Of a DNA stretch of 64,000 nt, positions 1 to 64,000 are shown one piece after another; position 1 is the stretch's first letter, and each line of letters starts with the position of its first letter. The stretch lies in contig CANLTE010000009.1 in assembly GCA_947493885.1 (NCBI GenBank), positions 29,945-93,944 of the forward strand. Reading direction: 5' to 3'. Source of the DNA: an uncultured Maribacter sp. (GTDB lineage: Bacteria > Bacteroidota > Bacteroidia > Flavobacteriales > Flavobacteriaceae). A program made the translations under genes and the position numbers. Under the pieces are notes generated by a model that was not told the DNA's origin, made no database searches, and was given only the letters and a program-made list of their open reading frames with translations.

Positions 1-545
1 TTTTCTTCTGTGGCCATAAAATGTTTAAGTGTAGTTATGTTCGCAGGAATATGGTGATCATACTTTTTCTTAATGGTTTTTAGACCTTCGCCAATAGATT
101 CTACTAACTGACTAGTAGTGGCTAAAACGATAATATTATCTGGTAATTCGTTAAGTTTTTTCTCGTTTAATTGATTTGAGCATACTAATATTGAACCATT
201 TTGAGCAATTAAATGCTCGCAGGTGGTAAAGAAAACTTGACTGTTTTGAACCTTATTGGTAAAAGAAACATTTTTTTCTTTTGAAAACTTTTCCTTCAAA
301 GCTTTATTCATGACAAAGAAGGGGAGATTGTGCCAACTGTTTTCTTCAATGATATTTTGTAATGCCTGTGATACTTCTTGCGAAGAATCACAGTAAATAA
401 ATTTGCCTCCGTTTTTTTTGAAATAAATTGTAAATTTTTCGTCAACAGGTAAATTTAAATCAGGCATGTGAACCCCTCGGGTCTCCACAGTTTCTTTAGA
501 CGCCTGTTTTTTTCCTCCTCCAAAAAATAAGTCAAAAAGCCCCAT
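1..545 (-). CDS. LUD-domain (LutC/YkgG-like) protein, 3' end beyond the window
   Basis: Minus-strand reading from ATG at 545: MGLFDFFFGGGKKQASKETVETRGVHMPDLNLPVDEKFTIYFKKNGGKF...; LUD-like; runs off the left edge. Confidence 0.7.
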   Translation of the reverse strand, partial: MGLFDLFFGGGKKQASKETVETRGVHMPDLNLPVDEKFTIYFKKNGGKFIYCDSSQEVSQALQNIIEENSWHNLPFFVMNKALKEKFSKEKNVSFTNKVQNSQVFFTTCEHLIAQNGSILVCSNQLNEKKLNELPDNIIVLATTSQLVESIGEGLKTIKKKYDHHIPANITTLKHFMATEE

Positions 546-609
546 TATTTTATTAGATGTTAACTATCATATAAAATTAGTGTTTAAATTACAACGAATA
601 AAACATTAA

Positions 610-2604
610 TTAATTATCTGAATTATCACTATCCGTTTTAGCAACGGTTTCATCTTCAGTTTCTTTGGTGTTGTTTTCGTTGTCTTCAACCTTGTCAAAA
701 GGTCTTTTTCCAAATATTTTTTCCAAATCTTCCTTGAAAATCACCTCTTTTTCCAATAATCTTTCAGCAAGAATGGTGAGTTTGTCTTTATTGTTTTCTA
801 GAACCTCTATGGCTCTTTGATATTGTCCTTCTATAAGTTTAGAAATTTCTCTATCGATTTTTTGAGCGGTTTCTTCACTATAAGGTTTAGAGAATCCATA
901 TTCATTTTGACCAGAAGAATCATAATAGGTTAGGTTTCCGATTTCGTCATTTAAACCGTAAACGGTAACCATGCCTCTTGCTTGCTTGGTAACTTTTTCT
1001 AAGTCACTTAATGCTCCTGTTGATATTTTATTGAAAATTACTTTTTCTGCAGCTCTACCACCTAATGTAGCACACATTTCATCTTTCATTTGTTCTGGAC
1101 GAACAATTAATCTTTCTTCAGGTAAATACCAAGCAGCTCCTAATGATTGTCCTCTTGGTACAATGGTAACTTTTACTAGAGGAGCAGCGTGTTCCAACAT
1201 CCAACTAACAGTAGCATGACCCGCTTCGTGATATGCGATGGTTTCTTTTTCTCCTGGAGTAATTATTTTGTTCTTTTTCTCAAGTCCACCAACAATTCTA
1301 TCTACAGCGTCTAAAAAGTCTTGTTTGTTAACAGCTTTCTGTTCCTTACGGGCAGCTATCAAAGCAGCTTCGTTACAAACATTAGCAATATCAGCTCCTG
1401 AAAAACCAGGGGTTTGTTTTGCTAAGAAATCTAAATCAAGTGTTTCAGAAGTTTTTATTGGTCTTAAATGCACTTCAAAAATTTCTTTACGCTCTCTAAC
1501 ATCTGGAAGGTCAACATAAATCTGTCTGTCAAATCTACCTGCACGCATTAACGCTTTGTCTAAAACATCAGCACGGTTTGTAGCTGCCAAAACAATAACA
1601 TTGGTATTAGTGCCAAAACCATCCATTTCAGTTAACAACTGATTCAATGTGTTTTCTCTCTCATCGTTAGAACCTGTAAAATTGTTTTTACCTCTGGCTC
1701 TACCTATGGCATCAATCTCATCAATGAATATTATAGCTGGAGATTTATCTTTTGCTTGCTTGAAAAGGTCACGAACTCTTGAGGCTCCAACACCTACAAA
1801 CATTTCTACAAAGTCAGACCCAGATAATGAAAAGAAAGGCACTTTAGCCTCACCAGCTACTGCTTTTGCTAGTAATGTTTTTCCGGTACCTGGAGGGCCT
1901 ACTAGTAAAGCTCCTTTTGGAATTTTACCACCAAGAGAGGTGTATTTGTCCGGGTTTTTTAAGAATTCAACAATTTCTTCAATTTCTTCTTTAGCTCCTT
2001 CTAAACCAGCAACATCTTTAAAAGAAGTTCTAGTATCGGTCTTTTCATCAAAAAGTTTTGCTTTTGACTTTCCTATGTTAAATATTTGACCTCCGCCGCC
2101 GGCGCCACCGCCGCCCGACATTCTGCGCATTAGATATATCCAAATCCCAATGATTAATACAAACGGCAGTATAGACAGCAAAATATCGCCCATAACATTA
2201 GACTCCTTACCAAATTCTACAATGGTTTCTAAGTTATTTTCGGTTTTAATATCTGTGATTTCTTGTTGAAAAATTTGTAAATCACCATAATCCAAAACAT
2301 ACTGAGGTACTTGTCCACTGGATGGTAATAGTGGTTTTTCGGCAACCTTCTTATGGACATCTTTGGTTAAAGCTTCAGCTGTTAAAAATACTTTTGCTTG
2401 ATTGGTGTTGGTGATAATTAAAATTTTCTCAATATCTCCATTCTGAAGGTAATCTTGAAGTTCTGATGTTGTCGTTTTTTCAGTAGGAGCAAAACTATCT
2501 CCACTAAAAAATTGAAACCCTATAAGCAGTACTGCTATTATACCATATATCCACCATGAATTAAACTTAGGCTTCTTAGGTCCACTATTGTTGTCTTTTG
2601 CCAT
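610..2604 (-). CDS. ftsH: ATP-dependent zinc metalloprotease FtsH
   Basis: Walker [12 protein letters not shown] region, HEAGH zinc motif, N-terminal TM segments. Confidence 0.98.
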
Positions 2605-2617
2605 TTTATTTTTTTAC

Positions 2618-2992
2618 TTATTTAACGCTGTTTTGAACTTCTATAAACTTTGCATCTCCCCATAAACCTTCAATGTCGTAGTATTCACGAACTTGCTTTT
2701 GAAAAACATGAACAACCACATTTACATAATCCATTAGCACCCACTCAGAATTGTCTGAGCCTTCTACGTGCCAAGGCTTATCTTGAATAGCTTTACTAAC
2801 AATTTTTTGGACAGATCCTACAATAGCGTTCACATGCGTGTTAGACGTACCATTACATATGATAAAGTAGTCACAAACGGTATTTTCTATTTCTCTAAGG
2901 TCTAGTAAACTTATATCTACTCCTTTTACTTCTTCTATTCCTTGTAAAATTAATGCAATTAATTCGTCTGCATTAGCTTGCGTTTTTTGCAT
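2618..2992 (-). CDS. rsfS: Ribosome silencing factor RsfS
   Basis: DYFIICNGTSNTHVNAI...WVLMDYVNVVVHVF typical of the RsfS/Iojap family; adjacent to ftsH. Confidence 0.95.
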   Translation of the reverse strand: MQKTQANADELIALILQGIEEVKGVDISLLDLREIENTVCDYFIICNGTSNTHVNAIVGSVQKIVSKAIQDKPWHVEGSDNSEWVLMDYVNVVVHVFQKQVREYYDIEGLWGDAKFIEVQNSVK

Positions 2993-3085
2993 TCAAAAAT
3001 TTTAGTTTATACAAAGTTATTGTTTTTTTGTTCTTTTAAGCCTAGTTTTTAACATTAGATTAAGGATAAATATACAAGACTTTTC

Positions 3086-3817
3086 ATGAACATAATCAAA
3101 CTTGATGCCACGGACTCTACAAATGCTTATTTAAAAGGGCTTATGCTGGTACAAAATCTTGAAGATTTTACCGTGGTAGTGGCAAAAAAACAACTAAATG
3201 GAAGAGGTCAAATGGGAACCACTTGGGAGTCTGAACCTGGTAAAAACCTAACCTTTAGTATTTTAAAAAGTAAAATTAATTTATCTACTCATAATCAGTT
3301 TGTTTTAAGCATATGTGTCTCTCTAGCTATATATAATGCCTTACATAAATTACAAATTCCAAAATTACGTGTTAAATGGCCAAACGACATTATGTCAGGT
3401 AACTGCAAAATTTGTGGTATTTTGATTGAAAATACACTAATTGGCGATACAATAGATTCATCTGTTATAGGAATTGGTCTTAATGTAAATCAAATAGTTT
3501 TTAATAATTTACCAAATGTAAGCTCCTTAAAACTGCTTTTAGGTAAAACTGTTAATTTAGAGGAGTTATTGCGTAACATAATATCCGATTTGCAAGGTGT
3601 TTTTCAACAGCAACAAAAGGAAGCTCAAATTAACCTATATAAGCGGTATGAATCGGTGATGTTTAAAAGACACAAACCTGCAACTTTTAAGTATACAAGC
3701 GGTGAGTTATTTACGGGATATATTCAAGGTGTCTCTAAAAGCGGTCAACTAAGAATACTGATTGAAGATGATATTATTAAGGAGTTTAGCTTAAAAGAAG
3801 TTACGCTTTTATATTAA
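3086..3817 (+). CDS. birA: Biotin--[acetyl-CoA-carboxylase] ligase
   Basis: STNAYL..., NGRGQMGTTWESEPGKNLTFS, VKWPNDI motifs. Confidence 0.95.
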   Translation: MNIIKLDATDSTNAYLKGLMLVQNLEDFTVVVAKKQLNGRGQMGTTWESEPGKNLTFSILKSKINLSTHNQFVLSICVSLAIYNALHKLQIPKLRVKWPNDIMSGNCKICGILIENTLIGDTIDSSVIGIGLNVNQIVFNNLPNVSSLKLLLGKTVNLEELLRNIISDLQGVFQQQQKEAQINLYKRYESVMFKRHKPATFKYTSGELFTGYIQGVSKSGQLRILIEDDIIKEFSLKEVTLLY

Positions 3818-4209
3818 CTAATTGAACTTAAATTTTCTGAAAGCGTATTCATAAAATTAGTAATTGGCTTTTTAATCATCATTGCCATCATGGCATTGAA
3901 TTCACCACTAAAATTAAGTTCTACTTCAGACTCATTTTCGCTGATACCCTTAATATTGGCTGTAAGTGTAAAAGGTAGTTTTTCACTGGCAGCACCCAAA
4001 ACAAGTTGCGAATTTGGCGTTTGCTCTTTTCTTTCAAGAACAATTTCTGGCATACCTTTTAGTGCAAACAAAAAACGATTTTCATTAATAACTTCAAACT
4101 TGTCAATGTTATCTGGCATTAACTTTTCAAAGTTTTCAAGATTCGTTAAAAACTCAAAAGTTGCAGCATTGCTTTTTTGAATTGTTTTTTTTGGTGTTTC
4201 TATAAACAT
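3814..4209 (-). CDS. SRPBCC-family (START-like) protein
   Basis: Size and fold-like pattern of the polyketide cyclase/SRPBCC family; conserved next to pyrE in Bacteroidota. Confidence 0.7.
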   Translation of the reverse strand: MFIETPKKTIQKSNAATFEFLTNLENFEKLMPDNIDKFEVINENRFLFALKGMPEIVLERKEQTPNSQLVLGAASEKLPFTLTANIKGISENESEVELNFSGEFNAMMAMMIKKPITNFMNTLSENLSSIS

Positions 4210-4213
4210 AATA

Positions 4214-4855
4214 TTATGGTTTCCATTGAGAAGGGTTTTTACGCCACTCCATTAGGGTATTTAATTGTTCGTCTTTAATATAACCAGTTTCAGATGCTTG
4301 CTGAATTAAATAATCATAACTTCCAAGTGTATGAAGGTCAATTCCTTTTTCCTTGAAATTTTCATCAGCTATTTCAAAACCATAAGTAAAAATGGCAAGC
4401 ATACCTTTTACATTAGCATCTTGCTTTAAAAGTACATCAACGGCATTAAGACTACTTTTTCCAGTACTAATTAAATCTTCGATAACAACAACGGTTTGGT
4501 TAGCCTCTAATTTACCTTCGACCTGATTTTGTCTACCATGTTTTTTAGCTTCTGGTCGTATGTAAATAAATGGAAGCCCTAAATAATCAGCTACTAAAGC
4601 TCCAATACCAATTGCTCCTGTTGCAACGCCGGCAATTACATCTGGCTTACCATAAAGTTCTTCAACTTGCTTTGCTATTTTTTCTCGAACAAAGTTTCTA
4701 ATTACGGGATAAGATAAAATTATTCTATTATCACAATAAATAGGAGAATTCCAACCTGAAGCCCATGTAAAAGGATTTTCAGGATTCAACTTTATTGCAT
4801 TAATTTGCAGCAGAAGCTCCGCTGTTTTTTTAGCTGTGTCTTTGTCTAAAACCAT
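4214..4855 (-). CDS. pyrE: Orotate phosphoribosyltransferase
   Basis: PRPP motif VVVIEDLISTGKSS; TWASGWNSPIYCDNR. Confidence 0.97.
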   Translation of the reverse strand: MVLDKDTAKKTAELLLQINAIKLNPENPFTWASGWNSPIYCDNRIILSYPVIRNFVREKIAKQVEELYGKPDVIAGVATGAIGIGALVADYLGLPFIYIRPEAKKHGRQNQVEGKLEANQTVVVIEDLISTGKSSLNAVDVLLKQDANVKGMLAIFTYGFEIADENFKEKGIDLHTLGSYDYLIQQASETGYIKDEQLNTLMEWRKNPSQWKP

Positions 4856-4862
4856 GACGCAA

Positions 4863-5450
4863 ATGTATAAAGTTTTTGTGAATGAACGACCTCTTATTTT
4901 AACAAATAAGTTGTCTGAAACAGCAGATGATAATTATTTTTTATTAAACAGTGAAGCTATTAATGATGCTATTACTGCGCTGGTTAAGGGTAAGTTAAAT
5001 GAGGCCTATATTTATCACCCCAACCATGAAGAACTGCTTAAAAAATTTACAAAAAATATCCCCTTGGTTGTTGCAGCTGGTGGCGTGGTTACCAATAAAG
5101 AGGGTAAGGTGTTGTTTATTTATAGAAATGATAAATGGGATTTACCTAAAGGAAAACTTGATAAGGGAGAAACTATTGAGGAGTGTGCTATTAGAGAGGT
5201 TGAAGAGGAAACGGGAGTTAAAGGGCTGGTGATTAAAAATCTTTTAAAGGTAACCTATCATGTTTTTAAACGTAATAATAAATACAAGTTAAAACAGGTG
5301 TATTGGTATGCCATGAAAACTAATTTTAAAGGCGAATTTAAAGGGCAAAAAGAAGAAGGTATTGAAAAGGTGAAATGGAAGGGCCCTGGAAAAATTAAAA
5401 AAGCATTACAAAATTCTTACGTGAATATTAAAATTTTGTTTGAAGATTAA
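4863..5450 (+). CDS. NUDIX hydrolase
   Basis: Nudix box GKLDKGETIEECAIREVEEETGV; likely start MYKVFVNERP at 4863 (or 4854) rather than the ORF-track start at 4836. Confidence 0.9.
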   Translation: MYKVFVNERPLILTNKLSETADDNYFLLNSEAINDAITALVKGKLNEAYIYHPNHEELLKKFTKNIPLVVAAGGVVTNKEGKVLFIYRNDKWDLPKGKLDKGETIEECAIREVEEETGVKGLVIKNLLKVTYHVFKRNNKYKLKQVYWYAMKTNFKGEFKGQKEEGIEKVKWKGPGKIKKALQNSYVNIKILFED

Positions 5451-7195
5451 TTTTCTTTTAAGATTCGGTATACTGGGTATTGCAAATGCGCTTTTTCATA
5501 ATGCGCGGATTTTTGGAATAACCAATCTAATTGTGTGTACCAGTTTTTAGCAAATACTTCGTTATTTTTCTTTTTTAAATCAAACTCCAATTTTAAAATA
5601 GAATCGTTTTTAAGCATTTGTAACGCGGTGTCTTCAAAAACATAAGGCGAAAAGCCTTCTTTTTGTTGAAGTATAGTGTCAAAGAAATTCCAATTAAAAA
5701 AAGAATCCACCATAGTAGGTTCTAACGTTTCCATAAGATATCTAAAACCCGCTTGGTTAACGGGAACAACAATATCTCCTTCGGAAAAAGAAATTATTTC
5801 TATCAAAGCATTTACCGAAGTGTTATAATGTAAATAATGCCCTTCGTAAGGATTTTTTACGGTTTCAAAGTCCTTAATTCTATAGCTTTCAACCTCAATT
5901 AGAGAGTCTTTTTCTAAACGAGAATAGTTAATTTTATTAAGGTCTAAAAGTTCAATTATTTTTGTGTACTGTTGTTTAATAATGTATGATTCTGGAATAA
6001 CTATAGAATCATTTGGGAAGTAGTAGTTTTGATAGGTAACTTCTTTTACAAAAGGTTTGTCTTGATTGTATTTTAATCTTGGAAAGCCTGTTACTTCGCT
6101 GGAAATGGTATCAGCTTCAAATCCTTTGAAATTGATTGTAGAAGTTTTAGTGGTATCAATTTGCCAGTTGCTTAGGTAGTTTTTTTGTTCCAGTAATTGC
6201 GTATGCGCATTGGCTCTGAGTTGGTTTATTTTTTCGCCATCTTTTTCAGCTATGTCAATTACCTTTTGCATTAAGGCGTATGTGCCATTTACCCTTTTTT
6301 TATAGGGTTTAAGCATATGGGTTTCTACCATTAACCCAAGTGTATTCCATAAAGTGGTATATCCTGTAGAGTATCTAGGGTGGTCAATAAATTGCGTAAA
6401 ACCACTTTCTGGAACCTTATTAAAAACGTTTACATAAGGCGTAATGTCCCATTGCGCTTCCGATAAATATTTTTCTAAACTCGGCATCATCTCTCTATGT
6501 AAATACTCTCCTAAATCACTTCCAAGTTTATTATGTTGTGTGAATAGGTGTGTTAAGGTGTATTGATAATCCGCCCCGTTACTTACATGATTGTCAATAA
6601 AAATATCAGGATTTACAAGATGAAAAATTTTAGCAAACGTTTTGGCATTTTTAGTATCGGACTTAATAAAATCGCGATTTAGGTCATAGTTTAGAGCATT
6701 ACCTCTAAATCCATATGCTTTTGGACCATTTTGATTTGCTCTGGTATATGAGTTTCTGTTTAAAGCGCCACCAACATTATAAACAGGTATTGCTGCTAAT
6801 ATTGTGTTTTTTGGAGCATTAATTTTACCAATGGCTAAGTCTCTATACAATAACATGGTGGCATCAATTCCGTCACTTTCTCCCGGGTGAATACCATTGT
6901 TAATTAGAATTATGGTTTTGTTGTCGTCAAATTTTGAGAAGTTAAAGTAACTTTCAGGGTTATAGGTTACTAAATGAAGCGGTTTTCCACAATCGGTTTC
7001 ACCTATAGTTTGAATATTTATTTCAGGAAATTCTTTGGCAAGTTTTAAATAAAAATCAATTACCTCTTCATACGTAGCAGTTTCTTCCCCATTTGAAGTT
7101 TCAAAGGTAGTAGGAAATTCTAAAGCTCTATCTTCTTGAGTAGTTTCACAAGCTATAAAAAGGGCAAGAAAGAGAGATAAAAATAAGAACCTCAT
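5447..7195 (-). CDS. M14-family metallopeptidase, putative lipoprotein
   Basis: Signal/lipobox LFIACE; NNGIHPGESDG zinc-carboxypeptidase motif, DLNRDF, DNHVSNGADYQ. Confidence 0.85.
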   Translation of the reverse strand: MRFLFLSLFLALFIACETTQEDRALEFPTTFETSNGEETATYEEVIDFYLKLAKEFPEINIQTIGETDCGKPLHLVTYNPESYFNFSKFDDNKTIILINNGIHPGESDGIDATMLLYRDLAIGKINAPKNTILAAIPVYNVGGALNRNSYTRANQNGPKAYGFRGNALNYDLNRDFIKSDTKNAKTFAKIFHLVNPDIFIDNHVSNGADYQYTLTHLFTQHNKLGSDLGEYLHREMMPSLEKYLSEAQWDITPYVNVFNKVPESGFTQFIDHPRYSTGYTTLWNTLGLMVETHMLKPYKKRVNGTYALMQKVIDIAEKDGEKINQLRANAHTQLLEQKNYLSNWQIDTTKTSTINFKGFEADTISSEVTGFPRLKYNQDKPFVKEVTYQNYYFPNDSIVIPESYIIKQQYTKIIELLDLNKINYSRLEKDSLIEVESYRIKDFETVKNPYEGHYLHYNTSVNALIEIISFSEGDIVVPVNQAGFRYLMETLEPTMVDSFFNWNFFDTILQQKEGFSPYVFEDTALQMLKNDSILKLEFDLKKKNNEVFAKNWYTQLDWLFQKSAHYEKAHLQYPVYRILKEN

Positions 7196-7271
7196 TTATT
7201 TACAAATTATAAATTGGACGCCTTAGCGCAATAATTTCAAATGCAAATGTAAATAAATTCCTTGGGTTTTA

Positions 7272-7679
7272 TTAACTGGCTAATTTGGTAATAGACATTA
7301 TATCCGCTTTTTTTATAGGCTTGTTGTTATACGTAATTTGGTGATGAGAACTATCTTTATAATGCACCCAATTATTATAGTCTGTTTCATCAATTGATGA
7401 GGTAACAACATTTATGCGAACTCTATCTTCAATAGGCAGATTTATAAATTCTTCTAAAAACTGCCATCCATCCATTATTGGCATATTAATATCTAGAAAA
7501 ATCACCTGCGGTAAAGGGTCATTATTTTTAACCATCTCCTTTATGCCGTTAATGGCTAACTGACCATTACCATACGTATTAATTTCGTCGCAATCTATTG
7601 ATGCTTTAAGCATTCTTTTAATACCGAAAACGGTAATTGGATCATCATCAATAATACAAATTGAGTTAATTTTTTTCAT
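7272..7679 (-). CDS. Response regulator receiver-domain protein
   Basis: IIDDDP, FLDINMPIMDGWQFL, TSS, NKPI receiver motifs. Confidence 0.93.
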   Translation of the reverse strand: MKKINSICIIDDDPITVFGIKRMLKASIDCDEINTYGNGQLAINGIKEMVKNNDPLPQVIFLDINMPIMDGWQFLEEFINLPIEDRVRINVVTSSIDETDYNNWVHYKDSSHHQITYNNKPIKKADIMSITKLAS

Positions 7680-9510
7680 TAAAATATATTTTAAAGGAGG
7701 TTCCTTTGCCTACTTCACTCTCCACAGTTATTTTTCCATTCATAGACTCAACCTGATTTTTAACAATGTACAGGCCAATTCCTTTAGCATTTTTGCGATT
7801 ATGGAATGTTTTGTACATGCCAAATAGCTTATCGCCATATTTGTTTAAATCTAATCCAATACCATTGTCCTCAATACTTATTACGGTATAGTCGTCTAGC
7901 TTTTCGCTGTTGATAGTAATAATAGGATTTCGAGTAGGAAATTTATATTTAACGGCATTAGTAATAAAGTTTGTTATGATATTGTCTGCGTACGCGGGAA
8001 CCACATTAATGTCAACGTTTTTTTCTACGTTACTTACAATAGTTGCTTTGTTTTTAAGTAGTACCGCAGATAAATTTTGTTTCACCCTTTCTAAAGCTTG
8101 GGTAAAGTTTACCTTTTCGCTCTTTAGGTTGTTGGAGCTAATTGCAACAACATCGTTTAAATTATCCAGCGTATCCAATAGGTTATTAGAAGCATCAGTA
8201 AGCATGCCTATAATGTTTAGCTTTTCGGTTTCATCGTTTTCGTTAGAAAGAAAATCTAAAAGCATTGAAAAGTTAGCTGTATGCGATCTTAAGTTGTGCG
8301 AAACAATGTGTGCGAAATTTATGAGTTTTTTGTTTTGAAGCGAGGTAACATCAATTAAGTTTCTTAATTCTTCCTCTTTTCTTTTCATGTTGGTGATATC
8401 CAAGCTTAACCCAACTAATCCGTACGCAATTCCATCATCATCTATTAACGGAATTTTTGATGTTAAGAAAGTAGTGTCAGAGCCTGTTCTTTTAGGGTCT
8501 AGAATTTGTTTGTTTAGAATAGGCTTAAGCGTAGTTAGCACCGTTAGGTCATCTTTTCTATTTAATTCCGCACTTTCTTTTGGGTAATGATCAAAATCGC
8601 TTTGACCAATAACTTCTTCCGCTGAACTGGCACCTAAAAATTCGTAGGCAGCTTTATTCACAAGTATTTTTCTAGAATCAAGATCTTTTAAATATACATG
8701 AACTGGAATATGATCAATTAAAGTTTTTAATAATTGTTCGCTTTCCTTTGTTTTGGCATTGGTAACCACTTGTTCGTTTATGTCTTGGAATGTTCCTACA
8801 AGACTTATTAACTTATCATTTTTGTATATAGGTTTGCCGGCTGCAATAACCCATTTTTCGTGACCTCTTCCGGTGATTATTTGTAGCTTTTCACACCATG
8901 GTTCACCATTTTGAACGGCCTCATAAATGACCATTGAAATGGTATTTCGGCTATGCCCTTCTTTGTAGAAATTAATACCACTTTCCAAAGTAGGCTCATA
9001 ATTGTCTTCTACTTCATGAATAGCACGTGTCATTTCACACCATTTTACCTCATCGGTTAAAAGGTCTAATTCCCAACTCCCAATTTTAGCAATTTCAGAT
9101 TTTTCTTTTAGTAGAAATTCCGTCTTTTCAAGACGTAACTCGGTTAAAATACTTTCTGTAATATCCTCAACTGTGGTAATTACGCCAATGATATTTTCAT
9201 TATCATCATACCATGGAATGTTACTCCAATTAAACCATTTTTCATTTTTTTTGTTAATAGTTACTCTTTGTACAATACTTACAGAAGGTTGAGCTTTTAT
9301 ACATTTTTTTAGCTCTGCTTCCCATTCCTCAGATACTGGGTTAAAAATGTCGTGAATTGTTTTTCCAAAGACGCTATGGTCAAAGCTTAAAAGCTTTATC
9401 CATTTATCTGAAGCATGAACCACCTCCAACTTCAAATTTAAAAATGCAGTAGCTACTGGTAATTGTTTTACCAAATAACTATTGATTGATAATTTGTTTT
9501 CCCTCAGCAT
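7666..9510 (-). CDS. Multi-PAS sensor histidine kinase
   Basis: Several PAS/PAC segments, H-box-like FAHIVSHNLRSHTANF, ATPase NAVKYKFP, EDNGIGLDL, GKGTSFKIYF. Confidence 0.93.
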   Translation of the reverse strand: MLRENKLSINSYLVKQLPVATAFLNLKLEVVHASDKWIKLLSFDHSVFGKTIHDIFNPVSEEWEAELKKCIKAQPSVSIVQRVTINKKNEKWFNWSNIPWYDDNENIIGVITTVEDITESILTELRLEKTEFLLKEKSEIAKIGSWELDLLTDEVKWCEMTRAIHEVEDNYEPTLESGINFYKEGHSRNTISMVIYEAVQNGEPWCEKLQIITGRGHEKWVIAAGKPIYKNDKLISLVGTFQDINEQVVTNAKTKESEQLLKTLIDHIPVHVYLKDLDSRKILVNKAAYEFLGASSAEEVIGQSDFDHYPKESAELNRKDDLTVLTTLKPILNKQILDPKRTGSDTTFLTSKIPLIDDDGIAYGLVGLSLDITNMKRKEEELRNLIDVTSLQNKKLINFAHIVSHNLRSHTANFSMLLDFLSNENDETEKLNIIGMLTDASNNLLDTLDNLNDVVAISSNNLKSEKVNFTQALERVKQNLSAVLLKNKATIVSNVEKNVDINVVPAYADNIITNFITNAVKYKFPTRNPIITINSEKLDDYTVISIEDNGIGLDLNKYGDKLFGMYKTFHNRKNAKGIGLYIVKNQVESMNGKITVESEVGKGTSFKIYFNEKN

Positions 9511-9741
9511 TATGTTGTAATTTCTTACTAAATTAATACGATTTTACATTATATGATAAGGTTTGTTGTGAACTAGCTTAAAGTAGTTGTGTTACTGTTA
9601 AAAAACAATGACAGTAAATAAAAACCTCCGAAAAAGAACGTTTTTTCTTACAAAATTATTGTTGAATTGTTTTGTGGAATATAAATATTGGTCAAGTAAA
9701 ATATCTTTAACGTACTTAAAAATACAGTAGTGGCGTGTTTT

Positions 9742-10197
9742 TTATTTGACCACTACAGAGGGAGGAACCAAGCCGGTATAATCTCCTCCATTTCTAATAA
9801 CATCTCTTACAATTGAAGAGCTAATGTAAGATTTTCCTGATGTTGTTAGTAGAAACACAGTTTCAATATTACTTAATTTACGATTGGTGTGGGCAATTGC
9901 TTTTTCAAATTCAAAGTCTCCAGAATTGCGCAATCCTCTTAAAATAAAATCAGCATTTACTTCTTTACAAAAATCAACAGTAAGACCTTGGTAGGTTAAT
10001 ACTTTAATTTTAGGTTCATTTTTAAAAGCTTCTTTCATGAATTGCGTGCGCTCTTCTAAAGAAAACATATATTTTTTATCAGAATTAACACCTATTGCAA
10101 TTATTATTTCGTCAAAAAGTGTAACCCCTCTTTCAATAATGTCGCAGTGACCTAACGTTAAAGGATCAAAAGAACCTGGAAAAATAGCACGTCTCAT
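9742..10197 (-). CDS. coaD: Phosphopantetheine adenylyltransferase
   Basis: RRAIFPGSFDPLTLGHCDII; FILRGLRNSGDFEFE; TTSGKSYISSSIVRD. Confidence 0.97.
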   Translation of the reverse strand: MRRAIFPGSFDPLTLGHCDIIERGVTLFDEIIIAIGVNSDKKYMFSLEERTQFMKEAFKNEPKIKVLTYQGLTVDFCKEVNADFILRGLRNSGDFEFEKAIAHTNRKLSNIETVFLLTTSGKSYISSSIVRDVIRNGGDYTGLVPPSVVVK

Positions 10198-10231
10198 AAA
10201 TGATTTTGGTAAAGATTAAAGTTACATAAAA

Positions 10232-11206
10232 TTATTTCAAAGCCTCTAAAATGGAACTTTCAAATAATTGACTTAGCGAAATACCTGCTTTTTCCGCCTG
10301 CTGAGGTAAAATACTTTCTGTGGTTAAACCTGGAGTGGTGTTCATTTCTAACATATAGGGTTCATCTCCAATGAAAATAAATTCGCTTCTGGAATATCCT
10401 TTCATTTTTAAAATCTCATAAGCCTTTTTTGCAACCTTAATAACATTTTCTTTTTGTTTCTTATTTAATCTTGCTGGAGTTATTTCCTGTGATTTACCTT
10501 TATATTTGGCCTCATAATCAAAAAAATCGTTTTCAGAAACAATTTCAGTTATTGGTAAAACTTTTGTTTCTCCCTGATAAGTAATAACCCCTACTGAAAC
10601 CTCAGTACCGTTTAAAAAAGACTCAATTATAATTTCATCGTCTTCTTCATAAGCTTTCTTAATTGCCGATGCTAAATCCTCTTTTTTATGAACTTTAGTT
10701 ATGCCGAAACTACTACCAGCCTTATTGGCTTTTACAAAACAAGGAAGCTTTACTTTATGTATAATTTCATCTTCGTTAATTTCATCACCTAAATTAAGAT
10801 AATACGAGGTTGCAGATTTAATTCCGTAAGGTTCTAAAACACTAAGAAGGTCTCTTTTATTAAAAGTGATTGCCGATTGGTAATAGTTGCACGAAGTTTG
10901 CGGAAGTTTTAAAAGTTCAAAATATGCTTGCATTAAACCATCCTCACCAGGTGAACCATGTATAGCATTAAAAACACAATCAAAGGTGATTATAGTGTTA
11001 TTAATATTAATAGAAAAGTCGTTTTTATTTACAGGAAATTCGTTGTTATTAGTATCTACATATACCCATTTTTCCTTTAAAATATGAATACGGTAAGCAT
11101 CAAATTTATCTTTATTCAAATATTCAAAAACCACATTTCCACTTTTCAATGATATTTTATATTCACTGGAGTAGCCTCCCATAATTATTGCTACTTTTTT
11201 TTTCAT
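10232..11206 (-). CDS. ddl: D-alanine--D-alanine ligase
   Basis: GGYSSEYKISLKSG, HGSPGEDG, YMLEMNTTPGLT. Confidence 0.96.
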   Translation of the reverse strand: MKKKVAIIMGGYSSEYKISLKSGNVVFEYLNKDKFDAYRIHILKEKWVYVDTNNNEFPVNKNDFSININNTIITFDCVFNAIHGSPGEDGLMQAYFELLKLPQTSCNYYQSAITFNKRDLLSVLEPYGIKSATSYYLNLGDEINEDEIIHKVKLPCFVKANKAGSSFGITKVHKKEDLASAIKKAYEEDDEIIIESFLNGTEVSVGVITYQGETKVLPITEIVSENDFFDYEAKYKGKSQEITPARLNKKQKENVIKVAKKAYEILKMKGYSRSEFIFIGDEPYMLEMNTTPGLTTESILPQQAEKAGISLSQLFESSILEALK

Positions 11207-11287
11207 GTAATCTAATTATTTGAATTTTTGAATAAATGTTTAACAAAGATCAATAATTCAAAGTAAAGAAAAAAGCATACGGTTTCC

Positions 11288-11295
11288 TATATTTG
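11288..11295 (+). promoter_or_regulatory. Bacteroidota-type -7 element (TATATTTG) upstream of the PASTA-protein gene
   Basis: TATATTTG fits TAnnTTTG; overlaps the TTG start called in the ORF track at 11293, so translation should start at 11314. Confidence 0.5.
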
Positions 11296-11313
11296 TCTGG
11301 TCAATTCAATTCA

Positions 11314-11901
11314 ATGAGAAATTTTTTCAACTTTTTAAGGAGTAAGTCGCTTTTAATTCAAATAGGTTTAGCGTTAGTATTTATTATAGTTTTAGTTTTT
11401 GTGATGCTTAATTGGTTAAAATCTACTACAAATCATGGAGAGTTTGTTGAAGTGCCTGATTTTTCAAAAATGTCTGTTGCAGAGATGAGGTCTACTATAG
11501 ACCAAGCTGGACTTAGATATGAAGTTTTAGATTCTGCAAACTACAATCCTGGTTATCCAAGATTTTCTATTCTGGATCAAAATCCTCCAGCTGGTAATAA
11601 GGTAAAGCAAAACAGGAAAATATATTTTACCGTAAACCCTTCTGGATATAAAAAAGTTACTGTTCCAAATATTATTCAGGTAACACAGCGGAATGCAACC
11701 TCCATGCTTAGAGCTGTTGGCTTAGAAGTAAAAAAAGTGACTTATATTAATGAGCTAGGGGAAGATATGGTGTACCGAATTCGGTATAAGGGTAAAGCTA
11801 TAAAACCTGGAATAAAGTTGCCAAAAACTTCTAAAATTGAATTAGTTTGTGGCAACGGAAAGCGATCTGGAGATTCTTCAGCTAATTCAGATTCACAATA
11901 A
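11314..11901 (+). CDS. PASTA-domain membrane protein
   Basis: TM helix then two or more PASTA-like repeats (VEVPDFSKMSVAEMRSTIDQAGL; VTVPNIIQVTQRNATSMLRAVGLEV). Confidence 0.9.
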   Translation: MRNFFNFLRSKSLLIQIGLALVFIIVLVFVMLNWLKSTTNHGEFVEVPDFSKMSVAEMRSTIDQAGLRYEVLDSANYNPGYPRFSILDQNPPAGNKVKQNRKIYFTVNPSGYKKVTVPNIIQVTQRNATSMLRAVGLEVKKVTYINELGEDMVYRIRYKGKAIKPGIKLPKTSKIELVCGNGKRSGDSSANSDSQ

Positions 11902-11904
11902 TTT

Positions 11905-12933
11905 ATGTTTCCTTTAGAAGAAGGTCCAGAGCCTAGCGATAATGAGCTTTACGAGCATCATAAAATAATAGCATCAAAAGGTCAAGAACCTTTACGTGTA
12001 GATAAATTTTTAATGAATTTTATTGAGAATGCTACCCGTAATAAAATACAGCAAGCAGCTAAAAACGGTAATATTGAAGTTAATGGGACAGTTGTAAAAC
12101 AGAATTATAAGGTAAAGGCAGATGATGAGGTAAGAGTACTTTTTGAACACCCTCCACATGAGTATTTGTTGGTTCCAGAAGATATTCCCTTAGATGTTGT
12201 TTATGAGGATGATGTATTATTGGTGGTTAATAAACCAGCAGGTATGGTAGTGCATCCAGGACACGGAAATTATTCTGGAACGCTAATTAATGCACTATTA
12301 CATCATACCAAAAATTTGCCTACAAATAGTAATGAGCGACCTGGTTTGGTGCATAGAATAGATAAAGATACCTCTGGTTTATTAGTAGTTGCTAAAACCG
12401 AAGAGGCAATGACGCATTTATCAAAGCAATTTTTTGATAAAACTTCTGAAAGAGAATATGTGGCCTTAGTTTGGGGTAATGTGGAAGCTGAAGAAGGAAC
12501 CATTGAAGGTCATGTGGGTCGTCATCCTAAAAACCGATTAGAAATGCATGTTTTTCCGGAAGGAGAGCAAGGTAAAGAGGCAGTTACACATTATAAAGTA
12601 ATAGAAAGGTTGGGATATGTTACGCTGGTTTCTTGTAAATTGGAGACAGGGAGAACACATCAAATTAGAGTGCATATGAAACATATTGGGCATACACTTT
12701 TTAATGATGAGCGTTATGGCGGCGAAAAAATATTAAAAGGAACAACTTTTACAAAGTATAAGCAATTTGTAGATAATGCTTTTAAAATTTTACCAAGACA
12801 GGCTTTACATGCAAAAACCTTAGGATTTGTTCATCCAGTGACAGGGGAAATAATGCGCTTTGATTCTGAAATACCTGAAGATATTGCTAGTTGTATTGCT
12901 AAATGGAAACAATACGCACAGCACAGCCAGTAG
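11905..12933 (+). CDS. rluD: RluD-family 23S rRNA pseudouridine synthase
   Basis: S4 domain followed by RPGLVHRIDKDTSGLLVVAKT and GRTHQIRVHM. Confidence 0.95.
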   Translation: MFPLEEGPEPSDNELYEHHKIIASKGQEPLRVDKFLMNFIENATRNKIQQAAKNGNIEVNGTVVKQNYKVKADDEVRVLFEHPPHEYLLVPEDIPLDVVYEDDVLLVVNKPAGMVVHPGHGNYSGTLINALLHHTKNLPTNSNERPGLVHRIDKDTSGLLVVAKTEEAMTHLSKQFFDKTSEREYVALVWGNVEAEEGTIEGHVGRHPKNRLEMHVFPEGEQGKEAVTHYKVIERLGYVTLVSCKLETGRTHQIRVHMKHIGHTLFNDERYGGEKILKGTTFTKYKQFVDNAFKILPRQALHAKTLGFVHPVTGEIMRFDSEIPEDIASCIAKWKQYAQHSQ

Positions 12934-13034
12934 TATAAGCTTTGTCAATTGTTATATTGAAAAGACCTTTTTATTTTGCTAGGATTTATTCCTAAACCTG
13001 TTTACTTTTAAATTGTCAATAAAAATTAAGTGAG

Positions 13035-13796
13035 ATGAAAATTGTAATTTCTCCAGCCAAATCTTTAGATTTTGATAGTGCTCTTCCTACATCAAAATAT
13101 ACACAAGCTAGCTTTTTAGCACAATCAGAAAAACTAAATAAAGTTCTGGTAAAGAAAAAGCCAAAGGCCTTATCAGATCTTATGGGAATTTCAGATAAGC
13201 TGGCGCAATTAAACTGGGAAAGAAATCAAAATTTCAACCTTCCTTTTACACCAGAAAATGCACGACCTGCGGTGTATGCTTTTAACGGTGACGTATATCA
13301 GGGTTTAGATGCCTATTCTATTAAAGATGAAAAGTTGGAGCAACTACAAGATTCCCTTCGAATTTTATCTGGTCTATATGGTATTTTAAAACCTTTAGAT
13401 TTAATTCAGCCATATCGCTTAGAAATGGGGACTCAACTTAAAATTGGGCGGAAGAAAAACTTATATGAGTTTTGGAAAAAAGAACTCACGGAGCACATGA
13501 ATAATGAGTTGGAAGAAGGAGAGCTTTTTGTGAACCTTGCGAGCAATGAGTATTTTGGAGCAATAGATGAAAAAAAACTAAAAACAGAAGTCATTACACC
13601 AATTTTTAAAGATTGGAAAAACGATAAACTAAAGGTAGTGAGCTTCTTTGCAAAAAAAGCAAGAGGTTCTATGGTGCGCTACATTGTGGATAACAATGCT
13701 AAAACTATTGAAGATATCAAAGGTTTTAATTTAGACGATTATCAATATAGTAAAGAGCATACCTTAAAGGAAAATCAACCTGTGTTTGTACGTTAA
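13035..13796 (+). CDS. yaaA: Peroxide stress protein YaaA
   Basis: [13 protein letters not shown]...[11 protein letters not shown]...LYGILKPLD...NLASNEYF. Confidence 0.96.
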
Positions 13797-13811
13797 CAGT
13801 AATCAGCTACT

Positions 13812-14180
13812 ATGAAAAAGGTTTTTGCACTATCATTTCTTGTGTTGTTTTTTACCTTAAGTTGTACAGATCGTGATGACGAAGTAGGGCAAGCCAACAT
13901 ACGCATTAAAAATGTGAGTAATGTAACTTATGATAGTGTTCAAGTAGGTAGTAGCGAAAACGTGCATTCAAATGTTTCTGCAGGTGATTATTCAGATTAT
14001 ATAGCTTATGAAACGGCCTATAGATATGCGTATATAAAAATAGATATTGCAACGGAATCCTATGTTTTGCAGCCTATTGATTTTGTTGGAGAAACTCCTT
14101 TAGGTCCAGGCTTTTATACTTACGAATTAAATTATCTAGAAGGAACGGGTCAAGCTTCCTTAAACTTTGTTGTGGATTAA
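13812..14180 (+). CDS. Hypothetical lipoprotein
   Basis: Signal peptide with lipobox LSC at position 18; no recognised domain. Confidence 0.7.
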   Translation: MKKVFALSFLVLFFTLSCTDRDDEVGQANIRIKNVSNVTYDSVQVGSSENVHSNVSAGDYSDYIAYETAYRYAYIKIDIATESYVLQPIDFVGETPLGPGFYTYELNYLEGTGQASLNFVVD

Positions 14181-14250
14181 TTTTTTTGTCAGGCAACCAT
14201 ATTCTTTTTTAAAGCGTCTATCCTAATAACAATACTTATTTAGGATAGTT

Positions 14251-14664
14251 ATGTTGGAAAATCTACAAGTAAATGTAAAAATTAAACTGTCTGTCTTATG
14301 GTCCGCAGTTATGTTTTGCTATGTATATGGTGATTATTTTGAACTGTATACTCCAGACAAGGTTGAAGGTCTTTTAAAAGGGGTTAATATGCTAGATACG
14401 CCATTTAAATTGTTTTCTGCAGCTGTAGTTATGGCTATCCCAGCGTTTATGATTTTCTTATCCATATTACTAAAACCAAAAATTAGCAGATGGCTTAATA
14501 TTGTTTTCGGAACACTTTTTACGTTCATGATGCTGTACATCATTTATAGTTCTTTAACTTCTTGGTATGCGTTTTATGTGTTTTTGGCAGTTGTAGAAAG
14601 TTTTATCACCGCTTTAATTGTTTGGTACGCGGTTATGTGGCCAAAAGTAGTTCGCAAGCAATAG
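14251..14664 (+). CDS. Four-TM integral membrane protein (DUF6326-like)
   Basis: Four hydrophobic helices; KIKLSVLWSAVMFCYVYGDYF pattern. Confidence 0.65.
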   Translation: MLENLQVNVKIKLSVLWSAVMFCYVYGDYFELYTPDKVEGLLKGVNMLDTPFKLFSAAVVMAIPAFMIFLSILLKPKISRWLNIVFGTLFTFMMLYIIYSSLTSWYAFYVFLAVVESFITALIVWYAVMWPKVVRKQ

Positions 14665-14686
14665 TATAATTAAAATATCAAAAGCC

Positions 14687-15388
14687 ATGAAATCAATAAA
14701 TAAAACAGCCAGAATAGCAGGAGTACTTTATCTAGTATTGGTAGTATTCGGAATTTTAAATCTCCTGTATATCCCTTCAAAATTAATAGTTTGGGATGAT
14801 GAGACACAAACGTTACAGAATATTATAGATTCTGAAATGTTGTTTAGACTGGGTGTTGTATGTGGAGTTATAACTTTTTTATCGTTTATAGCACTTGTAT
14901 TGGTTTTGTATAAGCTGTTATATAAAGTAAATAAAAACCATGCGATATTTATGGCGGTTTTTGCGCTAGTAAGTGTGCCTATTTCATTTGTAAATATTTT
15001 AAGTAAATTTTCTGTACTCACATTAATAGAACACACTGGTTTATTACATGGTGGGGACTTGGAGTTAGAAAAGGAGGTTATGTTACAGCTTCATGCCTAC
15101 AATAACGGGATAGAGCTTTCTCAAATATTTTGGGGCTTGTGGTTGTTGCCCTTTGGCTATTTGGTGTTTAAATCTGAGTTTTTGCCTAAAATTTTAGGGA
15201 TATTTTTAATGTTAGGATGTTTTGGATACTTAATTACTTTTTTTGGGAATTTTTTATCCCCAGATTTTTATAAAACAACTTTTGCAACTATAGCGGGGTT
15301 ACCAGCTTCAATAGGAGAATTGGGTACATGTTTGTGGTTGATAATTATGGGTACCAGACCGTTAAAATTTAAAAAAATTCAACTGTAG
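14687..15388 (+). CDS. DUF4386-family membrane protein
   Basis: KTARIAGVLYLVLVVFGI...six TM pattern; GLWLLPFGYLVFKS. Confidence 0.8.
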   Translation: MKSINKTARIAGVLYLVLVVFGILNLLYIPSKLIVWDDETQTLQNIIDSEMLFRLGVVCGVITFLSFIALVLVLYKLLYKVNKNHAIFMAVFALVSVPISFVNILSKFSVLTLIEHTGLLHGGDLELEKEVMLQLHAYNNGIELSQIFWGLWLLPFGYLVFKSEFLPKILGIFLMLGCFGYLITFFGNFLSPDFYKTTFATIAGLPASIGELGTCLWLIIMGTRPLKFKKIQL

Positions 15389-15437
15389 TTAATTTAGCTT
15401 TTGTACTTTTCATAAGGCTTTGTAAAGAAGAATCTTA

Positions 15438-16148
15438 ATGGAAAAAGAAAAACCCAGATTAGCTAGGTTAACAGCAATATTAACACAATTACAATCTAAG
15501 CGAATTGTTACAGCAAGAGATATTGCTGAAAAACATGATGTAAGCATTAGAACTGTATATAGAGATATTCGTACGTTAGAAAAGTCTGGAATTCCTATTG
15601 TGACGGAAGAAGGTAAAGGGTATTCTATGATGGAGGGATATAAAATTCCACCTGTAATGTTTACCGAGGAGGAGGCAAATGCGTTAATTACTGCCGAGCA
15701 AATTATTAACCGCAATAAAGACAAATCGCTTACCAATTATTATTCCAGTGCTATTGAAAAAATTAAATCTGTTTTAAAATATTCTCAGAAAGATAAAACC
15801 GAATTATTGTCGGAGAGGCTTGTTGTAAGAGCTAATTTTGAAAATGTGCAAACAAGCGATTATCTCATTCAAATACAAATGGCAATAACAAGTTTTCAGG
15901 TTTTACATATAGATTATCACTCTTTAAAAAAAGTGGATACACAAAGAAAAATTGAGCCTTTTGCTTTGTTGCATACGCAAGAAAATTGGACACTTGTTGC
16001 TTTTTGTAGATTACGAAATGAATTTAGATTGTTTAGGTTAGATTGTATACAGAAATTAAAACAAACCCAAACCACTTTTGAACCCCATAATATAACACTT
16101 CAAGAGTTTTTTGAAGAAGAAAGAAAAAAATGGGAAACTTACCCCTGA
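15438..16148 (+). CDS. YafY-type HTH/WYL-domain transcriptional regulator
   Basis: N-terminal HTH (RIVTARDIAEKHDVSIRTVYRDIRTLEKSGIPI) and C-terminal WYL-like region. Confidence 0.9.
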   Translation: MEKEKPRLARLTAILTQLQSKRIVTARDIAEKHDVSIRTVYRDIRTLEKSGIPIVTEEGKGYSMMEGYKIPPVMFTEEEANALITAEQIINRNKDKSLTNYYSSAIEKIKSVLKYSQKDKTELLSERLVVRANFENVQTSDYLIQIQMAITSFQVLHIDYHSLKKVDTQRKIEPFALLHTQENWTLVAFCRLRNEFRLFRLDCIQKLKQTQTTFEPHNITLQEFFEEERKKWETYP

Positions 16149-16200
16149 CAACTAGTTGACATAAACCCAATATACATTTACCGTATCAAAAATTTAAAAT

Positions 16201-16659
16201 ATGGAAAAAGTAAGTATTACGCCTTTTAAGGTAATTGGGATTACCATTAGAACAACAAATGAAAATCAGCAAGGAGCCAAAGATATACCGGCCCTTTGGG
16301 ATAGGTTTATGTCTGAGAACATAGTAAGCAAAATTCCAAATAGATTAGAGGATGCTGTACTATCCATTTACACGAATTACGAAAGCGATTATACCAAACC
16401 TTATGACACAATTTTGGGGTGTAAAGTAAGTACGTTAGATGAAATCCCAGAAGGGATGATTGGCGCGTCATTTGATGGGGGAGAATATGAAAAATTTGTA
16501 TCCAAAGGAGATTTACATAAAAATGTAGTTTACGATACCTGGGTAGAGATTTGGAACACAGATTTGAATAGGGCTTATACTGCTGATTTTGAAGTGTACG
16601 GAGAAAAATCTATGGATGCTAAAAACGCTGAGGTTGATATTTTAATAGCAGTAAAGTAA
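16201..16659 (+). CDS. GyrI-like / AraC effector-binding-domain protein
   Basis: ITIRTTNENQQGAKDIPALWDRFM...YETDYTKPYD-like; YTADFEVYG. Confidence 0.8.
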   Translation: MEKVSITPFKVIGITIRTTNENQQGAKDIPALWDRFMSENIVSKIPNRLEDAVLSIYTNYESDYTKPYDTILGCKVSTLDEIPEGMIGASFDGGEYEKFVSKGDLHKNVVYDTWVEIWNTDLNRAYTADFEVYGEKSMDAKNAEVDILIAVK

Positions 16660-16684
16660 ATAAACTCTTTTAAAATCTAATGTT

Positions 16685-16722
16685 AAGGCTACGTTATGTT
16701 CGCATTGTGTAGCCTTTTTTCG
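16685..16722 (+). terminator. Rho-independent terminator
   Basis: AAGGCTAC...GTAGCCTTTTTT stem-loop with T run. Confidence 0.7.
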
Positions 16723-16750
16723 TTTGTAAGTTTTTGTATTCATCGTAATA

Positions 16751-17107
16751 TTGCAATTAATAAAAAATACACTGTTGGGATTAACAAAAAGTGAAATATA
16801 TACCGAAGAGCAGAATAGGTTAGCCAATATTGCTAAAGCCTTTGGTCACCCTGCAAGGGTGGCTATTTTACAACATTTGTTCAAAGTTAATGCGTGTGTT
16901 TGTGGAGATTTAGTCAATGAGATAGGTCTTTCGCAAGCTACAATATCGCAACACCTTAAAGAGCTTAAAAATTTAGGTTTATTAAAAGGTAATATTGAGG
17001 GTACAAGCATTTGCTACTGCATAGATATTGAAAATTGGCAAAATGTTTCGACGTATCTGCAAGTATTTTTAAATCAAAAACCAACCAATTTAGGAGAATG
17101 CTGTTAA
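16751..17107 (+). CDS. ArsR-family metalloregulator
   Basis: ArsR wHTH (AFGHPARVAILQHL; SQATISQHLKELKNLGL) with CVC and terminal CC; no ATG available, TTG start at 16751 or 16775. Confidence 0.9.
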   Translation: MQLIKNTLLGLTKSEIYTEEQNRLANIAKAFGHPARVAILQHLFKVNACVCGDLVNEIGLSQATISQHLKELKNLGLLKGNIEGTSICYCIDIENWQNVSTYLQVFLNQKPTNLGECC

Positions 17108-17141
17108 GGCATTTTAAGTACATATTACAAAAAAACATAGA

Positions 17142-17756
17142 ATGATATTTCCAGAATTAACACAATTTATTTCAAGTTTAACTTTTGATGCTATTTCCGA
17201 AGAACGTAAAAATACACTGCAACCTTTAGTGGATTTTATTCAAACAAAAGTGGATGCTAATAATGAGGTGCGATTAAATTTTATTTGTACGCATAATTCA
17301 CGTAGAAGTCATTTGTCACAAATTTGGGCGCAACTAATGGCTGCTCATTATAATATAAATAATGTGGTATGTTATTCCGGAGGTACAGAGGCAACAGCTA
17401 TGTTTCCAATGATAGGAAAAACGTTAGAAAATACCGGGTTTAAAATTACTGCTCTATCAGAAGGAAAAAATCCTGTTTACAGTGTAAAGTTTAGCGAAAA
17501 CAACCATGCTGCCATATGTTTCTCTAAAACCTATGATGATGCTTTTAACCCAGTATCTGAATTTGCAGCGATTATGACATGTTCAAGTGCCGATGCAGGT
17601 TGTCCATTTATTCCAGGAGCGGAAAAAAGAATTCCAATAACATTTGAAGACCCCAAAGCTTTTGATAATACACCACAACAGCAAGAAAAATATCATGAAC
17701 GGAGTGTACAAATTGCATCGGAGTTAAGTTATATATTTTCTAAAATAAAGGCATGA
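17142..17756 (+). CDS. Arsenate-reductase-like low-MW protein tyrosine phosphatase
   Basis: CX5R motif CTHNSRR; located between arsR and an aquaporin. Confidence 0.8.
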   Translation: MIFPELTQFISSLTFDAISEERKNTLQPLVDFIQTKVDANNEVRLNFICTHNSRRSHLSQIWAQLMAAHYNINNVVCYSGGTEATAMFPMIGKTLENTGFKITALSEGKNPVYSVKFSENNHAAICFSKTYDDAFNPVSEFAAIMTCSSADAGCPFIPGAEKRIPITFEDPKAFDNTPQQQEKYHERSVQIASELSYIFSKIKA

Positions 17757-18562
17757 ATGTAAAGGAGTACCTAGGGGAATTACTAGGCACGTTTATACTG
17801 GTCTTTGTTGGTTGCGGTTCTGTAGCAGTTACCGTTTTGTTTCAAACCTTTGGAAGTCTATTAGAAGTAGCTTTAATTTGGGGTGTAGGAGTAGCTATAG
17901 CTATTTACGCTACAAAAAATATATGTCCCGCACATTTAAACCCTGCTGTTAGCGTTGCCATGTGTTGGGCAAAAAAACTTTCCCTAAAAAAACTTCCAGG
18001 GTACATACTTAGTCAAACCGTTGGTGCATTTCTAGCTGGTTTTTTATTGTATGCTATTTTTAAAGGAGATATTGCTGGTTATGAGCAGGCCAATGGCATA
18101 ATACGCGGTAGTTTAGCATCACAAGAAACAGCTATGATGTTTGGTGAATTTTTTCCTAATTCTGGCTATAAAGATACCTTAAAGGTATCAGTGCTTCTGG
18201 CTTGCATAATGGAGCTTTTAGGTACTTTTACACTAGTTTTTTCGATTTTTAAATTGACGGAAACTAAATTGAAAATAGGAAAATGGGCGCCAGTTTTTAT
18301 TGGATTAACGGTTACGTTAATAATATGTGTAGTTGCTCCATACACGCAAGCAGGATTAAACCCTGCTAGAGATTTTGGACCAAGAGTATTGGCGTATTTT
18401 GCTGGTTGGAATTTAGCTGCTTTTCCGCAAGTTTCATTTAGCTTTTTTACGGTGTATATAATTTCTCCCATTGTAGGAGGTATTGCCGCCTTTTATGTGC
18501 ATAGCTTTTCCAAAGCTTCTTTTTTTAAACAGAAAAACAAAGTGCTAAAATCTAAAATTTAG
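17753..18562 (+). CDS. MIP-family aquaporin/aquaglyceroporin (AqpS-like by context)
   Basis: Two NPA boxes (HLNPAVS, GLNPARDFGPR), six TM segments; 4-bp overlap with upstream phosphatase. Confidence 0.92.
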   Translation: MNVKEYLGELLGTFILVFVGCGSVAVTVLFQTFGSLLEVALIWGVGVAIAIYATKNICPAHLNPAVSVAMCWAKKLSLKKLPGYILSQTVGAFLAGFLLYAIFKGDIAGYEQANGIIRGSLASQETAMMFGEFFPNSGYKDTLKVSVLLACIMELLGTFTLVFSIFKLTETKLKIGKWAPVFIGLTVTLIICVVAPYTQAGLNPARDFGPRVLAYFAGWNLAAFPQVSFSFFTVYIISPIVGGIAAFYVHSFSKASFFKQKNKVLKSKI

Positions 18563-18762
18563 TTGGTGAACTAGTTTTCAGGATTTTAGTGAAAATCTGT
18601 TAAGCGTAACTTGTTAGTTTTATTGGCTAGTAATGTTATTTTGTTTTTTGAGCCGTAGCAGGCGCTACAGTTTTATTATTATACCGATATTTGCCCGGGA
18701 ATTTGTACTTTACCTTTGGTACAATTCAAAACAGACAATTTAAAGGTTGAAACTAGAAGAAT

Positions 18763-21309
18763 ATGCATCAATTACAGCGACAAAAAGATTTTAAAAAATC
18801 GGTAAGTAACAAGTTTAATGTCTACAATAGCTTGTTTTTAAACCTTCCGTATAGAAATATTGAGAATGTAGGAATGTTAATTCCTTTGATGCTGGATCAG
18901 TGTCAAAAAGGATTGGCATCTGGTCTTAATCCTAGAGAAATATTAGACGGGTTTTTTCAGAACTTTGTAAATATAGATTCAGAAAAGGAACGTATTGATT
19001 TTATGTTCAAAATCATTCAGTACGTTGAGCGTCAAGTTGTATTGTATGATAGTGTTGAAGATGCTGCTTTTCCAAAACTGCAAGAACATAGTACTAACCT
19101 TACTATTAAAGACTACTTTCAATTAGTAGATAAAAACAAAAGTTGGGATTTAATCGCAGATAAATTGTCCACCTTTAGTGCTAGAATTGTATTAACAGCA
19201 CACCCAACGCAGTTTTATAATAAATCTATATTAGATATTATTACCAATCTGCGATCACTAATTTTAGAAGATAAGATTGATGATATTGATGTTAAACTTC
19301 AGCAATTAGGATTAACATCGTTATTAAATTCTAAAAAGCCAACACCATTAGACGAAGCTAAAAACATAATATACATGTTACGTAATGTATATTATGATGC
19401 TATTGGTGATTTGTTTGCTTACATAAAAGAAAATATTAACAGAAACGATTTTGAAAATTACGATATCATGAAACTTGGTTTTTGGCCAGGTGGTGACCGT
19501 GATGGAAATCCGTTTGTAACCGCGGCAATAACCAATGATGTTGCTGATGAGCTGCGTGTTACTTTAATGAAGTGCTATTATAACGATTTAAAAAAGTTAC
19601 AAAACAAGTTAACTTTTAAAGATCTTCAAGAGCACATAAATGTACTACGAGCTAATTTGTATATCGCTATGTTTAATCCATCAAAAACGGTGGGTTATAA
19701 TGATATTATTGGGCCGTTAGAAATTATAAGAGAAATACTTGTTGCCAAGTATCACGGACTGTATATTAAAGAACTTGACCATTTTATGGATAAAGTTAGA
19801 ATCTTTAAAACGCACTTTGCAACTATAGATATCCGTCAAGACCACAGTATACATACTAAGGTTGTTGAAACCATTTTAAAGCAAAATGGTGTTGTTAAAG
19901 AAAGTATTACTGAGCTTTCAGATAAAGAGCTGGAGCAGGCACTTTTAACTAACGATTTTAGTTTGTCTCCCGATGATTACGAAGAAGAAATTGTAAAGGA
20001 TACTATTAAAAATATTATTCAGTTAAAAGACATTCAGGCTAAAAACGGAGAGCAAGGTTGTAACCGTTACATCATTAGTAATTCTGAAGATATTTTCTCA
20101 ATACTATTTGTACATACATTATTTAGATGGTGTGGTTGGAAAGCTGAGGACATTACTTTTGATATTGTTCCTCTTTTTGAAACCATGAAAGGTATGGATG
20201 GGGCAGAGGCAACTATGCAATATCTGTTCGATTTAAATCAGTATAACAGCCATATTAATCTTCGTAGTCGTAAGCAAACCATAATGCTGGGTTTTTCTGA
20301 TGGAACCAAAGACGGTGGTTATGTAAAAGCTAACTGGGAAATATTAAGAACCAAAGAAAAGCTATCATTTATATGTGCTCAAAACGATGTTAAAGTAGTA
20401 TTCTTTGATGGTCGTGGAGGACCGCCAGCACGTGGAGGAGGAAAAACGCATCGTTTTTACGCCGCTCAAACAAAAGACATTGCTAATAATGAGATACAGT
20501 TAACCATACAAGGGCAAACTATTACTAGTACATACGGTACAAAAGACCATTTTATGTACAATTGTGAGCAATTGTTAACAGCTGGACTTTCTAACAATAT
20601 TTTTGGTAACGAAAATGTAATTTCTGAAGAACACCGAGCATTGATAGATGAACTTTCTGCATTAAGTTTTACCAAGTACGATAACTTAAAGCAACACGAT
20701 AAGTTTATGCCTTATTTGGAGCACATGAGTACATTAAAGTACTATGGTAAAGCCAATATTGGAAGTAGACCAGGTAAGCGTGGAAATAAGGCTAAATTAG
20801 AGTTAACAGATTTACGTGCCATTTCGTTTGTAGGATCATGGAGTCAGTTAAAGCAAAATGTACCAGGATATTTTGGTATTGGTACGGCTTTAAAAACATT
20901 ACAAGATCAAGGTAGAATTGAAGAGGTAAAAACCTTGTTTAAAGAGGTGCCTTTCTTTAAAACCTTAATGTTGAATAGTATGATGGCGTTGTCTAAATGT
21001 CACTTTGGACTTACTAGTTACATGAAAAACAATGAGGAATATGGTGATTTCTGGATGATACTCTTTAATGAGTTTGAGCTTTCTAAAGAAATGTTGTTAT
21101 TAATTTCTGATATGGAAATTTTAATGGAACAAGAGCCTGTTTCTAGAGAGTCTGTAAAAATTAGAGAAAACATAGTGTTACCATTATTGGTAATTCAACA
21201 ATATGCTTTACAGAAAATAGGAGAAAAAACAAGCTTTAATGAGCTGTATGAAAAGATTGTTATTAGATCTTTATATGGTAACATTAACGCTAGTAGAAAC
21301 TCAGCTTAA
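18763..21309 (+). CDS. ppc: Phosphoenolpyruvate carboxylase
   Basis: LTAHPTQ, FWPGGDRDGNPFV, MLGFSDGTKDGGY, FFDGRGGPPARGGG, GSRPGKRG. Confidence 0.97.
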   Translation: MHQLQRQKDFKKSVSNKFNVYNSLFLNLPYRNIENVGMLIPLMLDQCQKGLASGLNPREILDGFFQNFVNIDSEKERIDFMFKIIQYVERQVVLYDSVEDAAFPKLQEHSTNLTIKDYFQLVDKNKSWDLIADKLSTFSARIVLTAHPTQFYNKSILDIITNLRSLILEDKIDDIDVKLQQLGLTSLLNSKKPTPLDEAKNIIYMLRNVYYDAIGDLFAYIKENINRNDFENYDIMKLGFWPGGDRDGNPFVTAAITNDVADELRVTLMKCYYNDLKKLQNKLTFKDLQEHINVLRANLYIAMFNPSKTVGYNDIIGPLEIIREILVAKYHGLYIKELDHFMDKVRIFKTHFATIDIRQDHSIHTKVVETILKQNGVVKESITELSDKELEQALLTNDFSLSPDDYEEEIVKDTIKNIIQLKDIQAKNGEQGCNRYIISNSEDIFSILFVHTLFRWCGWKAEDITFDIVPLFETMKGMDGAEATMQYLFDLNQYNSHINLRSRKQTIMLGFSDGTKDGGYVKANWEILRTKEKLSFICAQNDVKVVFFDGRGGPPARGGGKTHRFYAAQTKDIANNEIQLTIQGQTITSTYGTKDHFMYNCEQLLTAGLSNNIFGNENVISEEHRALIDELSALSFTKYDNLKQHDKFMPYLEHMSTLKYYGKANIGSRPGKRGNKAKLELTDLRAISFVGSWSQLKQNVPGYFGIGTALKTLQDQGRIEEVKTLFKEVPFFKTLMLNSMMALSKCHFGLTSYMKNNEEYGDFWMILFNEFELSKEMLLLISDMEILMEQEPVSRESVKIRENIVLPLLVIQQYALQKIGEKTSFNELYEKIVIRSLYGNINASRNSA

Positions 21310-21330
21310 ATTATAGAATAATATATAAAG

Positions 21331-21533
21331 TTGTAGATTCTCCTGAACAAGTGGAAAAACCCTCCTGAGCGATGTGAAAATCGGTTTGGAAAAAGCTAAA
21401 TCTACAAACTCTCCTGAGTGATTGTAAAAAACGCTCATGAAATAAGTTTATAAAAACCTCTTGAGCGATTAGAAGGATTTCTCAAGAAAATAAGTTTATA
21501 AAAACCTCCTGAGCGAAGACGAAGGAGGTTTTT
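21331..21533. repeat. Degenerate ~48-bp direct-repeat array ending in a terminator hairpin
   Basis: CTCCTGAG-type core at 21340, 21362, 21411, 21458, 21506; near-identical 28-mers AATAAGTTTATAAAAACCTC(T/C)TGAGCGA at 21441-21468 and 21489-21516. Confidence 0.75.
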
Positions 21534-21535
21534 TT
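21500..21535 (+). terminator. Rho-independent terminator downstream of ppc
   Basis: AAAACCTCC-tgagcgaagacgaa-GGAGGTTTTTTT. Confidence 0.75.
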
Positions 21536-21716
21536 GTCCCTCCAAACCCCCACCCTGTAGGAAAAAGTGCCCAGTTTTAAACATTTGGTTGATAAGTATT
21601 TGGGGTGTTACGCATTTCTGTTTTATTTATATCTGATTTTAAAAGTAATTTACTTTATTAATTATAATCTTTTTCTTGCTATTTATTTAAAGATTTAAAA
21701 ATAACATTGAACAGGT

Positions 21717-24700
21717 ATGATAAACACCTCAATAGAACATAATCTTCGTGAATACCTCAGAAAAATTGATGATGAAGGAGTATTCAATAAGCAGGATGAG
21801 AAGCTAAACGCAGAGGACTTCTTTATGCGTCTATTTGAGTTGGTTTACAATTGGAAGAATTTAATCAACCTAAACTATAGCGAAGCTAATTCTGCCGGAA
21901 TTGACTTGTATGAAACTAGAAAAGGAATTGCAATCCAAATCACAGCACAACAAAGTAAAGAGAAGGACAAAATTAAAGACACAATTGAGAAAACAATCAA
22001 ACACCATAAATCAAAATCAATTAACAAAATTATTTGCTTCTTTGTAAGAGATAACGAAGGTTTAAAAAACATAAGCGAAGAAGAACTATCAAAAGAATAT
22101 GGTTTTAAAATAACAATCGCTACAACAAAACAAATCATAGGTGATTTTCAAAGAATAACTTCTCCTGAAAAGAGATATAGAATAGAAGAAATAGTAGAAC
22201 AAGAGCTTTCACCTCAATTTATAGGATTAGGTTCCGTTTACCATTTCAAAAAGTTTAATAATAGAAATACAAATCAAGAATATTTAACACCTCCTGAAGC
22301 GATATATTTTTCAACTTTTGAAAAAAAGAAGATTAAAGAAGTTGCATCACTTTTCAACAAAAACCAAACAAAAGAATACGCAATACTGGGTAATCCTTGT
22401 AGTGGAAAAACAACATTAGCGGAAGCTGTTTATAAAAACTTTATTCCTCACTTTCGAAATAGGACATTTTATCTAGACTTATCAGACCCCGATACTAATT
22501 TCAATAATGTACTTGATGAAATTGGAAAACTATCTTTCTATCGCTCGACATTAGTAATAGATAATGTTCACGAAAACATAGGTTTGTTCAAAAAAATTCG
22601 AGAAAGAATCAGAACTTTTGAATGGATAAAAGCTATCTATTTATCAAGGTATTACAACTCGTTTCGTGAAGAAGATAAGAATTCAATTTTCAATGTTTTT
22701 AACGACATTAAACAATTTAGATACAATCCTGATATAGAATTTGATGAAAAGGTTTCAGGAATAATAAATAACAGAATTTATAAGTTAAAAAGCGACTACT
22801 CTGAATTTAGTTGGTACAAAGGAGATTTTGAGACAATTTTAAAGAACACGAACAGAAATTTATTAAAGTTAAATATTGCTCTTGAAACTTGGATTTCGTC
22901 AATAAAAAAGGGTAATGATTTAAAATTTGATCAAGTTAACAATGATAGAATTTATGAGTATTTCTACCAACAGCACAGGTTAAAAGAATTTGATGAAGAA
23001 CTATTGTTTTTATATTCTTTTCTTTTCAGCCGGGACATTTCATTCTTAAGAATGAAAAATAAAAATGACGAATTTAGGAAGCTAAAGGAAAAGGGAATTA
23101 TATTAAACTACTCAACAAGTGATTACTATTATTTTCCTCATAAAGACTATGCATACCTAATTTATCAAACCTTGATTAAAGAAAAAGGGTTAGGCACTGA
23201 CAATTTAATAGAATTACTTAACAATTACATTCGTAATCATAGAACTGAATCGGAACTAAATATTACGGAGTTAATAGTAAAACTATCTATTTCAGAACAA
23301 TTTGAAATTACTAGGCGGTTACTGAATAATGAAATAGTTCTAGACCTATTTAGCGACAAATTCAAAAGGAATATTCGCCCATTTGAAGTGTTCCAGTTAC
23401 AAAAAATGTTTTTTCGGTCATTCGATTATTTGAACAGTGAAAATCAAATACTGTATTATAATTTATTTATAAAGTACTATTTAAATAATAAACTAGAGTT
23501 ATACGTCTATAGGGATTATTCTGTATATAGCAATTTGCTCCAAATTGCAAATCAGTTAAACGTAGAGCTTGGAAATATCATAAAAACACTCCGAATTAAT
23601 GAGCAAGCAAATACTAATTCTATTACAGAATTAACAATGAGGATTAGTAAAAAGAAAGCCACACCGGAAACGGTTAACAGAATTTTAAATTCATTTGATT
23701 TCTCAGAGTGGTTGACAATGATTGAAAAGTTGCCAACTCTTTCAAGAATCACGAACTCACTTTCTGAATTAAATACCTCACCACTATCTAAGAAGTTATT
23801 GTTCGGGATTATAAATAACTTAAACATTGAACAACTTGCGCGAAAAAGCGAAAATCTAAAAACTGTTCAAATTGGAAAGTCAATAAGAGAACTAGAAAAA
23901 ATTGATATATCTCTAGGAACTAATGTTGCTAAAAATCTATTGTATAAATTATCGAAAGGCTTAAAGTTATCTCAATCGAATCTATCAGATTTTGCAAAGA
24001 GCTTATCTGATTTATCGTCAATTGCACCTGATTTGATTAAAATAGAACTTGAAAAAAGTTTAAAAAATGGAACATTTTATAAGCTACTTGAAAATGAAAA
24101 AAGCTTAAGTAATTTATCAGCTCGGTTATTAGAATTAAATACCACGATCAAGGAAGATAAAGAGCCATTTTTGAAGATAACAAATGAATTTTTAGCTTCT
24201 GAAAAATCCAAGGCTCTAATCAAAAATGAAAATAACATTAATAGCCTGCTAATATTCTATGAAATAGTCAAAAAGAAACAAATTCAAATTTCTGAACATA
24301 TATCTTATATACTCTTGAATAGTACAAAGCAGCAGATTTTAAACTGTGATTTCAATATTACAATTTTATCTAATCCAAAAGCCCTGAACCTACCTGAGCT
24401 TAAGAATAAAATCCAAAATGAAATATCTGCTGACCTACTTAACAAGGTTATTAATGGTTCAAAATTTACTGTTACAAAATCGCTATTTCTTGTTTTAAAC
24501 AGAGTAGATGAAGCAAAAACAACAAAAGCACTGAATATGTCAGATATGAATATCTTATGTACATCAATGTGTCATAAACAACTTAATATCAGCCAGTCTA
24601 TTGATGCTTTGTACACAATAATGAACAAAACATTTATTGATAATGACTTGAACTCAATAAAATTTTGTTCTAACCTATTAGATAGGTATCTAACTTTACA

Positions 24701-25205
24701 ACGTGCAAACACGTTCCAATACAATAGATTAAACTTTGGGGATTTTTTGAAAGCCTTTGACTTTTCGTTAAAAATTAATTTTGATGTAGCCATAAAACAT
24801 TTTGAAAATGACTTTCTAAAAAAATTAAAAGTATCTAATAACAAAAATTTGACCATTTCTTCACTATTTCAATCATTACGTAGAATAGAGGATTTGACTA
24901 AGAGTAAATACAAAAAGGAAATCAAAGAGTTTTTAAAATTGTATAAGCCAAAGTTTTTAAATGGAATCAAAAACGAGGACTTAGCCAAAACAACATCAGG
25001 ACTAGTCGAATTGAGTAAATGTGACTTAAAGGAATATGCGGACGAGTTACTCTATGATGCTAAAAATGTTGTTCTAAATAAAATAAAGCAATTGAATGGA
25101 GACAAAATATTGAAAGCAAAAATAATCCCTGACATTGAAAAGATTGCGGTTGGAAAATCTAAAATATTGATAAAGGAAATTAAAGTGAGCAAATATAATT
25201 TGTGA
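21717..25205 (+). CDS. SMEK-like domain / STAND-like NTPase / helical-repeat protein; candidate anti-phage (Avs-like) protein
   Basis: N-term ...GIDLYETRKGIAIQITAQQSKEKDKIKDTI; Walker A GNPCSGKTT; Walker B-like STLVIDN; sensor-like AIYLSR; winged-helix-like YYFPHKDYAYLIYQ; ~40-41 aa repeats in the C-terminal half. Confidence 0.8.
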   Translation: MINTSIEHNLREYLRKIDDEGVFNKQDEKLNAEDFFMRLFELVYNWKNLINLNYSEANSAGIDLYETRKGIAIQITAQQSKEKDKIKDTIEKTIKHHKSKSINKIICFFVRDNEGLKNISEEELSKEYGFKITIATTKQIIGDFQRITSPEKRYRIEEIVEQELSPQFIGLGSVYHFKKFNNRNTNQEYLTPPEAIYFSTFEKKKIKEVASLFNKNQTKEYAILGNPCSGKTTLAEAVYKNFIPHFRNRTFYLDLSDPDTNFNNVLDEIGKLSFYRSTLVIDNVHENIGLFKKIRERIRTFEWIKAIYLSRYYNSFREEDKNSIFNVFNDIKQFRYNPDIEFDEKVSGIINNRIYKLKSDYSEFSWYKGDFETILKNTNRNLLKLNIALETWISSIKKGNDLKFDQVNNDRIYEYFYQQHRLKEFDEELLFLYSFLFSRDISFLRMKNKNDEFRKLKEKGIILNYSTSDYYYFPHKDYAYLIYQTLIKEKGLGTDNLIELLNNYIRNHRTESELNITELIVKLSISEQFEITRRLLNNEIVLDLFSDKFKRNIRPFEVFQLQKMFFRSFDYLNSENQILYYNLFIKYYLNNKLELYVYRDYSVYSNLLQIANQLNVELGNIIKTLRINEQANTNSITELTMRISKKKATPETVNRILNSFDFSEWLTMIEKLPTLSRITNSLSELNTSPLSKKLLFGIINNLNIEQLARKSENLKTVQIGKSIRELEKIDISLGTNVAKNLLYKLSKGLKLSQSNLSDFAKSLSDLSSIAPDLIKIELEKSLKNGTFYKLLENEKSLSNLSARLLELNTTIKEDKEPFLKITNEFLASEKSKALIKNENNINSLLIFYEIVKKKQIQISEHISYILLNSTKQQILNCDFNITILSNPKALNLPELKNKIQNEISADLLNKVINGSKFTVTKSLFLVLNRVDEAKTTKALNMSDMNILCTSMCHKQLNISQSIDALYTIMNKTFIDNDLNSIKFCSNLLDRYLTLQRANTFQYNRLNFGDFLKAFDFSLKINFDVAIKHFENDFLKKLKVSNNKNLTISSLFQSLRRIEDLTKSKYKKEIKEFLKLYKPKFLNGIKNEDLAKTTSGLVELSKCDLKEYADELLYDAKNVVLNKIKQLNGDKILKAKIIPDIEKIAVGKSKILIKEIKVSKYNL

Positions 25206-25413
25206 GGCGAAATAAAACTTCGATGAATTTTCCTTGAAATTTGAATACTGATATACCTTAATATCAACAGAATGGAACCCCCAGCTATCGTTCGTTTGTA
25301 ACGAGTGCCCGCAAGTAATATATACTTATAGGAGTATTTAAAAGTGTGAGTGGATATAGATAAGTTAATACTCAAAAAACTGTTATCATTCGAATATTAA
25401 GGTTTTATAATTT

Positions 25414-26013
25414 TTATCGCGCTTCTTTTTTCAATAACCAAGACATACTTATAGCTAATGCACCGTATGCAGCTCCAATTCGCTCTTCTCTTTTATATGG
25501 AGCAACTTTAGCAATTATTCGTGCAGGTGATTTTGATTCCCAAAGAATATTTTCTGGGTTATCTATTTCATATAATTTAAGGGCTACTTCTATTTTAGAA
25601 GGCTGTGAAAACCCTACATTATATCCAGGATATACCCATAGGGTTTGAACATGTAAATTATATTTAGCATCGGGATTGTTTCTTAAAACGGTAATTTTCC
25701 TTTTTTTGGGTAATGCCTGATTAATGTATTTAATAAATAAAGGTGCATATACAGTATCTCTATCAGCAAACCAAGAGCTTCTAAAAATTTCACCTGATCC
25801 AGGATTATGTTCTTCTCTAAGTTTTACTTTGTTTTTTATGAACTCTTCCTCTGTGGGGTAACCATGTACTTTCATATTTTCATACCCAAAAGTAACGGAA
25901 AGTTGTTTTTCACCAGCTAGTACAGAAATATCTCCAGATGCAGTTTTTATTTTTTGACTTAAAAGAGGTGCTATGCAAAAAATAATTAGAATAGTGGTAA
26001 GTAAATTTTTCAT
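25414..26013 (-). CDS. Hypothetical exported protein
   Basis: Signal peptide MKNLLTTILIIFCIAPLLSQK; likely start at 26013 rather than the ORF-track start 26070. Confidence 0.65.
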   Translation of the reverse strand: MKNLLTTILIIFCIAPLLSQKIKTASGDISVLAGEKQLSVTFGYENMKVHGYPTEEEFIKNKVKLREEHNPGSGEIFRSSWFADRDTVYAPLFIKYINQALPKKRKITVLRNNPDAKYNLHVQTLWVYPGYNVGFSQPSKIEVALKLYEIDNPENILWESKSPARIIAKVAPYKREERIGAAYGALAISMSWLLKKEAR

Positions 26014-26272
26014 GTGTTTTATGGTATTGTGTAAAGCAAACTTAAAAATTATACAACAACTAAAAGGCATGAGTACAACTTTTTACCTTTTTAATTACGA
26101 GGAATATGGTTTGTATTGTAAGAATTTATACGGGATTACAAATCGCAGTATTTGTTAATTCCGTTGGAGAAAACATTAAACTATTTGTGGGAGATATTTA
26201 GCTGAGGTTAAACATTATTGACTAGTTTGAAAACAACATATTCCATTATCTTTACCGCTTCAAAAAGCATGA

Positions 26273-27229
26273 ATGTCGTACCAATTGTTATCCTCTCCTT
26301 TACAAGGTTTTACTGATTATATTTTTCGTAATGCGCAGCAGCATTTTTTTGGAGGAATAGATACCTATTATGCGCCTTACATACGGTACAATAAAAAAAT
26401 GGTAATAAAGGGATCATACCAACGCGATTTAAATCCTGAAGTAAATACTAGTTTAGAAGTTATACCGCAGGTGATGACCGCCAGTGCTGATGAATTTTTG
26501 CATACTATAAAGTACATTCAATCTTTAGGATATACAGAGCTTAATTGGAATTTAGGTTGTCCGTACCCTATGGTAACAAAAAGCGGCATGGGCTCTGGAC
26601 TTATTTGTAATACGGAAAAAATAGACCATATTTTAGATCGTGCGCATACCGAAACCAATGTTACCATTTCTATGAAAATGCGTTTAGGATATGAGAATAG
26701 CAATGAAATTTTAGACGCTTTTGCGGTATTAAATAAGTATCCGCTTAAAAATGTGGCAATACATGCTCGTTTGGGGAAACAATTGTACAAAGGTGGTGTA
26801 GATTTAGATGCATTTCAAGAATGTATAGATGTAGCAAAACATACCTTATATTATAACGGTGATATTACTACTGTAGCAGCGTTTAAGGCGCTTCGAGAAC
26901 GTTTTCCATCAATTAACCATTTTATGATTGGTAGAGGACTCATTGCTGACCCATTTTTGCCGAGCATGATAAAAGCAGATACTACCGTGTACCCTGCTAA
27001 TCGCTGGGATATTTTTAAAGAATTTCATGATACTATTTATAGTCAGTACGATGCTAAACTTTCTGGACCAACACCAATAAAAATGAAAATGCAGGGTTTT
27101 TGGGAGTTTTTTTCAAAGTCTACACACAATCCTCAAAAAGTATTTAAGGCAATTAAAAAAGCAGGAAACCCTTATAAATATAGAAATGCCGTTGAAGAAA
27201 TAATTGCAGCTCAAAAAAATAATAGATAG
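26273..27229 (+). CDS. tRNA-dihydrouridine synthase family protein
   Basis: SSPLQGFTDYIFR, NLGCPYPMVTKSGMGSGL, MKMRLGY, HARLGKQLYKG, GDI, GRGLIADP. Confidence 0.92.
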   Translation: MSYQLLSSPLQGFTDYIFRNAQQHFFGGIDTYYAPYIRYNKKMVIKGSYQRDLNPEVNTSLEVIPQVMTASADEFLHTIKYIQSLGYTELNWNLGCPYPMVTKSGMGSGLICNTEKIDHILDRAHTETNVTISMKMRLGYENSNEILDAFAVLNKYPLKNVAIHARLGKQLYKGGVDLDAFQECIDVAKHTLYYNGDITTVAAFKALRERFPSINHFMIGRGLIADPFLPSMIKADTTVYPANRWDIFKEFHDTIYSQYDAKLSGPTPIKMKMQGFWEFFSKSTHNPQKVFKAIKKAGNPYKYRNAVEEIIAAQKNNR

Positions 27230-27241
27230 TACTTATATCAT

Positions 27242-27544
27242 CTACAACTTAACACCCTTTACCAAAAAAGATGATTTTATAGCGTCATTTTTAAGATGTA
27301 AAAAGGATTTTCTGCGTTCGTCATTAGAAAAATTTACAAAATCCTGCTCAGAATTAAATGAAACAAAATGAATTTCGTAGGGCAACTCTTCTTCACTAGT
27401 AATGTAATTATCTTGCGTAGGTCTTAAACGGTAAATTAGTTTGCCGTTGTAATCACTAATAATAGGAATAGCTAGTGCTTCAAACTCATTAAAAACAGCT
27501 TCTTTTCCTTCTTTAATAAAAATTAACTGAGTAATGTAAATCAT
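27242..27544 (-). CDS. Small DUF1330-like / dimeric alpha-beta barrel protein
   Basis: MIYITQLIFIKEGKEAVFNEFEALAIPIISDYNGKLIYR pattern. Confidence 0.6.
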   Translation of the reverse strand: MIYITQLIFIKEGKEAVFNEFEALAIPIISDYNGKLIYRLRPTQDNYITSEEELPYEIHFVSFNSEQDFVNFSNDERRKSFLHLKNDAIKSSFLVKGVKL

Positions 27545-27581
27545 GCTTTTTAGGATTGTAAAACCTGTTAAAATGATGGTA

Positions 27582-28220
27582 CTATTGCTTTGCAGACAAC
27601 ACTAAATTTTTGAATCTTCCAGAAGACCCAAATCCTGTCCATAATCCAATTTTATCGGAGGTAGTTTTCGTTAACCTTTCTACTTCTAAAAAAGGGGCCT
27701 CTTCATCATTTAAATAAACCAATACTTTAGTGTCCGTTACGGCAATTGTGGCTTTAAACCAGTTATCGGGTTGTGGAGGTGTTTTTAATTCGGCTTCAAA
27801 CTCACCAGTTCTTTGGTTTCGTAATTTGTGCCATGTATATGTAGGGTGGTGTATGTATTGCACCATGTGACTTCTGCGATTGGGTTGTTCAGCTACAAAG
27901 TTAAAAGGTCTAAAATATACAGCTTCATAGGTAGAATCGTTTTGAATATTAAAAGCCAGTCCAACAAAACTTTTACCAGGGTTGTTTTCTCCTTTTATTT
28001 CAATGGTGGCTGAGCCTGTTTTAAACGAAGTTTCCTTTAAAATTGCAAGTCCGTCTCCTTCACGAGCATCTAGCTCAATTGCACTAGTTTCGTAAGCTGC
28101 AATTTCGCGATTTACAACCGTTATATGATTTGATTTTAGTTGCTCTTTTAAGTTAATGGTTTGTCCAAAGGAAGTTAATGTTACACATAGTGTACTTACT
28201 AAAAAGATTGCTTTTTTCAT
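27582..28220 (-). CDS. Exported concanavalin-like (DUF1080-like) protein
   Basis: Signal peptide; FVGLAFNIQNDSTYEAVYFRPFNF, WHKLR, VYLNDEEAP, IGLWTGFGSSGRFKNL. Confidence 0.75.
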   Translation of the reverse strand: MKKAIFLVSTLCVTLTSFGQTINLKEQLKSNHITVVNREIAAYETSAIELDAREGDGLAILKETSFKTGSATIEIKGENNPGKSFVGLAFNIQNDSTYEAVYFRPFNFVAEQPNRRSHMVQYIHHPTYTWHKLRNQRTGEFEAELKTPPQPDNWFKATIAVTDTKVLVYLNDEEAPFLEVERLTKTTSDKIGLWTGFGSSGRFKNLVLSAKQ

Positions 28221-28269
28221 GTTTTGATTGATTTGATGATTGATGAATTTGTTTATATATGATACAATT

Positions 28270-28797
28270 TTATTCCGTTTTTTTAAGTAAAAAATTATGA
28301 GGTTTATCTACGATGCGTTTTAAAGTAGCAATTTGTCCACAGTGCCACATTACATGTTTTACATTCCAATCTATTGCCTCAAATTTAGTTTTAGCAACAG
28401 GATGTTCTACTTTACCCGGAACCAGTTTTTCTTGAAGTTGAGCCATGGTTACACTGTTAATGCTTTTGAGTGATTTTTCCATGAGAATATTCAAATGATT
28501 CAATAAGTCTGATGCCGTAGCTTTACTGGCTGAATTTTTTGGAGCACTGCCATATGCATATAACTCTGAATATTGTTTAAGGGGAACTTCATCAAAAACG
28601 TCTTTATCATGTCCGTTAATAACCAATATGGAGTGATAATACATGCTAATTACTAAATGCCCTACTTGCCAACTTATATTAGATTCTAAAACATCTGTAG
28701 TAGTGTTCCAACTAGTTTCTGGGATATTAGTAACCAATTTGTTTACCCAATCATAAGCATCTTTGGTTTGTTTACTTAATATTTCAATTGCAGTCAT
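28270..28797 (-). CDS. DinB-family protein
   Basis: SWQVGHLVISMYYHSILVI, HVMWHCGQIATLKRI (conserved His pattern). Confidence 0.8.
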   Translation of the reverse strand: MTAIEILSKQTKDAYDWVNKLVTNIPETSWNTTTDVLESNISWQVGHLVISMYYHSILVINGHDKDVFDEVPLKQYSELYAYGSAPKNSASKATASDLLNHLNILMEKSLKSINSVTMAQLQEKLVPGKVEHPVAKTKFEAIDWNVKHVMWHCGQIATLKRIVDKPHNFLLKKTE

Positions 28798-28807
28798 TGT
28801 TTAGTAA

Positions 28808-30301
28808 TTACATAGGGTTACTTAAAATGCTATAAAATACTTGGATTCCGTAAGCTATTTGTCCAATTTTAATGTTCTCATTGGGGCTGTGTTGATTATT
28901 ATCTGGGTTCACCATTGGAACTATAAAAGCAGGAATTTTTAATTGGTTGATAAATGGTGCAATAGGTACTGTGCCACCCATTGTTCTTATTTGAACAGGA
29001 TTTTGGCTAAATGTATTTGTTAATGTTTTTACTAAAAAATTGCCGTAAGGGTTATCTAAATTAGTCCTAAAAGCATCAGTAACAGAACCTTCTTTTACCA
29101 GAATAACTTTGTTATGTGCCATTCTTGTTTTTTTGTCGGGTTCTACATCTGTGATGTAAAAACCTTGTTTTTCGATATGCTTTTTTACCAAGTTTTTTAA
29201 ATGTGTTCCATCAGTTTCAGGAACCAATCTAATATCAATTTCAGCTGTAGCACTTTCAGGAACAATGGTTCTCGCTTTTTTTCCAACCCAGCCAGAGTGT
29301 AATCCTCTAACATTTAACGATGGGTATTGTAGTGCTTCTTGATAAAAGCTACCTACCTTTTCTGGGCTTTTTATAGCAAGGTTATTATTAATTACGTCAA
29401 AATCATCAGGAACACTTTTTAAAACGTTTAGTGTGTTTTCATCAAAAGTTATTCCGTCATAATAACCGTCAATAGTTACTTTTCCTTCATGGTCTTTCAT
29501 ACTTGCTAAAACTTCAGCTAGCTGAAAACCTGGATTTGGAGCATAATTTCCGTAATGTCCACTATGTTGAGGTTTTATTGGACCATAAGTGGTTAGGGTA
29601 AGAGTGGTAATTCCGCGACAACCATAAACAATGGTTGGTTTTTCGGTAATGTGAACAGGGCCGTCATTAATTATTAGAAAATCGGACTGTAACAGTTCGC
29701 TATATTCTTTAACAGCTTTGGGTAAAGGCTTACTACCTTTTTCCTCTTCAGAATCTAAAATTACTTTAACATTAAAAGGAATATCAACCTTGTTTTGTTG
29801 TAGCAGGTCAATGGTATTTAAAAGCATTACAATAGGGCCTTTATCATCGGAGGTTGATCGCCCAAAAAGTCTAAAATCATAGTTTAAATTAGCATTAAGC
29901 GTATCAATAGGAAGGGTTTCCCAAGTATCATTTTTTTTAGATTTTAAAACTACTTCATAGGGGCTGGGTTGATCCCATTTGGATGGGTCAACGGATTGTC
30001 CATCAAAATGCATATAAAATAATATGGTTGGCTTGTTATCTTCCATCGGAAGTGCTGCAAAAAAAAGAGACTCCCCAGAAGTGGGTAGCACGGTAGAGTT
30101 AAAACCTCTGGCATTAAATTTTTGGGTTAACCAAGTTATGTTTCTGTTAATATCGGCATGATCTAAAGCATCATTAGGTATGGCTATAAACTCTTTGAGT
30201 TCTGCAATGCTTTGGCGGACTTTGTTCTTTAGTTGTAACGTGTCTTGGGCAACCAAAGTATTTGTAATAAGTGCAAGTAATAGGAGTACTATTTTTCTCA
30301 T
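28808..30301 (-). CDS. M20-family peptidase, exported
   Basis: ILFYMHFDGQSVD, GRSTSDDKGPIVM, ILDSEEEKGS, PDNNQHSPNENIKIGQI; start at MRKIVLLLL (30301). Confidence 0.9.
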   Translation of the reverse strand: MRKIVLLLLALITNTLVAQDTLQLKNKVRQSIAELKEFIAIPNDALDHADINRNITWLTQKFNARGFNSTVLPTSGESLFFAALPMEDNKPTILFYMHFDGQSVDPSKWDQPSPYEVVLKSKKNDTWETLPIDTLNANLNYDFRLFGRSTSDDKGPIVMLLNTIDLLQQNKVDIPFNVKVILDSEEEKGSKPLPKAVKEYSELLQSDFLIINDGPVHITEKPTIVYGCRGITTLTLTTYGPIKPQHSGHYGNYAPNPGFQLAEVLASMKDHEGKVTIDGYYDGITFDENTLNVLKSVPDDFDVINNNLAIKSPEKVGSFYQEALQYPSLNVRGLHSGWVGKKARTIVPESATAEIDIRLVPETDGTHLKNLVKKHIEKQGFYITDVEPDKKTRMAHNKVILVKEGSVTDAFRTNLDNPYGNFLVKTLTNTFSQNPVQIRTMGGTVPIAPFINQLKIPAFIVPMVNPDNNQHSPNENIKIGQIAYGIQVFYSILSNPM

Positions 30302-30341
30302 TTTGTGTTCTGAAATATTCAACACATAAATGTAGTCATTT

Positions 30342-30566
30342 CTATTTTTTGAACCTTGCCATTAACTTTAAAATAACTAACCTAATTAATAATACAAATG
30401 GGAAGCCATGGAGTAGCACATCAAACCAATCTTTACCGCTCATGCCAACTGCTCCACCTGCAATCCATTTTATTTTTCCAAGCAAATGCGGTTCTGGAAA
30501 AAAAGGAGCCATGCCTAAGACTAGGCATAGCAGTATCATTAGTTTCCAGTTGTTTATAAATTGCAC
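30342..30566 (-). CDS. Small membrane protein following trpA
   Basis: 74 aa, two hydrophobic helices, starts 5 bp after the trpA stop. Confidence 0.65.
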   Translation of the reverse strand: MQFINNWKLMILLCLVLGMAPFFPEPHLLGKIKWIAGGAVGMSGKDWFDVLLHGFPFVLLIRLVILKLMARFKK

Positions 30567-30571
30567 TATAA

Positions 30572-31333
30572 TTATCTGATGGCTTTTACAAAATTCGCAA
30601 TCTCATTTATCCCTGTCGTGTTTAAATGTTTGATAAACGCAGATCCAATAATAGCGCCTTTTGCTGTTTTGGTAGCCTGATTAAATGTTTCTTTATCTTT
30701 AATTCCAAAACCAACTATTTGAGGATTGTTCAAATTCATTTTGGCAATTCTATTAAAATAATCTTCTTGAGTATTACCAAAACCTGATTGAGAACCTGTT
30801 ACTCCTGCGGAACTTACCATATAGATAAATCCGTTTGAGGCAGCATCAATTTGTCTTATACGGTCATCTCCTGTTTGCGGTGTAATTAAAAAGATATTAA
30901 GTAAGCCATGCTTTTCAAAAATTGCTTTGTACTCCCTTTCATAAACATCTAAAGGAAGGTCCGGAATAATTAATCCATCAATACCAATTTCGGCACATTT
31001 GGCACAAAATGCTTCAACGCCATATTGTAGCATTGGGTTAAAATACCCCATGATTATAAGTGGAATGTTTACCGACGTTCTAATATCTTTTAATTGATTG
31101 AAAAGAATTTCGGTTGTCATGCCATTTCTTAATGCAATTGTGGAGCTTTCTTGAATTGTGGGTCCGTCAGCTAAAGGATCAGAAAAGGGGAGTCCGATCT
31201 CAATAAAATCAACGCCATTTTTTTCTAAATCTTGAATAATTGATACGGTATCATTAAGTGAAGGAAAGCCCGCACTAAAATATATAGAGAGTAATTTTTT
31301 GTCCCCTTGTAGCTTTTGTTGAATTCTGTTCAT
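30572..31333 (-). CDS. trpA: Tryptophan synthase alpha subunit
   Basis: YFSAGFPSLNDT, FIEIGLPFSDPLADGPTIQ, GLIIPDLP. Confidence 0.97.
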   Translation of the reverse strand: MNRIQQKLQGDKKLLSIYFSAGFPSLNDTVSIIQDLEKNGVDFIEIGLPFSDPLADGPTIQESSTIALRNGMTTEILFNQLKDIRTSVNIPLIIMGYFNPMLQYGVEAFCAKCAEIGIDGLIIPDLPLDVYEREYKAIFEKHGLLNIFLITPQTGDDRIRQIDAASNGFIYMVSSAGVTGSQSGFGNTQEDYFNRIAKMNLNNPQIVGFGIKDKETFNQATKTAKGAIIGSAFIKHLNTTGINEIANFVKAIR

Positions 31334-31339
31334 AATATT

Positions 31340-32521
31340 TTAAAGCTTAAAATATTTTATATAATTATCTAAATCTTTATCACCACGACCTGATAGGCTA
31401 ATTACAACCACATCATCTGGTTTAAAGGTTTTGTGTTTAAAAACGGCAAGTGCATGACTACTTTCAATAGCAGGAATAATACCTTCTAGTTTGGTAAGTT
31501 CTAATCCGGCTTGCATGGCTTCATCATCAGTTGCGGAAACAAATTCTGCCCTTCCTGTTTTATGTAAATGAGCATGCATTGGGCCAACACCAGGATAATC
31601 TAAACCAGCAGAGATTGAATATGGCTCTGTAATTTGTCCATCTTTGGTTTGCATTAATAAGGTTTTGCATCCGTGTATAACACCTTCTTTTCCTAATGCT
31701 GATGTTGCGGCACTTTCACCAGAATCAATTCCTAATCCAGCAGCCTCAACGGCAACAATGTTAACATCTTCTTCATGTAAATAATGGTAATAAGTACCTG
31801 CGGCATTACTACCACCACCAATACAAGCAATTACATAATCAGGATTTTCACGACCTTCTTTTTCTTTTAGTTGCCATTTAATTTCTTCGGAAATAACTGA
31901 CTGAAAACGAGTCACCATATCTGGATAGGGGTGAGGACCAATCGCCGAACCAATAATGTAATGGGTGTCTACTGGGTTATTAATCCAATCGCGAATAGCT
32001 TCGTTAGTAGCATCTTTTAGGGTTCTACTCCCGGACATTGCAGGTTTTACCTCTGCGCCTAACATTTTCATTCGGGCAACGTTTGGTGCTTGACGAGCAA
32101 TATCTATCTCACCCATATATACAATACATTCAATCCCCATTAAAGCGCAAACCGTTGCTGTTGCAACTCCGTGTTGACCTGCTCCTGTTTCGGCAATAAT
32201 ACGCTTTTTGCCAAGACGCTTTGCCATTAATATTTGCCCAATGGTGTTATTTACTTTATGCGCTCCAGTATGGTTTAAATCTTCTCTTTTTAAATAGACT
32301 TTAGTGTTGTACTTTTTTGATAATCGCTTTGCGAAATACAATGGGGAGGGTCTGCCAACGTAATCTTTTAATAATTGGTCAAACTCTTCTTTAAAAGAAG
32401 GTTCAGCCATTATTTTAAGGTATTGTTGTCTGAGATTTTCTACGTTGGGATAAAGCATTTCAGGGATAAAAGCTCCTCCAAAATCGCCATAATACCCTTT
32501 TTCGTCAACGTTATAATTCAT
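31340..32521 (-). CDS. trpB: Tryptophan synthase beta subunit
   Basis: YFGDFGGAFIPE-like start, LNHTGAHKVNN, AETGAGQHGVATATV, GGGSNAAG. Confidence 0.98.
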   Translation of the reverse strand: MNYNVDEKGYYGDFGGAFIPEMLYPNVENLRQQYLKIMAEPSFKEEFDQLLKDYVGRPSPLYFAKRLSKKYNTKVYLKREDLNHTGAHKVNNTIGQILMAKRLGKKRIIAETGAGQHGVATATVCALMGIECIVYMGEIDIARQAPNVARMKMLGAEVKPAMSGSRTLKDATNEAIRDWINNPVDTHYIIGSAIGPHPYPDMVTRFQSVISEEIKWQLKEKEGRENPDYVIACIGGGSNAAGTYYHYLHEEDVNIVAVEAAGLGIDSGESAATSALGKEGVIHGCKTLLMQTKDGQITEPYSISAGLDYPGVGPMHAHLHKTGRAEFVSATDDEAMQAGLELTKLEGIIPAIESSHALAVFKHKTFKPDDVVVISLSGRGDKDLDNYIKYFKL

Positions 32522-32593
32522 ATTCTTAATTCTTTATATCGAATGTTAAAAGTTGAAAGTCTAATATTTTTAACTTTTGTCTTTTACTTTCTG

Positions 32594-33262
32594 CTACTTA
32601 ATTTTTGCAATAAACTGTTTTAATTTTTCTATATTTTTTAATCCAGGTTCTATTTCAAATTTACTATTTACATCTAGGGCATAACAGTATTTAGAAGCCT
32701 CGGTTTGTAAAAAACTCATTATTTTATCTACTTCTTCCAGTCCAATTCCTCCACTTAAAAAGAAAGGTTTGGTAGAAGGGTAATTTTCTAAAACACTCCA
32801 GTCAAAGGTATAACCGTTTCCTCCTGGTAATTCTCCTTTGGTGTCAAATAAATAAAAATCGCAGACATCTTCAAACTCCTTTAAAACATCAAAATTGAAT
32901 TGATTTTTAATGGAAAATACTTTTATGATTTTAACACCTTTAGCCTTTTCTTTGAGTGTTTTACAAAACTCAGAACTTTCTTTACCATGTAATTGTATCC
33001 CAAGTAGATTATACCTTTTTACGTTATTTATAATCTCATCAATAGTTTGGTTCACAAAAACGCCTACTTTTTTAATGCTATGTGGTAATTGCGGCATTTG
33101 TGTATTAAAACATCTTTTTGAAGGTTTCCAAAATATAAACCCTAGATAGTCTGGTTTTAAATTAGCTACTTCTGAGATATTATGATTCATACCACAAATT
33201 TTGAGTTTAGGAAAACCTATGCGCTGAGGTTGCTCTTTTTTTGTGTAATAGTAATCACTCAT
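32594..33262 (-). CDS. trpF: Phosphoribosylanthranilate isomerase
   Basis: LKICGMN, GFIFWKPSKR, VGVFVN, IQLHG, FFLSGGIGLEEV, ALDVNSKFE. Confidence 0.95.
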   Translation of the reverse strand: MSDYYYTKKEQPQRIGFPKLKICGMNHNISEVANLKPDYLGFIFWKPSKRCFNTQMPQLPHSIKKVGVFVNQTIDEIINNVKRYNLLGIQLHGKESSEFCKTLKEKAKGVKIIKVFSIKNQFNFDVLKEFEDVCDFYLFDTKGELPGGNGYTFDWSVLENYPSTKPFFLSGGIGLEEVDKIMSFLQTEASKYCYALDVNSKFEIEPGLKNIEKLKQFIAKIK

Positions 33263-33274
33263 CTCATTATGGAG

Positions 33275-34057
33275 TTAAACAAGGTTATTAATAAAGTGGG
33301 TTGCGCTCTCACCGGGATTGTTGGTTTTCATAAAGTTTTCACCAATTAAAAAACCTTTATACCCATAAGGTTGTAATGTTTTAATAGCTTCTACAGAACT
33401 GATTCCACTTTCGGATACTTTTACAAAATCGTTCGGAATTAGCGCAGAAAGTGTTTTACTAGTTTCTAGGCTAACTTCAAAAGTTTTTAGGTTTCGGTTA
33501 TTAACTCCTAGCATATCTAAACTGGGCATAATGGATTTGTGTAATTCTTCCTCATTATGAACTTCTAAAAGTACATCTAGTTGTAAGCTTTTAGCGAACT
33601 CCGAAAATTGTTTAATTTCTTGTTTCGTAAGAATTGCTGCAATTAAAAGAATTACATCTGCACCATGAGCTTTTGCTTCTAGTATTTGGTATTCATCAAT
33701 AATAAACTCTTTACGCAGTAACGGAATCTTCGCTGAGGCTCTGGCAAGCAATAAATCATTTAAAGCGCCACCAAAATATTTGCCATCTGTTAAAACGGAC
33801 ATGCCACAAACACCTGCTTTTTCGTAACCAGTTGCTACATCTTGAACATTTAGGCTATTGTTGATAATAGATTTTGAGGGTGAGCGTCTTTTATGTTCTG
33901 CAATAATACCAGAATTACTGTTTTTTAGGGCGTTAGCTAATGAAATGGTTTCTCTGCTAAAAAGCACAGAATTTTCTAATTGCGAAACCGGAATAATAGA
34001 TTTTATGGAATCTACTTCTTTTCGTTTATCAATTACTATTTTTTCTAAAATATCCAT
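33275..34057 (-). CDS. trpC: Indole-3-glycerol phosphate synthase
   Basis: IIAEHKRRSPSKS, LTDGKYFGG, LLRKEFIIDEYQI, GVNNRNLKTF, VSESGI. Confidence 0.97.
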   Translation of the reverse strand: MDILEKIVIDKRKEVDSIKSIIPVSQLENSVLFSRETISLANALKNSNSGIIAEHKRRSPSKSIINNSLNVQDVATGYEKAGVCGMSVLTDGKYFGGALNDLLLARASAKIPLLRKEFIIDEYQILEAKAHGADVILLIAAILTKQEIKQFSEFAKSLQLDVLLEVHNEEELHKSIMPSLDMLGVNNRNLKTFEVSLETSKTLSALIPNDFVKVSESGISSVEAIKTLQPYGYKGFLIGENFMKTNNPGESATHFINNLV

Positions 34058-35049
34058 TAAGCACTTAAGTTTTGTAATTTTTTAAGAGTTTCTAATCCTT
34101 TACCGCTTAACAGAGATTCTTTGGCAAGTTCAAAACCTTCTTTAGGAGAAATGTTTTTCACGGTTGCAATGGCAACTCCAGCATTTGCACAAACCACATT
34201 GTTTTGCGCTGCTGTGCCTTTGCCTTGTAATACATTCATGAATATTTGTGCAGAAGATTCCACTGTATCTCCACCATAAATTTGTGATTGTTGTATAGGT
34301 TCTAATCCAAAGTCTGAAGGTTTTATCATTCCCTCAGAATTATTGGAAATGGTTTTTGTGTTTCCAGTTAGCGAAATTTCATCATAACCATCAAGAGCAT
34401 GTAATACAGTGAAATTTTTATCCGTATTTTGGTATAGGTAACCATACATTCTAGCGAGTTCCAAATTAAAAACACCTACCATTTGATTTTTTGGAAAAGC
34501 GGGGTTTACCATTGGACCTAACATATTAAAAAATGTTTTTACGCCAAGTTCTCTACGAATTGGAGCTACATTTTTCATTGCTGGGTGAAATAATGGTGCA
34601 TGCAAAACGCAAATACCTGTCTCATTTAAAGATTTTTCAAGAAAACCAGCATCATTACTAAATTTAATGCCAAGAAACTCCATTACATTGCTACTACCAC
34701 AAGCGGAAGAAACACCATAATTACCATGTTTGGTTACTTTAACTCCCGCACCAGCAGTTACAAATGACGCCAATGTAGATATATTAAAGGTGTCTTTGCC
34801 ATCACCACCTGTACCACATAAATCTATAGGATTATATGCCGATAAATCAACAGCTAAACAAAGTTCTAAAAGGGCATCACGAAAACCCTCTAGTTCTTCA
34901 ATAGTAACACTACGCATCATGTATACGGTTAAAAATGCCGCTATCTGACTAGTGTTGTAATCTCCTTTAGCAATATTAACCAGAACTTGCTTTGCATCTT
35001 CTTTGGCAAGAATATCATGATTAATAAGTCGGTTTAATATTTTTTTCAT
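34057..35049 (-). CDS. trpD: Anthranilate phosphoribosyltransferase
   Basis: DLCGTGGDGKDTFNISTLASFV, KHGNYGVSSACGSSNVMEFLG. Confidence 0.97.
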   Translation of the reverse strand: MKKILNRLINHDILAKEDAKQVLVNIAKGDYNTSQIAAFLTVYMMRSVTIEELEGFRDALLELCLAVDLSAYNPIDLCGTGGDGKDTFNISTLASFVTAGAGVKVTKHGNYGVSSACGSSNVMEFLGIKFSNDAGFLEKSLNETGICVLHAPLFHPAMKNVAPIRRELGVKTFFNMLGPMVNPAFPKNQMVGVFNLELARMYGYLYQNTDKNFTVLHALDGYDEISLTGNTKTISNNSEGMIKPSDFGLEPIQQSQIYGGDTVESSAQIFMNVLQGKGTAAQNNVVCANAGVAIATVKNISPKEGFELAKESLLSGKGLETLKKLQNLSA

Positions 35050-35052
35050 TTT

Positions 35053-35619
35053 TTAATTGTTTAACCAGTTTTTCAATATTTCTTTTCCTTGAGGCGTTAA
35101 TACCGATTCTGGATGATATTGTACAGCAGAAACATCGTAGGTTTTATGACGTAGCGACATTACTTGTCCGTTTTCGTCAAAAGAAGTGGCTTCTAATACA
35201 TCTGGCATATCTGGATTTACAACCCATGAGTGATAACGACCTACTTCTATTTCTTTAGGTAGCCCCTTAAACAAAATGTCATTTGGTTTTGCGATTTCTA
35301 TTTTGGTGGCAATACCATGATAAACATCGTCTAAATTAATTAATGATCCTCCAAAAACTTCTGCAATGGCTTGTTGACCCAAGCATACTCCAAAGATGCT
35401 TTTTGTTGGAGCATATTTAGTAATGATTTCTTTTAAAAGACCAGCTTCGTCTGGTATACCGGGACCAGGGGAAAGAACAATTTTCTCAAAAGCATCCACT
35501 TCATCCAAAGTAAGTTGGTCGTTTCTTTTAACAACAACCTCACAATCTAAATCTTCTAAATAGTGAACCAAATTATAGGTAAAACTATCGTAATTATCTA
35601 TGACTAATATTTTTTTCAT
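35053..35619 (-). CDS. trpG: Anthranilate synthase component II (glutamine amidotransferase)
   Basis: NYDSFTYNLVHYL, LSPGPGIP, GVCLGQQAIAE, YHPESVLTP. Confidence 0.97.
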   Translation of the reverse strand: MKKILVIDNYDSFTYNLVHYLEDLDCEVVVKRNDQLTLDEVDAFEKIVLSPGPGIPDEAGLLKEIITKYAPTKSIFGVCLGQQAIAEVFGGSLINLDDVYHGIATKIEIAKPNDILFKGLPKEIEVGRYHSWVVNPDMPDVLEATSFDENGQVMSLRHKTYDVSAVQYHPESVLTPQGKEILKNWLNN

Positions 35620-35641
35620 TTTACTTTTTGTTGAGGAAAAT

Positions 35642-37039
35642 TTAGATGGATTTTGCTATTTCTAGAGCCTTAGTTAAGGCGCCTAATTTGTTATACGTTT
35701 CTTGCAATTCGTCTTCGGGTTTAGAAGCGGCTACTAAACCAGCACCTGCTTGGTAATGTAGTTGATGGTTTTTGCTTAAAAAAGTTCTAATCATAATGGC
35801 ATGATTAAAATTGCCTTCAAAATCCATAAAACCTATAGCGCCGCCATAATATCCTCGACTTGTTTTCTCATATTTTTCAATAAGCTGCATCGCCATGTGT
35901 TTAGGAGCACCACTTAATGTTCCCGCAGGGAAAGTGTCAGCAACTACTTTCATTGTTGGAATATCGTTCTTTTTTTGTCCTGTAACCTTTGAGACTAAAT
36001 GAATTACATGAGAGAAATATTGAACCTCTCTATAATTTTCTACAGTAACCATACTACCATTTCTGCTTAGGTCATTTCTGGCTAAGTCTACAAGCATTAC
36101 ATGTTCACTATTTTCTTTATCGTCTTTGGTGAGTTTTTTAGCAAGTATGGCATCTTGTTCGTCATTACCAGTTCTTTTAAATGTTCCTGCTATTGGGTGA
36201 ATTTCAGCTTTTCCATCCTTTACAATAAGCTGAGCTTCTGGGGAACTTCCGAATATTTTAAAATCACCGTAATCAAAATAAAATAAATATGGAGAGGGAT
36301 TTATGGAACGCAAAGCACGGTAAACATTAAATTCATCTCCTTTAAATTCTTGAGAGAAACGTCTAGAAAGCACCAATTGAAATACATCGCCACGCTGACA
36401 GTGTTTTTTAGCTAGCTCTACTTGTGCTCTGTACTCTTCATCCTTTAGATTAGAAGTAGCCTCACCTTGTGTTGAAAAATTGTACGAAGCAAAACCTCTG
36501 ATATTAAGTATTTGCTCAATTTCGGCAATATTATTTTTAGTATCGTAACAATGCGCAAAAATGTATGCCTGATTTTTAAAATGATCAATAGCTATTATAT
36601 TTTGATATACGGCATAATAGATATCTGGAATAGTTGCACTGTTTTCTTTTTTAGAAATACTAATGTCTTCATAATACCGTACCGCATCATAAGCCATGTA
36701 TCCAAACAGACCGTTATTAATAAATTTAAAGTCGTTTTTACTTCCTTTAAATTTTTGGCTAAAATCGTTTAAAATAGCAACTACATCAGTGGTACCTGTA
36801 ATGGAGGTTTCTTCTACAGTTCCATCAGGAAACTGTTGGGTAATTATTTCGTTTTCAACTTTTATTGACGCAATAGGATTACAACATATATATGAAAAGC
36901 TGTTATCATTGGCATGATAATCACTGCTTTCTAATAATATGCTGTTAGGAAAACGGTCTCTAATTTTTAAATATACACTAACAGGAGTAATAGTGTCTGC
37001 AAGTATTTTTTTAAAATGTGTCTCTAATTGGTACGTCAT
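35642..37039 (-). CDS. trpE: Anthranilate synthase component I
   Basis: RGDVFQLVLSRRF, FGSSPEAQLIVKDGKAEIHPIAGT, LSGAPKHMAMQLIEKYE, GGAIGF. Confidence 0.97.
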   Translation of the reverse strand: MTYQLETHFKKILADTITPVSVYLKIRDRFPNSILLESSDYHANDNSFSYICCNPIASIKVENEIITQQFPDGTVEETSITGTTDVVAILNDFSQKFKGSKNDFKFINNGLFGYMAYDAVRYYEDISISKKENSATIPDIYYAVYQNIIAIDHFKNQAYIFAHCYDTKNNIAEIEQILNIRGFASYNFSTQGEATSNLKDEEYRAQVELAKKHCQRGDVFQLVLSRRFSQEFKGDEFNVYRALRSINPSPYLFYFDYGDFKIFGSSPEAQLIVKDGKAEIHPIAGTFKRTGNDEQDAILAKKLTKDDKENSEHVMLVDLARNDLSRNGSMVTVENYREVQYFSHVIHLVSKVTGQKKNDIPTMKVVADTFPAGTLSGAPKHMAMQLIEKYEKTSRGYYGGAIGFMDFEGNFNHAIMIRTFLSKNHQLHYQAGAGLVAASKPEDELQETYNKLGALTKALEIAKSI

Positions 37040-37060
37040 TAGATAAAATATTAAGTTTTT

Positions 37061-37095
37061 AAAAAAGTAAAGGCTTGTCGTGATGACAAGCCTTT
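37061..37095 (-). terminator. Intrinsic terminator in the trp leader (candidate attenuator)
   Basis: Minus strand AAAGGCTTGTC-ATCAC-GACAAGCCTTT followed by ACTTTTTT; perfect 11-bp stem between leader ORF and trpE. Confidence 0.85.
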
Positions 37096-37123
37096 ATATA
37101 GTTTTACTACAATGATGCTATGC

Positions 37124-37180
37124 TCACGATGTTTTTCGTAAGTTGCTCCACCACCAAGTATTTGTTCTTTTGTTTCTCAT
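37124..37180 (-). CDS. trpL: trp operon leader peptide
   Basis: Minus strand ATG AGA AAC AAA AGA ACA AAT ACT TGG TGG TGG AGC AAC TTA CGA AAA ACA TCG TGA = MRNKRTNTWWWSNLRKTS, three tandem Trp codons upstream of a terminator and trpE. Confidence 0.88.
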   Translation of the reverse strand: MRNKRTNTWWWSNLRKTS

Positions 37181-37187
37181 TGAGGTT

Positions 37188-37217
37188 CAAATATAGAAAT
37201 GATTTTTAAAATAGCCA
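37188..37217 (-). promoter_or_regulatory. Putative trp operon promoter (TAnnTTTG with upstream TTG)
   Basis: Minus-strand TATATTTG at 37195..37188, with TTG ~20 nt upstream, only a few nt before the leader ATG. Confidence 0.6.
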
Positions 37218-37239
37218 ATAGGCAGTGCTAAAAATAATA

Positions 37240-37277
37240 AAACCTCATTACTTTGTTATAAGTAATGAGGTTTTAAA
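37240..37277 (-). terminator. Terminator between the YceI gene and the trp leader
   Basis: AAAACCTCATTACTT-tgttat-AAGTAATGAGGTTTT perfect inverted repeat. Confidence 0.8.
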
Positions 37278-37295
37278 ACTATCTTAGGGACTAGT

Positions 37296-37871
37296 TTAGA
37301 AAACTAAATCTACAACTAAATCAAACTCATCATAAATAGTTTTGTCTCCAAGATTTTCGAAAAAGGAACCAGAGCCATATTTCACGTCATACTTGGTTCT
37401 ATCAATTTTGATTGTAGCGGTAGCTTTATTTCCGTATACCGAAACAACAAAAGTTACAGGTTTGGTGATTCCCTTTATAGTAAGATTTCCTGTTACCGTG
37501 TAAGAATTTTTATTGAAAGATTTTGAACTTGTAAAAACCAGTTTAGAAGTGGCATGTTTTTCTACCCCAAAAAAATCGTCTGACTTTAAGTGTCCATCTA
37601 ACTTTCCTTTGTATTCTCCTTCTAAATCAGTAGAATTTATAGTTGTCATATCCACAACAAATTCTCCTCCTGTTAATTTATCTCCATCAAACACTAAAGA
37701 ACCAGATTTTAAATCAATTGTTCCTGTGTGAGAACCAGTAACTTTGTAACCTTTCCAGGTAACTTTACTCTCGCTGGTTTTTACTTCTTTTTTATCTCCG
37801 TCTATTGGAGCAGCTGTAACACCAAGGCTACATATAACTGCTAGTGCTAAACTTAAAATACTCTTTTTCAT
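37296..37871 (-). CDS. YceI-family periplasmic protein
   Basis: Signal peptide; SKVTWKGYKVTGSHTGTIDLKSGSLVFDGDKLTGGEFVVDMTTI. Confidence 0.92.
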   Translation of the reverse strand: MKKSILSLALAVICSLGVTAAPIDGDKKEVKTSESKVTWKGYKVTGSHTGTIDLKSGSLVFDGDKLTGGEFVVDMTTINSTDLEGEYKGKLDGHLKSDDFFGVEKHATSKLVFTSSKSFNKNSYTVTGNLTIKGITKPVTFVVSVYGNKATATIKIDRTKYDVKYGSGSFFENLGDKTIYDEFDLVVDLVF

Positions 37872-37910
37872 GGTTTTAATTTATTTAATTATTAATAGTG
37901 TTTATCCTAA

Positions 37911-38543
37911 TTATAATTGTGTGAACAATTTATCTTTTGATTTGCGCACTTTTTTATAATGTTGCGTTTCATCATCATCTGACCTGAATCCTATAGTTGC
38001 AACTACTGATGCATTTAGGTTTTTTGCCGAAAGCCCAAGAATTTCGTTATACTTTTCTGCTTCAAAACCTTCCATTGGGCAAGCATCAACTTTAATGGAA
38101 GCTGCTGCAGAAAGTAAATTGCCTAAAGCTAAGTATGTTTGCTTGGACGTCCAAATATTTTTGATATCATCAGATAACGGCATTAGTGAAGTCTTCATAA
38201 AATCACCATAATCCTTAAGAGTGCTTTCAGGCAATTCTCTTGTTTCCGCAGCATTCATAATATAATCATCGACAAGACTATCATTAAATGTAGTTTGATT
38301 GGCAAATACGATTAGATGAGAAGCATCTGTTATTTGAGATTGTCCCCAGGATGCTGCTTTTAACTTTTCTCTAATTTCGTTATTGCTTACTATAAAAATG
38401 TGGTAAGGCTGCAGTCCGTACGAAGAAGCACTAAGTTTAAGCGCGTCAAGAATAAAACTTAATTGTTCTTCAGATAGTTTTTTTGAAGAATCAAACTTTT
38501 TGGTGGCATAACGCCATTGTAAACTTTCAATATAATCACTCAT
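37911..38543 (-). CDS. NAD(P)H-dependent oxidoreductase (nitroreductase family)
   Basis: RYATKKFD...SSYGLQPYHIFIVSN...AAASIKVDACPMEGFE. Confidence 0.9.
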   Translation of the reverse strand: MSDYIESLQWRYATKKFDSSKKLSEEQLSFILDALKLSASSYGLQPYHIFIVSNNEIREKLKAASWGQSQITDASHLIVFANQTTFNDSLVDDYIMNAAETRELPESTLKDYGDFMKTSLMPLSDDIKNIWTSKQTYLALGNLLSAAASIKVDACPMEGFEAEKYNEILGLSAKNLNASVVATIGFRSDDDETQHYKKVRKSKDKLFTQL

Positions 38544-38547
38544 TTTG

Positions 38548-38994
38548 TTAGAATTTATCTAGTAAAAGGTTTAAGGTTTCTAATTCTTTTTTTGAAAAAT
38601 TTTCAACTAATTTTTTTTCGGCTTTTGCAACGGCAACATCAATTTTTATCAATGCATTTTTTCCAGTATTGGTAATTTGTATTTCTATTTTTCTTCTGTT
38701 TGTTTCACAAGTTTCACGTTTAGCGTAGCCTTTAGTGATTAATTTGTCTACTAACCTTGTTGTATTACTCATTTTAGTAACCATTCTTTCATTAATCGTA
38801 CCAAGATTTGCGGGTTTACCGTTTTGTCCTCTTAAAATTCGAAGCACATTAAACTGTTGTACGGAAACATCATAAGGCTTTAACGCTAGTGAAACCATTT
38901 CGTTTAACTTATGACTTACTAGAACAATATGAACTATTGTTCTTTTGTCAAGAGGAATTTTTTTGTCGGTTTTTAAAATACTTTCTACATTCAT
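38548..38994 (-). CDS. MarR-family transcriptional regulator
   Basis: QFNVLRILRGQ...MSNTTRLVDKLITKGYAKRE. Confidence 0.92.
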   Translation of the reverse strand: MNVESILKTDKKIPLDKRTIVHIVLVSHKLNEMVSLALKPYDVSVQQFNVLRILRGQNGKPANLGTINERMVTKMSNTTRLVDKLITKGYAKRETCETNRRKIEIQITNTGKNALIKIDVAVAKAEKKLVENFSKKELETLNLLLDKF

Positions 38995-39132
38995 GTATGT
39001 ACAACATTTGTATATACAAATGTATATATGTTTTTTGATATTATTTGGAAACCGATATTAATTTTATGTTAAAACATTATTCATGTTTTTTTAACCAAAT
39101 ATCTTACTTTTGGGGTACTAAAGATTATTAAA

Positions 39133-39444
39133 ATGGCAGATTTATCACAAGAAGAATGGGAAGAGCAATTAGCAAATGACGATAATGCATTTGTTTTAGA
39201 TGTTAGAACGGAGGAAGAAGTGGAGGAAGGATATATTCCTAATGCAACTAATATTGATATATATTTAGGAGAAGAATTTGTTGAAGAATTAGAAAAATTA
39301 GATAAGTCAAAAAACTACTATGTGTACTGTAGGTCTGGGAACCGAAGCAGGCAAGCTTGTGCAATTTTGAATAGTTTAGGTTTTAACAATGCTTATAATT
39401 TAGAAGGAGGTTTTATGAATTGGGAGGGTGATGTAGCTGAGTAA
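39133..39444 (+). CDS. Rhodanese-like domain protein
   Basis: FVLDVRTEEEVEEGYIPNATNID; CRSGNRSRQACAIL active-site loop. Confidence 0.95.
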   Translation: MADLSQEEWEEQLANDDNAFVLDVRTEEEVEEGYIPNATNIDIYLGEEFVEELEKLDKSKNYYVYCRSGNRSRQACAILNSLGFNNAYNLEGGFMNWEGDVAE

Positions 39445-39488
39445 TTTGCTAAACTGTCTATTATAAATAGACTTTTCACTTGTATATT

Positions 39489-40778
39489 ATGCGTGAAGAT
39501 TTACTGCACTTTGTATGGAAGTACAAAAAAATTCAGCAAAAAAAATTAATAACTACTCAAGGGAGTACTATTGATGTTGTTGCGGTTGGAACGCATAATA
39601 AACTTGCTGGTCCTGATTTTTTTAACGCTCAAGTCAGAATAAATAATCAATTGTGGGCGGGAAATGTTGAAATTCACGTAAAATCGTCTGATTGGTATGC
39701 CCATGGTCATGAAACCGATGAAAATTATAACAATGTAATTCTTCACGTAGTTTGGGAAGATGATGTGGAAATATTTAGAAAGGATAATTCTCAAATCCCT
39801 ACACTCGCGTTAAGCGCTTACATCTCACATGCTTTGTTAAGTGATTATAAAAATCTCTTTGCCAACCAAGGAATTAAATTTGTTCATTGCGATGCTCAAA
39901 TAAAAGATGTTGATAGCTTTTTAATTGATAATTGGATAGAGCGCTTATACTTTGAACGCCTTGAAAGAAAATCGGTTTTAATAAATAATTTGTTGTTGGA
40001 CTCAAAAAATAACTGGGAACAAACACTATTTGTTTTACTGTTAAAGAACTTTGGGTTGAAAATAAACGGAGCATCTTTTTTAAGTTTAGGAAAATCGCTT
40101 GATTTTGCTGTTGTTCGTAAGGTTTGGAATAATGAATTTCAATTTGAAAGTCTATTGTATGGAATGCTAGGTTTGTTGGAAAAGGAAGAAGTAACAGATT
40201 CTTATTTTAGAGCACTTAAAAAAGAATTTAGCTTTTTAAAAAGTAAGTTTGAATTAGAATCGGAGCCCATAGAAAAACCTCATTTTTTTAAATTAAGACC
40301 TTCAAATTTCCCAACAATTAGGTTATCACAGTTGTCACAAGTTTATACTAAAAATCAAAACCTATTTAGCGCTATAATTAAGGCAAAAACCTTAGATGAG
40401 TTATATGGTGTTTTTGATGTAGCGGCGAGCCAGTATTGGAACACACATTATAATTTTGGAAAAACTTCTAAACAGAGAATAAAAAAATTGACCAAAAAGT
40501 TTATTGACTTATTAGTGATAAATACCATACTGCCGTTAAAGTTTTCCTATGCTAAATATTTAGGAAAGGAAATTAATGAAGAGTTAATAACAATTGTGTT
40601 GGGGTTAAAAAAGGAAGAAAATACTATTGTTTCCAATTTTGGTGTTTTAGGAGTTTTAGCTAAAAACGCTATGGAAAGTCAAGGGGTAATAGAATTACAT
40701 AATGAGTATTGTTCAAAAAATAAATGCCTTGAATGTAGCATTGGAACACGTTTATTGAGTCAAAATAATTACCTTTAA
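39489..40778 (+). CDS. DUF2851-family protein
   Basis: LAGPDFFNAQVRINNQLWAGNVEIHVKSSDWYAHGHETDENYNNVILHVVWEDD. Confidence 0.88.
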   Translation: MREDLLHFVWKYKKIQQKKLITTQGSTIDVVAVGTHNKLAGPDFFNAQVRINNQLWAGNVEIHVKSSDWYAHGHETDENYNNVILHVVWEDDVEIFRKDNSQIPTLALSAYISHALLSDYKNLFANQGIKFVHCDAQIKDVDSFLIDNWIERLYFERLERKSVLINNLLLDSKNNWEQTLFVLLLKNFGLKINGASFLSLGKSLDFAVVRKVWNNEFQFESLLYGMLGLLEKEEVTDSYFRALKKEFSFLKSKFELESEPIEKPHFFKLRPSNFPTIRLSQLSQVYTKNQNLFSAIIKAKTLDELYGVFDVAASQYWNTHYNFGKTSKQRIKKLTKKFIDLLVINTILPLKFSYAKYLGKEINEELITIVLGLKKEENTIVSNFGVLGVLAKNAMESQGVIELHNEYCSKNKCLECSIGTRLLSQNNYL

Positions 40779-40781
40779 TTA

Positions 40782-41009
40782 ATGAAGTTTTTTTATAAAA
40801 TAGTGTACTATTTTCAAAAAAGGGGGTTCGAGGTTTGTGGTCGTATTGCAGAACGTTTAGGAATACGAGCACGAGTTGTTAGAACCTCATTTATTTATGT
40901 AACCTTTGTAACCTTGGGGTTTGGTTTTGCCTTGTATTTGTTTTTAGCATTTTGGCTTAGAATTAAAGATTTAATTTATACCAAACGAACTTCAGTTTTT
41001 GATTTATAG
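40782..41009 (+). CDS. PspC-domain-like small membrane protein
   Basis: RIAERLGIRARVVRTSFIYVTFVTLGFGFALYLFLAFWLR. Confidence 0.75.
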   Translation: MKFFYKIVYYFQKRGFEVCGRIAERLGIRARVVRTSFIYVTFVTLGFGFALYLFLAFWLRIKDLIYTKRTSVFDL

Positions 41010-41012
41010 AAT

Positions 41013-42020
41013 ATGGGAAAATTGTTTCGTTCAAAACTGTACTTGGCCATTTTTTTAATGACAGCTGTACTCATTGTTGGGGTATTTGGTTACAGGTTTA
41101 TTTCTGATTTTGGATGGTTAGATGCCTTGTATATGACGATCATTACAGTAACAACTGTAGGGTTTTCGGAGGTAAAAACACTAGAACCTGAGGGCAAAAT
41201 ATTCACTTTGATGTTAATTGTGTCAAGTGTTTTTATTGTAGGTTTTGCTATTTCTGTAATCACAGAATATATATTAGGTAGAAACTCCATGCAACTATTA
41301 AAAAAGAAAAAAGTGAAACAAAAAATTGATAAACTATCTGGGCACGTAGTAATTTGTGGATATGGCCGTAATGGATCCCAAGCTGTAGAAAGGTTAAAGG
41401 CATATAATCAGCCCTTTGTTGTAATAGAGAAGGATAAGGAAGTTATTGAAAAATATGAAGACGAAGTGCTTTTTGTGGAAGGTGATGCAAGTGAAGACGA
41501 GACTTTAATTGATGCTGGTATTGCTTGCGCTAAATATTTAATAACGGCATTGCCCAGTGATTCTGCAAACTTGTTTATAGTGCTGTCTGCTAGACAGTTA
41601 AATAAAAACCTGTATATAATAAGTAGAGCTTCTTTAATTCCATCTCAGAAAAAGTTAAAGCTTGCTGGTGCTAATACCGTGATTATGCCGGACAAAATTG
41701 GAGGTGATCACATGGCTTCTTTAGTGGTGATGCCAGACCTTATAACATTTATGGATAAATTATCTACCGAAGGGGAGAACACAACTAATTTAGAAGAAGT
41801 GCCTATTGAAAATTTTGTTTCTGGTCAAAATTGTAAATCGCTTAGAGATTTGGATTTACGAAGAAAAACAGGTTGTACAATCATAGGCTATGTTAACCCT
41901 AATGGTAAATATATTATTAATCCTGATGCTGAATTACAGCTTGAGGCAGAAGGAAAAGTTATTGTACTTGGACGGCCCGAGCAAATTAAGAAATTGAATG
42001 AGATGTATCATTTAGATTAA
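41013..42020 (+). CDS. Potassium channel with TrkA-N/C (RCK) domains
   Basis: Selectivity filter TVTTVGFSE; HVVICGYGRNGSQA; TrkA-C tail. Confidence 0.93.
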   Translation: MGKLFRSKLYLAIFLMTAVLIVGVFGYRFISDFGWLDALYMTIITVTTVGFSEVKTLEPEGKIFTLMLIVSSVFIVGFAISVITEYILGRNSMQLLKKKKVKQKIDKLSGHVVICGYGRNGSQAVERLKAYNQPFVVIEKDKEVIEKYEDEVLFVEGDASEDETLIDAGIACAKYLITALPSDSANLFIVLSARQLNKNLYIISRASLIPSQKKLKLAGANTVIMPDKIGGDHMASLVVMPDLITFMDKLSTEGENTTNLEEVPIENFVSGQNCKSLRDLDLRRKTGCTIIGYVNPNGKYIINPDAELQLEAEGKVIVLGRPEQIKKLNEMYHLD

Positions 42021-42107
42021 ATTTCTTTTAAGCTATTATTTGATTTGGTACTTTATTTTTAGGATATTGCGTTTTTCCTGACTAATTATAAAAACAAAAT
42101 TATTATT

Positions 42108-43700
42108 ATGAAGTACAAACTTCTTGCATTATTCGCATTATTTTCTCCTTTGTTTACAGTTGCACAAGATGTTGGTTTGGATCAAAAAATTGACCAAGCT
42201 TTTAAGCCAGTTTCTGATTTTTTCTCTGCTGTAGTTTTCTTTGAAGTGTTTGGGGTTCCCTTCGTATTATTGCTTTTAGTATTAAGTGCTTTATTTTTTA
42301 CGATATATTTTGGTTTCCCTAATGTTAGATATTTTGGAAAAGCCATAAATACCGTTCGTGGTAAGTATGATGAAATAGATCATCATGGTGTTGAAAAATC
42401 TGAAGTAAATGTGGTTGATGGAGATATCGTAGATACCATTGGGGACGAAAGTAAAGAAGGAGAGGTAAGTCATTTTCAGGCGTTAGCTACGGCTGTTTCT
42501 GGTACAGTTGGTAATGGTAATATAGCGGGTGTAGCTTTGGCAATAGCCCTGGGCGGACCTGGTGCCACTTTCTGGATGATTATTTGCGGCCTTTTGGGGA
42601 TGTCCACCAAATTTGTGGAATGTACTCTAGGCGTACAATATAGAGATGTTGGTCCTGACGGAACTGTTTATGGTGGGCCAATGTATTATATAAGTAAGGG
42701 GTTAAAAGAAAGAGGTTTTACTACGGTAGGTAAAGTAGCTGCGGTATTGTTTGCTATTTTCTGTATTGGAGGATCCTTTGGAGGAGGTAATGCAGCGCAA
42801 TCTAATCAAGCAACCATTGTGTTAAAAGAACTTATGGGTTACGAAAGCACAAGTGCAGGGGCAATTATAGGAGTGGTGTTAGCAATTCTTGTTGGTGTAA
42901 TTATCATTGGAGGAATTAAAAGGATAGCCTCTGTAACAGAAAAGGTAGTTCCTTTTATGGCAGTAATGTATTTGCTGGCATGTTTGTATATTATTTTTAG
43001 CAATTTTTCATTGATTGATAATGCCTTTGGTTTAATTCTTTCAGAAGCGTTTAGTATGAAAGCTGGAATAGGTGGATTTTTTGGTGTATTACTCGTTGGT
43101 TTTAAAAGAGCAGCCTTTTCTAATGAGGCGGGAGCAGGTTCTGCTTCAATAGCACATTCGGCTGTAAAAACTAAGTATTCAGCTTCAGAAGGTTTGGTTG
43201 CATTATTAGAGCCTTTTATTGATACAGTTGTTATATGTACAATGACTGCACTAGTGATTATCATTTTTAATTTTGGCGGAGCCTTTGAATATGGTGGAGA
43301 TGGTTCTGGAGCAGTAATTATTGATGGTATTTCTTACGAAGGTGCTGGTATTACATCCAAGGCTTTTGCACAATATATACCATATTCTAATGTATTTTTA
43401 ACAATAGCGGTTGTATTGTTTGCTGTATCTACAATGATTTCATGGTCTTATTACGGTTTGCAATCTTGGAAGTTTTTGTTTGGAAGAGGTAAAACGGCGG
43501 ACCTTATATATAAATTGTTGTTCTTAACATTTATCGTAATTGGTGCGGCTGCAAGTATGAAATCTATTTGGGATTTCTCTGATGCTATGATATTTGCTAT
43601 GATTTTCCCAAACATGGTTGGTTTGTTTTTCTTGTATCCAGTTGTTAGAAAGCAATTAGATAGATATTTAGAAGCTATAAAGGTTGGTAAACAAGAATAA
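42108..43700 (+). CDS. Alanine/glycine:cation symporter (AgcS family)
   Basis: ALATAVSGTVGNGNIAGVALAIALGGPGATFWM; FSNEAGAGSASIAHSA. Confidence 0.95.
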   Translation: MKYKLLALFALFSPLFTVAQDVGLDQKIDQAFKPVSDFFSAVVFFEVFGVPFVLLLLVLSALFFTIYFGFPNVRYFGKAINTVRGKYDEIDHHGVEKSEVNVVDGDIVDTIGDESKEGEVSHFQALATAVSGTVGNGNIAGVALAIALGGPGATFWMIICGLLGMSTKFVECTLGVQYRDVGPDGTVYGGPMYYISKGLKERGFTTVGKVAAVLFAIFCIGGSFGGGNAAQSNQATIVLKELMGYESTSAGAIIGVVLAILVGVIIIGGIKRIASVTEKVVPFMAVMYLLACLYIIFSNFSLIDNAFGLILSEAFSMKAGIGGFFGVLLVGFKRAAFSNEAGAGSASIAHSAVKTKYSASEGLVALLEPFIDTVVICTMTALVIIIFNFGGAFEYGGDGSGAVIIDGISYEGAGITSKAFAQYIPYSNVFLTIAVVLFAVSTMISWSYYGLQSWKFLFGRGKTADLIYKLLFLTFIVIGAAASMKSIWDFSDAMIFAMIFPNMVGLFFLYPVVRKQLDRYLEAIKVGKQE

Positions 43701-43710
43701 TACGTAAATT

Positions 43711-44577
43711 TTGAAAAAATTAAAATCCCACTTTAGGTTCAATAAACAAGAACAAAGTGGGGTTTTCTTTTTACTATTCATAATAATATTATCGCAATGC
43801 GTTTATTTTTATGTAAAATATAACTCCCCGTCTAAAGCAAATAAAGCTTTTGTTCTTAACGAGTCTATACAAGCAAAAGTTGATAGCTTAAAGAAACAAG
43901 CCTTAAAAAAGGATACTTTGATTATTTATCCTTTTAATCCAAACTTTATATCAGATTACAGAGGGTATGCATTGGGTATGTCCGTTGACGAAATTGATAG
44001 GCTTCATGCTTTTAGGGCTAAAAATAGATATGTGAATTCTGTTTTGGAATTTCAAGAGGTAACCAAAGTCTCGGATACTTTGTTAAAAACAATTTCTAAG
44101 TATTTTAAATTTCCGAATTGGAAAAATGTAAAAAGTAATCCTGAGAACGTAAGGAAAACATTAAACAAATTAAGTAAAATTAAAGACATTAATTCTGCTA
44201 CAATTAATGATTTTAAAAGCATTTATGGAATAGGAGATAAATTATCAAGAAGAATAGTAAAGTTTCGGGATAAATTAGGAGGCTTTTTTGTAAATGAACA
44301 ATTGTATGATGTTTATGGCTTAGAGAATGAGGTAGTTGAACGGGCATTAGAACGTTTTCAAGTGTTAAAAACGCCTGCGATTAGAAAAATAAATATTAAT
44401 ACAGCTTCTGTGGTAGAGCTATATAAATTGCCATATATTCAAAAAAAAGTAGCATATGCTATTTTAGATTATAGGAATGACAATAAAACCGTTAAAACCT
44501 TTGATGAATTGTTAAAAATTGAAGATTTCCCCAAGGATAAAATTGATAAAATTAAGCTATATTTGGCCCTAAAATAA
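43711..44577 (+). CDS. ComEA-type helix-hairpin-helix protein
   Basis: TM anchor plus repeated HhH segments (DINSATINDFKSIYGIGDKLSRRIVKFRDKLGGF; NINTASVVELYKLPYIQKKVAYAILDYR); TTG start. Confidence 0.88.
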   Translation: MKKLKSHFRFNKQEQSGVFFLLFIIILSQCVYFYVKYNSPSKANKAFVLNESIQAKVDSLKKQALKKDTLIIYPFNPNFISDYRGYALGMSVDEIDRLHAFRAKNRYVNSVLEFQEVTKVSDTLLKTISKYFKFPNWKNVKSNPENVRKTLNKLSKIKDINSATINDFKSIYGIGDKLSRRIVKFRDKLGGFFVNEQLYDVYGLENEVVERALERFQVLKTPAIRKININTASVVELYKLPYIQKKVAYAILDYRNDNKTVKTFDELLKIEDFPKDKIDKIKLYLALK

Positions 44578-44606
44578 GTCAGGTAATTGCATACTCAAGT
44601 TTATAG

Positions 44607-45779
44607 ATGGATAAAAGATATTTTACCGAAGAACATAAGTTGTTCAGAGATAGTCTTAAAGATTTTTTGAAGAAAGAAGTTGTACCACATGTGGATAAGT
44701 GGGAAGAATCTGGAACCATAGACCGATTCATATGGAAAAAGTTTGGGGACATGGGGTATTTAGGTTTGACCTATCCAGCCAAATACGGAGGGCTGGAGTT
44801 AGATCTTTTGTATATGGTTATCCTGTTAGAAGAGCTTCAGAAAATTAACTCATTGGGTTTCGCTGCAGCAATATGGGCACATATGTACTTAGCGATGACG
44901 CATATTTCAAAAGAAGGTGATGAAAGAATAAAACAAGAATATCTTGCTCCCAGTATTTCTGGGGAAAAAGTAGGGTGTTTGTGTATTTCTGAGCCTTTTG
45001 CAGGTTCAGATGTATCCGGTATGCGTACGGTTGCAACTAAAGAGGGAGATTCTTATATCATAAATGGTTCTAAGACATTTATAACCAATGGTGTTTATAG
45101 TGATTATTTAGTGGTAGCGGCAAAAACTTCTCCTGAGTTGGGTAATAAAGGAATTAGCATTTTTGTGGTTGATAGAGAAACCTCAGGTATTAGTGCTTCA
45201 AAATTAAATAAGTTAGGTTGGCGAGCATCAGACACTGGTGAAATTGCTTTTGATAATGTAATGATTCCTAAAGAAAATTTGATGGGGGATGAAAACAAAG
45301 GTTTTCCTTATATTATGCAACACTTTGCTTTAGAGCGATTAATAATGGGGGTTAACGCTCATGCTAGGGCAGAGTATGCTTTGGATTATGCGGTTGAATA
45401 CATGTCAGAGAGAACAACCTTTGGGAAAAAGTTAGACCAATATCAGGCATTAAGACATAAAATAGCGGAAAGAACAGCAGAAATGACAATGTGTAGAGAA
45501 TTTAATTATTCTGTAGCATCACGTTTAGATAAAGGGGAATATGTGGTAAAAGAGGCTACAATGTCTAAATTGTTGTCAACTAAAATGGCAGACGAAACAA
45601 TTTATGATTGTTTACAAATGTTAGGAGGTTATGGGTTTATGGAAGATTATCCGCTAGCGCGGTTGTTTAGAGATAGTAGGTGTGGACCTATTGGCGGAGG
45701 AACTTCAGAAATCTTAAAGGAGATATTGTCTAAAATGATTATTGATAAAAAAACATATAAGCCGGCATTAGAAAATTAA
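44607..45779 (+). CDS. Acyl-CoA dehydrogenase
   Basis: CISEPFAGSDVSGM, LGWRASDTGEIAFDNV, QMLGGYGFMEDYPLARLFRDSR. Confidence 0.96.
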   Translation: MDKRYFTEEHKLFRDSLKDFLKKEVVPHVDKWEESGTIDRFIWKKFGDMGYLGLTYPAKYGGLELDLLYMVILLEELQKINSLGFAAAIWAHMYLAMTHISKEGDERIKQEYLAPSISGEKVGCLCISEPFAGSDVSGMRTVATKEGDSYIINGSKTFITNGVYSDYLVVAAKTSPELGNKGISIFVVDRETSGISASKLNKLGWRASDTGEIAFDNVMIPKENLMGDENKGFPYIMQHFALERLIMGVNAHARAEYALDYAVEYMSERTTFGKKLDQYQALRHKIAERTAEMTMCREFNYSVASRLDKGEYVVKEATMSKLLSTKMADETIYDCLQMLGGYGFMEDYPLARLFRDSRCGPIGGGTSEILKEILSKMIIDKKTYKPALEN

Positions 45780-45798
45780 ATAATGTTTAAATTAAAGT

Positions 45799-45827
45799 TT
45801 GCAATTTAGATTTAAGTAGTATATTTG
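45799..45827 (+). promoter_or_regulatory. rpsU promoter (TTG-18-TATATTTG)
   Basis: TTG 45799-45801, TATATTTG 45820-45827; Bacteroidota sigma-A-type consensus. Confidence 0.65.
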
Positions 45828-45843
45828 CAGCCTTAATCACAAA

Positions 45844-45858
45844 AGAGAGGAGGTTATC
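45844..45858 (+). promoter_or_regulatory. Extended Shine-Dalgarno sequence of rpsU
   Basis: AGAGAGGAGGTTATC ending a few nt before ATG at 45863; 13 of 15 identical to AGAAAGGAGGTGATC, the perfect complement of a canonical 16S 3' end. Confidence 0.85.
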
Positions 45859-45862
45859 GCCC

Positions 45863-46057
45863 ATGTTAATAATACCAATAAAAGAAGGAGAAAACATAGA
45901 TAGAGCTTTAAAGCGTTTTAAACGAAAGTTTGATAAAACTGGTACAATGCGTCAATTAAGAAAACGTCAGCAGTTTACAAAGCCTTCAGTTGAAAGAAGA
46001 GCGCAAATACAAAAAGCTCAATATATACAAGGTTTAAGAGATTTAGAAGAAATTTAA
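45863..46057 (+). CDS. rpsU: Small ribosomal subunit protein bS21
   Basis: KEGENIDRALKRFKRKFDKTGTMRQLRKRQQFTKPSVERR. Confidence 0.97.
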   Translation: MLIIPIKEGENIDRALKRFKRKFDKTGTMRQLRKRQQFTKPSVERRAQIQKAQYIQGLRDLEEI

Positions 46058-46086
46058 TCTCTGAACTTTTATTAGTGTACAAATTA

Positions 46087-46113
46087 AAATCCCGCAACAA
46101 GCGGGATTTTTTT
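46087..46113 (+). terminator. rpsU terminator
   Basis: AAAATCCCGC-aacaa-GCGGGATTTTTTT. Confidence 0.85.
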
Positions 46114-46159
46114 ATGATATATAATGTAGTGTCAAAGATAACTTTGGTAACTTTAAACC

Positions 46160-47050
46160 ATGGCAATAGATTCCTTTATAGCATACCTTACCTTAGAAAA
46201 AAACTACTCCAAACATACTGTTAGTGCGTATAAAAAGGATATAGAGGAGTTTAGTTTGTTTTGTGAGGTCACTTTTGGTGTCGAAGATGTTGTTTTTGTA
46301 GATTATAATTTAATTAGAAGTTGGATTGTAAGTTTGGTAAATTCCAGCGTAACTAACAGAACCATAAATAGGAAGGTAGCTTCATTAAAAGCGTATTATA
46401 AATTTTTACTCAGAATTGAAGAAATAAAAGTTAATCCACTAGCAAAACATAAGGCTTTAAAAACAGCAAAAAAAATTGAAGTCCCCTTTTCCGAAGAAGA
46501 AATGCAAAATGTACTTTCTCAAATTACATATGAAGATAATTTTGAAGGAATACGCGATAAGTTAATAATAGAGCTGTTGTATTCTACTGGTATTAGGAGA
46601 GCGGAACTAGTAAATTTAAAAATAGTAGATGTTGATTTGTTTCAGGGAAATTTAAAAGTATTAGGAAAAAGAAACAAAGAAAGAATTGTGCCTCTCTTAC
46701 CTTCAGTGATAAAAGCTTTTCAAACGTATTTTAATGAAAGAAGTGTTCATGAGGGTATTCCTGAAAACGATTTTGTTTTTCTTACCAGTGTGGGCAATAA
46801 AATATATGAAACACTTGTTTATAGAGTTATAAATAAGTACTTTAGTAAGGTGTCCTCCAAGGTAAAAAAGAGTCCACATATTTTAAGACACACATTTGCA
46901 ACTCACCTTCTTAGTAAAGGAGCAGATTTAAATGCGGTTAAAGAGTTGTTAGGGCATTCCAGTTTGGCGTCAACACAAGTTTATACTCATAATAGTATTG
47001 ACGAGCTTAAGAAAGTACATGCTACTTCACATCCTCGAAGTGGTAAATAG
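46160..47050 (+). CDS. Tyrosine recombinase XerC/XerD-type
   Basis: LYSTGIRRAEL, HILRHTFATHLLSKGADLNAVKELLGHSSLASTQVYTH (R..HxxR..H..Y). Confidence 0.94.
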   Translation: MAIDSFIAYLTLEKNYSKHTVSAYKKDIEEFSLFCEVTFGVEDVVFVDYNLIRSWIVSLVNSSVTNRTINRKVASLKAYYKFLLRIEEIKVNPLAKHKALKTAKKIEVPFSEEEMQNVLSQITYEDNFEGIRDKLIIELLYSTGIRRAELVNLKIVDVDLFQGNLKVLGKRNKERIVPLLPSVIKAFQTYFNERSVHEGIPENDFVFLTSVGNKIYETLVYRVINKYFSKVSSKVKKSPHILRHTFATHLLSKGADLNAVKELLGHSSLASTQVYTHNSIDELKKVHATSHPRSGK

Positions 47051-47090
47051 TTAGAGTTAGATATTGTTTAATCTATTAAAATTTTATTCT

Positions 47091-47393
47091 ATGAAAGTAC
47101 ATGCACAATCCGTTAATTTTAATGCTGATGGTGAATTGTTCAATTTCGTGCAAACACGACTTGATAAATTAGAAACGTTCTACAGTAAGGTTATTAGTTC
47201 AGAAGTTTATATGAAACTAGGTAACACAAAATCAAAAGAAAATAAAATTGTAGAAATAAAATTAAATGTACCTAAAGATAAATTTATAATTAAAAAACAA
47301 TGTAAGACTTTTGAAGAGGCTGTAGACTCGGCTTGTAATTCATTGGAACGCAAGCTTATAAAAAAGAAGGAAAAAATTAGAGCACATGCTTGA
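47091..47393 (+). CDS. hpf: Ribosome hibernation promoting factor HPF/RaiA
   Basis: MKVHAQSVNFNADGELFNFVQTRLDKLETFYSKVI; start at 47091. Confidence 0.92.
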   Translation: MKVHAQSVNFNADGELFNFVQTRLDKLETFYSKVISSEVYMKLGNTKSKENKIVEIKLNVPKDKFIIKKQCKTFEEAVDSACNSLERKLIKKKEKIRAHA

Positions 47394-47436
47394 ATAATTT
47401 TTTTTAATTTTTGTTTTGAATAAACAAAAAAACGTA

Positions 47437-47444
47437 TACATTTG
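47437..47444 (+). promoter_or_regulatory. tRNA promoter -7 element (TACATTTG)
   Basis: TTG 47416-47418, 18 nt, TACATTTG upstream of tRNA-Thr. Confidence 0.6.
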
Positions 47445-47494
47445 CAGTCCGTTAGAAATAGCGGACTTTTTTATGCTTTAAAAAACATGAAAAT

Positions 47495-47568
47495 GCCGAT
47501 GTAGCTCAGCTGGCTAGAGCAGCTGATTTGTAATCAGCAGGTCGTGGGTTCGAGTCCCTCCATCGGCT
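47495..47568 (+). tRNA. tRNA-Thr(TGT)
   Basis: Cloverleaf by eye: GCCGATG acceptor / CATCGGC, anticodon loop ATTTGTAA, GGTTCGAGTCC. Confidence 0.95.
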
Positions 47569-47625
47569 CAAAAAAGGAGCAAAATTTTAGATTTTGTTTT
47601 GATTTGAAAAGAGTGAATAAAGTAT

Positions 47626-47633
47626 TACTTTTG
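47626..47633 (+). promoter_or_regulatory. tRNA promoter -7 element (TACTTTTG)
   Basis: TTG 47604-47606, 19 nt, TACTTTTG upstream of tRNA-Tyr. Confidence 0.55.
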
Positions 47634-47665
47634 CAGCTCGAAAAAAGTTCTTAAAATATTGGTTT

Positions 47666-47747
<82 letters not shown>

Positions 47748-47848
47748 CTATTTTTTAAATAGTTTTAGTTGTTTTCTGGAAAATAACTAAAAAAAGACTA
47801 ATATTGCACGATTGTTTTAAAAAGCAATTAAAATATTGAAAAATAAAT

Positions 47849-47921
47849 GCGGGAGTAGCTCAGTTGGTAGAGCGTCAGCCTTCCAAGCTGAATGTCGCCG
47901 GTTCGAACCCGGTCTCCCGCT
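47849..47921 (+). tRNA. tRNA-Gly(TCC)
   Basis: GCGGGAG/CTCCCGC acceptor, anticodon arm CAGCCTTCCAAGCTG. Confidence 0.95.
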
Positions 47922-48028
47922 CTAAGTTTGACAGTATTGTCATTCCTGTACATGCCTTGGGCATACAGGGACGATTCACTATCAAGGGGCAATTCTATTG
48001 TAAAAGAAAGTGATTGTGAAAACTTTAC

Positions 48029-48100
48029 GCCGGTGTAGCTCAGGGGTAGAGCGTTTCCTTGGTAAGGAAGAGGTCACGAGTTCAAATCTCGTCATTGGCT
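48029..48100 (+). tRNA. tRNA-Thr(GGT)
   Basis: GCCGGTG/CATTGGC acceptor, anticodon arm TTTCCTTGGTAAGGAAG. Confidence 0.95.
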
Positions 48101-48157
48101 CAATTAAGGTATAAATTGTACACTAATATAAACTAAGATTATTAAAATTCATTAAAC

Positions 48158-49345
48158 ATGGCAAAGGAAACTTTTGATCGTTCCAAACCGCACTTAAATA
48201 TAGGTACTATTGGACACGTAGATCACGGTAAAACTACATTGACAGCTGCTATTACTACAGTATTGGCTAATGCAGGTCTTTCTGAATTAAGAAGTTTCGA
48301 TTCTATCGATAACGCTCCGGAAGAAAAAGAAAGAGGTATTACGATTAATACTTCTCACGTAGAGTATGCTACGGCGAATCGTCACTACGCACACGTTGAT
48401 TGTCCTGGTCACGCGGATTACGTAAAAAACATGGTTACTGGTGCTGCTCAGATGGATGGTGCTATTTTGGTGGTTGCCGCTACAGATGGTCCAATGCCAC
48501 AAACACGTGAGCACATCCTTTTAGGTCGTCAGGTTGGTATTCCAAGAATCGTTGTATTCATGAATAAAGTGGATATGGTTGATGATGAGGAGTTATTAGA
48601 GCTTGTTGAGATGGAGGTAAGAGAATTGCTTTCTTTCTATGAGTATGATGGTGATAATGGGCCTGTTGTTGCTGGTTCTGCTTTAGGTGCGCTTAATGGT
48701 GAGCAAAAGTGGGTTGATACTGTAATGAAGTTAATGGAAGAGGTTGATGCTTGGATTGAGCTTCCAAAAAGAGATGTTGATAAAGACTTCTTAATGCCTG
48801 TTGAAGATGTATTTACAATTACTGGTCGTGGTACTGTAGCTACTGGTCGTATTGAGACTGGAGTTGCTAACACTGGTGATGCTGTAGATATTATTGGTAT
48901 GGGTGCTGAAAAATTAGCTTCTACAATTACAGGGGTTGAGATGTTCCGTAAGATATTAGATAGAGGTGAGGCTGGTGATAATGTAGGTATCTTGTTAAGA
49001 GGTATTGAAAAATCAGATATCAAAAGAGGTATGGTTATCTGTAAGCCAGGTTCTGTTAAACCGCATGCTAAATTTGAAGCTGAGGTTTATATCCTTAAGA
49101 AAGAAGAAGGTGGTCGTCACACACCATTCCATAATAACTATCGTCCTCAGTTCTATGTAAGAACAACGGATGTTACAGGTACTATTAATCTTCCTTCAGG
49201 GGTTGAGATGGTAATGCCTGGTGATAACTTGACAATTACAGTTGATTTATTATCTCCAATTGCATTGAGCGTGGGATTACGTTTTGCAATTCGTGAAGGT
49301 GGTAGAACAGTAGGTGCTGGTCAAGTTACTAAGATTTTAGATTAA
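48158..49345 (+). CDS. tuf: Elongation factor Tu
   Basis: [51 protein letters not shown]. Confidence 0.99.
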
Positions 49346-49457
49346 GATTTTATAGATATTGCATTGTAAGGGTGTCCCGCTTAGGCTGGATACCTTTCAA
49401 TGTAAATAGGAAATAAATGTAACAGTCCTTGAATTGAGGATTTTTATATTTAATTAT

Positions 49458-49530
49458 ACGGGTGTAGCTCAGTTGGTAGAGCACTGGTCTCCAAAACCAG
49501 GTGTCGGGAGTTCGAGTCTCTCCTCCCGTG
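49458..49530 (+). tRNA. tRNA-Trp(CCA)
   Basis: Anticodon arm CTGGTCTCCAAAACCAG; lies between tuf and secE. Confidence 0.95.
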
Positions 49531-49588
49531 CTTTAAGAAGTGAAGTTAAAGCGAGAACACTTCTAGTTAAACAGAAAACTAAACAGCG

Positions 49589-49777
49589 ATGTTAACATAT
49601 ATTAAGGAGTCTTTTGAGGAATTAAAAAATAATGTTACGCTTCCTACGCGTGCAGAATCTTCTAATCTTATGGTTGTTGTAGCAGTATTTTCTATATTGT
49701 TTGCATTAGCAACTTGGGGTGTGGATACTGTGTTTAGTAAGGTTATTCGTTTATATTTCGATAACGTTTTAAATTAA
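49589..49777 (+). CDS. secE: Preprotein translocase subunit SecE
   Basis: 62 aa, single TM, position between tRNA-Trp and nusG. Confidence 0.93.
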   Translation: MLTYIKESFEELKNNVTLPTRAESSNLMVVVAVFSILFALATWGVDTVFSKVIRLYFDNVLN

Positions 49778-49784
49778 AAGCTCT

Positions 49785-50336
49785 ATGTCTGAAGTTTTAG
49801 ATAAAAAATGGTACGTAGTTAGGGCTGTAAGTGGTCAAGAAAACAAAATTAAAGGTTACATCGAGAGTGAAGTGGCTAGATTGGGTTTTGCTGATTACTT
49901 AGATGAAGTTTTGGTTCCTACTGAAAAAGTGGTTCAGATTCGAAACGGAAAAAAAATAAATAAAGAACGTGTTTACTTTCCTGGGTATATTATGGTGAAA
50001 GCTAACCTTGGTGGAGAAATGGTTCATATTATTCGTTCTATTACCAATGTTATCGGTTTCTTAGGGGAGACAAAAGGAGGGGATCCTGTGCCGTTGAGAA
50101 AAACTGAGGTTAATAGAATGCTTGGTAAAGTAGATGAGTTAGCCGTTACTACAGATAGCGTGGCTATACCTTTTGTTTTTGGAGAAACTGTTAAGGTTAT
50201 AGATGGCCCTTTTAATGGATTTAATGGTACGGTGGAGAAGATAAATGAAGAAAAACGAAAGCTAGAAGTTATGGTTAAGATTTTCGGAAGAAAAACTCCG
50301 TTAGAACTTAGCTATATGCAGGTTGAGAAAATTTAA
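49785..50336 (+). CDS. nusG: Transcription termination/antitermination protein NusG
   Basis: KKWYVVRAVSGQENKIK; KOW motif VIDGPFNGFNGTVEKI. Confidence 0.97.
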   Translation: MSEVLDKKWYVVRAVSGQENKIKGYIESEVARLGFADYLDEVLVPTEKVVQIRNGKKINKERVYFPGYIMVKANLGGEMVHIIRSITNVIGFLGETKGGDPVPLRKTEVNRMLGKVDELAVTTDSVAIPFVFGETVKVIDGPFNGFNGTVEKINEEKRKLEVMVKIFGRKTPLELSYMQVEKI

Positions 50337-50402
50337 TTAGTGTTACATATTTATAAAGTAGTGTTGCTTCCAAATAACACACTTTCAATTTAATTTTAAA
50401 CA

Positions 50403-50840
50403 ATGGCAAAAGAAGTAGGTAAAGTAGTTAAACTACAAGTTAGGGGAGGTGCAGCGAATCCATCGCCACCGGTTGGACCCGCCTTAGGTGCTGCCGGCGT
50501 TAACATCATGGAATTCTGTAAGCAGTTTAATGCGCGTACGCAGGATAAACCAGGTAAAGTATTACCAGTTGTTATCACCGTTTACAAAGACAAGTCATTT
50601 GACTTTGTTGTAAAAACACCACCAGCGGCAGTTCAGCTATTGGAGACAGCTAAGATTAAAAAAGGATCTGGCGAACCTAACAGAGTAAAAAACGGTAGCG
50701 TTACATGGGACCAAATCAAAGCAATTGCTGAAGATAAAATGGTAGACCTTAATGCTTTTACTGTGGAATCAGCAATGAGTATGATTGCAGGAACAGCAAG
50801 ATCAATGGGTCTTAAAGTTTCAGGTAAAAGACCTTTTTAA
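50403..50840 (+). CDS. rplK: Ribosomal protein uL11
   Basis: [32 protein letters not shown]. Confidence 0.98.
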
Positions 50841-50858
50841 AATCTTAAAAGTAATTAA

Positions 50859-51548
50859 ATGGCAAAGTTGACTAAAAAGCAAAAGGAAGCATATGCTAAG
50901 ATAGATAAAGATAAACTTTATTCTGTTGATGAGGCTTCTGCTTTAGTAAAAGAGATAACTAATACAAAATTTGATGCATCTATTGATATTGCAGTTCGTT
51001 TAGGAGTTGATCCTAGAAAGGCAAATCAAATGGTTCGTGGAGTTGTAACACTACCTCACGGAACAGGTAAAGATATTAAAGTTTTGGCTTTAGTAACCCC
51101 AGATAAGGAAGCAGAGGCTAAAGAAGCTGGTGCGGATTATGTTGGGTTGAATGAATATTTGGATAAAATAAAAGGCGGTTGGACTGATGTTGATGTAATT
51201 ATTACAATGCCAAGCGTAATGGGTAAATTAGGTCCATTAGGTCGTGTTTTGGGACCTAGAGGTTTAATGCCTAATCCAAAAACAGGAACAGTAACCATGG
51301 ATGTTGCAAAAGCTGTAACTGAGGTGAAAGCTGGTAAAATTGATTTTAAAGTAGATAAAACTGGTATTGTTCATGCTGCAATTGGAAAGGCATCTTTCTC
51401 TGCGGACAAAATTGCGGGCAATGCAAAAGAGTTGTTAGAGACTTTAAATAAGTTAAAGCCATCTGCTGCAAAAGGAGTTTATGTGAAGTCAGTATTTATG
51501 TCTAGCACAATGAGTCCTAGTGTTCAATTAGATCCTAAAACAGTTTAA
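50859..51548 (+). CDS. rplA: Ribosomal protein uL1
   Basis: [47 protein letters not shown]. Confidence 0.98.
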
Positions 51549-51575
51549 TATAGCTGGTAGTTAAAAATTTCAATT

Positions 51576-52094
51576 ATGACAAGAGAAGAAAAAGCAATCG
51601 TTGTACAGGATTTGACTACGCAGTTAGCTGAAAGTTCTACTATTTATTTAGCAGATATTTCAGGTTTAGATGCTGGAACCACTTCTGATTTAAGAAGAGC
51701 GTGTTATAAAGCAGATATTAGACTTGCGGTAGTAAAAAATACATTGCTTGCAAAAGCAATGGAAGCTTCTGATAAGGAATTTGGTGAATTGCCAGAGGTA
51801 CTTAAAGGGAATACTTCATTAATGTTTTCTGAAACAGGTAATGCACCTGCAAAACTTATTAAAACTTTTAGAAAAAAGTCAGATAGGCCTTTGTTGAAAG
51901 GAGCATTTGTTGAGGAAGCTGTTTATATTGGTGATGAGAATTTGGATGCTTTAGTAAGCATTAAGTCTAAAGAAGAAATGATTGGTGAGATTATTGGATT
52001 ATTACAATCTCCTGCTAAAAATGTTATTTCTGGACTTAAGTCTGGCGGTGGTAAACTTGCTGGAATTCTTAAAACATTATCAGAAAGAGAGTAG
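51576..52094 (+). CDS. rplJ: Ribosomal protein uL10
   Basis: MTREEKAIVVQDLTTQLAESSTIYLADISGL. Confidence 0.96.
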   Translation: MTREEKAIVVQDLTTQLAESSTIYLADISGLDAGTTSDLRRACYKADIRLAVVKNTLLAKAMEASDKEFGELPEVLKGNTSLMFSETGNAPAKLIKTFRKKSDRPLLKGAFVEEAVYIGDENLDALVSIKSKEEMIGEIIGLLQSPAKNVISGLKSGGGKLAGILKTLSERE

Positions 52095-52143
52095 TACGCA
52101 CTAAAACAATTATATTTTAAAAATTTATTAAACGATAGTAAAA

Positions 52144-52524
52144 ATGGCAGAATTAAAAGATTTCGCAGAACAATTAGTTAATCTTACTGTAAAAGAAGTA
52201 AATGAATTAGCTGATATATTAAAAGAAGAGTACGGTATAGAGCCTGCAGCTGCTGCAGTTGCTGTTGCTGCTGGTGGTGGAGCTGCTGGTGGTGGTGAGG
52301 CTGCCGAAGAAAAGTCAGAATTTGACGTAATCTTAAAAGCGGCAGGATCTTCTAAATTAGCAGTTGTTAAATTGGTTAAAGAATTAACTGGTTTAGGATT
52401 AAAAGATGCTAAAGATATCGTTGATAGCGCACCAAAAGCTATTAAAGAAGGTGTTTCTAAAGACGAAGCAGAAGGAATCAAGAACTCATTGGAAGAAGCT
52501 GGAGCAGAAGTTGAGCTTAAATAA
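52144..52524 (+). CDS. rplL: Ribosomal protein bL12
   Basis: [39 protein letters not shown]. Confidence 0.98.
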
Positions 52525-52545
52525 TAGCAATTCCATAGGAAATTT

Positions 52546-52590
52546 GGTTTAGGTCTTTTCGCTTTTTTGCGGCTAGACCTAAGCCTTTTT
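52546..52590 (+). terminator. Hairpin plus T-run between rplL and rpoB (candidate attenuator)
   Basis: GGTTTAGGTCT ... AGACCTAAGCC then TTTTT; 11-bp stem. Confidence 0.75.
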
Positions 52591-52657
52591 ATATAGAATG
52601 TGTATAAAGGTGTGCACAACCCACTTTTAGTATTCACGATCAAAATACTGTCCATAG

Positions 52658-55600
52658 ATGTTCACAAATCAGACCGAAAGAATAAATTTTGCATCAGCTA
52701 AGAATACTCCGGATTATCCGGATTTCTTGGACATTCAGATTAAATCGTTTCAAGATTTTTTCCAACTTGAAACAAAATCTGATGAAAGAGGCAATGAAGG
52801 TTTATATAACACCTTCATGGAAAACTTCCCAATAACTGATACTAGAAATCAGTTTGTGTTAGAATTTTTAGATTACTTTATTGATCCACCTAGATATTCC
52901 ATTCAGGAATGTATTGAGCGTGGACTTACTTATAGTGTGCCATTAAAGGCAAGACTTAAACTGTATTGTACAGATCCAGAGCACGAAGATTTTGAAACTA
53001 TTGTTCAAGATGTATATTTAGGAACAATACCTTATATGACACCAAGTGGTACGTTTGTTATCAACGGTGCTGAGCGTGTAGTAGTTTCTCAATTACACCG
53101 TTCTCCTGGTGTTTTCTTTGGTCAGTCTTTCCATGCAAATGGTACAAAGCTATATTCTGCTAGAGTTATTCCTTTTAAGGGTTCTTGGATAGAATTTGCT
53201 ACAGATATCAATGGCGTAATGTACGCTTATATTGATAGAAAGAAAAAATTACCGGTTACCACATTGTTTAGAGCAATTGGTTTTGAACGAGATAAAGATA
53301 TTTTGGAAATTTTTGACCTCTCTGAAGAGGTAAAAGTTTCTAATGCTGGACTTAAAAAAGTATTAGGAAGAAAACTTGCAGCCAGAGTTTTAAATACATG
53401 GCATGAAGATTTTGTTGATGAGGATACTGGAGAAGTAGTTTCTATTGAAAGAAACGAGATTGTTTTAGACCGTGATACTATCCTTGATAAAGAAAATGTT
53501 CAAGAGATTATAGATGCGGATGTAAAAACAATTCTATTACACAAAGAAAATAATGCGCAGTCTGATTATGCCATTATTCACAATACATTACAAAAAGATC
53601 CTACGAATTCTGAAAAGGAAGCAGTAGAACATATATACCGTCAATTACGTAATGCAGAACCGCCAGATGAGGAAACTGCACGTGGTATAATTGACAAGTT
53701 ATTCTTCTCTGATCAACGTTACAACTTAGGTGAAGTTGGTCGTTATAGAATGAATAAAAAATTACAGTTAGATATTGGAATGGATAAGCAAGTACTTACC
53801 AAAGAAGATATTATAACTATAATAAAGTACTTAATAGAGTTAATTAACTCTAAGGCGGAGATTGATGATATTGATCACCTTTCTAATCGTCGTGTACGTA
53901 CAGTAGGAGAGCAATTATCACAGCAATTTGGTGTTGGTTTAGCGCGTATGGCAAGAACCATTCGTGAGCGTATGAATGTTAGAGATAATGAGGTGTTTAC
54001 ACCAATAGATTTGATTAACGCAAAAACCCTTTCGTCTGTAATTAATTCTTTCTTTGGAACAAATCAGTTGTCTCAATTTATGGATCAAACAAATCCACTA
54101 GCTGAGATTACTCATAAGAGAAGATTATCAGCTCTTGGACCTGGAGGTCTTTCAAGAGAAAGAGCAGGTTTTGAGGTTCGTGATGTACACTACACACACT
54201 ACGGAAGATTATGTCCTATTGAAACACCTGAAGGTCCGAATATTGGGTTAATTTCTTCCTTAGCGGTATTTGCTAAAGTAAATCCAATGGGATTCTTAGA
54301 AACTCCTTACCGTAAGGTTGATGAGTCTAAGGTTGATACAGCTGAATATAGGTATTTAAGTGCGGAAGAAGAAGAAGGGATGAAAATTGCACAAGCAAAC
54401 ATTCCTTTAAAAGAAGATGGTTCTATTGATAGTGATAAAGTTATTGCTAGAGAAGAAGGAGATTTCCCAGTGGTGAATCCGTCTGAAATTAACTATACGG
54501 ATGTTGCACCAAATCAAATTGCTTCTATTTCAGCGTCATTAATTCCTTTCTTGGAGCATGATGATGCAAACCGTGCGTTGATGGGGTCAAACATGATGCG
54601 TCAGGCAGTACCATTATTAAAACCACAATCTCCGATTGTAGGTACAGGTTTAGAGCGTCAAGTAGCTTCTGATTCTAGGGTGTTAATTAATGCTGAAGGA
54701 GATGGTGTTATTGAGTATGTTGATTCTCAAAAAATTACAATTAAGTATGATAGAACAGAATCGGAACGATTAATAAGTTTTGAAGATGATTCTAAAACAT
54801 ATCAACTAGTTAAGTTTAGAAAAACTAACCAAGGTACTAGTATTAACCTAAAGCCTATTGTTAAAAAAGGGGATAGAGTTAAAAAAGGACAGGTGTTATG
54901 TGAAGGTTATGCTACAGAAAAAGGTGAATTAGCCTTAGGTAGAAACCTTACCGTTGCCTTTATGCCATGGAAAGGATATAACTTTGAGGATGCAATTGTA
55001 ATCTCAGAAAAAGTTGTTCGTGAAGATATATTCACTTCAATTCACGTTGATGAATATTCTTTAGAAGTTAGAGATACTAAACTAGGAGCGGAAGAACTTA
55101 CTCACGATATTCCTAACGTTTCAGAGGAGGCTACAAAAGACCTTGATGAAAACGGAATGATTAGAATAGGTGCCGAAGTAAAACCTGGTGATATTTTAAT
55201 TGGTAAAATCACGCCAAAAGGAGAGTCTGATCCTACGCCAGAAGAAAAACTACTTCGTGCAATTTTCGGTGATAAGGCAGGAGATGTTAAAGATGCTTCA
55301 TTAAAAGCCTCACCTTCATTAAGAGGTGTTGTTATTGATAAAAAGTTATTCTCACGTTCAATAAAAGATAAGCGTAAAAGATCTGAAGATAAAGAGGCTA
55401 TATCTAACTTAGAGTTAGAGTATGAAGTAAAATTTCAGCAATTAAAAGATGTATTAATTGAGAAATTGTTCACTTTAGTTAATGGAAAAACGTCGCAAGG
55501 TGTTTTAAATGATTTAGGTGAAGAAGTATTGCCAAAAGGTAAAAAGTACACCATGAAGATGTTAAATTCTGTGGATGATTTTGCTCACTTGGTAGGAGGA

Positions 55601-56467
55601 AGCTGGACAACCGATAAAGAATGTAATGCTTCGGTAGCAGATTTACTACATAACTATAAGATTAAATTAAATGATCTTCAAGGTAACTTAAGAAGAGATA
55701 AGTTTACCATTTCGGTTGGTGATGAGTTACCAGCAGGTATTATGAAATTAGCTAAGGTTTATGTTGCGAAAAAACGTAAGCTTAAGGTTGGAGATAAAAT
55801 GGCAGGACGACACGGAAACAAGGGTATTGTTTCTAGAATTGTTCGTCATGAAGATATGCCTTTCTTAGAAGATGGAACACCTGTTGATATTGTATTAAAT
55901 CCATTAGGTGTACCTTCTCGTATGAATATCGGGCAGATTTATGAAACTGTTCTTGGTTGGGCGGGTCTTAAATTAGGTAGAAAGTATGCAACACCAATTT
56001 TTGATGGTGCTACTTTAGAGGAGATTAATGCGTATACTGATGAAGCAGGTATTCCAAGATTTGGACATACTTACTTACATGATGGAGGAACAGGACAACG
56101 TTTTGATCAACCAGCTACTGTTGGTGTTATCTATATGTTGAAACTAGGACATATGGTAGACGATAAAATGCATGCTAGATCTATAGGACCTTACTCTTTA
56201 ATTACACAACAGCCATTAGGTGGTAAAGCACAATTTGGTGGTCAACGTTTTGGAGAGATGGAAGTTTGGGCTTTAGAAGCATATGGAGCATCTGCAACAT
56301 TACGTGAAATTTTAACGGTTAAGTCCGATGACGTAATTGGTAGAGCAAAAACATATGAGTCTATTGTAAAAGGCGAAACAATGCCAGAACCTGGTTTACC
56401 AGAATCCTTTAATGTATTAATGCACGAGCTAAAAGGTTTAGGTCTTGATATAAGATTAGAGGAATAA
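52658..56467 (+). CDS. rpoB: RNA polymerase beta subunit
   Basis: Full-length RpoB motifs ([39 protein letters not shown]). Confidence 0.99.
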
Positions 56468-56524
56468 ACAAATCGATAAAAACGATTTTAGAACACATTG
56501 TTAATTTAGTACCACCATTATATT

Positions 56525-59500
56525 ATGGCTAGAATAAAAGATAATAACCAAGTAAAAAGGTTCAATAAAATTTCAATTGGATTGGCATCTCCTGAAGCAA
56601 TTTTAGGAGAGTCTAAAGGTGAAGTTTTAAAGCCTGAAACTATAAACTATAGAACGCACAAGCCGGAGCGCGATGGTCTTTTTTGCGAGCGTATATTTGG
56701 TCCTGTTAAGGATTATGAGTGTGCTTGTGGTAAGTATAAGAGAATTCGCTACAGAGGTATAGTTTGTGACCGATGCGGTGTTGAAGTAACGGAGAAAAAA
56801 GTACGTAGAGATAGAGTAGGACATATTAGTTTAGTAGTTCCTGTAGCTCATATTTGGTATTTCCGTTCGTTACCAAACAAAATAGGATACCTTTTAGGTT
56901 TACCTTCCAAGAAATTGGATATGATAATCTACTATGAAAGATATGTAGTTATTCAACCAGGTATTGCTAAAGGGCCAGAAGGAGAGGAAGTTAATAAAAT
57001 GGACTTCCTTACCGAAGAGGAGTATTTAAATATACTAGAAGAACTCCCTCAAGAAAATCAATATTTAGAAGATACAGACCCTAACAAGTTTATTGCAAAA
57101 ATGGGTGCTGAGTGTTTAATTGATTTGTTAGCTAGAATAGATTTAAAAGAGCTTTCATACAATTTAAGACATAAAGCAAATACTGAAACTTCTAAGCAAA
57201 GAAAAACTGAAGCGTTAAAGCGTCTTCAAGTTGTTGAGGCACTTAGGGAATCTCAAGAAAACAGAGAAAATCTTCCTGAGTGGATGATTATGAAGGTAAT
57301 TCCGGTAATTCCACCAGAATTACGCCCACTAGTTCCTTTAGATGGTGGTCGTTTTGCAACCTCAGATTTAAATGACTTGTATCGTAGAGTTATTATACGT
57401 AACAATCGTTTAAAGCGTTTAGTAGAAATAAAAGCCCCTGAAGTAATTCTTAGAAATGAGAAACGTATGCTTCAAGAGGCGGTAGATTCATTATTTGATA
57501 ATACACGTAAAGCATCTGCGGTTAAAACAGAATCTAACAGACCTTTAAAATCACTTTCAGATTCATTAAAAGGTAAACAAGGTCGTTTCCGTCAAAACTT
57601 ACTTGGTAAACGTGTGGATTATTCTGCTCGTTCGGTAATTGTTGTAGGACCTGAAATGCGTTTATTTGAATGTGGTCTTCCAAAAGACATGGCTGCTGAG
57701 CTGTACAAACCTTTTGTAATTAGAAAATTAATTGAAAGAGGTATTGTAAAAACAGTTAAGTCTGCTAAGAAAATAATTGATAAAAAGGAACCTGTGGTTT
57801 GGGATATTCTTGAGAACGTTCTTAAAGGACATCCAGTACTACTTAACCGTGCGCCTACGCTACACCGTTTAGGTATACAGGCATTCCAGCCTAAATTAAT
57901 TGAAGGTAAGGCAATTCGTCTTCACCCATTAGTATGTACTGCATTTAATGCGGATTTTGATGGGGATCAAATGGCGGTGCATTTACCACTTGGGCCAGAG
58001 GCTATATTAGAAGCTCAATTATTAATGTTAGCTTCTCACAATATATTAAACCCTGCAAATGGTTCTCCAATTACTGTACCTTCTCAGGATATGGTATTAG
58101 GTTTATATTATATGACTAAAGAAAGAAAGTCTACTCCCGAAGTGCCAGTTATTGGTGAAGGGTTAACTTTCTATTCCGCTGAAGAAGTTGAAATTGCTTT
58201 CAATGAAGGAAGAGTAAATCTTAATGCAGGTATAAAAGTACGTGCTAAAGATTTTAATGAAGAAGGAGAATTGGTTTATAAAATTATATCAACAACAGTA
58301 GGTAGGGTTTTATTTAACAAAGAAGTTCCGGAGCAGGCTGGTTATATTAATGATGTATTAAATAAGAAGTCGTTAAGAGATATTATTGGAGGAATATTAG
58401 CCGTTACTGATGTTCCAACAACAGCTGATTTCTTAGATAGAATAAAAACTTTAGGATATGAATTCGCATTTAAAGGAGGATTATCATTTAGTTTAGGGGA
58501 TATTATTATTCCGAAAGAGAAACATGAAATGATTGCTGATGCTAACGGTCAAGTTGATGGCATTATGGCAAATTATAACATGGGTCTTATTACTAATAAT
58601 GAACGTTACAATCAGGTAATTGATGTTTGGACATCTACCAATGCAATGTTGACGGAGTTAGCCATGAAACGTATCCGTGAGGATCAGCAAGGTTTTAACT
58701 CAGTATATATGATGCTTGATTCTGGTGCAAGGGGTTCTAAAGAGCAAATTCGTCAGTTAACAGGTATGCGTGGATTAATGGCTAAGCCTAAAAAATCTAC
58801 AGCAGGTGGTGGAGAAATTATTGAAAATCCAATTCTTTCTAACTTTAAGGAAGGGTTATCAATTCTTGAGTACTTTATTTCCACTCACGGTGCTCGTAAG
58901 GGTCTTGCCGATACTGCACTTAAAACTGCCGATGCTGGTTACTTAACACGTCGTTTAGTTGATGTTTCTCAAGATGTTATTATTAACATTGAAGATTGTG
59001 AAACCTTAAGGGGTGTTGAAGTTTCTGCATTGAAGAAAAATGAAGAAATTGTTGAGTCATTAGGAGAGAGAATTGTTGGTAGAGTTTCTTTACATGATGT
59101 TGTTGATCCGTTAACTCAAGAAGTTCTTCTTGAAGCTGGCCAGGAGATTATGGAGGCTGATGTTAAGAAGGTTGAAGCTTCTCCAATAGAAACTATTGAA
59201 GTACGTTCAGCATTAACATGTGAAGCTCAAAAAGGTATTTGTGCTAAATGTTACGGTAGAAACCTTTCCACCAATAAAATGGTGCAAAGAGGTGAAGCTG
59301 TTGGTGTTGTTGCAGCACAGTCAATTGGTGAACCAGGTACACAGCTTACGCTACGTACATTCCACGTTGGTGGTATTGCGGGGAACATTTCTGAAGAGAA
59401 CAGATTAGAAGCCAAGTTTAATGGTATTGCTGAAATCGAAGATTTAAGAGTTGTAACAGGAGAAGACAGTGAAGGTAAAGCTGCTGAAATTGTAATCTCT

Positions 59501-60823
59501 AGAACATCAGAACTTAAAGTAGTAGATCCAAATACAGGAATCACACTAAGTACAAATAATATCCCTTATGGTTCTCAAATTAATATTAAAGACGGAGCCA
59601 AAGTTAAAAAAGGAGATGTAATATGTACTTGGGATCCATATAATGGTGTTATTGTTTCTGAATTCTCTGGTAAAATTGTTTATGAAAACATTGAGCAAGG
59701 AGTTACTTATCAAGTAGAAATTGACGAACAAACAGGTTTCCAAGAAAAAGTAATTTCTGAATCTAGAAACAAAAAACTAATTCCAACATTATTAATTAAG
59801 AATAACAAGGATGAAGTTTTACGTTCGTATAACCTTCCAGTAGGTTCTCACATTATGATTGATGATGGAGATAAAATTAAAGAGGGTAAGGTTCTTGTGA
59901 AAATTCCACGTAAATCTGCAAAAGCAGGGGATATCACAGGTGGTCTTCCAAGAGTTACCGAGTTATTTGAAGCCCGTAACCCTTCAAATCCAGCAGTGGT
60001 TTCTGAAATTGATGGTGTTGTTTCTTTTGGAAAAATTAAGAGAGGTAACCGTGAGATAATCATTGAGTCTAAGTTAGGAGAAATTAAAAAATACTTGGTA
60101 AAACTTTCTAATCAGATTCTTGTTCAAGAGAATGATTACGTTAGAGCGGGTATGCCATTGTCTGATGGTTCTATTACTCCAGAAGATATCTTAGCAATTA
60201 AAGGTCCATCTGCGGTACAACAATATTTAGTAAACGAGGTGCAGGAAGTTTATCGTTTACAGGGTGTGAAAATTAATGATAAGCACTTTGAAGTTGTTGT
60301 TAGACAAATGATGCGTAAGGTAAGAGTACAGGATCCAGGAGATACTATTTTCTTAGAAAACCAATTGATTCATAAAGACGATTTTATTGTTGAAAATGAT
60401 GAAATATTTGGTAAGAAAGTGGTTGAAGATGCTGGTGAATCTGAAAACTTAAAAGCTGGACAAATTATTACAGCTAGAGAGTTAAGAGATGAAAATTCTA
60501 TACTTAAACGTGCTGATAAAGCTTTAGTAAGTGCAAGAGATGCCGTTGCTGCAACAGCGACACCAATTCTTCAGGGAATTACACGTGCATCACTACAGAC
60601 CAAGTCGTTTATCTCAGCAGCATCATTCCAGGAAACTACTAAGGTGTTAAATGAAGCTGCTGTTAGTGGTAAAATAGATACATTAGAAGGATTGAAAGAA
60701 AACGTTATTGTTGGTCATAAGATACCAGCAGGAACGGGAATGCGAGATTATGACAATATTATTGTTGGTTCCAAAGAGGAATACGATGAAATAATGGCAC
60801 GTAAAGAAGCTTTAAAATTCTAA
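56525..60823 (+). CDS. rpoC: RNA polymerase beta' subunit
   Basis: [12 protein letters not shown] catalytic motif, zinc-finger CACGKYKR...CDRCGVEVT. Confidence 0.99.
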
Positions 60824-60830
60824 ATATTTA

Positions 60831-60868
60831 TAATAACCCTCAATTAAATATTGGGGGTTATCTTTTTT
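60831..60868 (+). terminator. rpoC terminator
   Basis: AATAACCCTCAATTAAATATTGGGGGTTATCTTTTTT. Confidence 0.75.
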
Positions 60869-60894
60869 AGATTATATAATTATACACATAAGTT

Positions 60895-61203
60895 ATGGAG
60901 GATAATAAAAATCAGAAACAAATTAATATAGAGCTGGATGAAAAAACTGCTGAGGGTATTTATTCTAACCTAGCTATAATTAATCATTCGGTTTCAGAGT
61001 TTGTTGTAGATTTTATTAGTATGATGCCTGGAGCTCCAAAAGCAAAGGTTAAAAGTAGAATTGTGCTAACCCCTCAACATGCTAAAAAACTTTTGAAAGC
61101 TTTGAATGATAATGTAAATCGTTTTGAAAAAGCGCATGGTACTATTAAAGATTATGAGCAGCCTCCGATTCCATTAAATTTTGGACCTACAGGAGAAGCA
61201 TAA
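60895..61203 (+). CDS. DUF3467-family protein
   Basis: IYSNLAIINHSVSEFVVDFISMMPGAPKAKVKSRIVLTPQHAKKL. Confidence 0.9.
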   Translation: MEDNKNQKQINIELDEKTAEGIYSNLAIINHSVSEFVVDFISMMPGAPKAKVKSRIVLTPQHAKKLLKALNDNVNRFEKAHGTIKDYEQPPIPLNFGPTGEA

Positions 61204-61205
61204 TA

Positions 61206-61241
61206 AAAAAGCCTTGAAATAGTAATTTCAAGGCTTTTTTA
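61206..61241. terminator. Bidirectional terminator between convergent DUF3467 and prfC genes
   Basis: AAAAAAGCCTTGAAAT-agta-ATTTCAAGGCTTTTTT. Confidence 0.88.
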
Positions 61242-61255
61242 TTAATAGAAGTTTT

Positions 61256-62845
61256 TTAGTTAAACTCCGAGGTAAAATGTAGTTTAACAGTTGGATATTT
61301 TTGTTGTGTCATTTGTAATGAAAATTGGGAGTCTGCTAAAAACACTAATTGTCCTCTTTTATCTTGAGCTAAGAATTTTTGTTTAACTCGTTTAAATTCT
61401 TTGAATTCTTCATTTTTAATGTCTTCGGCCTCTATCCAACACGCTTTATAAACAGGGAAATTTTCATAACTACATTTGGCTCCGTATTCATGTTCCAAAC
61501 GGTATTGAATAACTTCAAACTGTAGGGCACCTACTGTACCTATAACTTTTCGGCCGTTCATTTCCAATGTAAACAATTGTGCAACCCCCTCGTCCATTAA
61601 TTGATCAATACCCTTGTAAAGCTGTTTCGCTTTCATTGGGTCGGCATTATTGATGTATCTAAAATGTTCAGGAGAAAAACTTGGGATACCTTTATAATTT
61701 AGTTGTTCTCCCTCAGTAAGGGTATCACCAATCTTAAAGTTTCCGGTATCATGCAAACCAACAATATCACCTGGATATGAAATATCTACAATTTCCTTCT
61801 TCTCTGCAAAAAAAGCATTCGGACTTGAAAACTTTAACTTTTTACCATGACGAACATGTAAATATGGCTTGTTTCTTTCAAAAGTTCCTGAAACAATTTT
61901 AATAAAGGCTAGGCGATCTCTATGCTTAGGATCCATGTTTGCATGGATTTTAAACACAAAGCCAGTAAGTTCTTTTTCATCAGATTGTACTAATCGTTCC
62001 TCCGCCATTTTTGCTCTTGGAGATGGGGCAATATCAATAAAACAATCTAATAGTTCACGAACACCAAAATTATTTAATGCAGAACCAAAAAATACTGGTT
62101 GTTGGTGTCCCTGTAAATATGCCTCTTTATCAAAATTAGGATAAACACCTTCGACCAGTTCTAAGTTATCCCTCAATTCACTTGCTGAATTTTCACCAAT
62201 CAATTCATCTAAATCAGGGCTATCAATATCCCTAATGGCTATGGTATCCTCAATGTTTTTTTTACTATCTCCACTGAAAAGATTTACATTTTTTTCATAG
62301 ATATTATAAATACCTTTAAAATCATAACCCATTCCTATTGGAAAGCTTAATGGAGTAACTTTTAATCCCAGCTTTTGTTCTAAATCATCTAACAAATCAA
62401 AAGCATCCTTTCCTTCGCGATCTAGTTTGTTGATAAAAACAATCATAGGAATGTTACGCATTCTACAAACTTGAACAAGTTTTTCTGTTTGCTCCTCAAC
62501 ACCTTTGGCAACATCAATAACAACAATTACACTATCTACAGCGGTGAGTGTTCTAAAAGTATCTTCAGCAAAATCTTTGTGTCCAGGAGTATCTAGGATA
62601 TTTATTTTTTTGTTATTGTAGATAAAAGCTAAGACTGAAGTAGCTACAGAAATACCACGTTGGCGCTCTATTTCCATAAAATCACTAGTAGCAGTTTTTT
62701 TTATTTTATTATTCTTAACTGCTCCTGCTTCTTGAATAGCACCTCCAAACAACAATAATTTTTCAGTTAAAGTTGTTTTACCTGCGTCTGGGTGAGATAT
62801 TATTCCAAAAGTTCTTCTACTTTCTATTTGTTCCTTAAAATCCAT
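61256..62845 (-). CDS. prfC: Peptide chain release factor 3
   Basis: RRTFGIISHPDAGKTTLTEKLLLFGGAIQEAGAVK; RQRGISVATSVL; NILDTPGHKDFAEDTFRTL. Confidence 0.97.
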   Translation of the reverse strand: MDFKEQIESRRTFGIISHPDAGKTTLTEKLLLFGGAIQEAGAVKNNKIKKTATSDFMEIERQRGISVATSVLAFIYNNKKINILDTPGHKDFAEDTFRTLTAVDSVIVVIDVAKGVEEQTEKLVQVCRMRNIPMIVFINKLDREGKDAFDLLDDLEQKLGLKVTPLSFPIGMGYDFKGIYNIYEKNVNLFSGDSKKNIEDTIAIRDIDSPDLDELIGENSASELRDNLELVEGVYPNFDKEAYLQGHQQPVFFGSALNNFGVRELLDCFIDIAPSPRAKMAEERLVQSDEKELTGFVFKIHANMDPKHRDRLAFIKIVSGTFERNKPYLHVRHGKKLKFSSPNAFFAEKKEIVDISYPGDIVGLHDTGNFKIGDTLTEGEQLNYKGIPSFSPEHFRYINNADPMKAKQLYKGIDQLMDEGVAQLFTLEMNGRKVIGTVGALQFEVIQYRLEHEYGAKCSYENFPVYKACWIEAEDIKNEEFKEFKRVKQKFLAQDKRGQLVFLADSQFSLQMTQQKYPTVKLHFTSEFN

Positions 62846-63239
62846 AACAAAATTTGCGCAAAAATAAGGTAAATAAAGGATTTATGATTATCTCAATTGA
62901 GGTTAATTCTTTTCGTAGAAATTGTTGTTTGACACAAGGTTTTAGGTTAAAGTTGTTGATATACAGTAACTTATTTGGAGTTTTTAGTTTGTTTTGCCCA
63001 ATAATATTAAAAAACCGACTCTTTTTTTAATATTAAGATCTTTTGGTTTGTAAGCAGATTACACTTTGTCGAAAAAAAGCAGTAATTGTCGATTTTTTAC
63101 GATTTATCACCTGAAAACTATTTGCACTTAAGCTTTTAAAATATATCTTGCAACCGTTTTTAAGAATTTGCCCACAATCTTATCACAACAAAAATAGCCT
63201 ATTTCGCCATGGTGATTAGTTTAATTGAAACTATCATAT

Positions 63240-64000
63240 ATGGGAAACACTACTATTAATAAATTCAAGAATGTAATTGTTAAAATAGCCTTTTTAATTA
63301 TTTTTTCCTTTGGTTTAGTCACTACATCTTCTTTTGATAATCCTAAAGGAAACTCAATTAATTTACTGGGTTTTACTACCAATAAACTTGTGGAAGACAT
63401 TGTAAATGTCTCCGAATGTACAGAATCTCCATTGGTAATGTTATTACCGTCTGATTTTGGTTTTGCGCGAGGTGTTGATGACGGTAGCTTATCTGCAACA
63501 AATGTTGATTTAAGTAGTAAATGGGGACTTCCAACAGGAAGTGTAATTGTTTCAATTACTGGAGCAAGTACATATAGTGATAGAAACTTCTTTTATGTAA
63601 AAGATGGTTTAAGAACAAAGTTTACAGTATCAGGTAGAATACCTGTTATGATTGTGGCTCAGCATTCTCCAAGAATTCCGACAATGGGGATAGATGGTGT
63701 TGTTTCCACTAATGCAGAGTACAATCAAGTAACAAATTTACCTGATGGAGTTATAAATGGCTCAACTGGAGGTGATTTTTTTGTTGAGAATACAACTAAT
63801 GGGGACATAGATGATGGAGCAAGGTTTACTTGGGAATCAACAACACCAACCGATAACTTAGAATTTTATACATCAGCTAGTATTAATAGCGGAATAAGTT
63901 TTAGTTTAAAACCGGTTATATGCCCAGACACAGATGGTGATGGTGTGCCAGATAGTACAGATTTAGATGATGATAATGATGGGATATTAGATAGTGAAGA
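63240..64000 (+). CDS. Large exported surface protein with thrombospondin type 3-like repeats (5' portion)
   Basis: ATG at 63240: MGNTTINKFKNVIVKIAFLIIFSFGLVTTSSF...; C-terminal visible part CPDTDGDGVPDSTDLDDDNDGILDSEE; runs off the window. Confidence 0.8.
   Translation, partial: MGNTTINKFKNVIVKIAFLIIFSFGLVTTSSFDNPKGNSINLLGFTTNKLVEDIVNVSECTESPLVMLLPSDFGFARGVDDGSLSATNVDLSSKWGLPTGSVIVSITGASTYSDRNFFYVKDGLRTKFTVSGRIPVMIVAQHSPRIPTMGIDGVVSTNAEYNQVTNLPDGVINGSTGGDFFVENTTNGDIDDGARFTWESTTPTDNLEFYTSASINSGISFSLKPVICPDTDGDGVPDSTDLDDDNDGILDSE

Follow-up and report, generated by a model that had tools for sequence, protein, structure and literature searches.

The single gene and its surroundings

The window, i.e., the whole stretch of 64,000 nucleotides from a marine flavobacterium analyzed in this study, contains an open reading frame at 21717-25205 (+) that starts with ATG, runs without internal stop and encodes a protein of 1162 aa. 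The ORF was originally predicted to be a single-gene defence system with an N-terminal effector, a central NTPase and a C-terminal repeat region, and all motifs quoted in that prediction were found in the sequence. Orthologs exist, and we describe the gene as a candidate defence gene encoding a SMEK nuclease, a STAND-like NTPase and helical repeats in one chain.

The gene is monocistronic. The upstream gene ppc ends at 21309, and an intrinsic-terminator-like hairpin with a T-run (21500-21536, +; −14.3 kcal/mol) divides it from the cassette. Degenerate repeats (CTCCTGAGCGA and variants) are located 3' of ppc (window 21340-21540), and some of them fold as terminator-like hairpins; repeats of this type are also found in the nearest relative, G004, in a different copy number. 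With a GC content of 28.5% the SMEK-STAND-like gene differs from the window (33.5%). The downstream gene (25414-26070, −) is convergent, lies on the opposite strand and encodes a putative exported protein of 218 aa with no Pfam match. It was considered as a partner, however this idea was dropped because no copy adjoins the orthologs, and it is probably not part of the system. Thus, the gene indeed stands alone between ppc and an unrelated exported-protein gene, as had been proposed. No Argonaute gene was detected among the neighbouring ORFs.

Domain organization of the 1162-aa protein

The N-terminus (aa 6-132; 21732-22112, +) matches the SMEK_N models of Pfam (PF21941, E=5.1e-24, 85.2 bits against a cut-off of 27) and NCBIfam (NF033859, E 6e-18, 64.5 bits against a cut-off of 30), which bears out the SMEK-like region proposed earlier. 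It includes SAGIDLYETRKGIAIQIT at aa 59-76, and the PADLOC model Aga_REase (pAgo-associated REase) matches aa 9-268 (1.8e-19). When 12 SMEK domains taken from proteins of differing architecture were aligned, E33, L49, N51, N53, N58, D63, Q74 and K85 were invariant. Among these, E33 (21813-21815, +) is a putative active-site residue, D63 of GIDL (21903-21905, +) a putative metal ligand, Q74 of Q(I/V)(T/S) (21936-21938, +) the putative (E/Q)xK position and K85 (21969-21971, +) a putative migrated catalytic lysine. In a PDB profile search, the profile of this alignment retrieved 26bh (E 6.8e-49), which was deposited as the Mrr domain of the Kordia jejudonensis Mrr-APAZ pAgo; the 1162-aa protein as a lone query reached the same entry at 3.5e-5, and E33, D63, Q74 and K85 align with the same residues in 26bh. 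Judged by this homology, and with a low-confidence model of its own, the SMEK N-terminus has an Mrr/PD-(D/E)XK nuclease fold. The nuclease-like fold, whose absence had been named as a reason to give up the prediction, was therefore recovered together with its putative catalytic residues.

All 12 SMEK domains carry T or S at the position of the classic (E/Q)xK lysine. We infer that E33, D63, Q74 and K85 form a PD-(D/E)XK site in which the lysine is shifted into the following helix. The same Q-x-T/S motif could be read as a sign that SMEK has no catalytic activity and serves only to bind nucleic acids; the protein would then be an NTPase with a signalling or regulatory role and no nuclease step. 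However, K85 in the next helix is invariant, as are E33 and D63, and the complex of SMEK-APAZ and KjAgo has a collateral nuclease activity, albeit weak, on both dsDNA and ssDNA (PMC12205087). This domain type is thus active in at least one case, and we regard a dead SMEK as very improbable.

The central region contains, on the forward strand, the Walker A motif GNPCSGKTT (aa 225-233; 22389-22415), which is invariant in the orthologs except for T/S at 232, a Walker B-like region TLVIDNVHE (aa 278-286; 22548-22574), a sensor-like KAIYLSR (aa 305-311; 22629-22649) with invariant S310-R311 and a winged-helix-like region (aa 427-488; 22995-23180) with an invariant FPH (473-475). The stretches quoted originally are located at aa 225-239 (GNPCSGKTTLAEAVY), aa 276-287 in the Walker B region (RSTLVIDNVHEN), aa 304-313 (IKAIYLSRYY) and aa 456-484 (LKEKGIILNYSTSDYYYFPHKDYAYLIYQ). 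The order GNPCSGK[TS]T, hhhh[DE]NVH[DE]N, Y-h-S-R sensor-like strand and FPH in the wing-like segment is kept in the six sequences compared. The Walker B residue D282 (22560-22562) is Glu in four of these six sequences, an unusual feature among P-loop NTPases.

No STAND or NACHT family of Pfam was found above its cut-off for the NTPase region; NACHT gave no match, and the weak similarity to nSTAND_NTPase5 around Walker A-B (E 0.04, 14.3 bits; E 0.008 for the homolog L008) stays below the curated cut-off of 34. Using hhalign, the region aligned with the NTPase of a SIR2-STAND protein over 111 columns (probability 90.6), the remaining NTPase comparators aligned essentially in the P-loop region alone, and the NTPase of the Mrr-STAND-like protein L056/L065 did not align. 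A separate AlphaFold model of the NTPase was rejected (pLDDT 41, unrelated top matches in Foldseek). Motifs, domain order, the moderate profile match and a Foldseek search with the low-confidence full-length model (see below) point to a STAND-like NTPase, a name given by motif and layout, with family membership unproven. Of the STAND NTPase proposed earlier, the ordered motifs and the layout therefore stand, whereas an assignment by Pfam or PADLOC family does not. Likewise, the winged-helix-like segment retains its conserved FPH, but its fold is not confirmed by the low-confidence model.

The remaining part of the protein (aa 494-1160; 23196-25196, +) is predicted to be an all-helical repeat region and is the putative sensor. 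In agreement with the long helical C-terminus expected, dozens of short helices make up nearly all of the predicted model between about residues 310 and 1160. Local confidence is highest at residues 670-870 (pLDDT about 65-83), while the full-length model overall is of low confidence (pLDDT 53, pTM 0.28). When this model was compared with 350,542 PDB chains in Foldseek, the best two matches were Avs4 chains bound to phage portal (8dgf; E 1.1e-5 and 1.8e-5, probability 1.00), followed by generic solenoids from 3e-4. The Avs4 matches are a pointer and not a proof, because their TM is low (0.14) and the query model is of low confidence. A PDB sequence search with the NTPase-repeat body returned nothing credible, and no Avs sequence was found in the PDB profile search. 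In comparisons with the orthologs, conservation is among the highest in aligned columns 641-720 and among the lowest in columns 801-880. Taken as a whole, the protein has a tripartite layout of effector, NTPase and repeats.

Distribution, same-site replacement and effector exchange

We identified six full-length orthologs (57-71% identity). The gene is absent from all seven congeners, it is carried by four of 400 genomes of the family (the window's own genome counted), and three GTDB loci carry it with 69-71% identity. Across 351 genomes of the family and 396 of the phylum, the NTPase-repeat body was not found with other effectors. Two weak body matches (near 0.002-0.008), one of them beside or in an Eco57I-type methylase, were rejected, and a match in the congener G006 (L002; E 3e-4, 31% over 88 aa) was judged to be probably due to chance.

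In G004, a variable segment (21654-26229) that also includes the exported-protein gene is replaced by another candidate defence cassette, PDC-M43. The flanks are 95.7% identical (window 18001-21653 and 26230-32000), with blastn breakpoints at 21653/26230, and between them G004 carries PDC-M43A and PDC-M43B (receiver and HATPase proteins; PADLOC E 6e-74 and 1e-135) as well as a TPR protein. The three genes occupy 7255-9599 of the G004 locus (L037), and the third, TPR gene has no PADLOC match. In other congeners, GmrSD/HEC-06 (G007) and an OLD/GajA-like ATPase-TOPRIM (G005) were detected 3' of ppc. About 5 kb 3' of ppc, the congener G002 (L039) encodes an uncharacterised P-loop ATPase of 706 aa (2082-4202, −), without Pfam match and without PADLOC match at E<=0.001, which is possibly an unrecognised defence gene. 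Strict same-site replacement was assigned to G004 only, because the interval in the more distant congeners includes ordinary genes too. The cassette ends have no direct repeats of at least 10 bases in common, and thus no mobile-element boundary was recognised. Given its absence from every congener and the occupation of the same site by PDC-M43 in G004, the gene is not vertically conserved; strict vertical conservation at this locus had been named as a further reason to give up the prediction. A patchy distribution and a defence-locus setting, by which anti-phage systems are recognised, were both observed, and the region just 3' of ppc is a place to seek further defence cassettes in the genus.

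Mrr-type nucleases frequently work in type IV restriction. A DNA-sensing, restriction-like protein would fit the Mrr-like SMEK domain and the type IV enzyme GmrSD, which one congener encodes downstream of ppc. In such a protein, as in McrBC-type or other type IV systems, DNA that is foreign or modified would be recognised by the solenoid or SMEK, and its cleavage or translocation would be driven by the NTPase. However, a Pfam search of the 1162-aa protein found no DNA-recognition domain, and an NTPase ahead of a wing-like segment and some 650 aa of helices better fits protein-sensing STANDs. We therefore consider a restriction-like function unlikely.

The protein might also act against plasmids or further kinds of mobile DNA instead of phages, or mobile elements might keep the gene as a selfish toxin-like module. 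Three orthologs are found in surroundings of this kind: G129/L026 is near DUF5712/mobilisation-like genes, transposase-like ORFs adjoin G165/L023, and L004 adjoins a Gp49/HTH pair. Moreover, short-pAgo systems are able to target plasmids (PMC10810196). On the other hand, no homologs were found in 72,556 plasmid records, 50,697 phage records and viral contigs, the window contains no antitoxin-like partner of the gene, and the same site in G004 is occupied by PDC-M43. A role of this type is therefore improbable. A defence role of the 1162-aa protein is likely. A further ortholog, L005/L025, adjoins an ABC-3C system and KAP NTPase genes; the ABC-3C operon (HNH-CTD11, MC7, DUF2326 ATPase; L005 6364-8940) is located just upstream of the ortholog and the KAP NTPase further upstream.

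Over residues 161-1162, the orthologs L005 and L007 are 89-92% identical (aa), but only 56% identical over residues 1-160, where L007 is nearest to L008 (65%). The best breakpoint between L005 and L007 lies at codon 153, with a log-likelihood gain of 76.4 compared with a maximum of 12.3 in 1000 permutations. The pair is a natural effector swap by recombination at the boundary between effector and NTPase. From residue 861 to the end, L004 is 61% identical to the window protein and L005 74%, whereas the NTPase region shows the reverse (L004 69%, L005 66%); a second recombination in the L004 sensor is possible on these identities.

SMEK was also found on APAZ-type proteins by short pAgo, on ABC-3C CTD10 and on a SMEK-NACHT-like-helical protein. 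Because the breakpoint coincides with a domain boundary and SMEK occurs on varied proteins, effector modularity is directly visible in the data. The SMEK-NACHT-like gene of L066 (3820-6777, −; 985 aa) is overlapped by a downstream ORF of 1280 aa (1-3841, −), and the pair is possibly a two-gene SMEK system. In L067 (174-9000), SMEK-APAZ-like and short-pAgo-like genes are flanked by a restriction-like gene on one side and a GmrSD/DUF262-like gene on the other; here an ABC ATPase precedes the SMEK-APAZ/pAgo-like genes, and the locus is a defence island.

Proposed mode of action and relation to known systems

We propose, with a probability of roughly 70%, that the protein is a self-contained NLR/Avs-like one-gene anti-phage sentinel, in which a SPARDA-type SMEK nuclease is triggered via a STAND switch. 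At rest, the long helical solenoid at the C-terminus would, together with the NTPase module, keep the SMEK domain inactive. Binding of a conserved phage component to the solenoid would then cause the STAND switch to exchange its nucleotide and to oligomerise. The clustered SMEK domains might degrade DNA with an active site of E33, D63, Q74 and K85, and this would either halt the phage directly or kill the cell. Nuclease activity of the 1162-aa protein, oligomerisation, phage trigger and outcome are all inferred, and recognition of a phage protein is putative, by likeness to Avs. To our knowledge, no phage phenotype is known for the SMEK-STAND-like protein family. Judged by layout, effector and locus, the protein most likely works as Avs does, with SMEK replacing the Avs nucleases. 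Very probably, it represents a previously unrecognised one-gene virus alarm with an architecture like that of human NLR immune receptors. More speculatively, and at even odds in our estimation, the family may be a distinct STAND clade outside NACHT and the Avs modelled in PADLOC, in which a SPARDA-type SMEK is wired to a protein sensor and the effector is swapped at its junction with the NTPase while the sensor stays constant, guarding flavobacteria against a conserved phage component.

In the papers that we found, the SMEK nuclease is described with short Argonautes only. Our data suggest that it is a portable effector that also occurs in NLR-like sensors and in ABC-3C, and so one nuclease module may serve immunity of both the RNA-guided and the protein-sensing kind. 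The effector swap with its breakpoint at a domain boundary is a natural experiment, in which the evolution of the effector is seen to be separable from that of the sensor.

Avs4 (AVAST type 4, 8dgf) likewise unites a nuclease effector, a STAND NTPase and a long helical-repeat sensor in one polypeptide. Its effector is of the Mrr type, whereas the effector here is SMEK. In general, STAND proteins consist of an N-terminal effector, a central NTPase and a C-terminal sensor, and Avs1-Avs4 mediate altruistic death by their nucleases on recognising terminase, portal or Ksap1 (PMC12931631). The tripartite layout thus agrees with the comparison to Avs made at the outset, but no Avs model of PADLOC 2.0 matched; the matches at E<=1 were Aga_REase, mad8, PDC-S01 and Cas2 only. 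The protein is not filed as Avs because no Avs HMM reports it. In PADLOC, the Mrr-STAND-like protein L056/L065 matched PDC-M54 and not Avs. A SMEK-NACHT-like-helical protein of 985 aa from another family of the phylum (L016/L066) also has SMEK followed by a P-loop NTPase; however, its NTPase aligns at the P-loop only, a partner ORF lies downstream of it, and the body search found no link between the two proteins. ABC-3C with SMEK-CTD10 (L011) has the SMEK effector in common, but ABC-3C is a multi-component system with an ABC ATPase, whereas the system described here is a single gene. Finally, SPARDA, i.e., the SMEK-APAZ short pAgo (KjAgo, 26bh), contains a SMEK/Mrr nuclease domain that is homologous and conserves the same residues. 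No APAZ domain was found in the 1162-aa protein by Pfam or PADLOC, in which the Aga_REase match is confined to the SMEK and linker part; where SPARDA uses APAZ and an adjacent short Ago, the 1162-aa protein has a STAND-like NTPase and, as its putative sensor, helical repeats.
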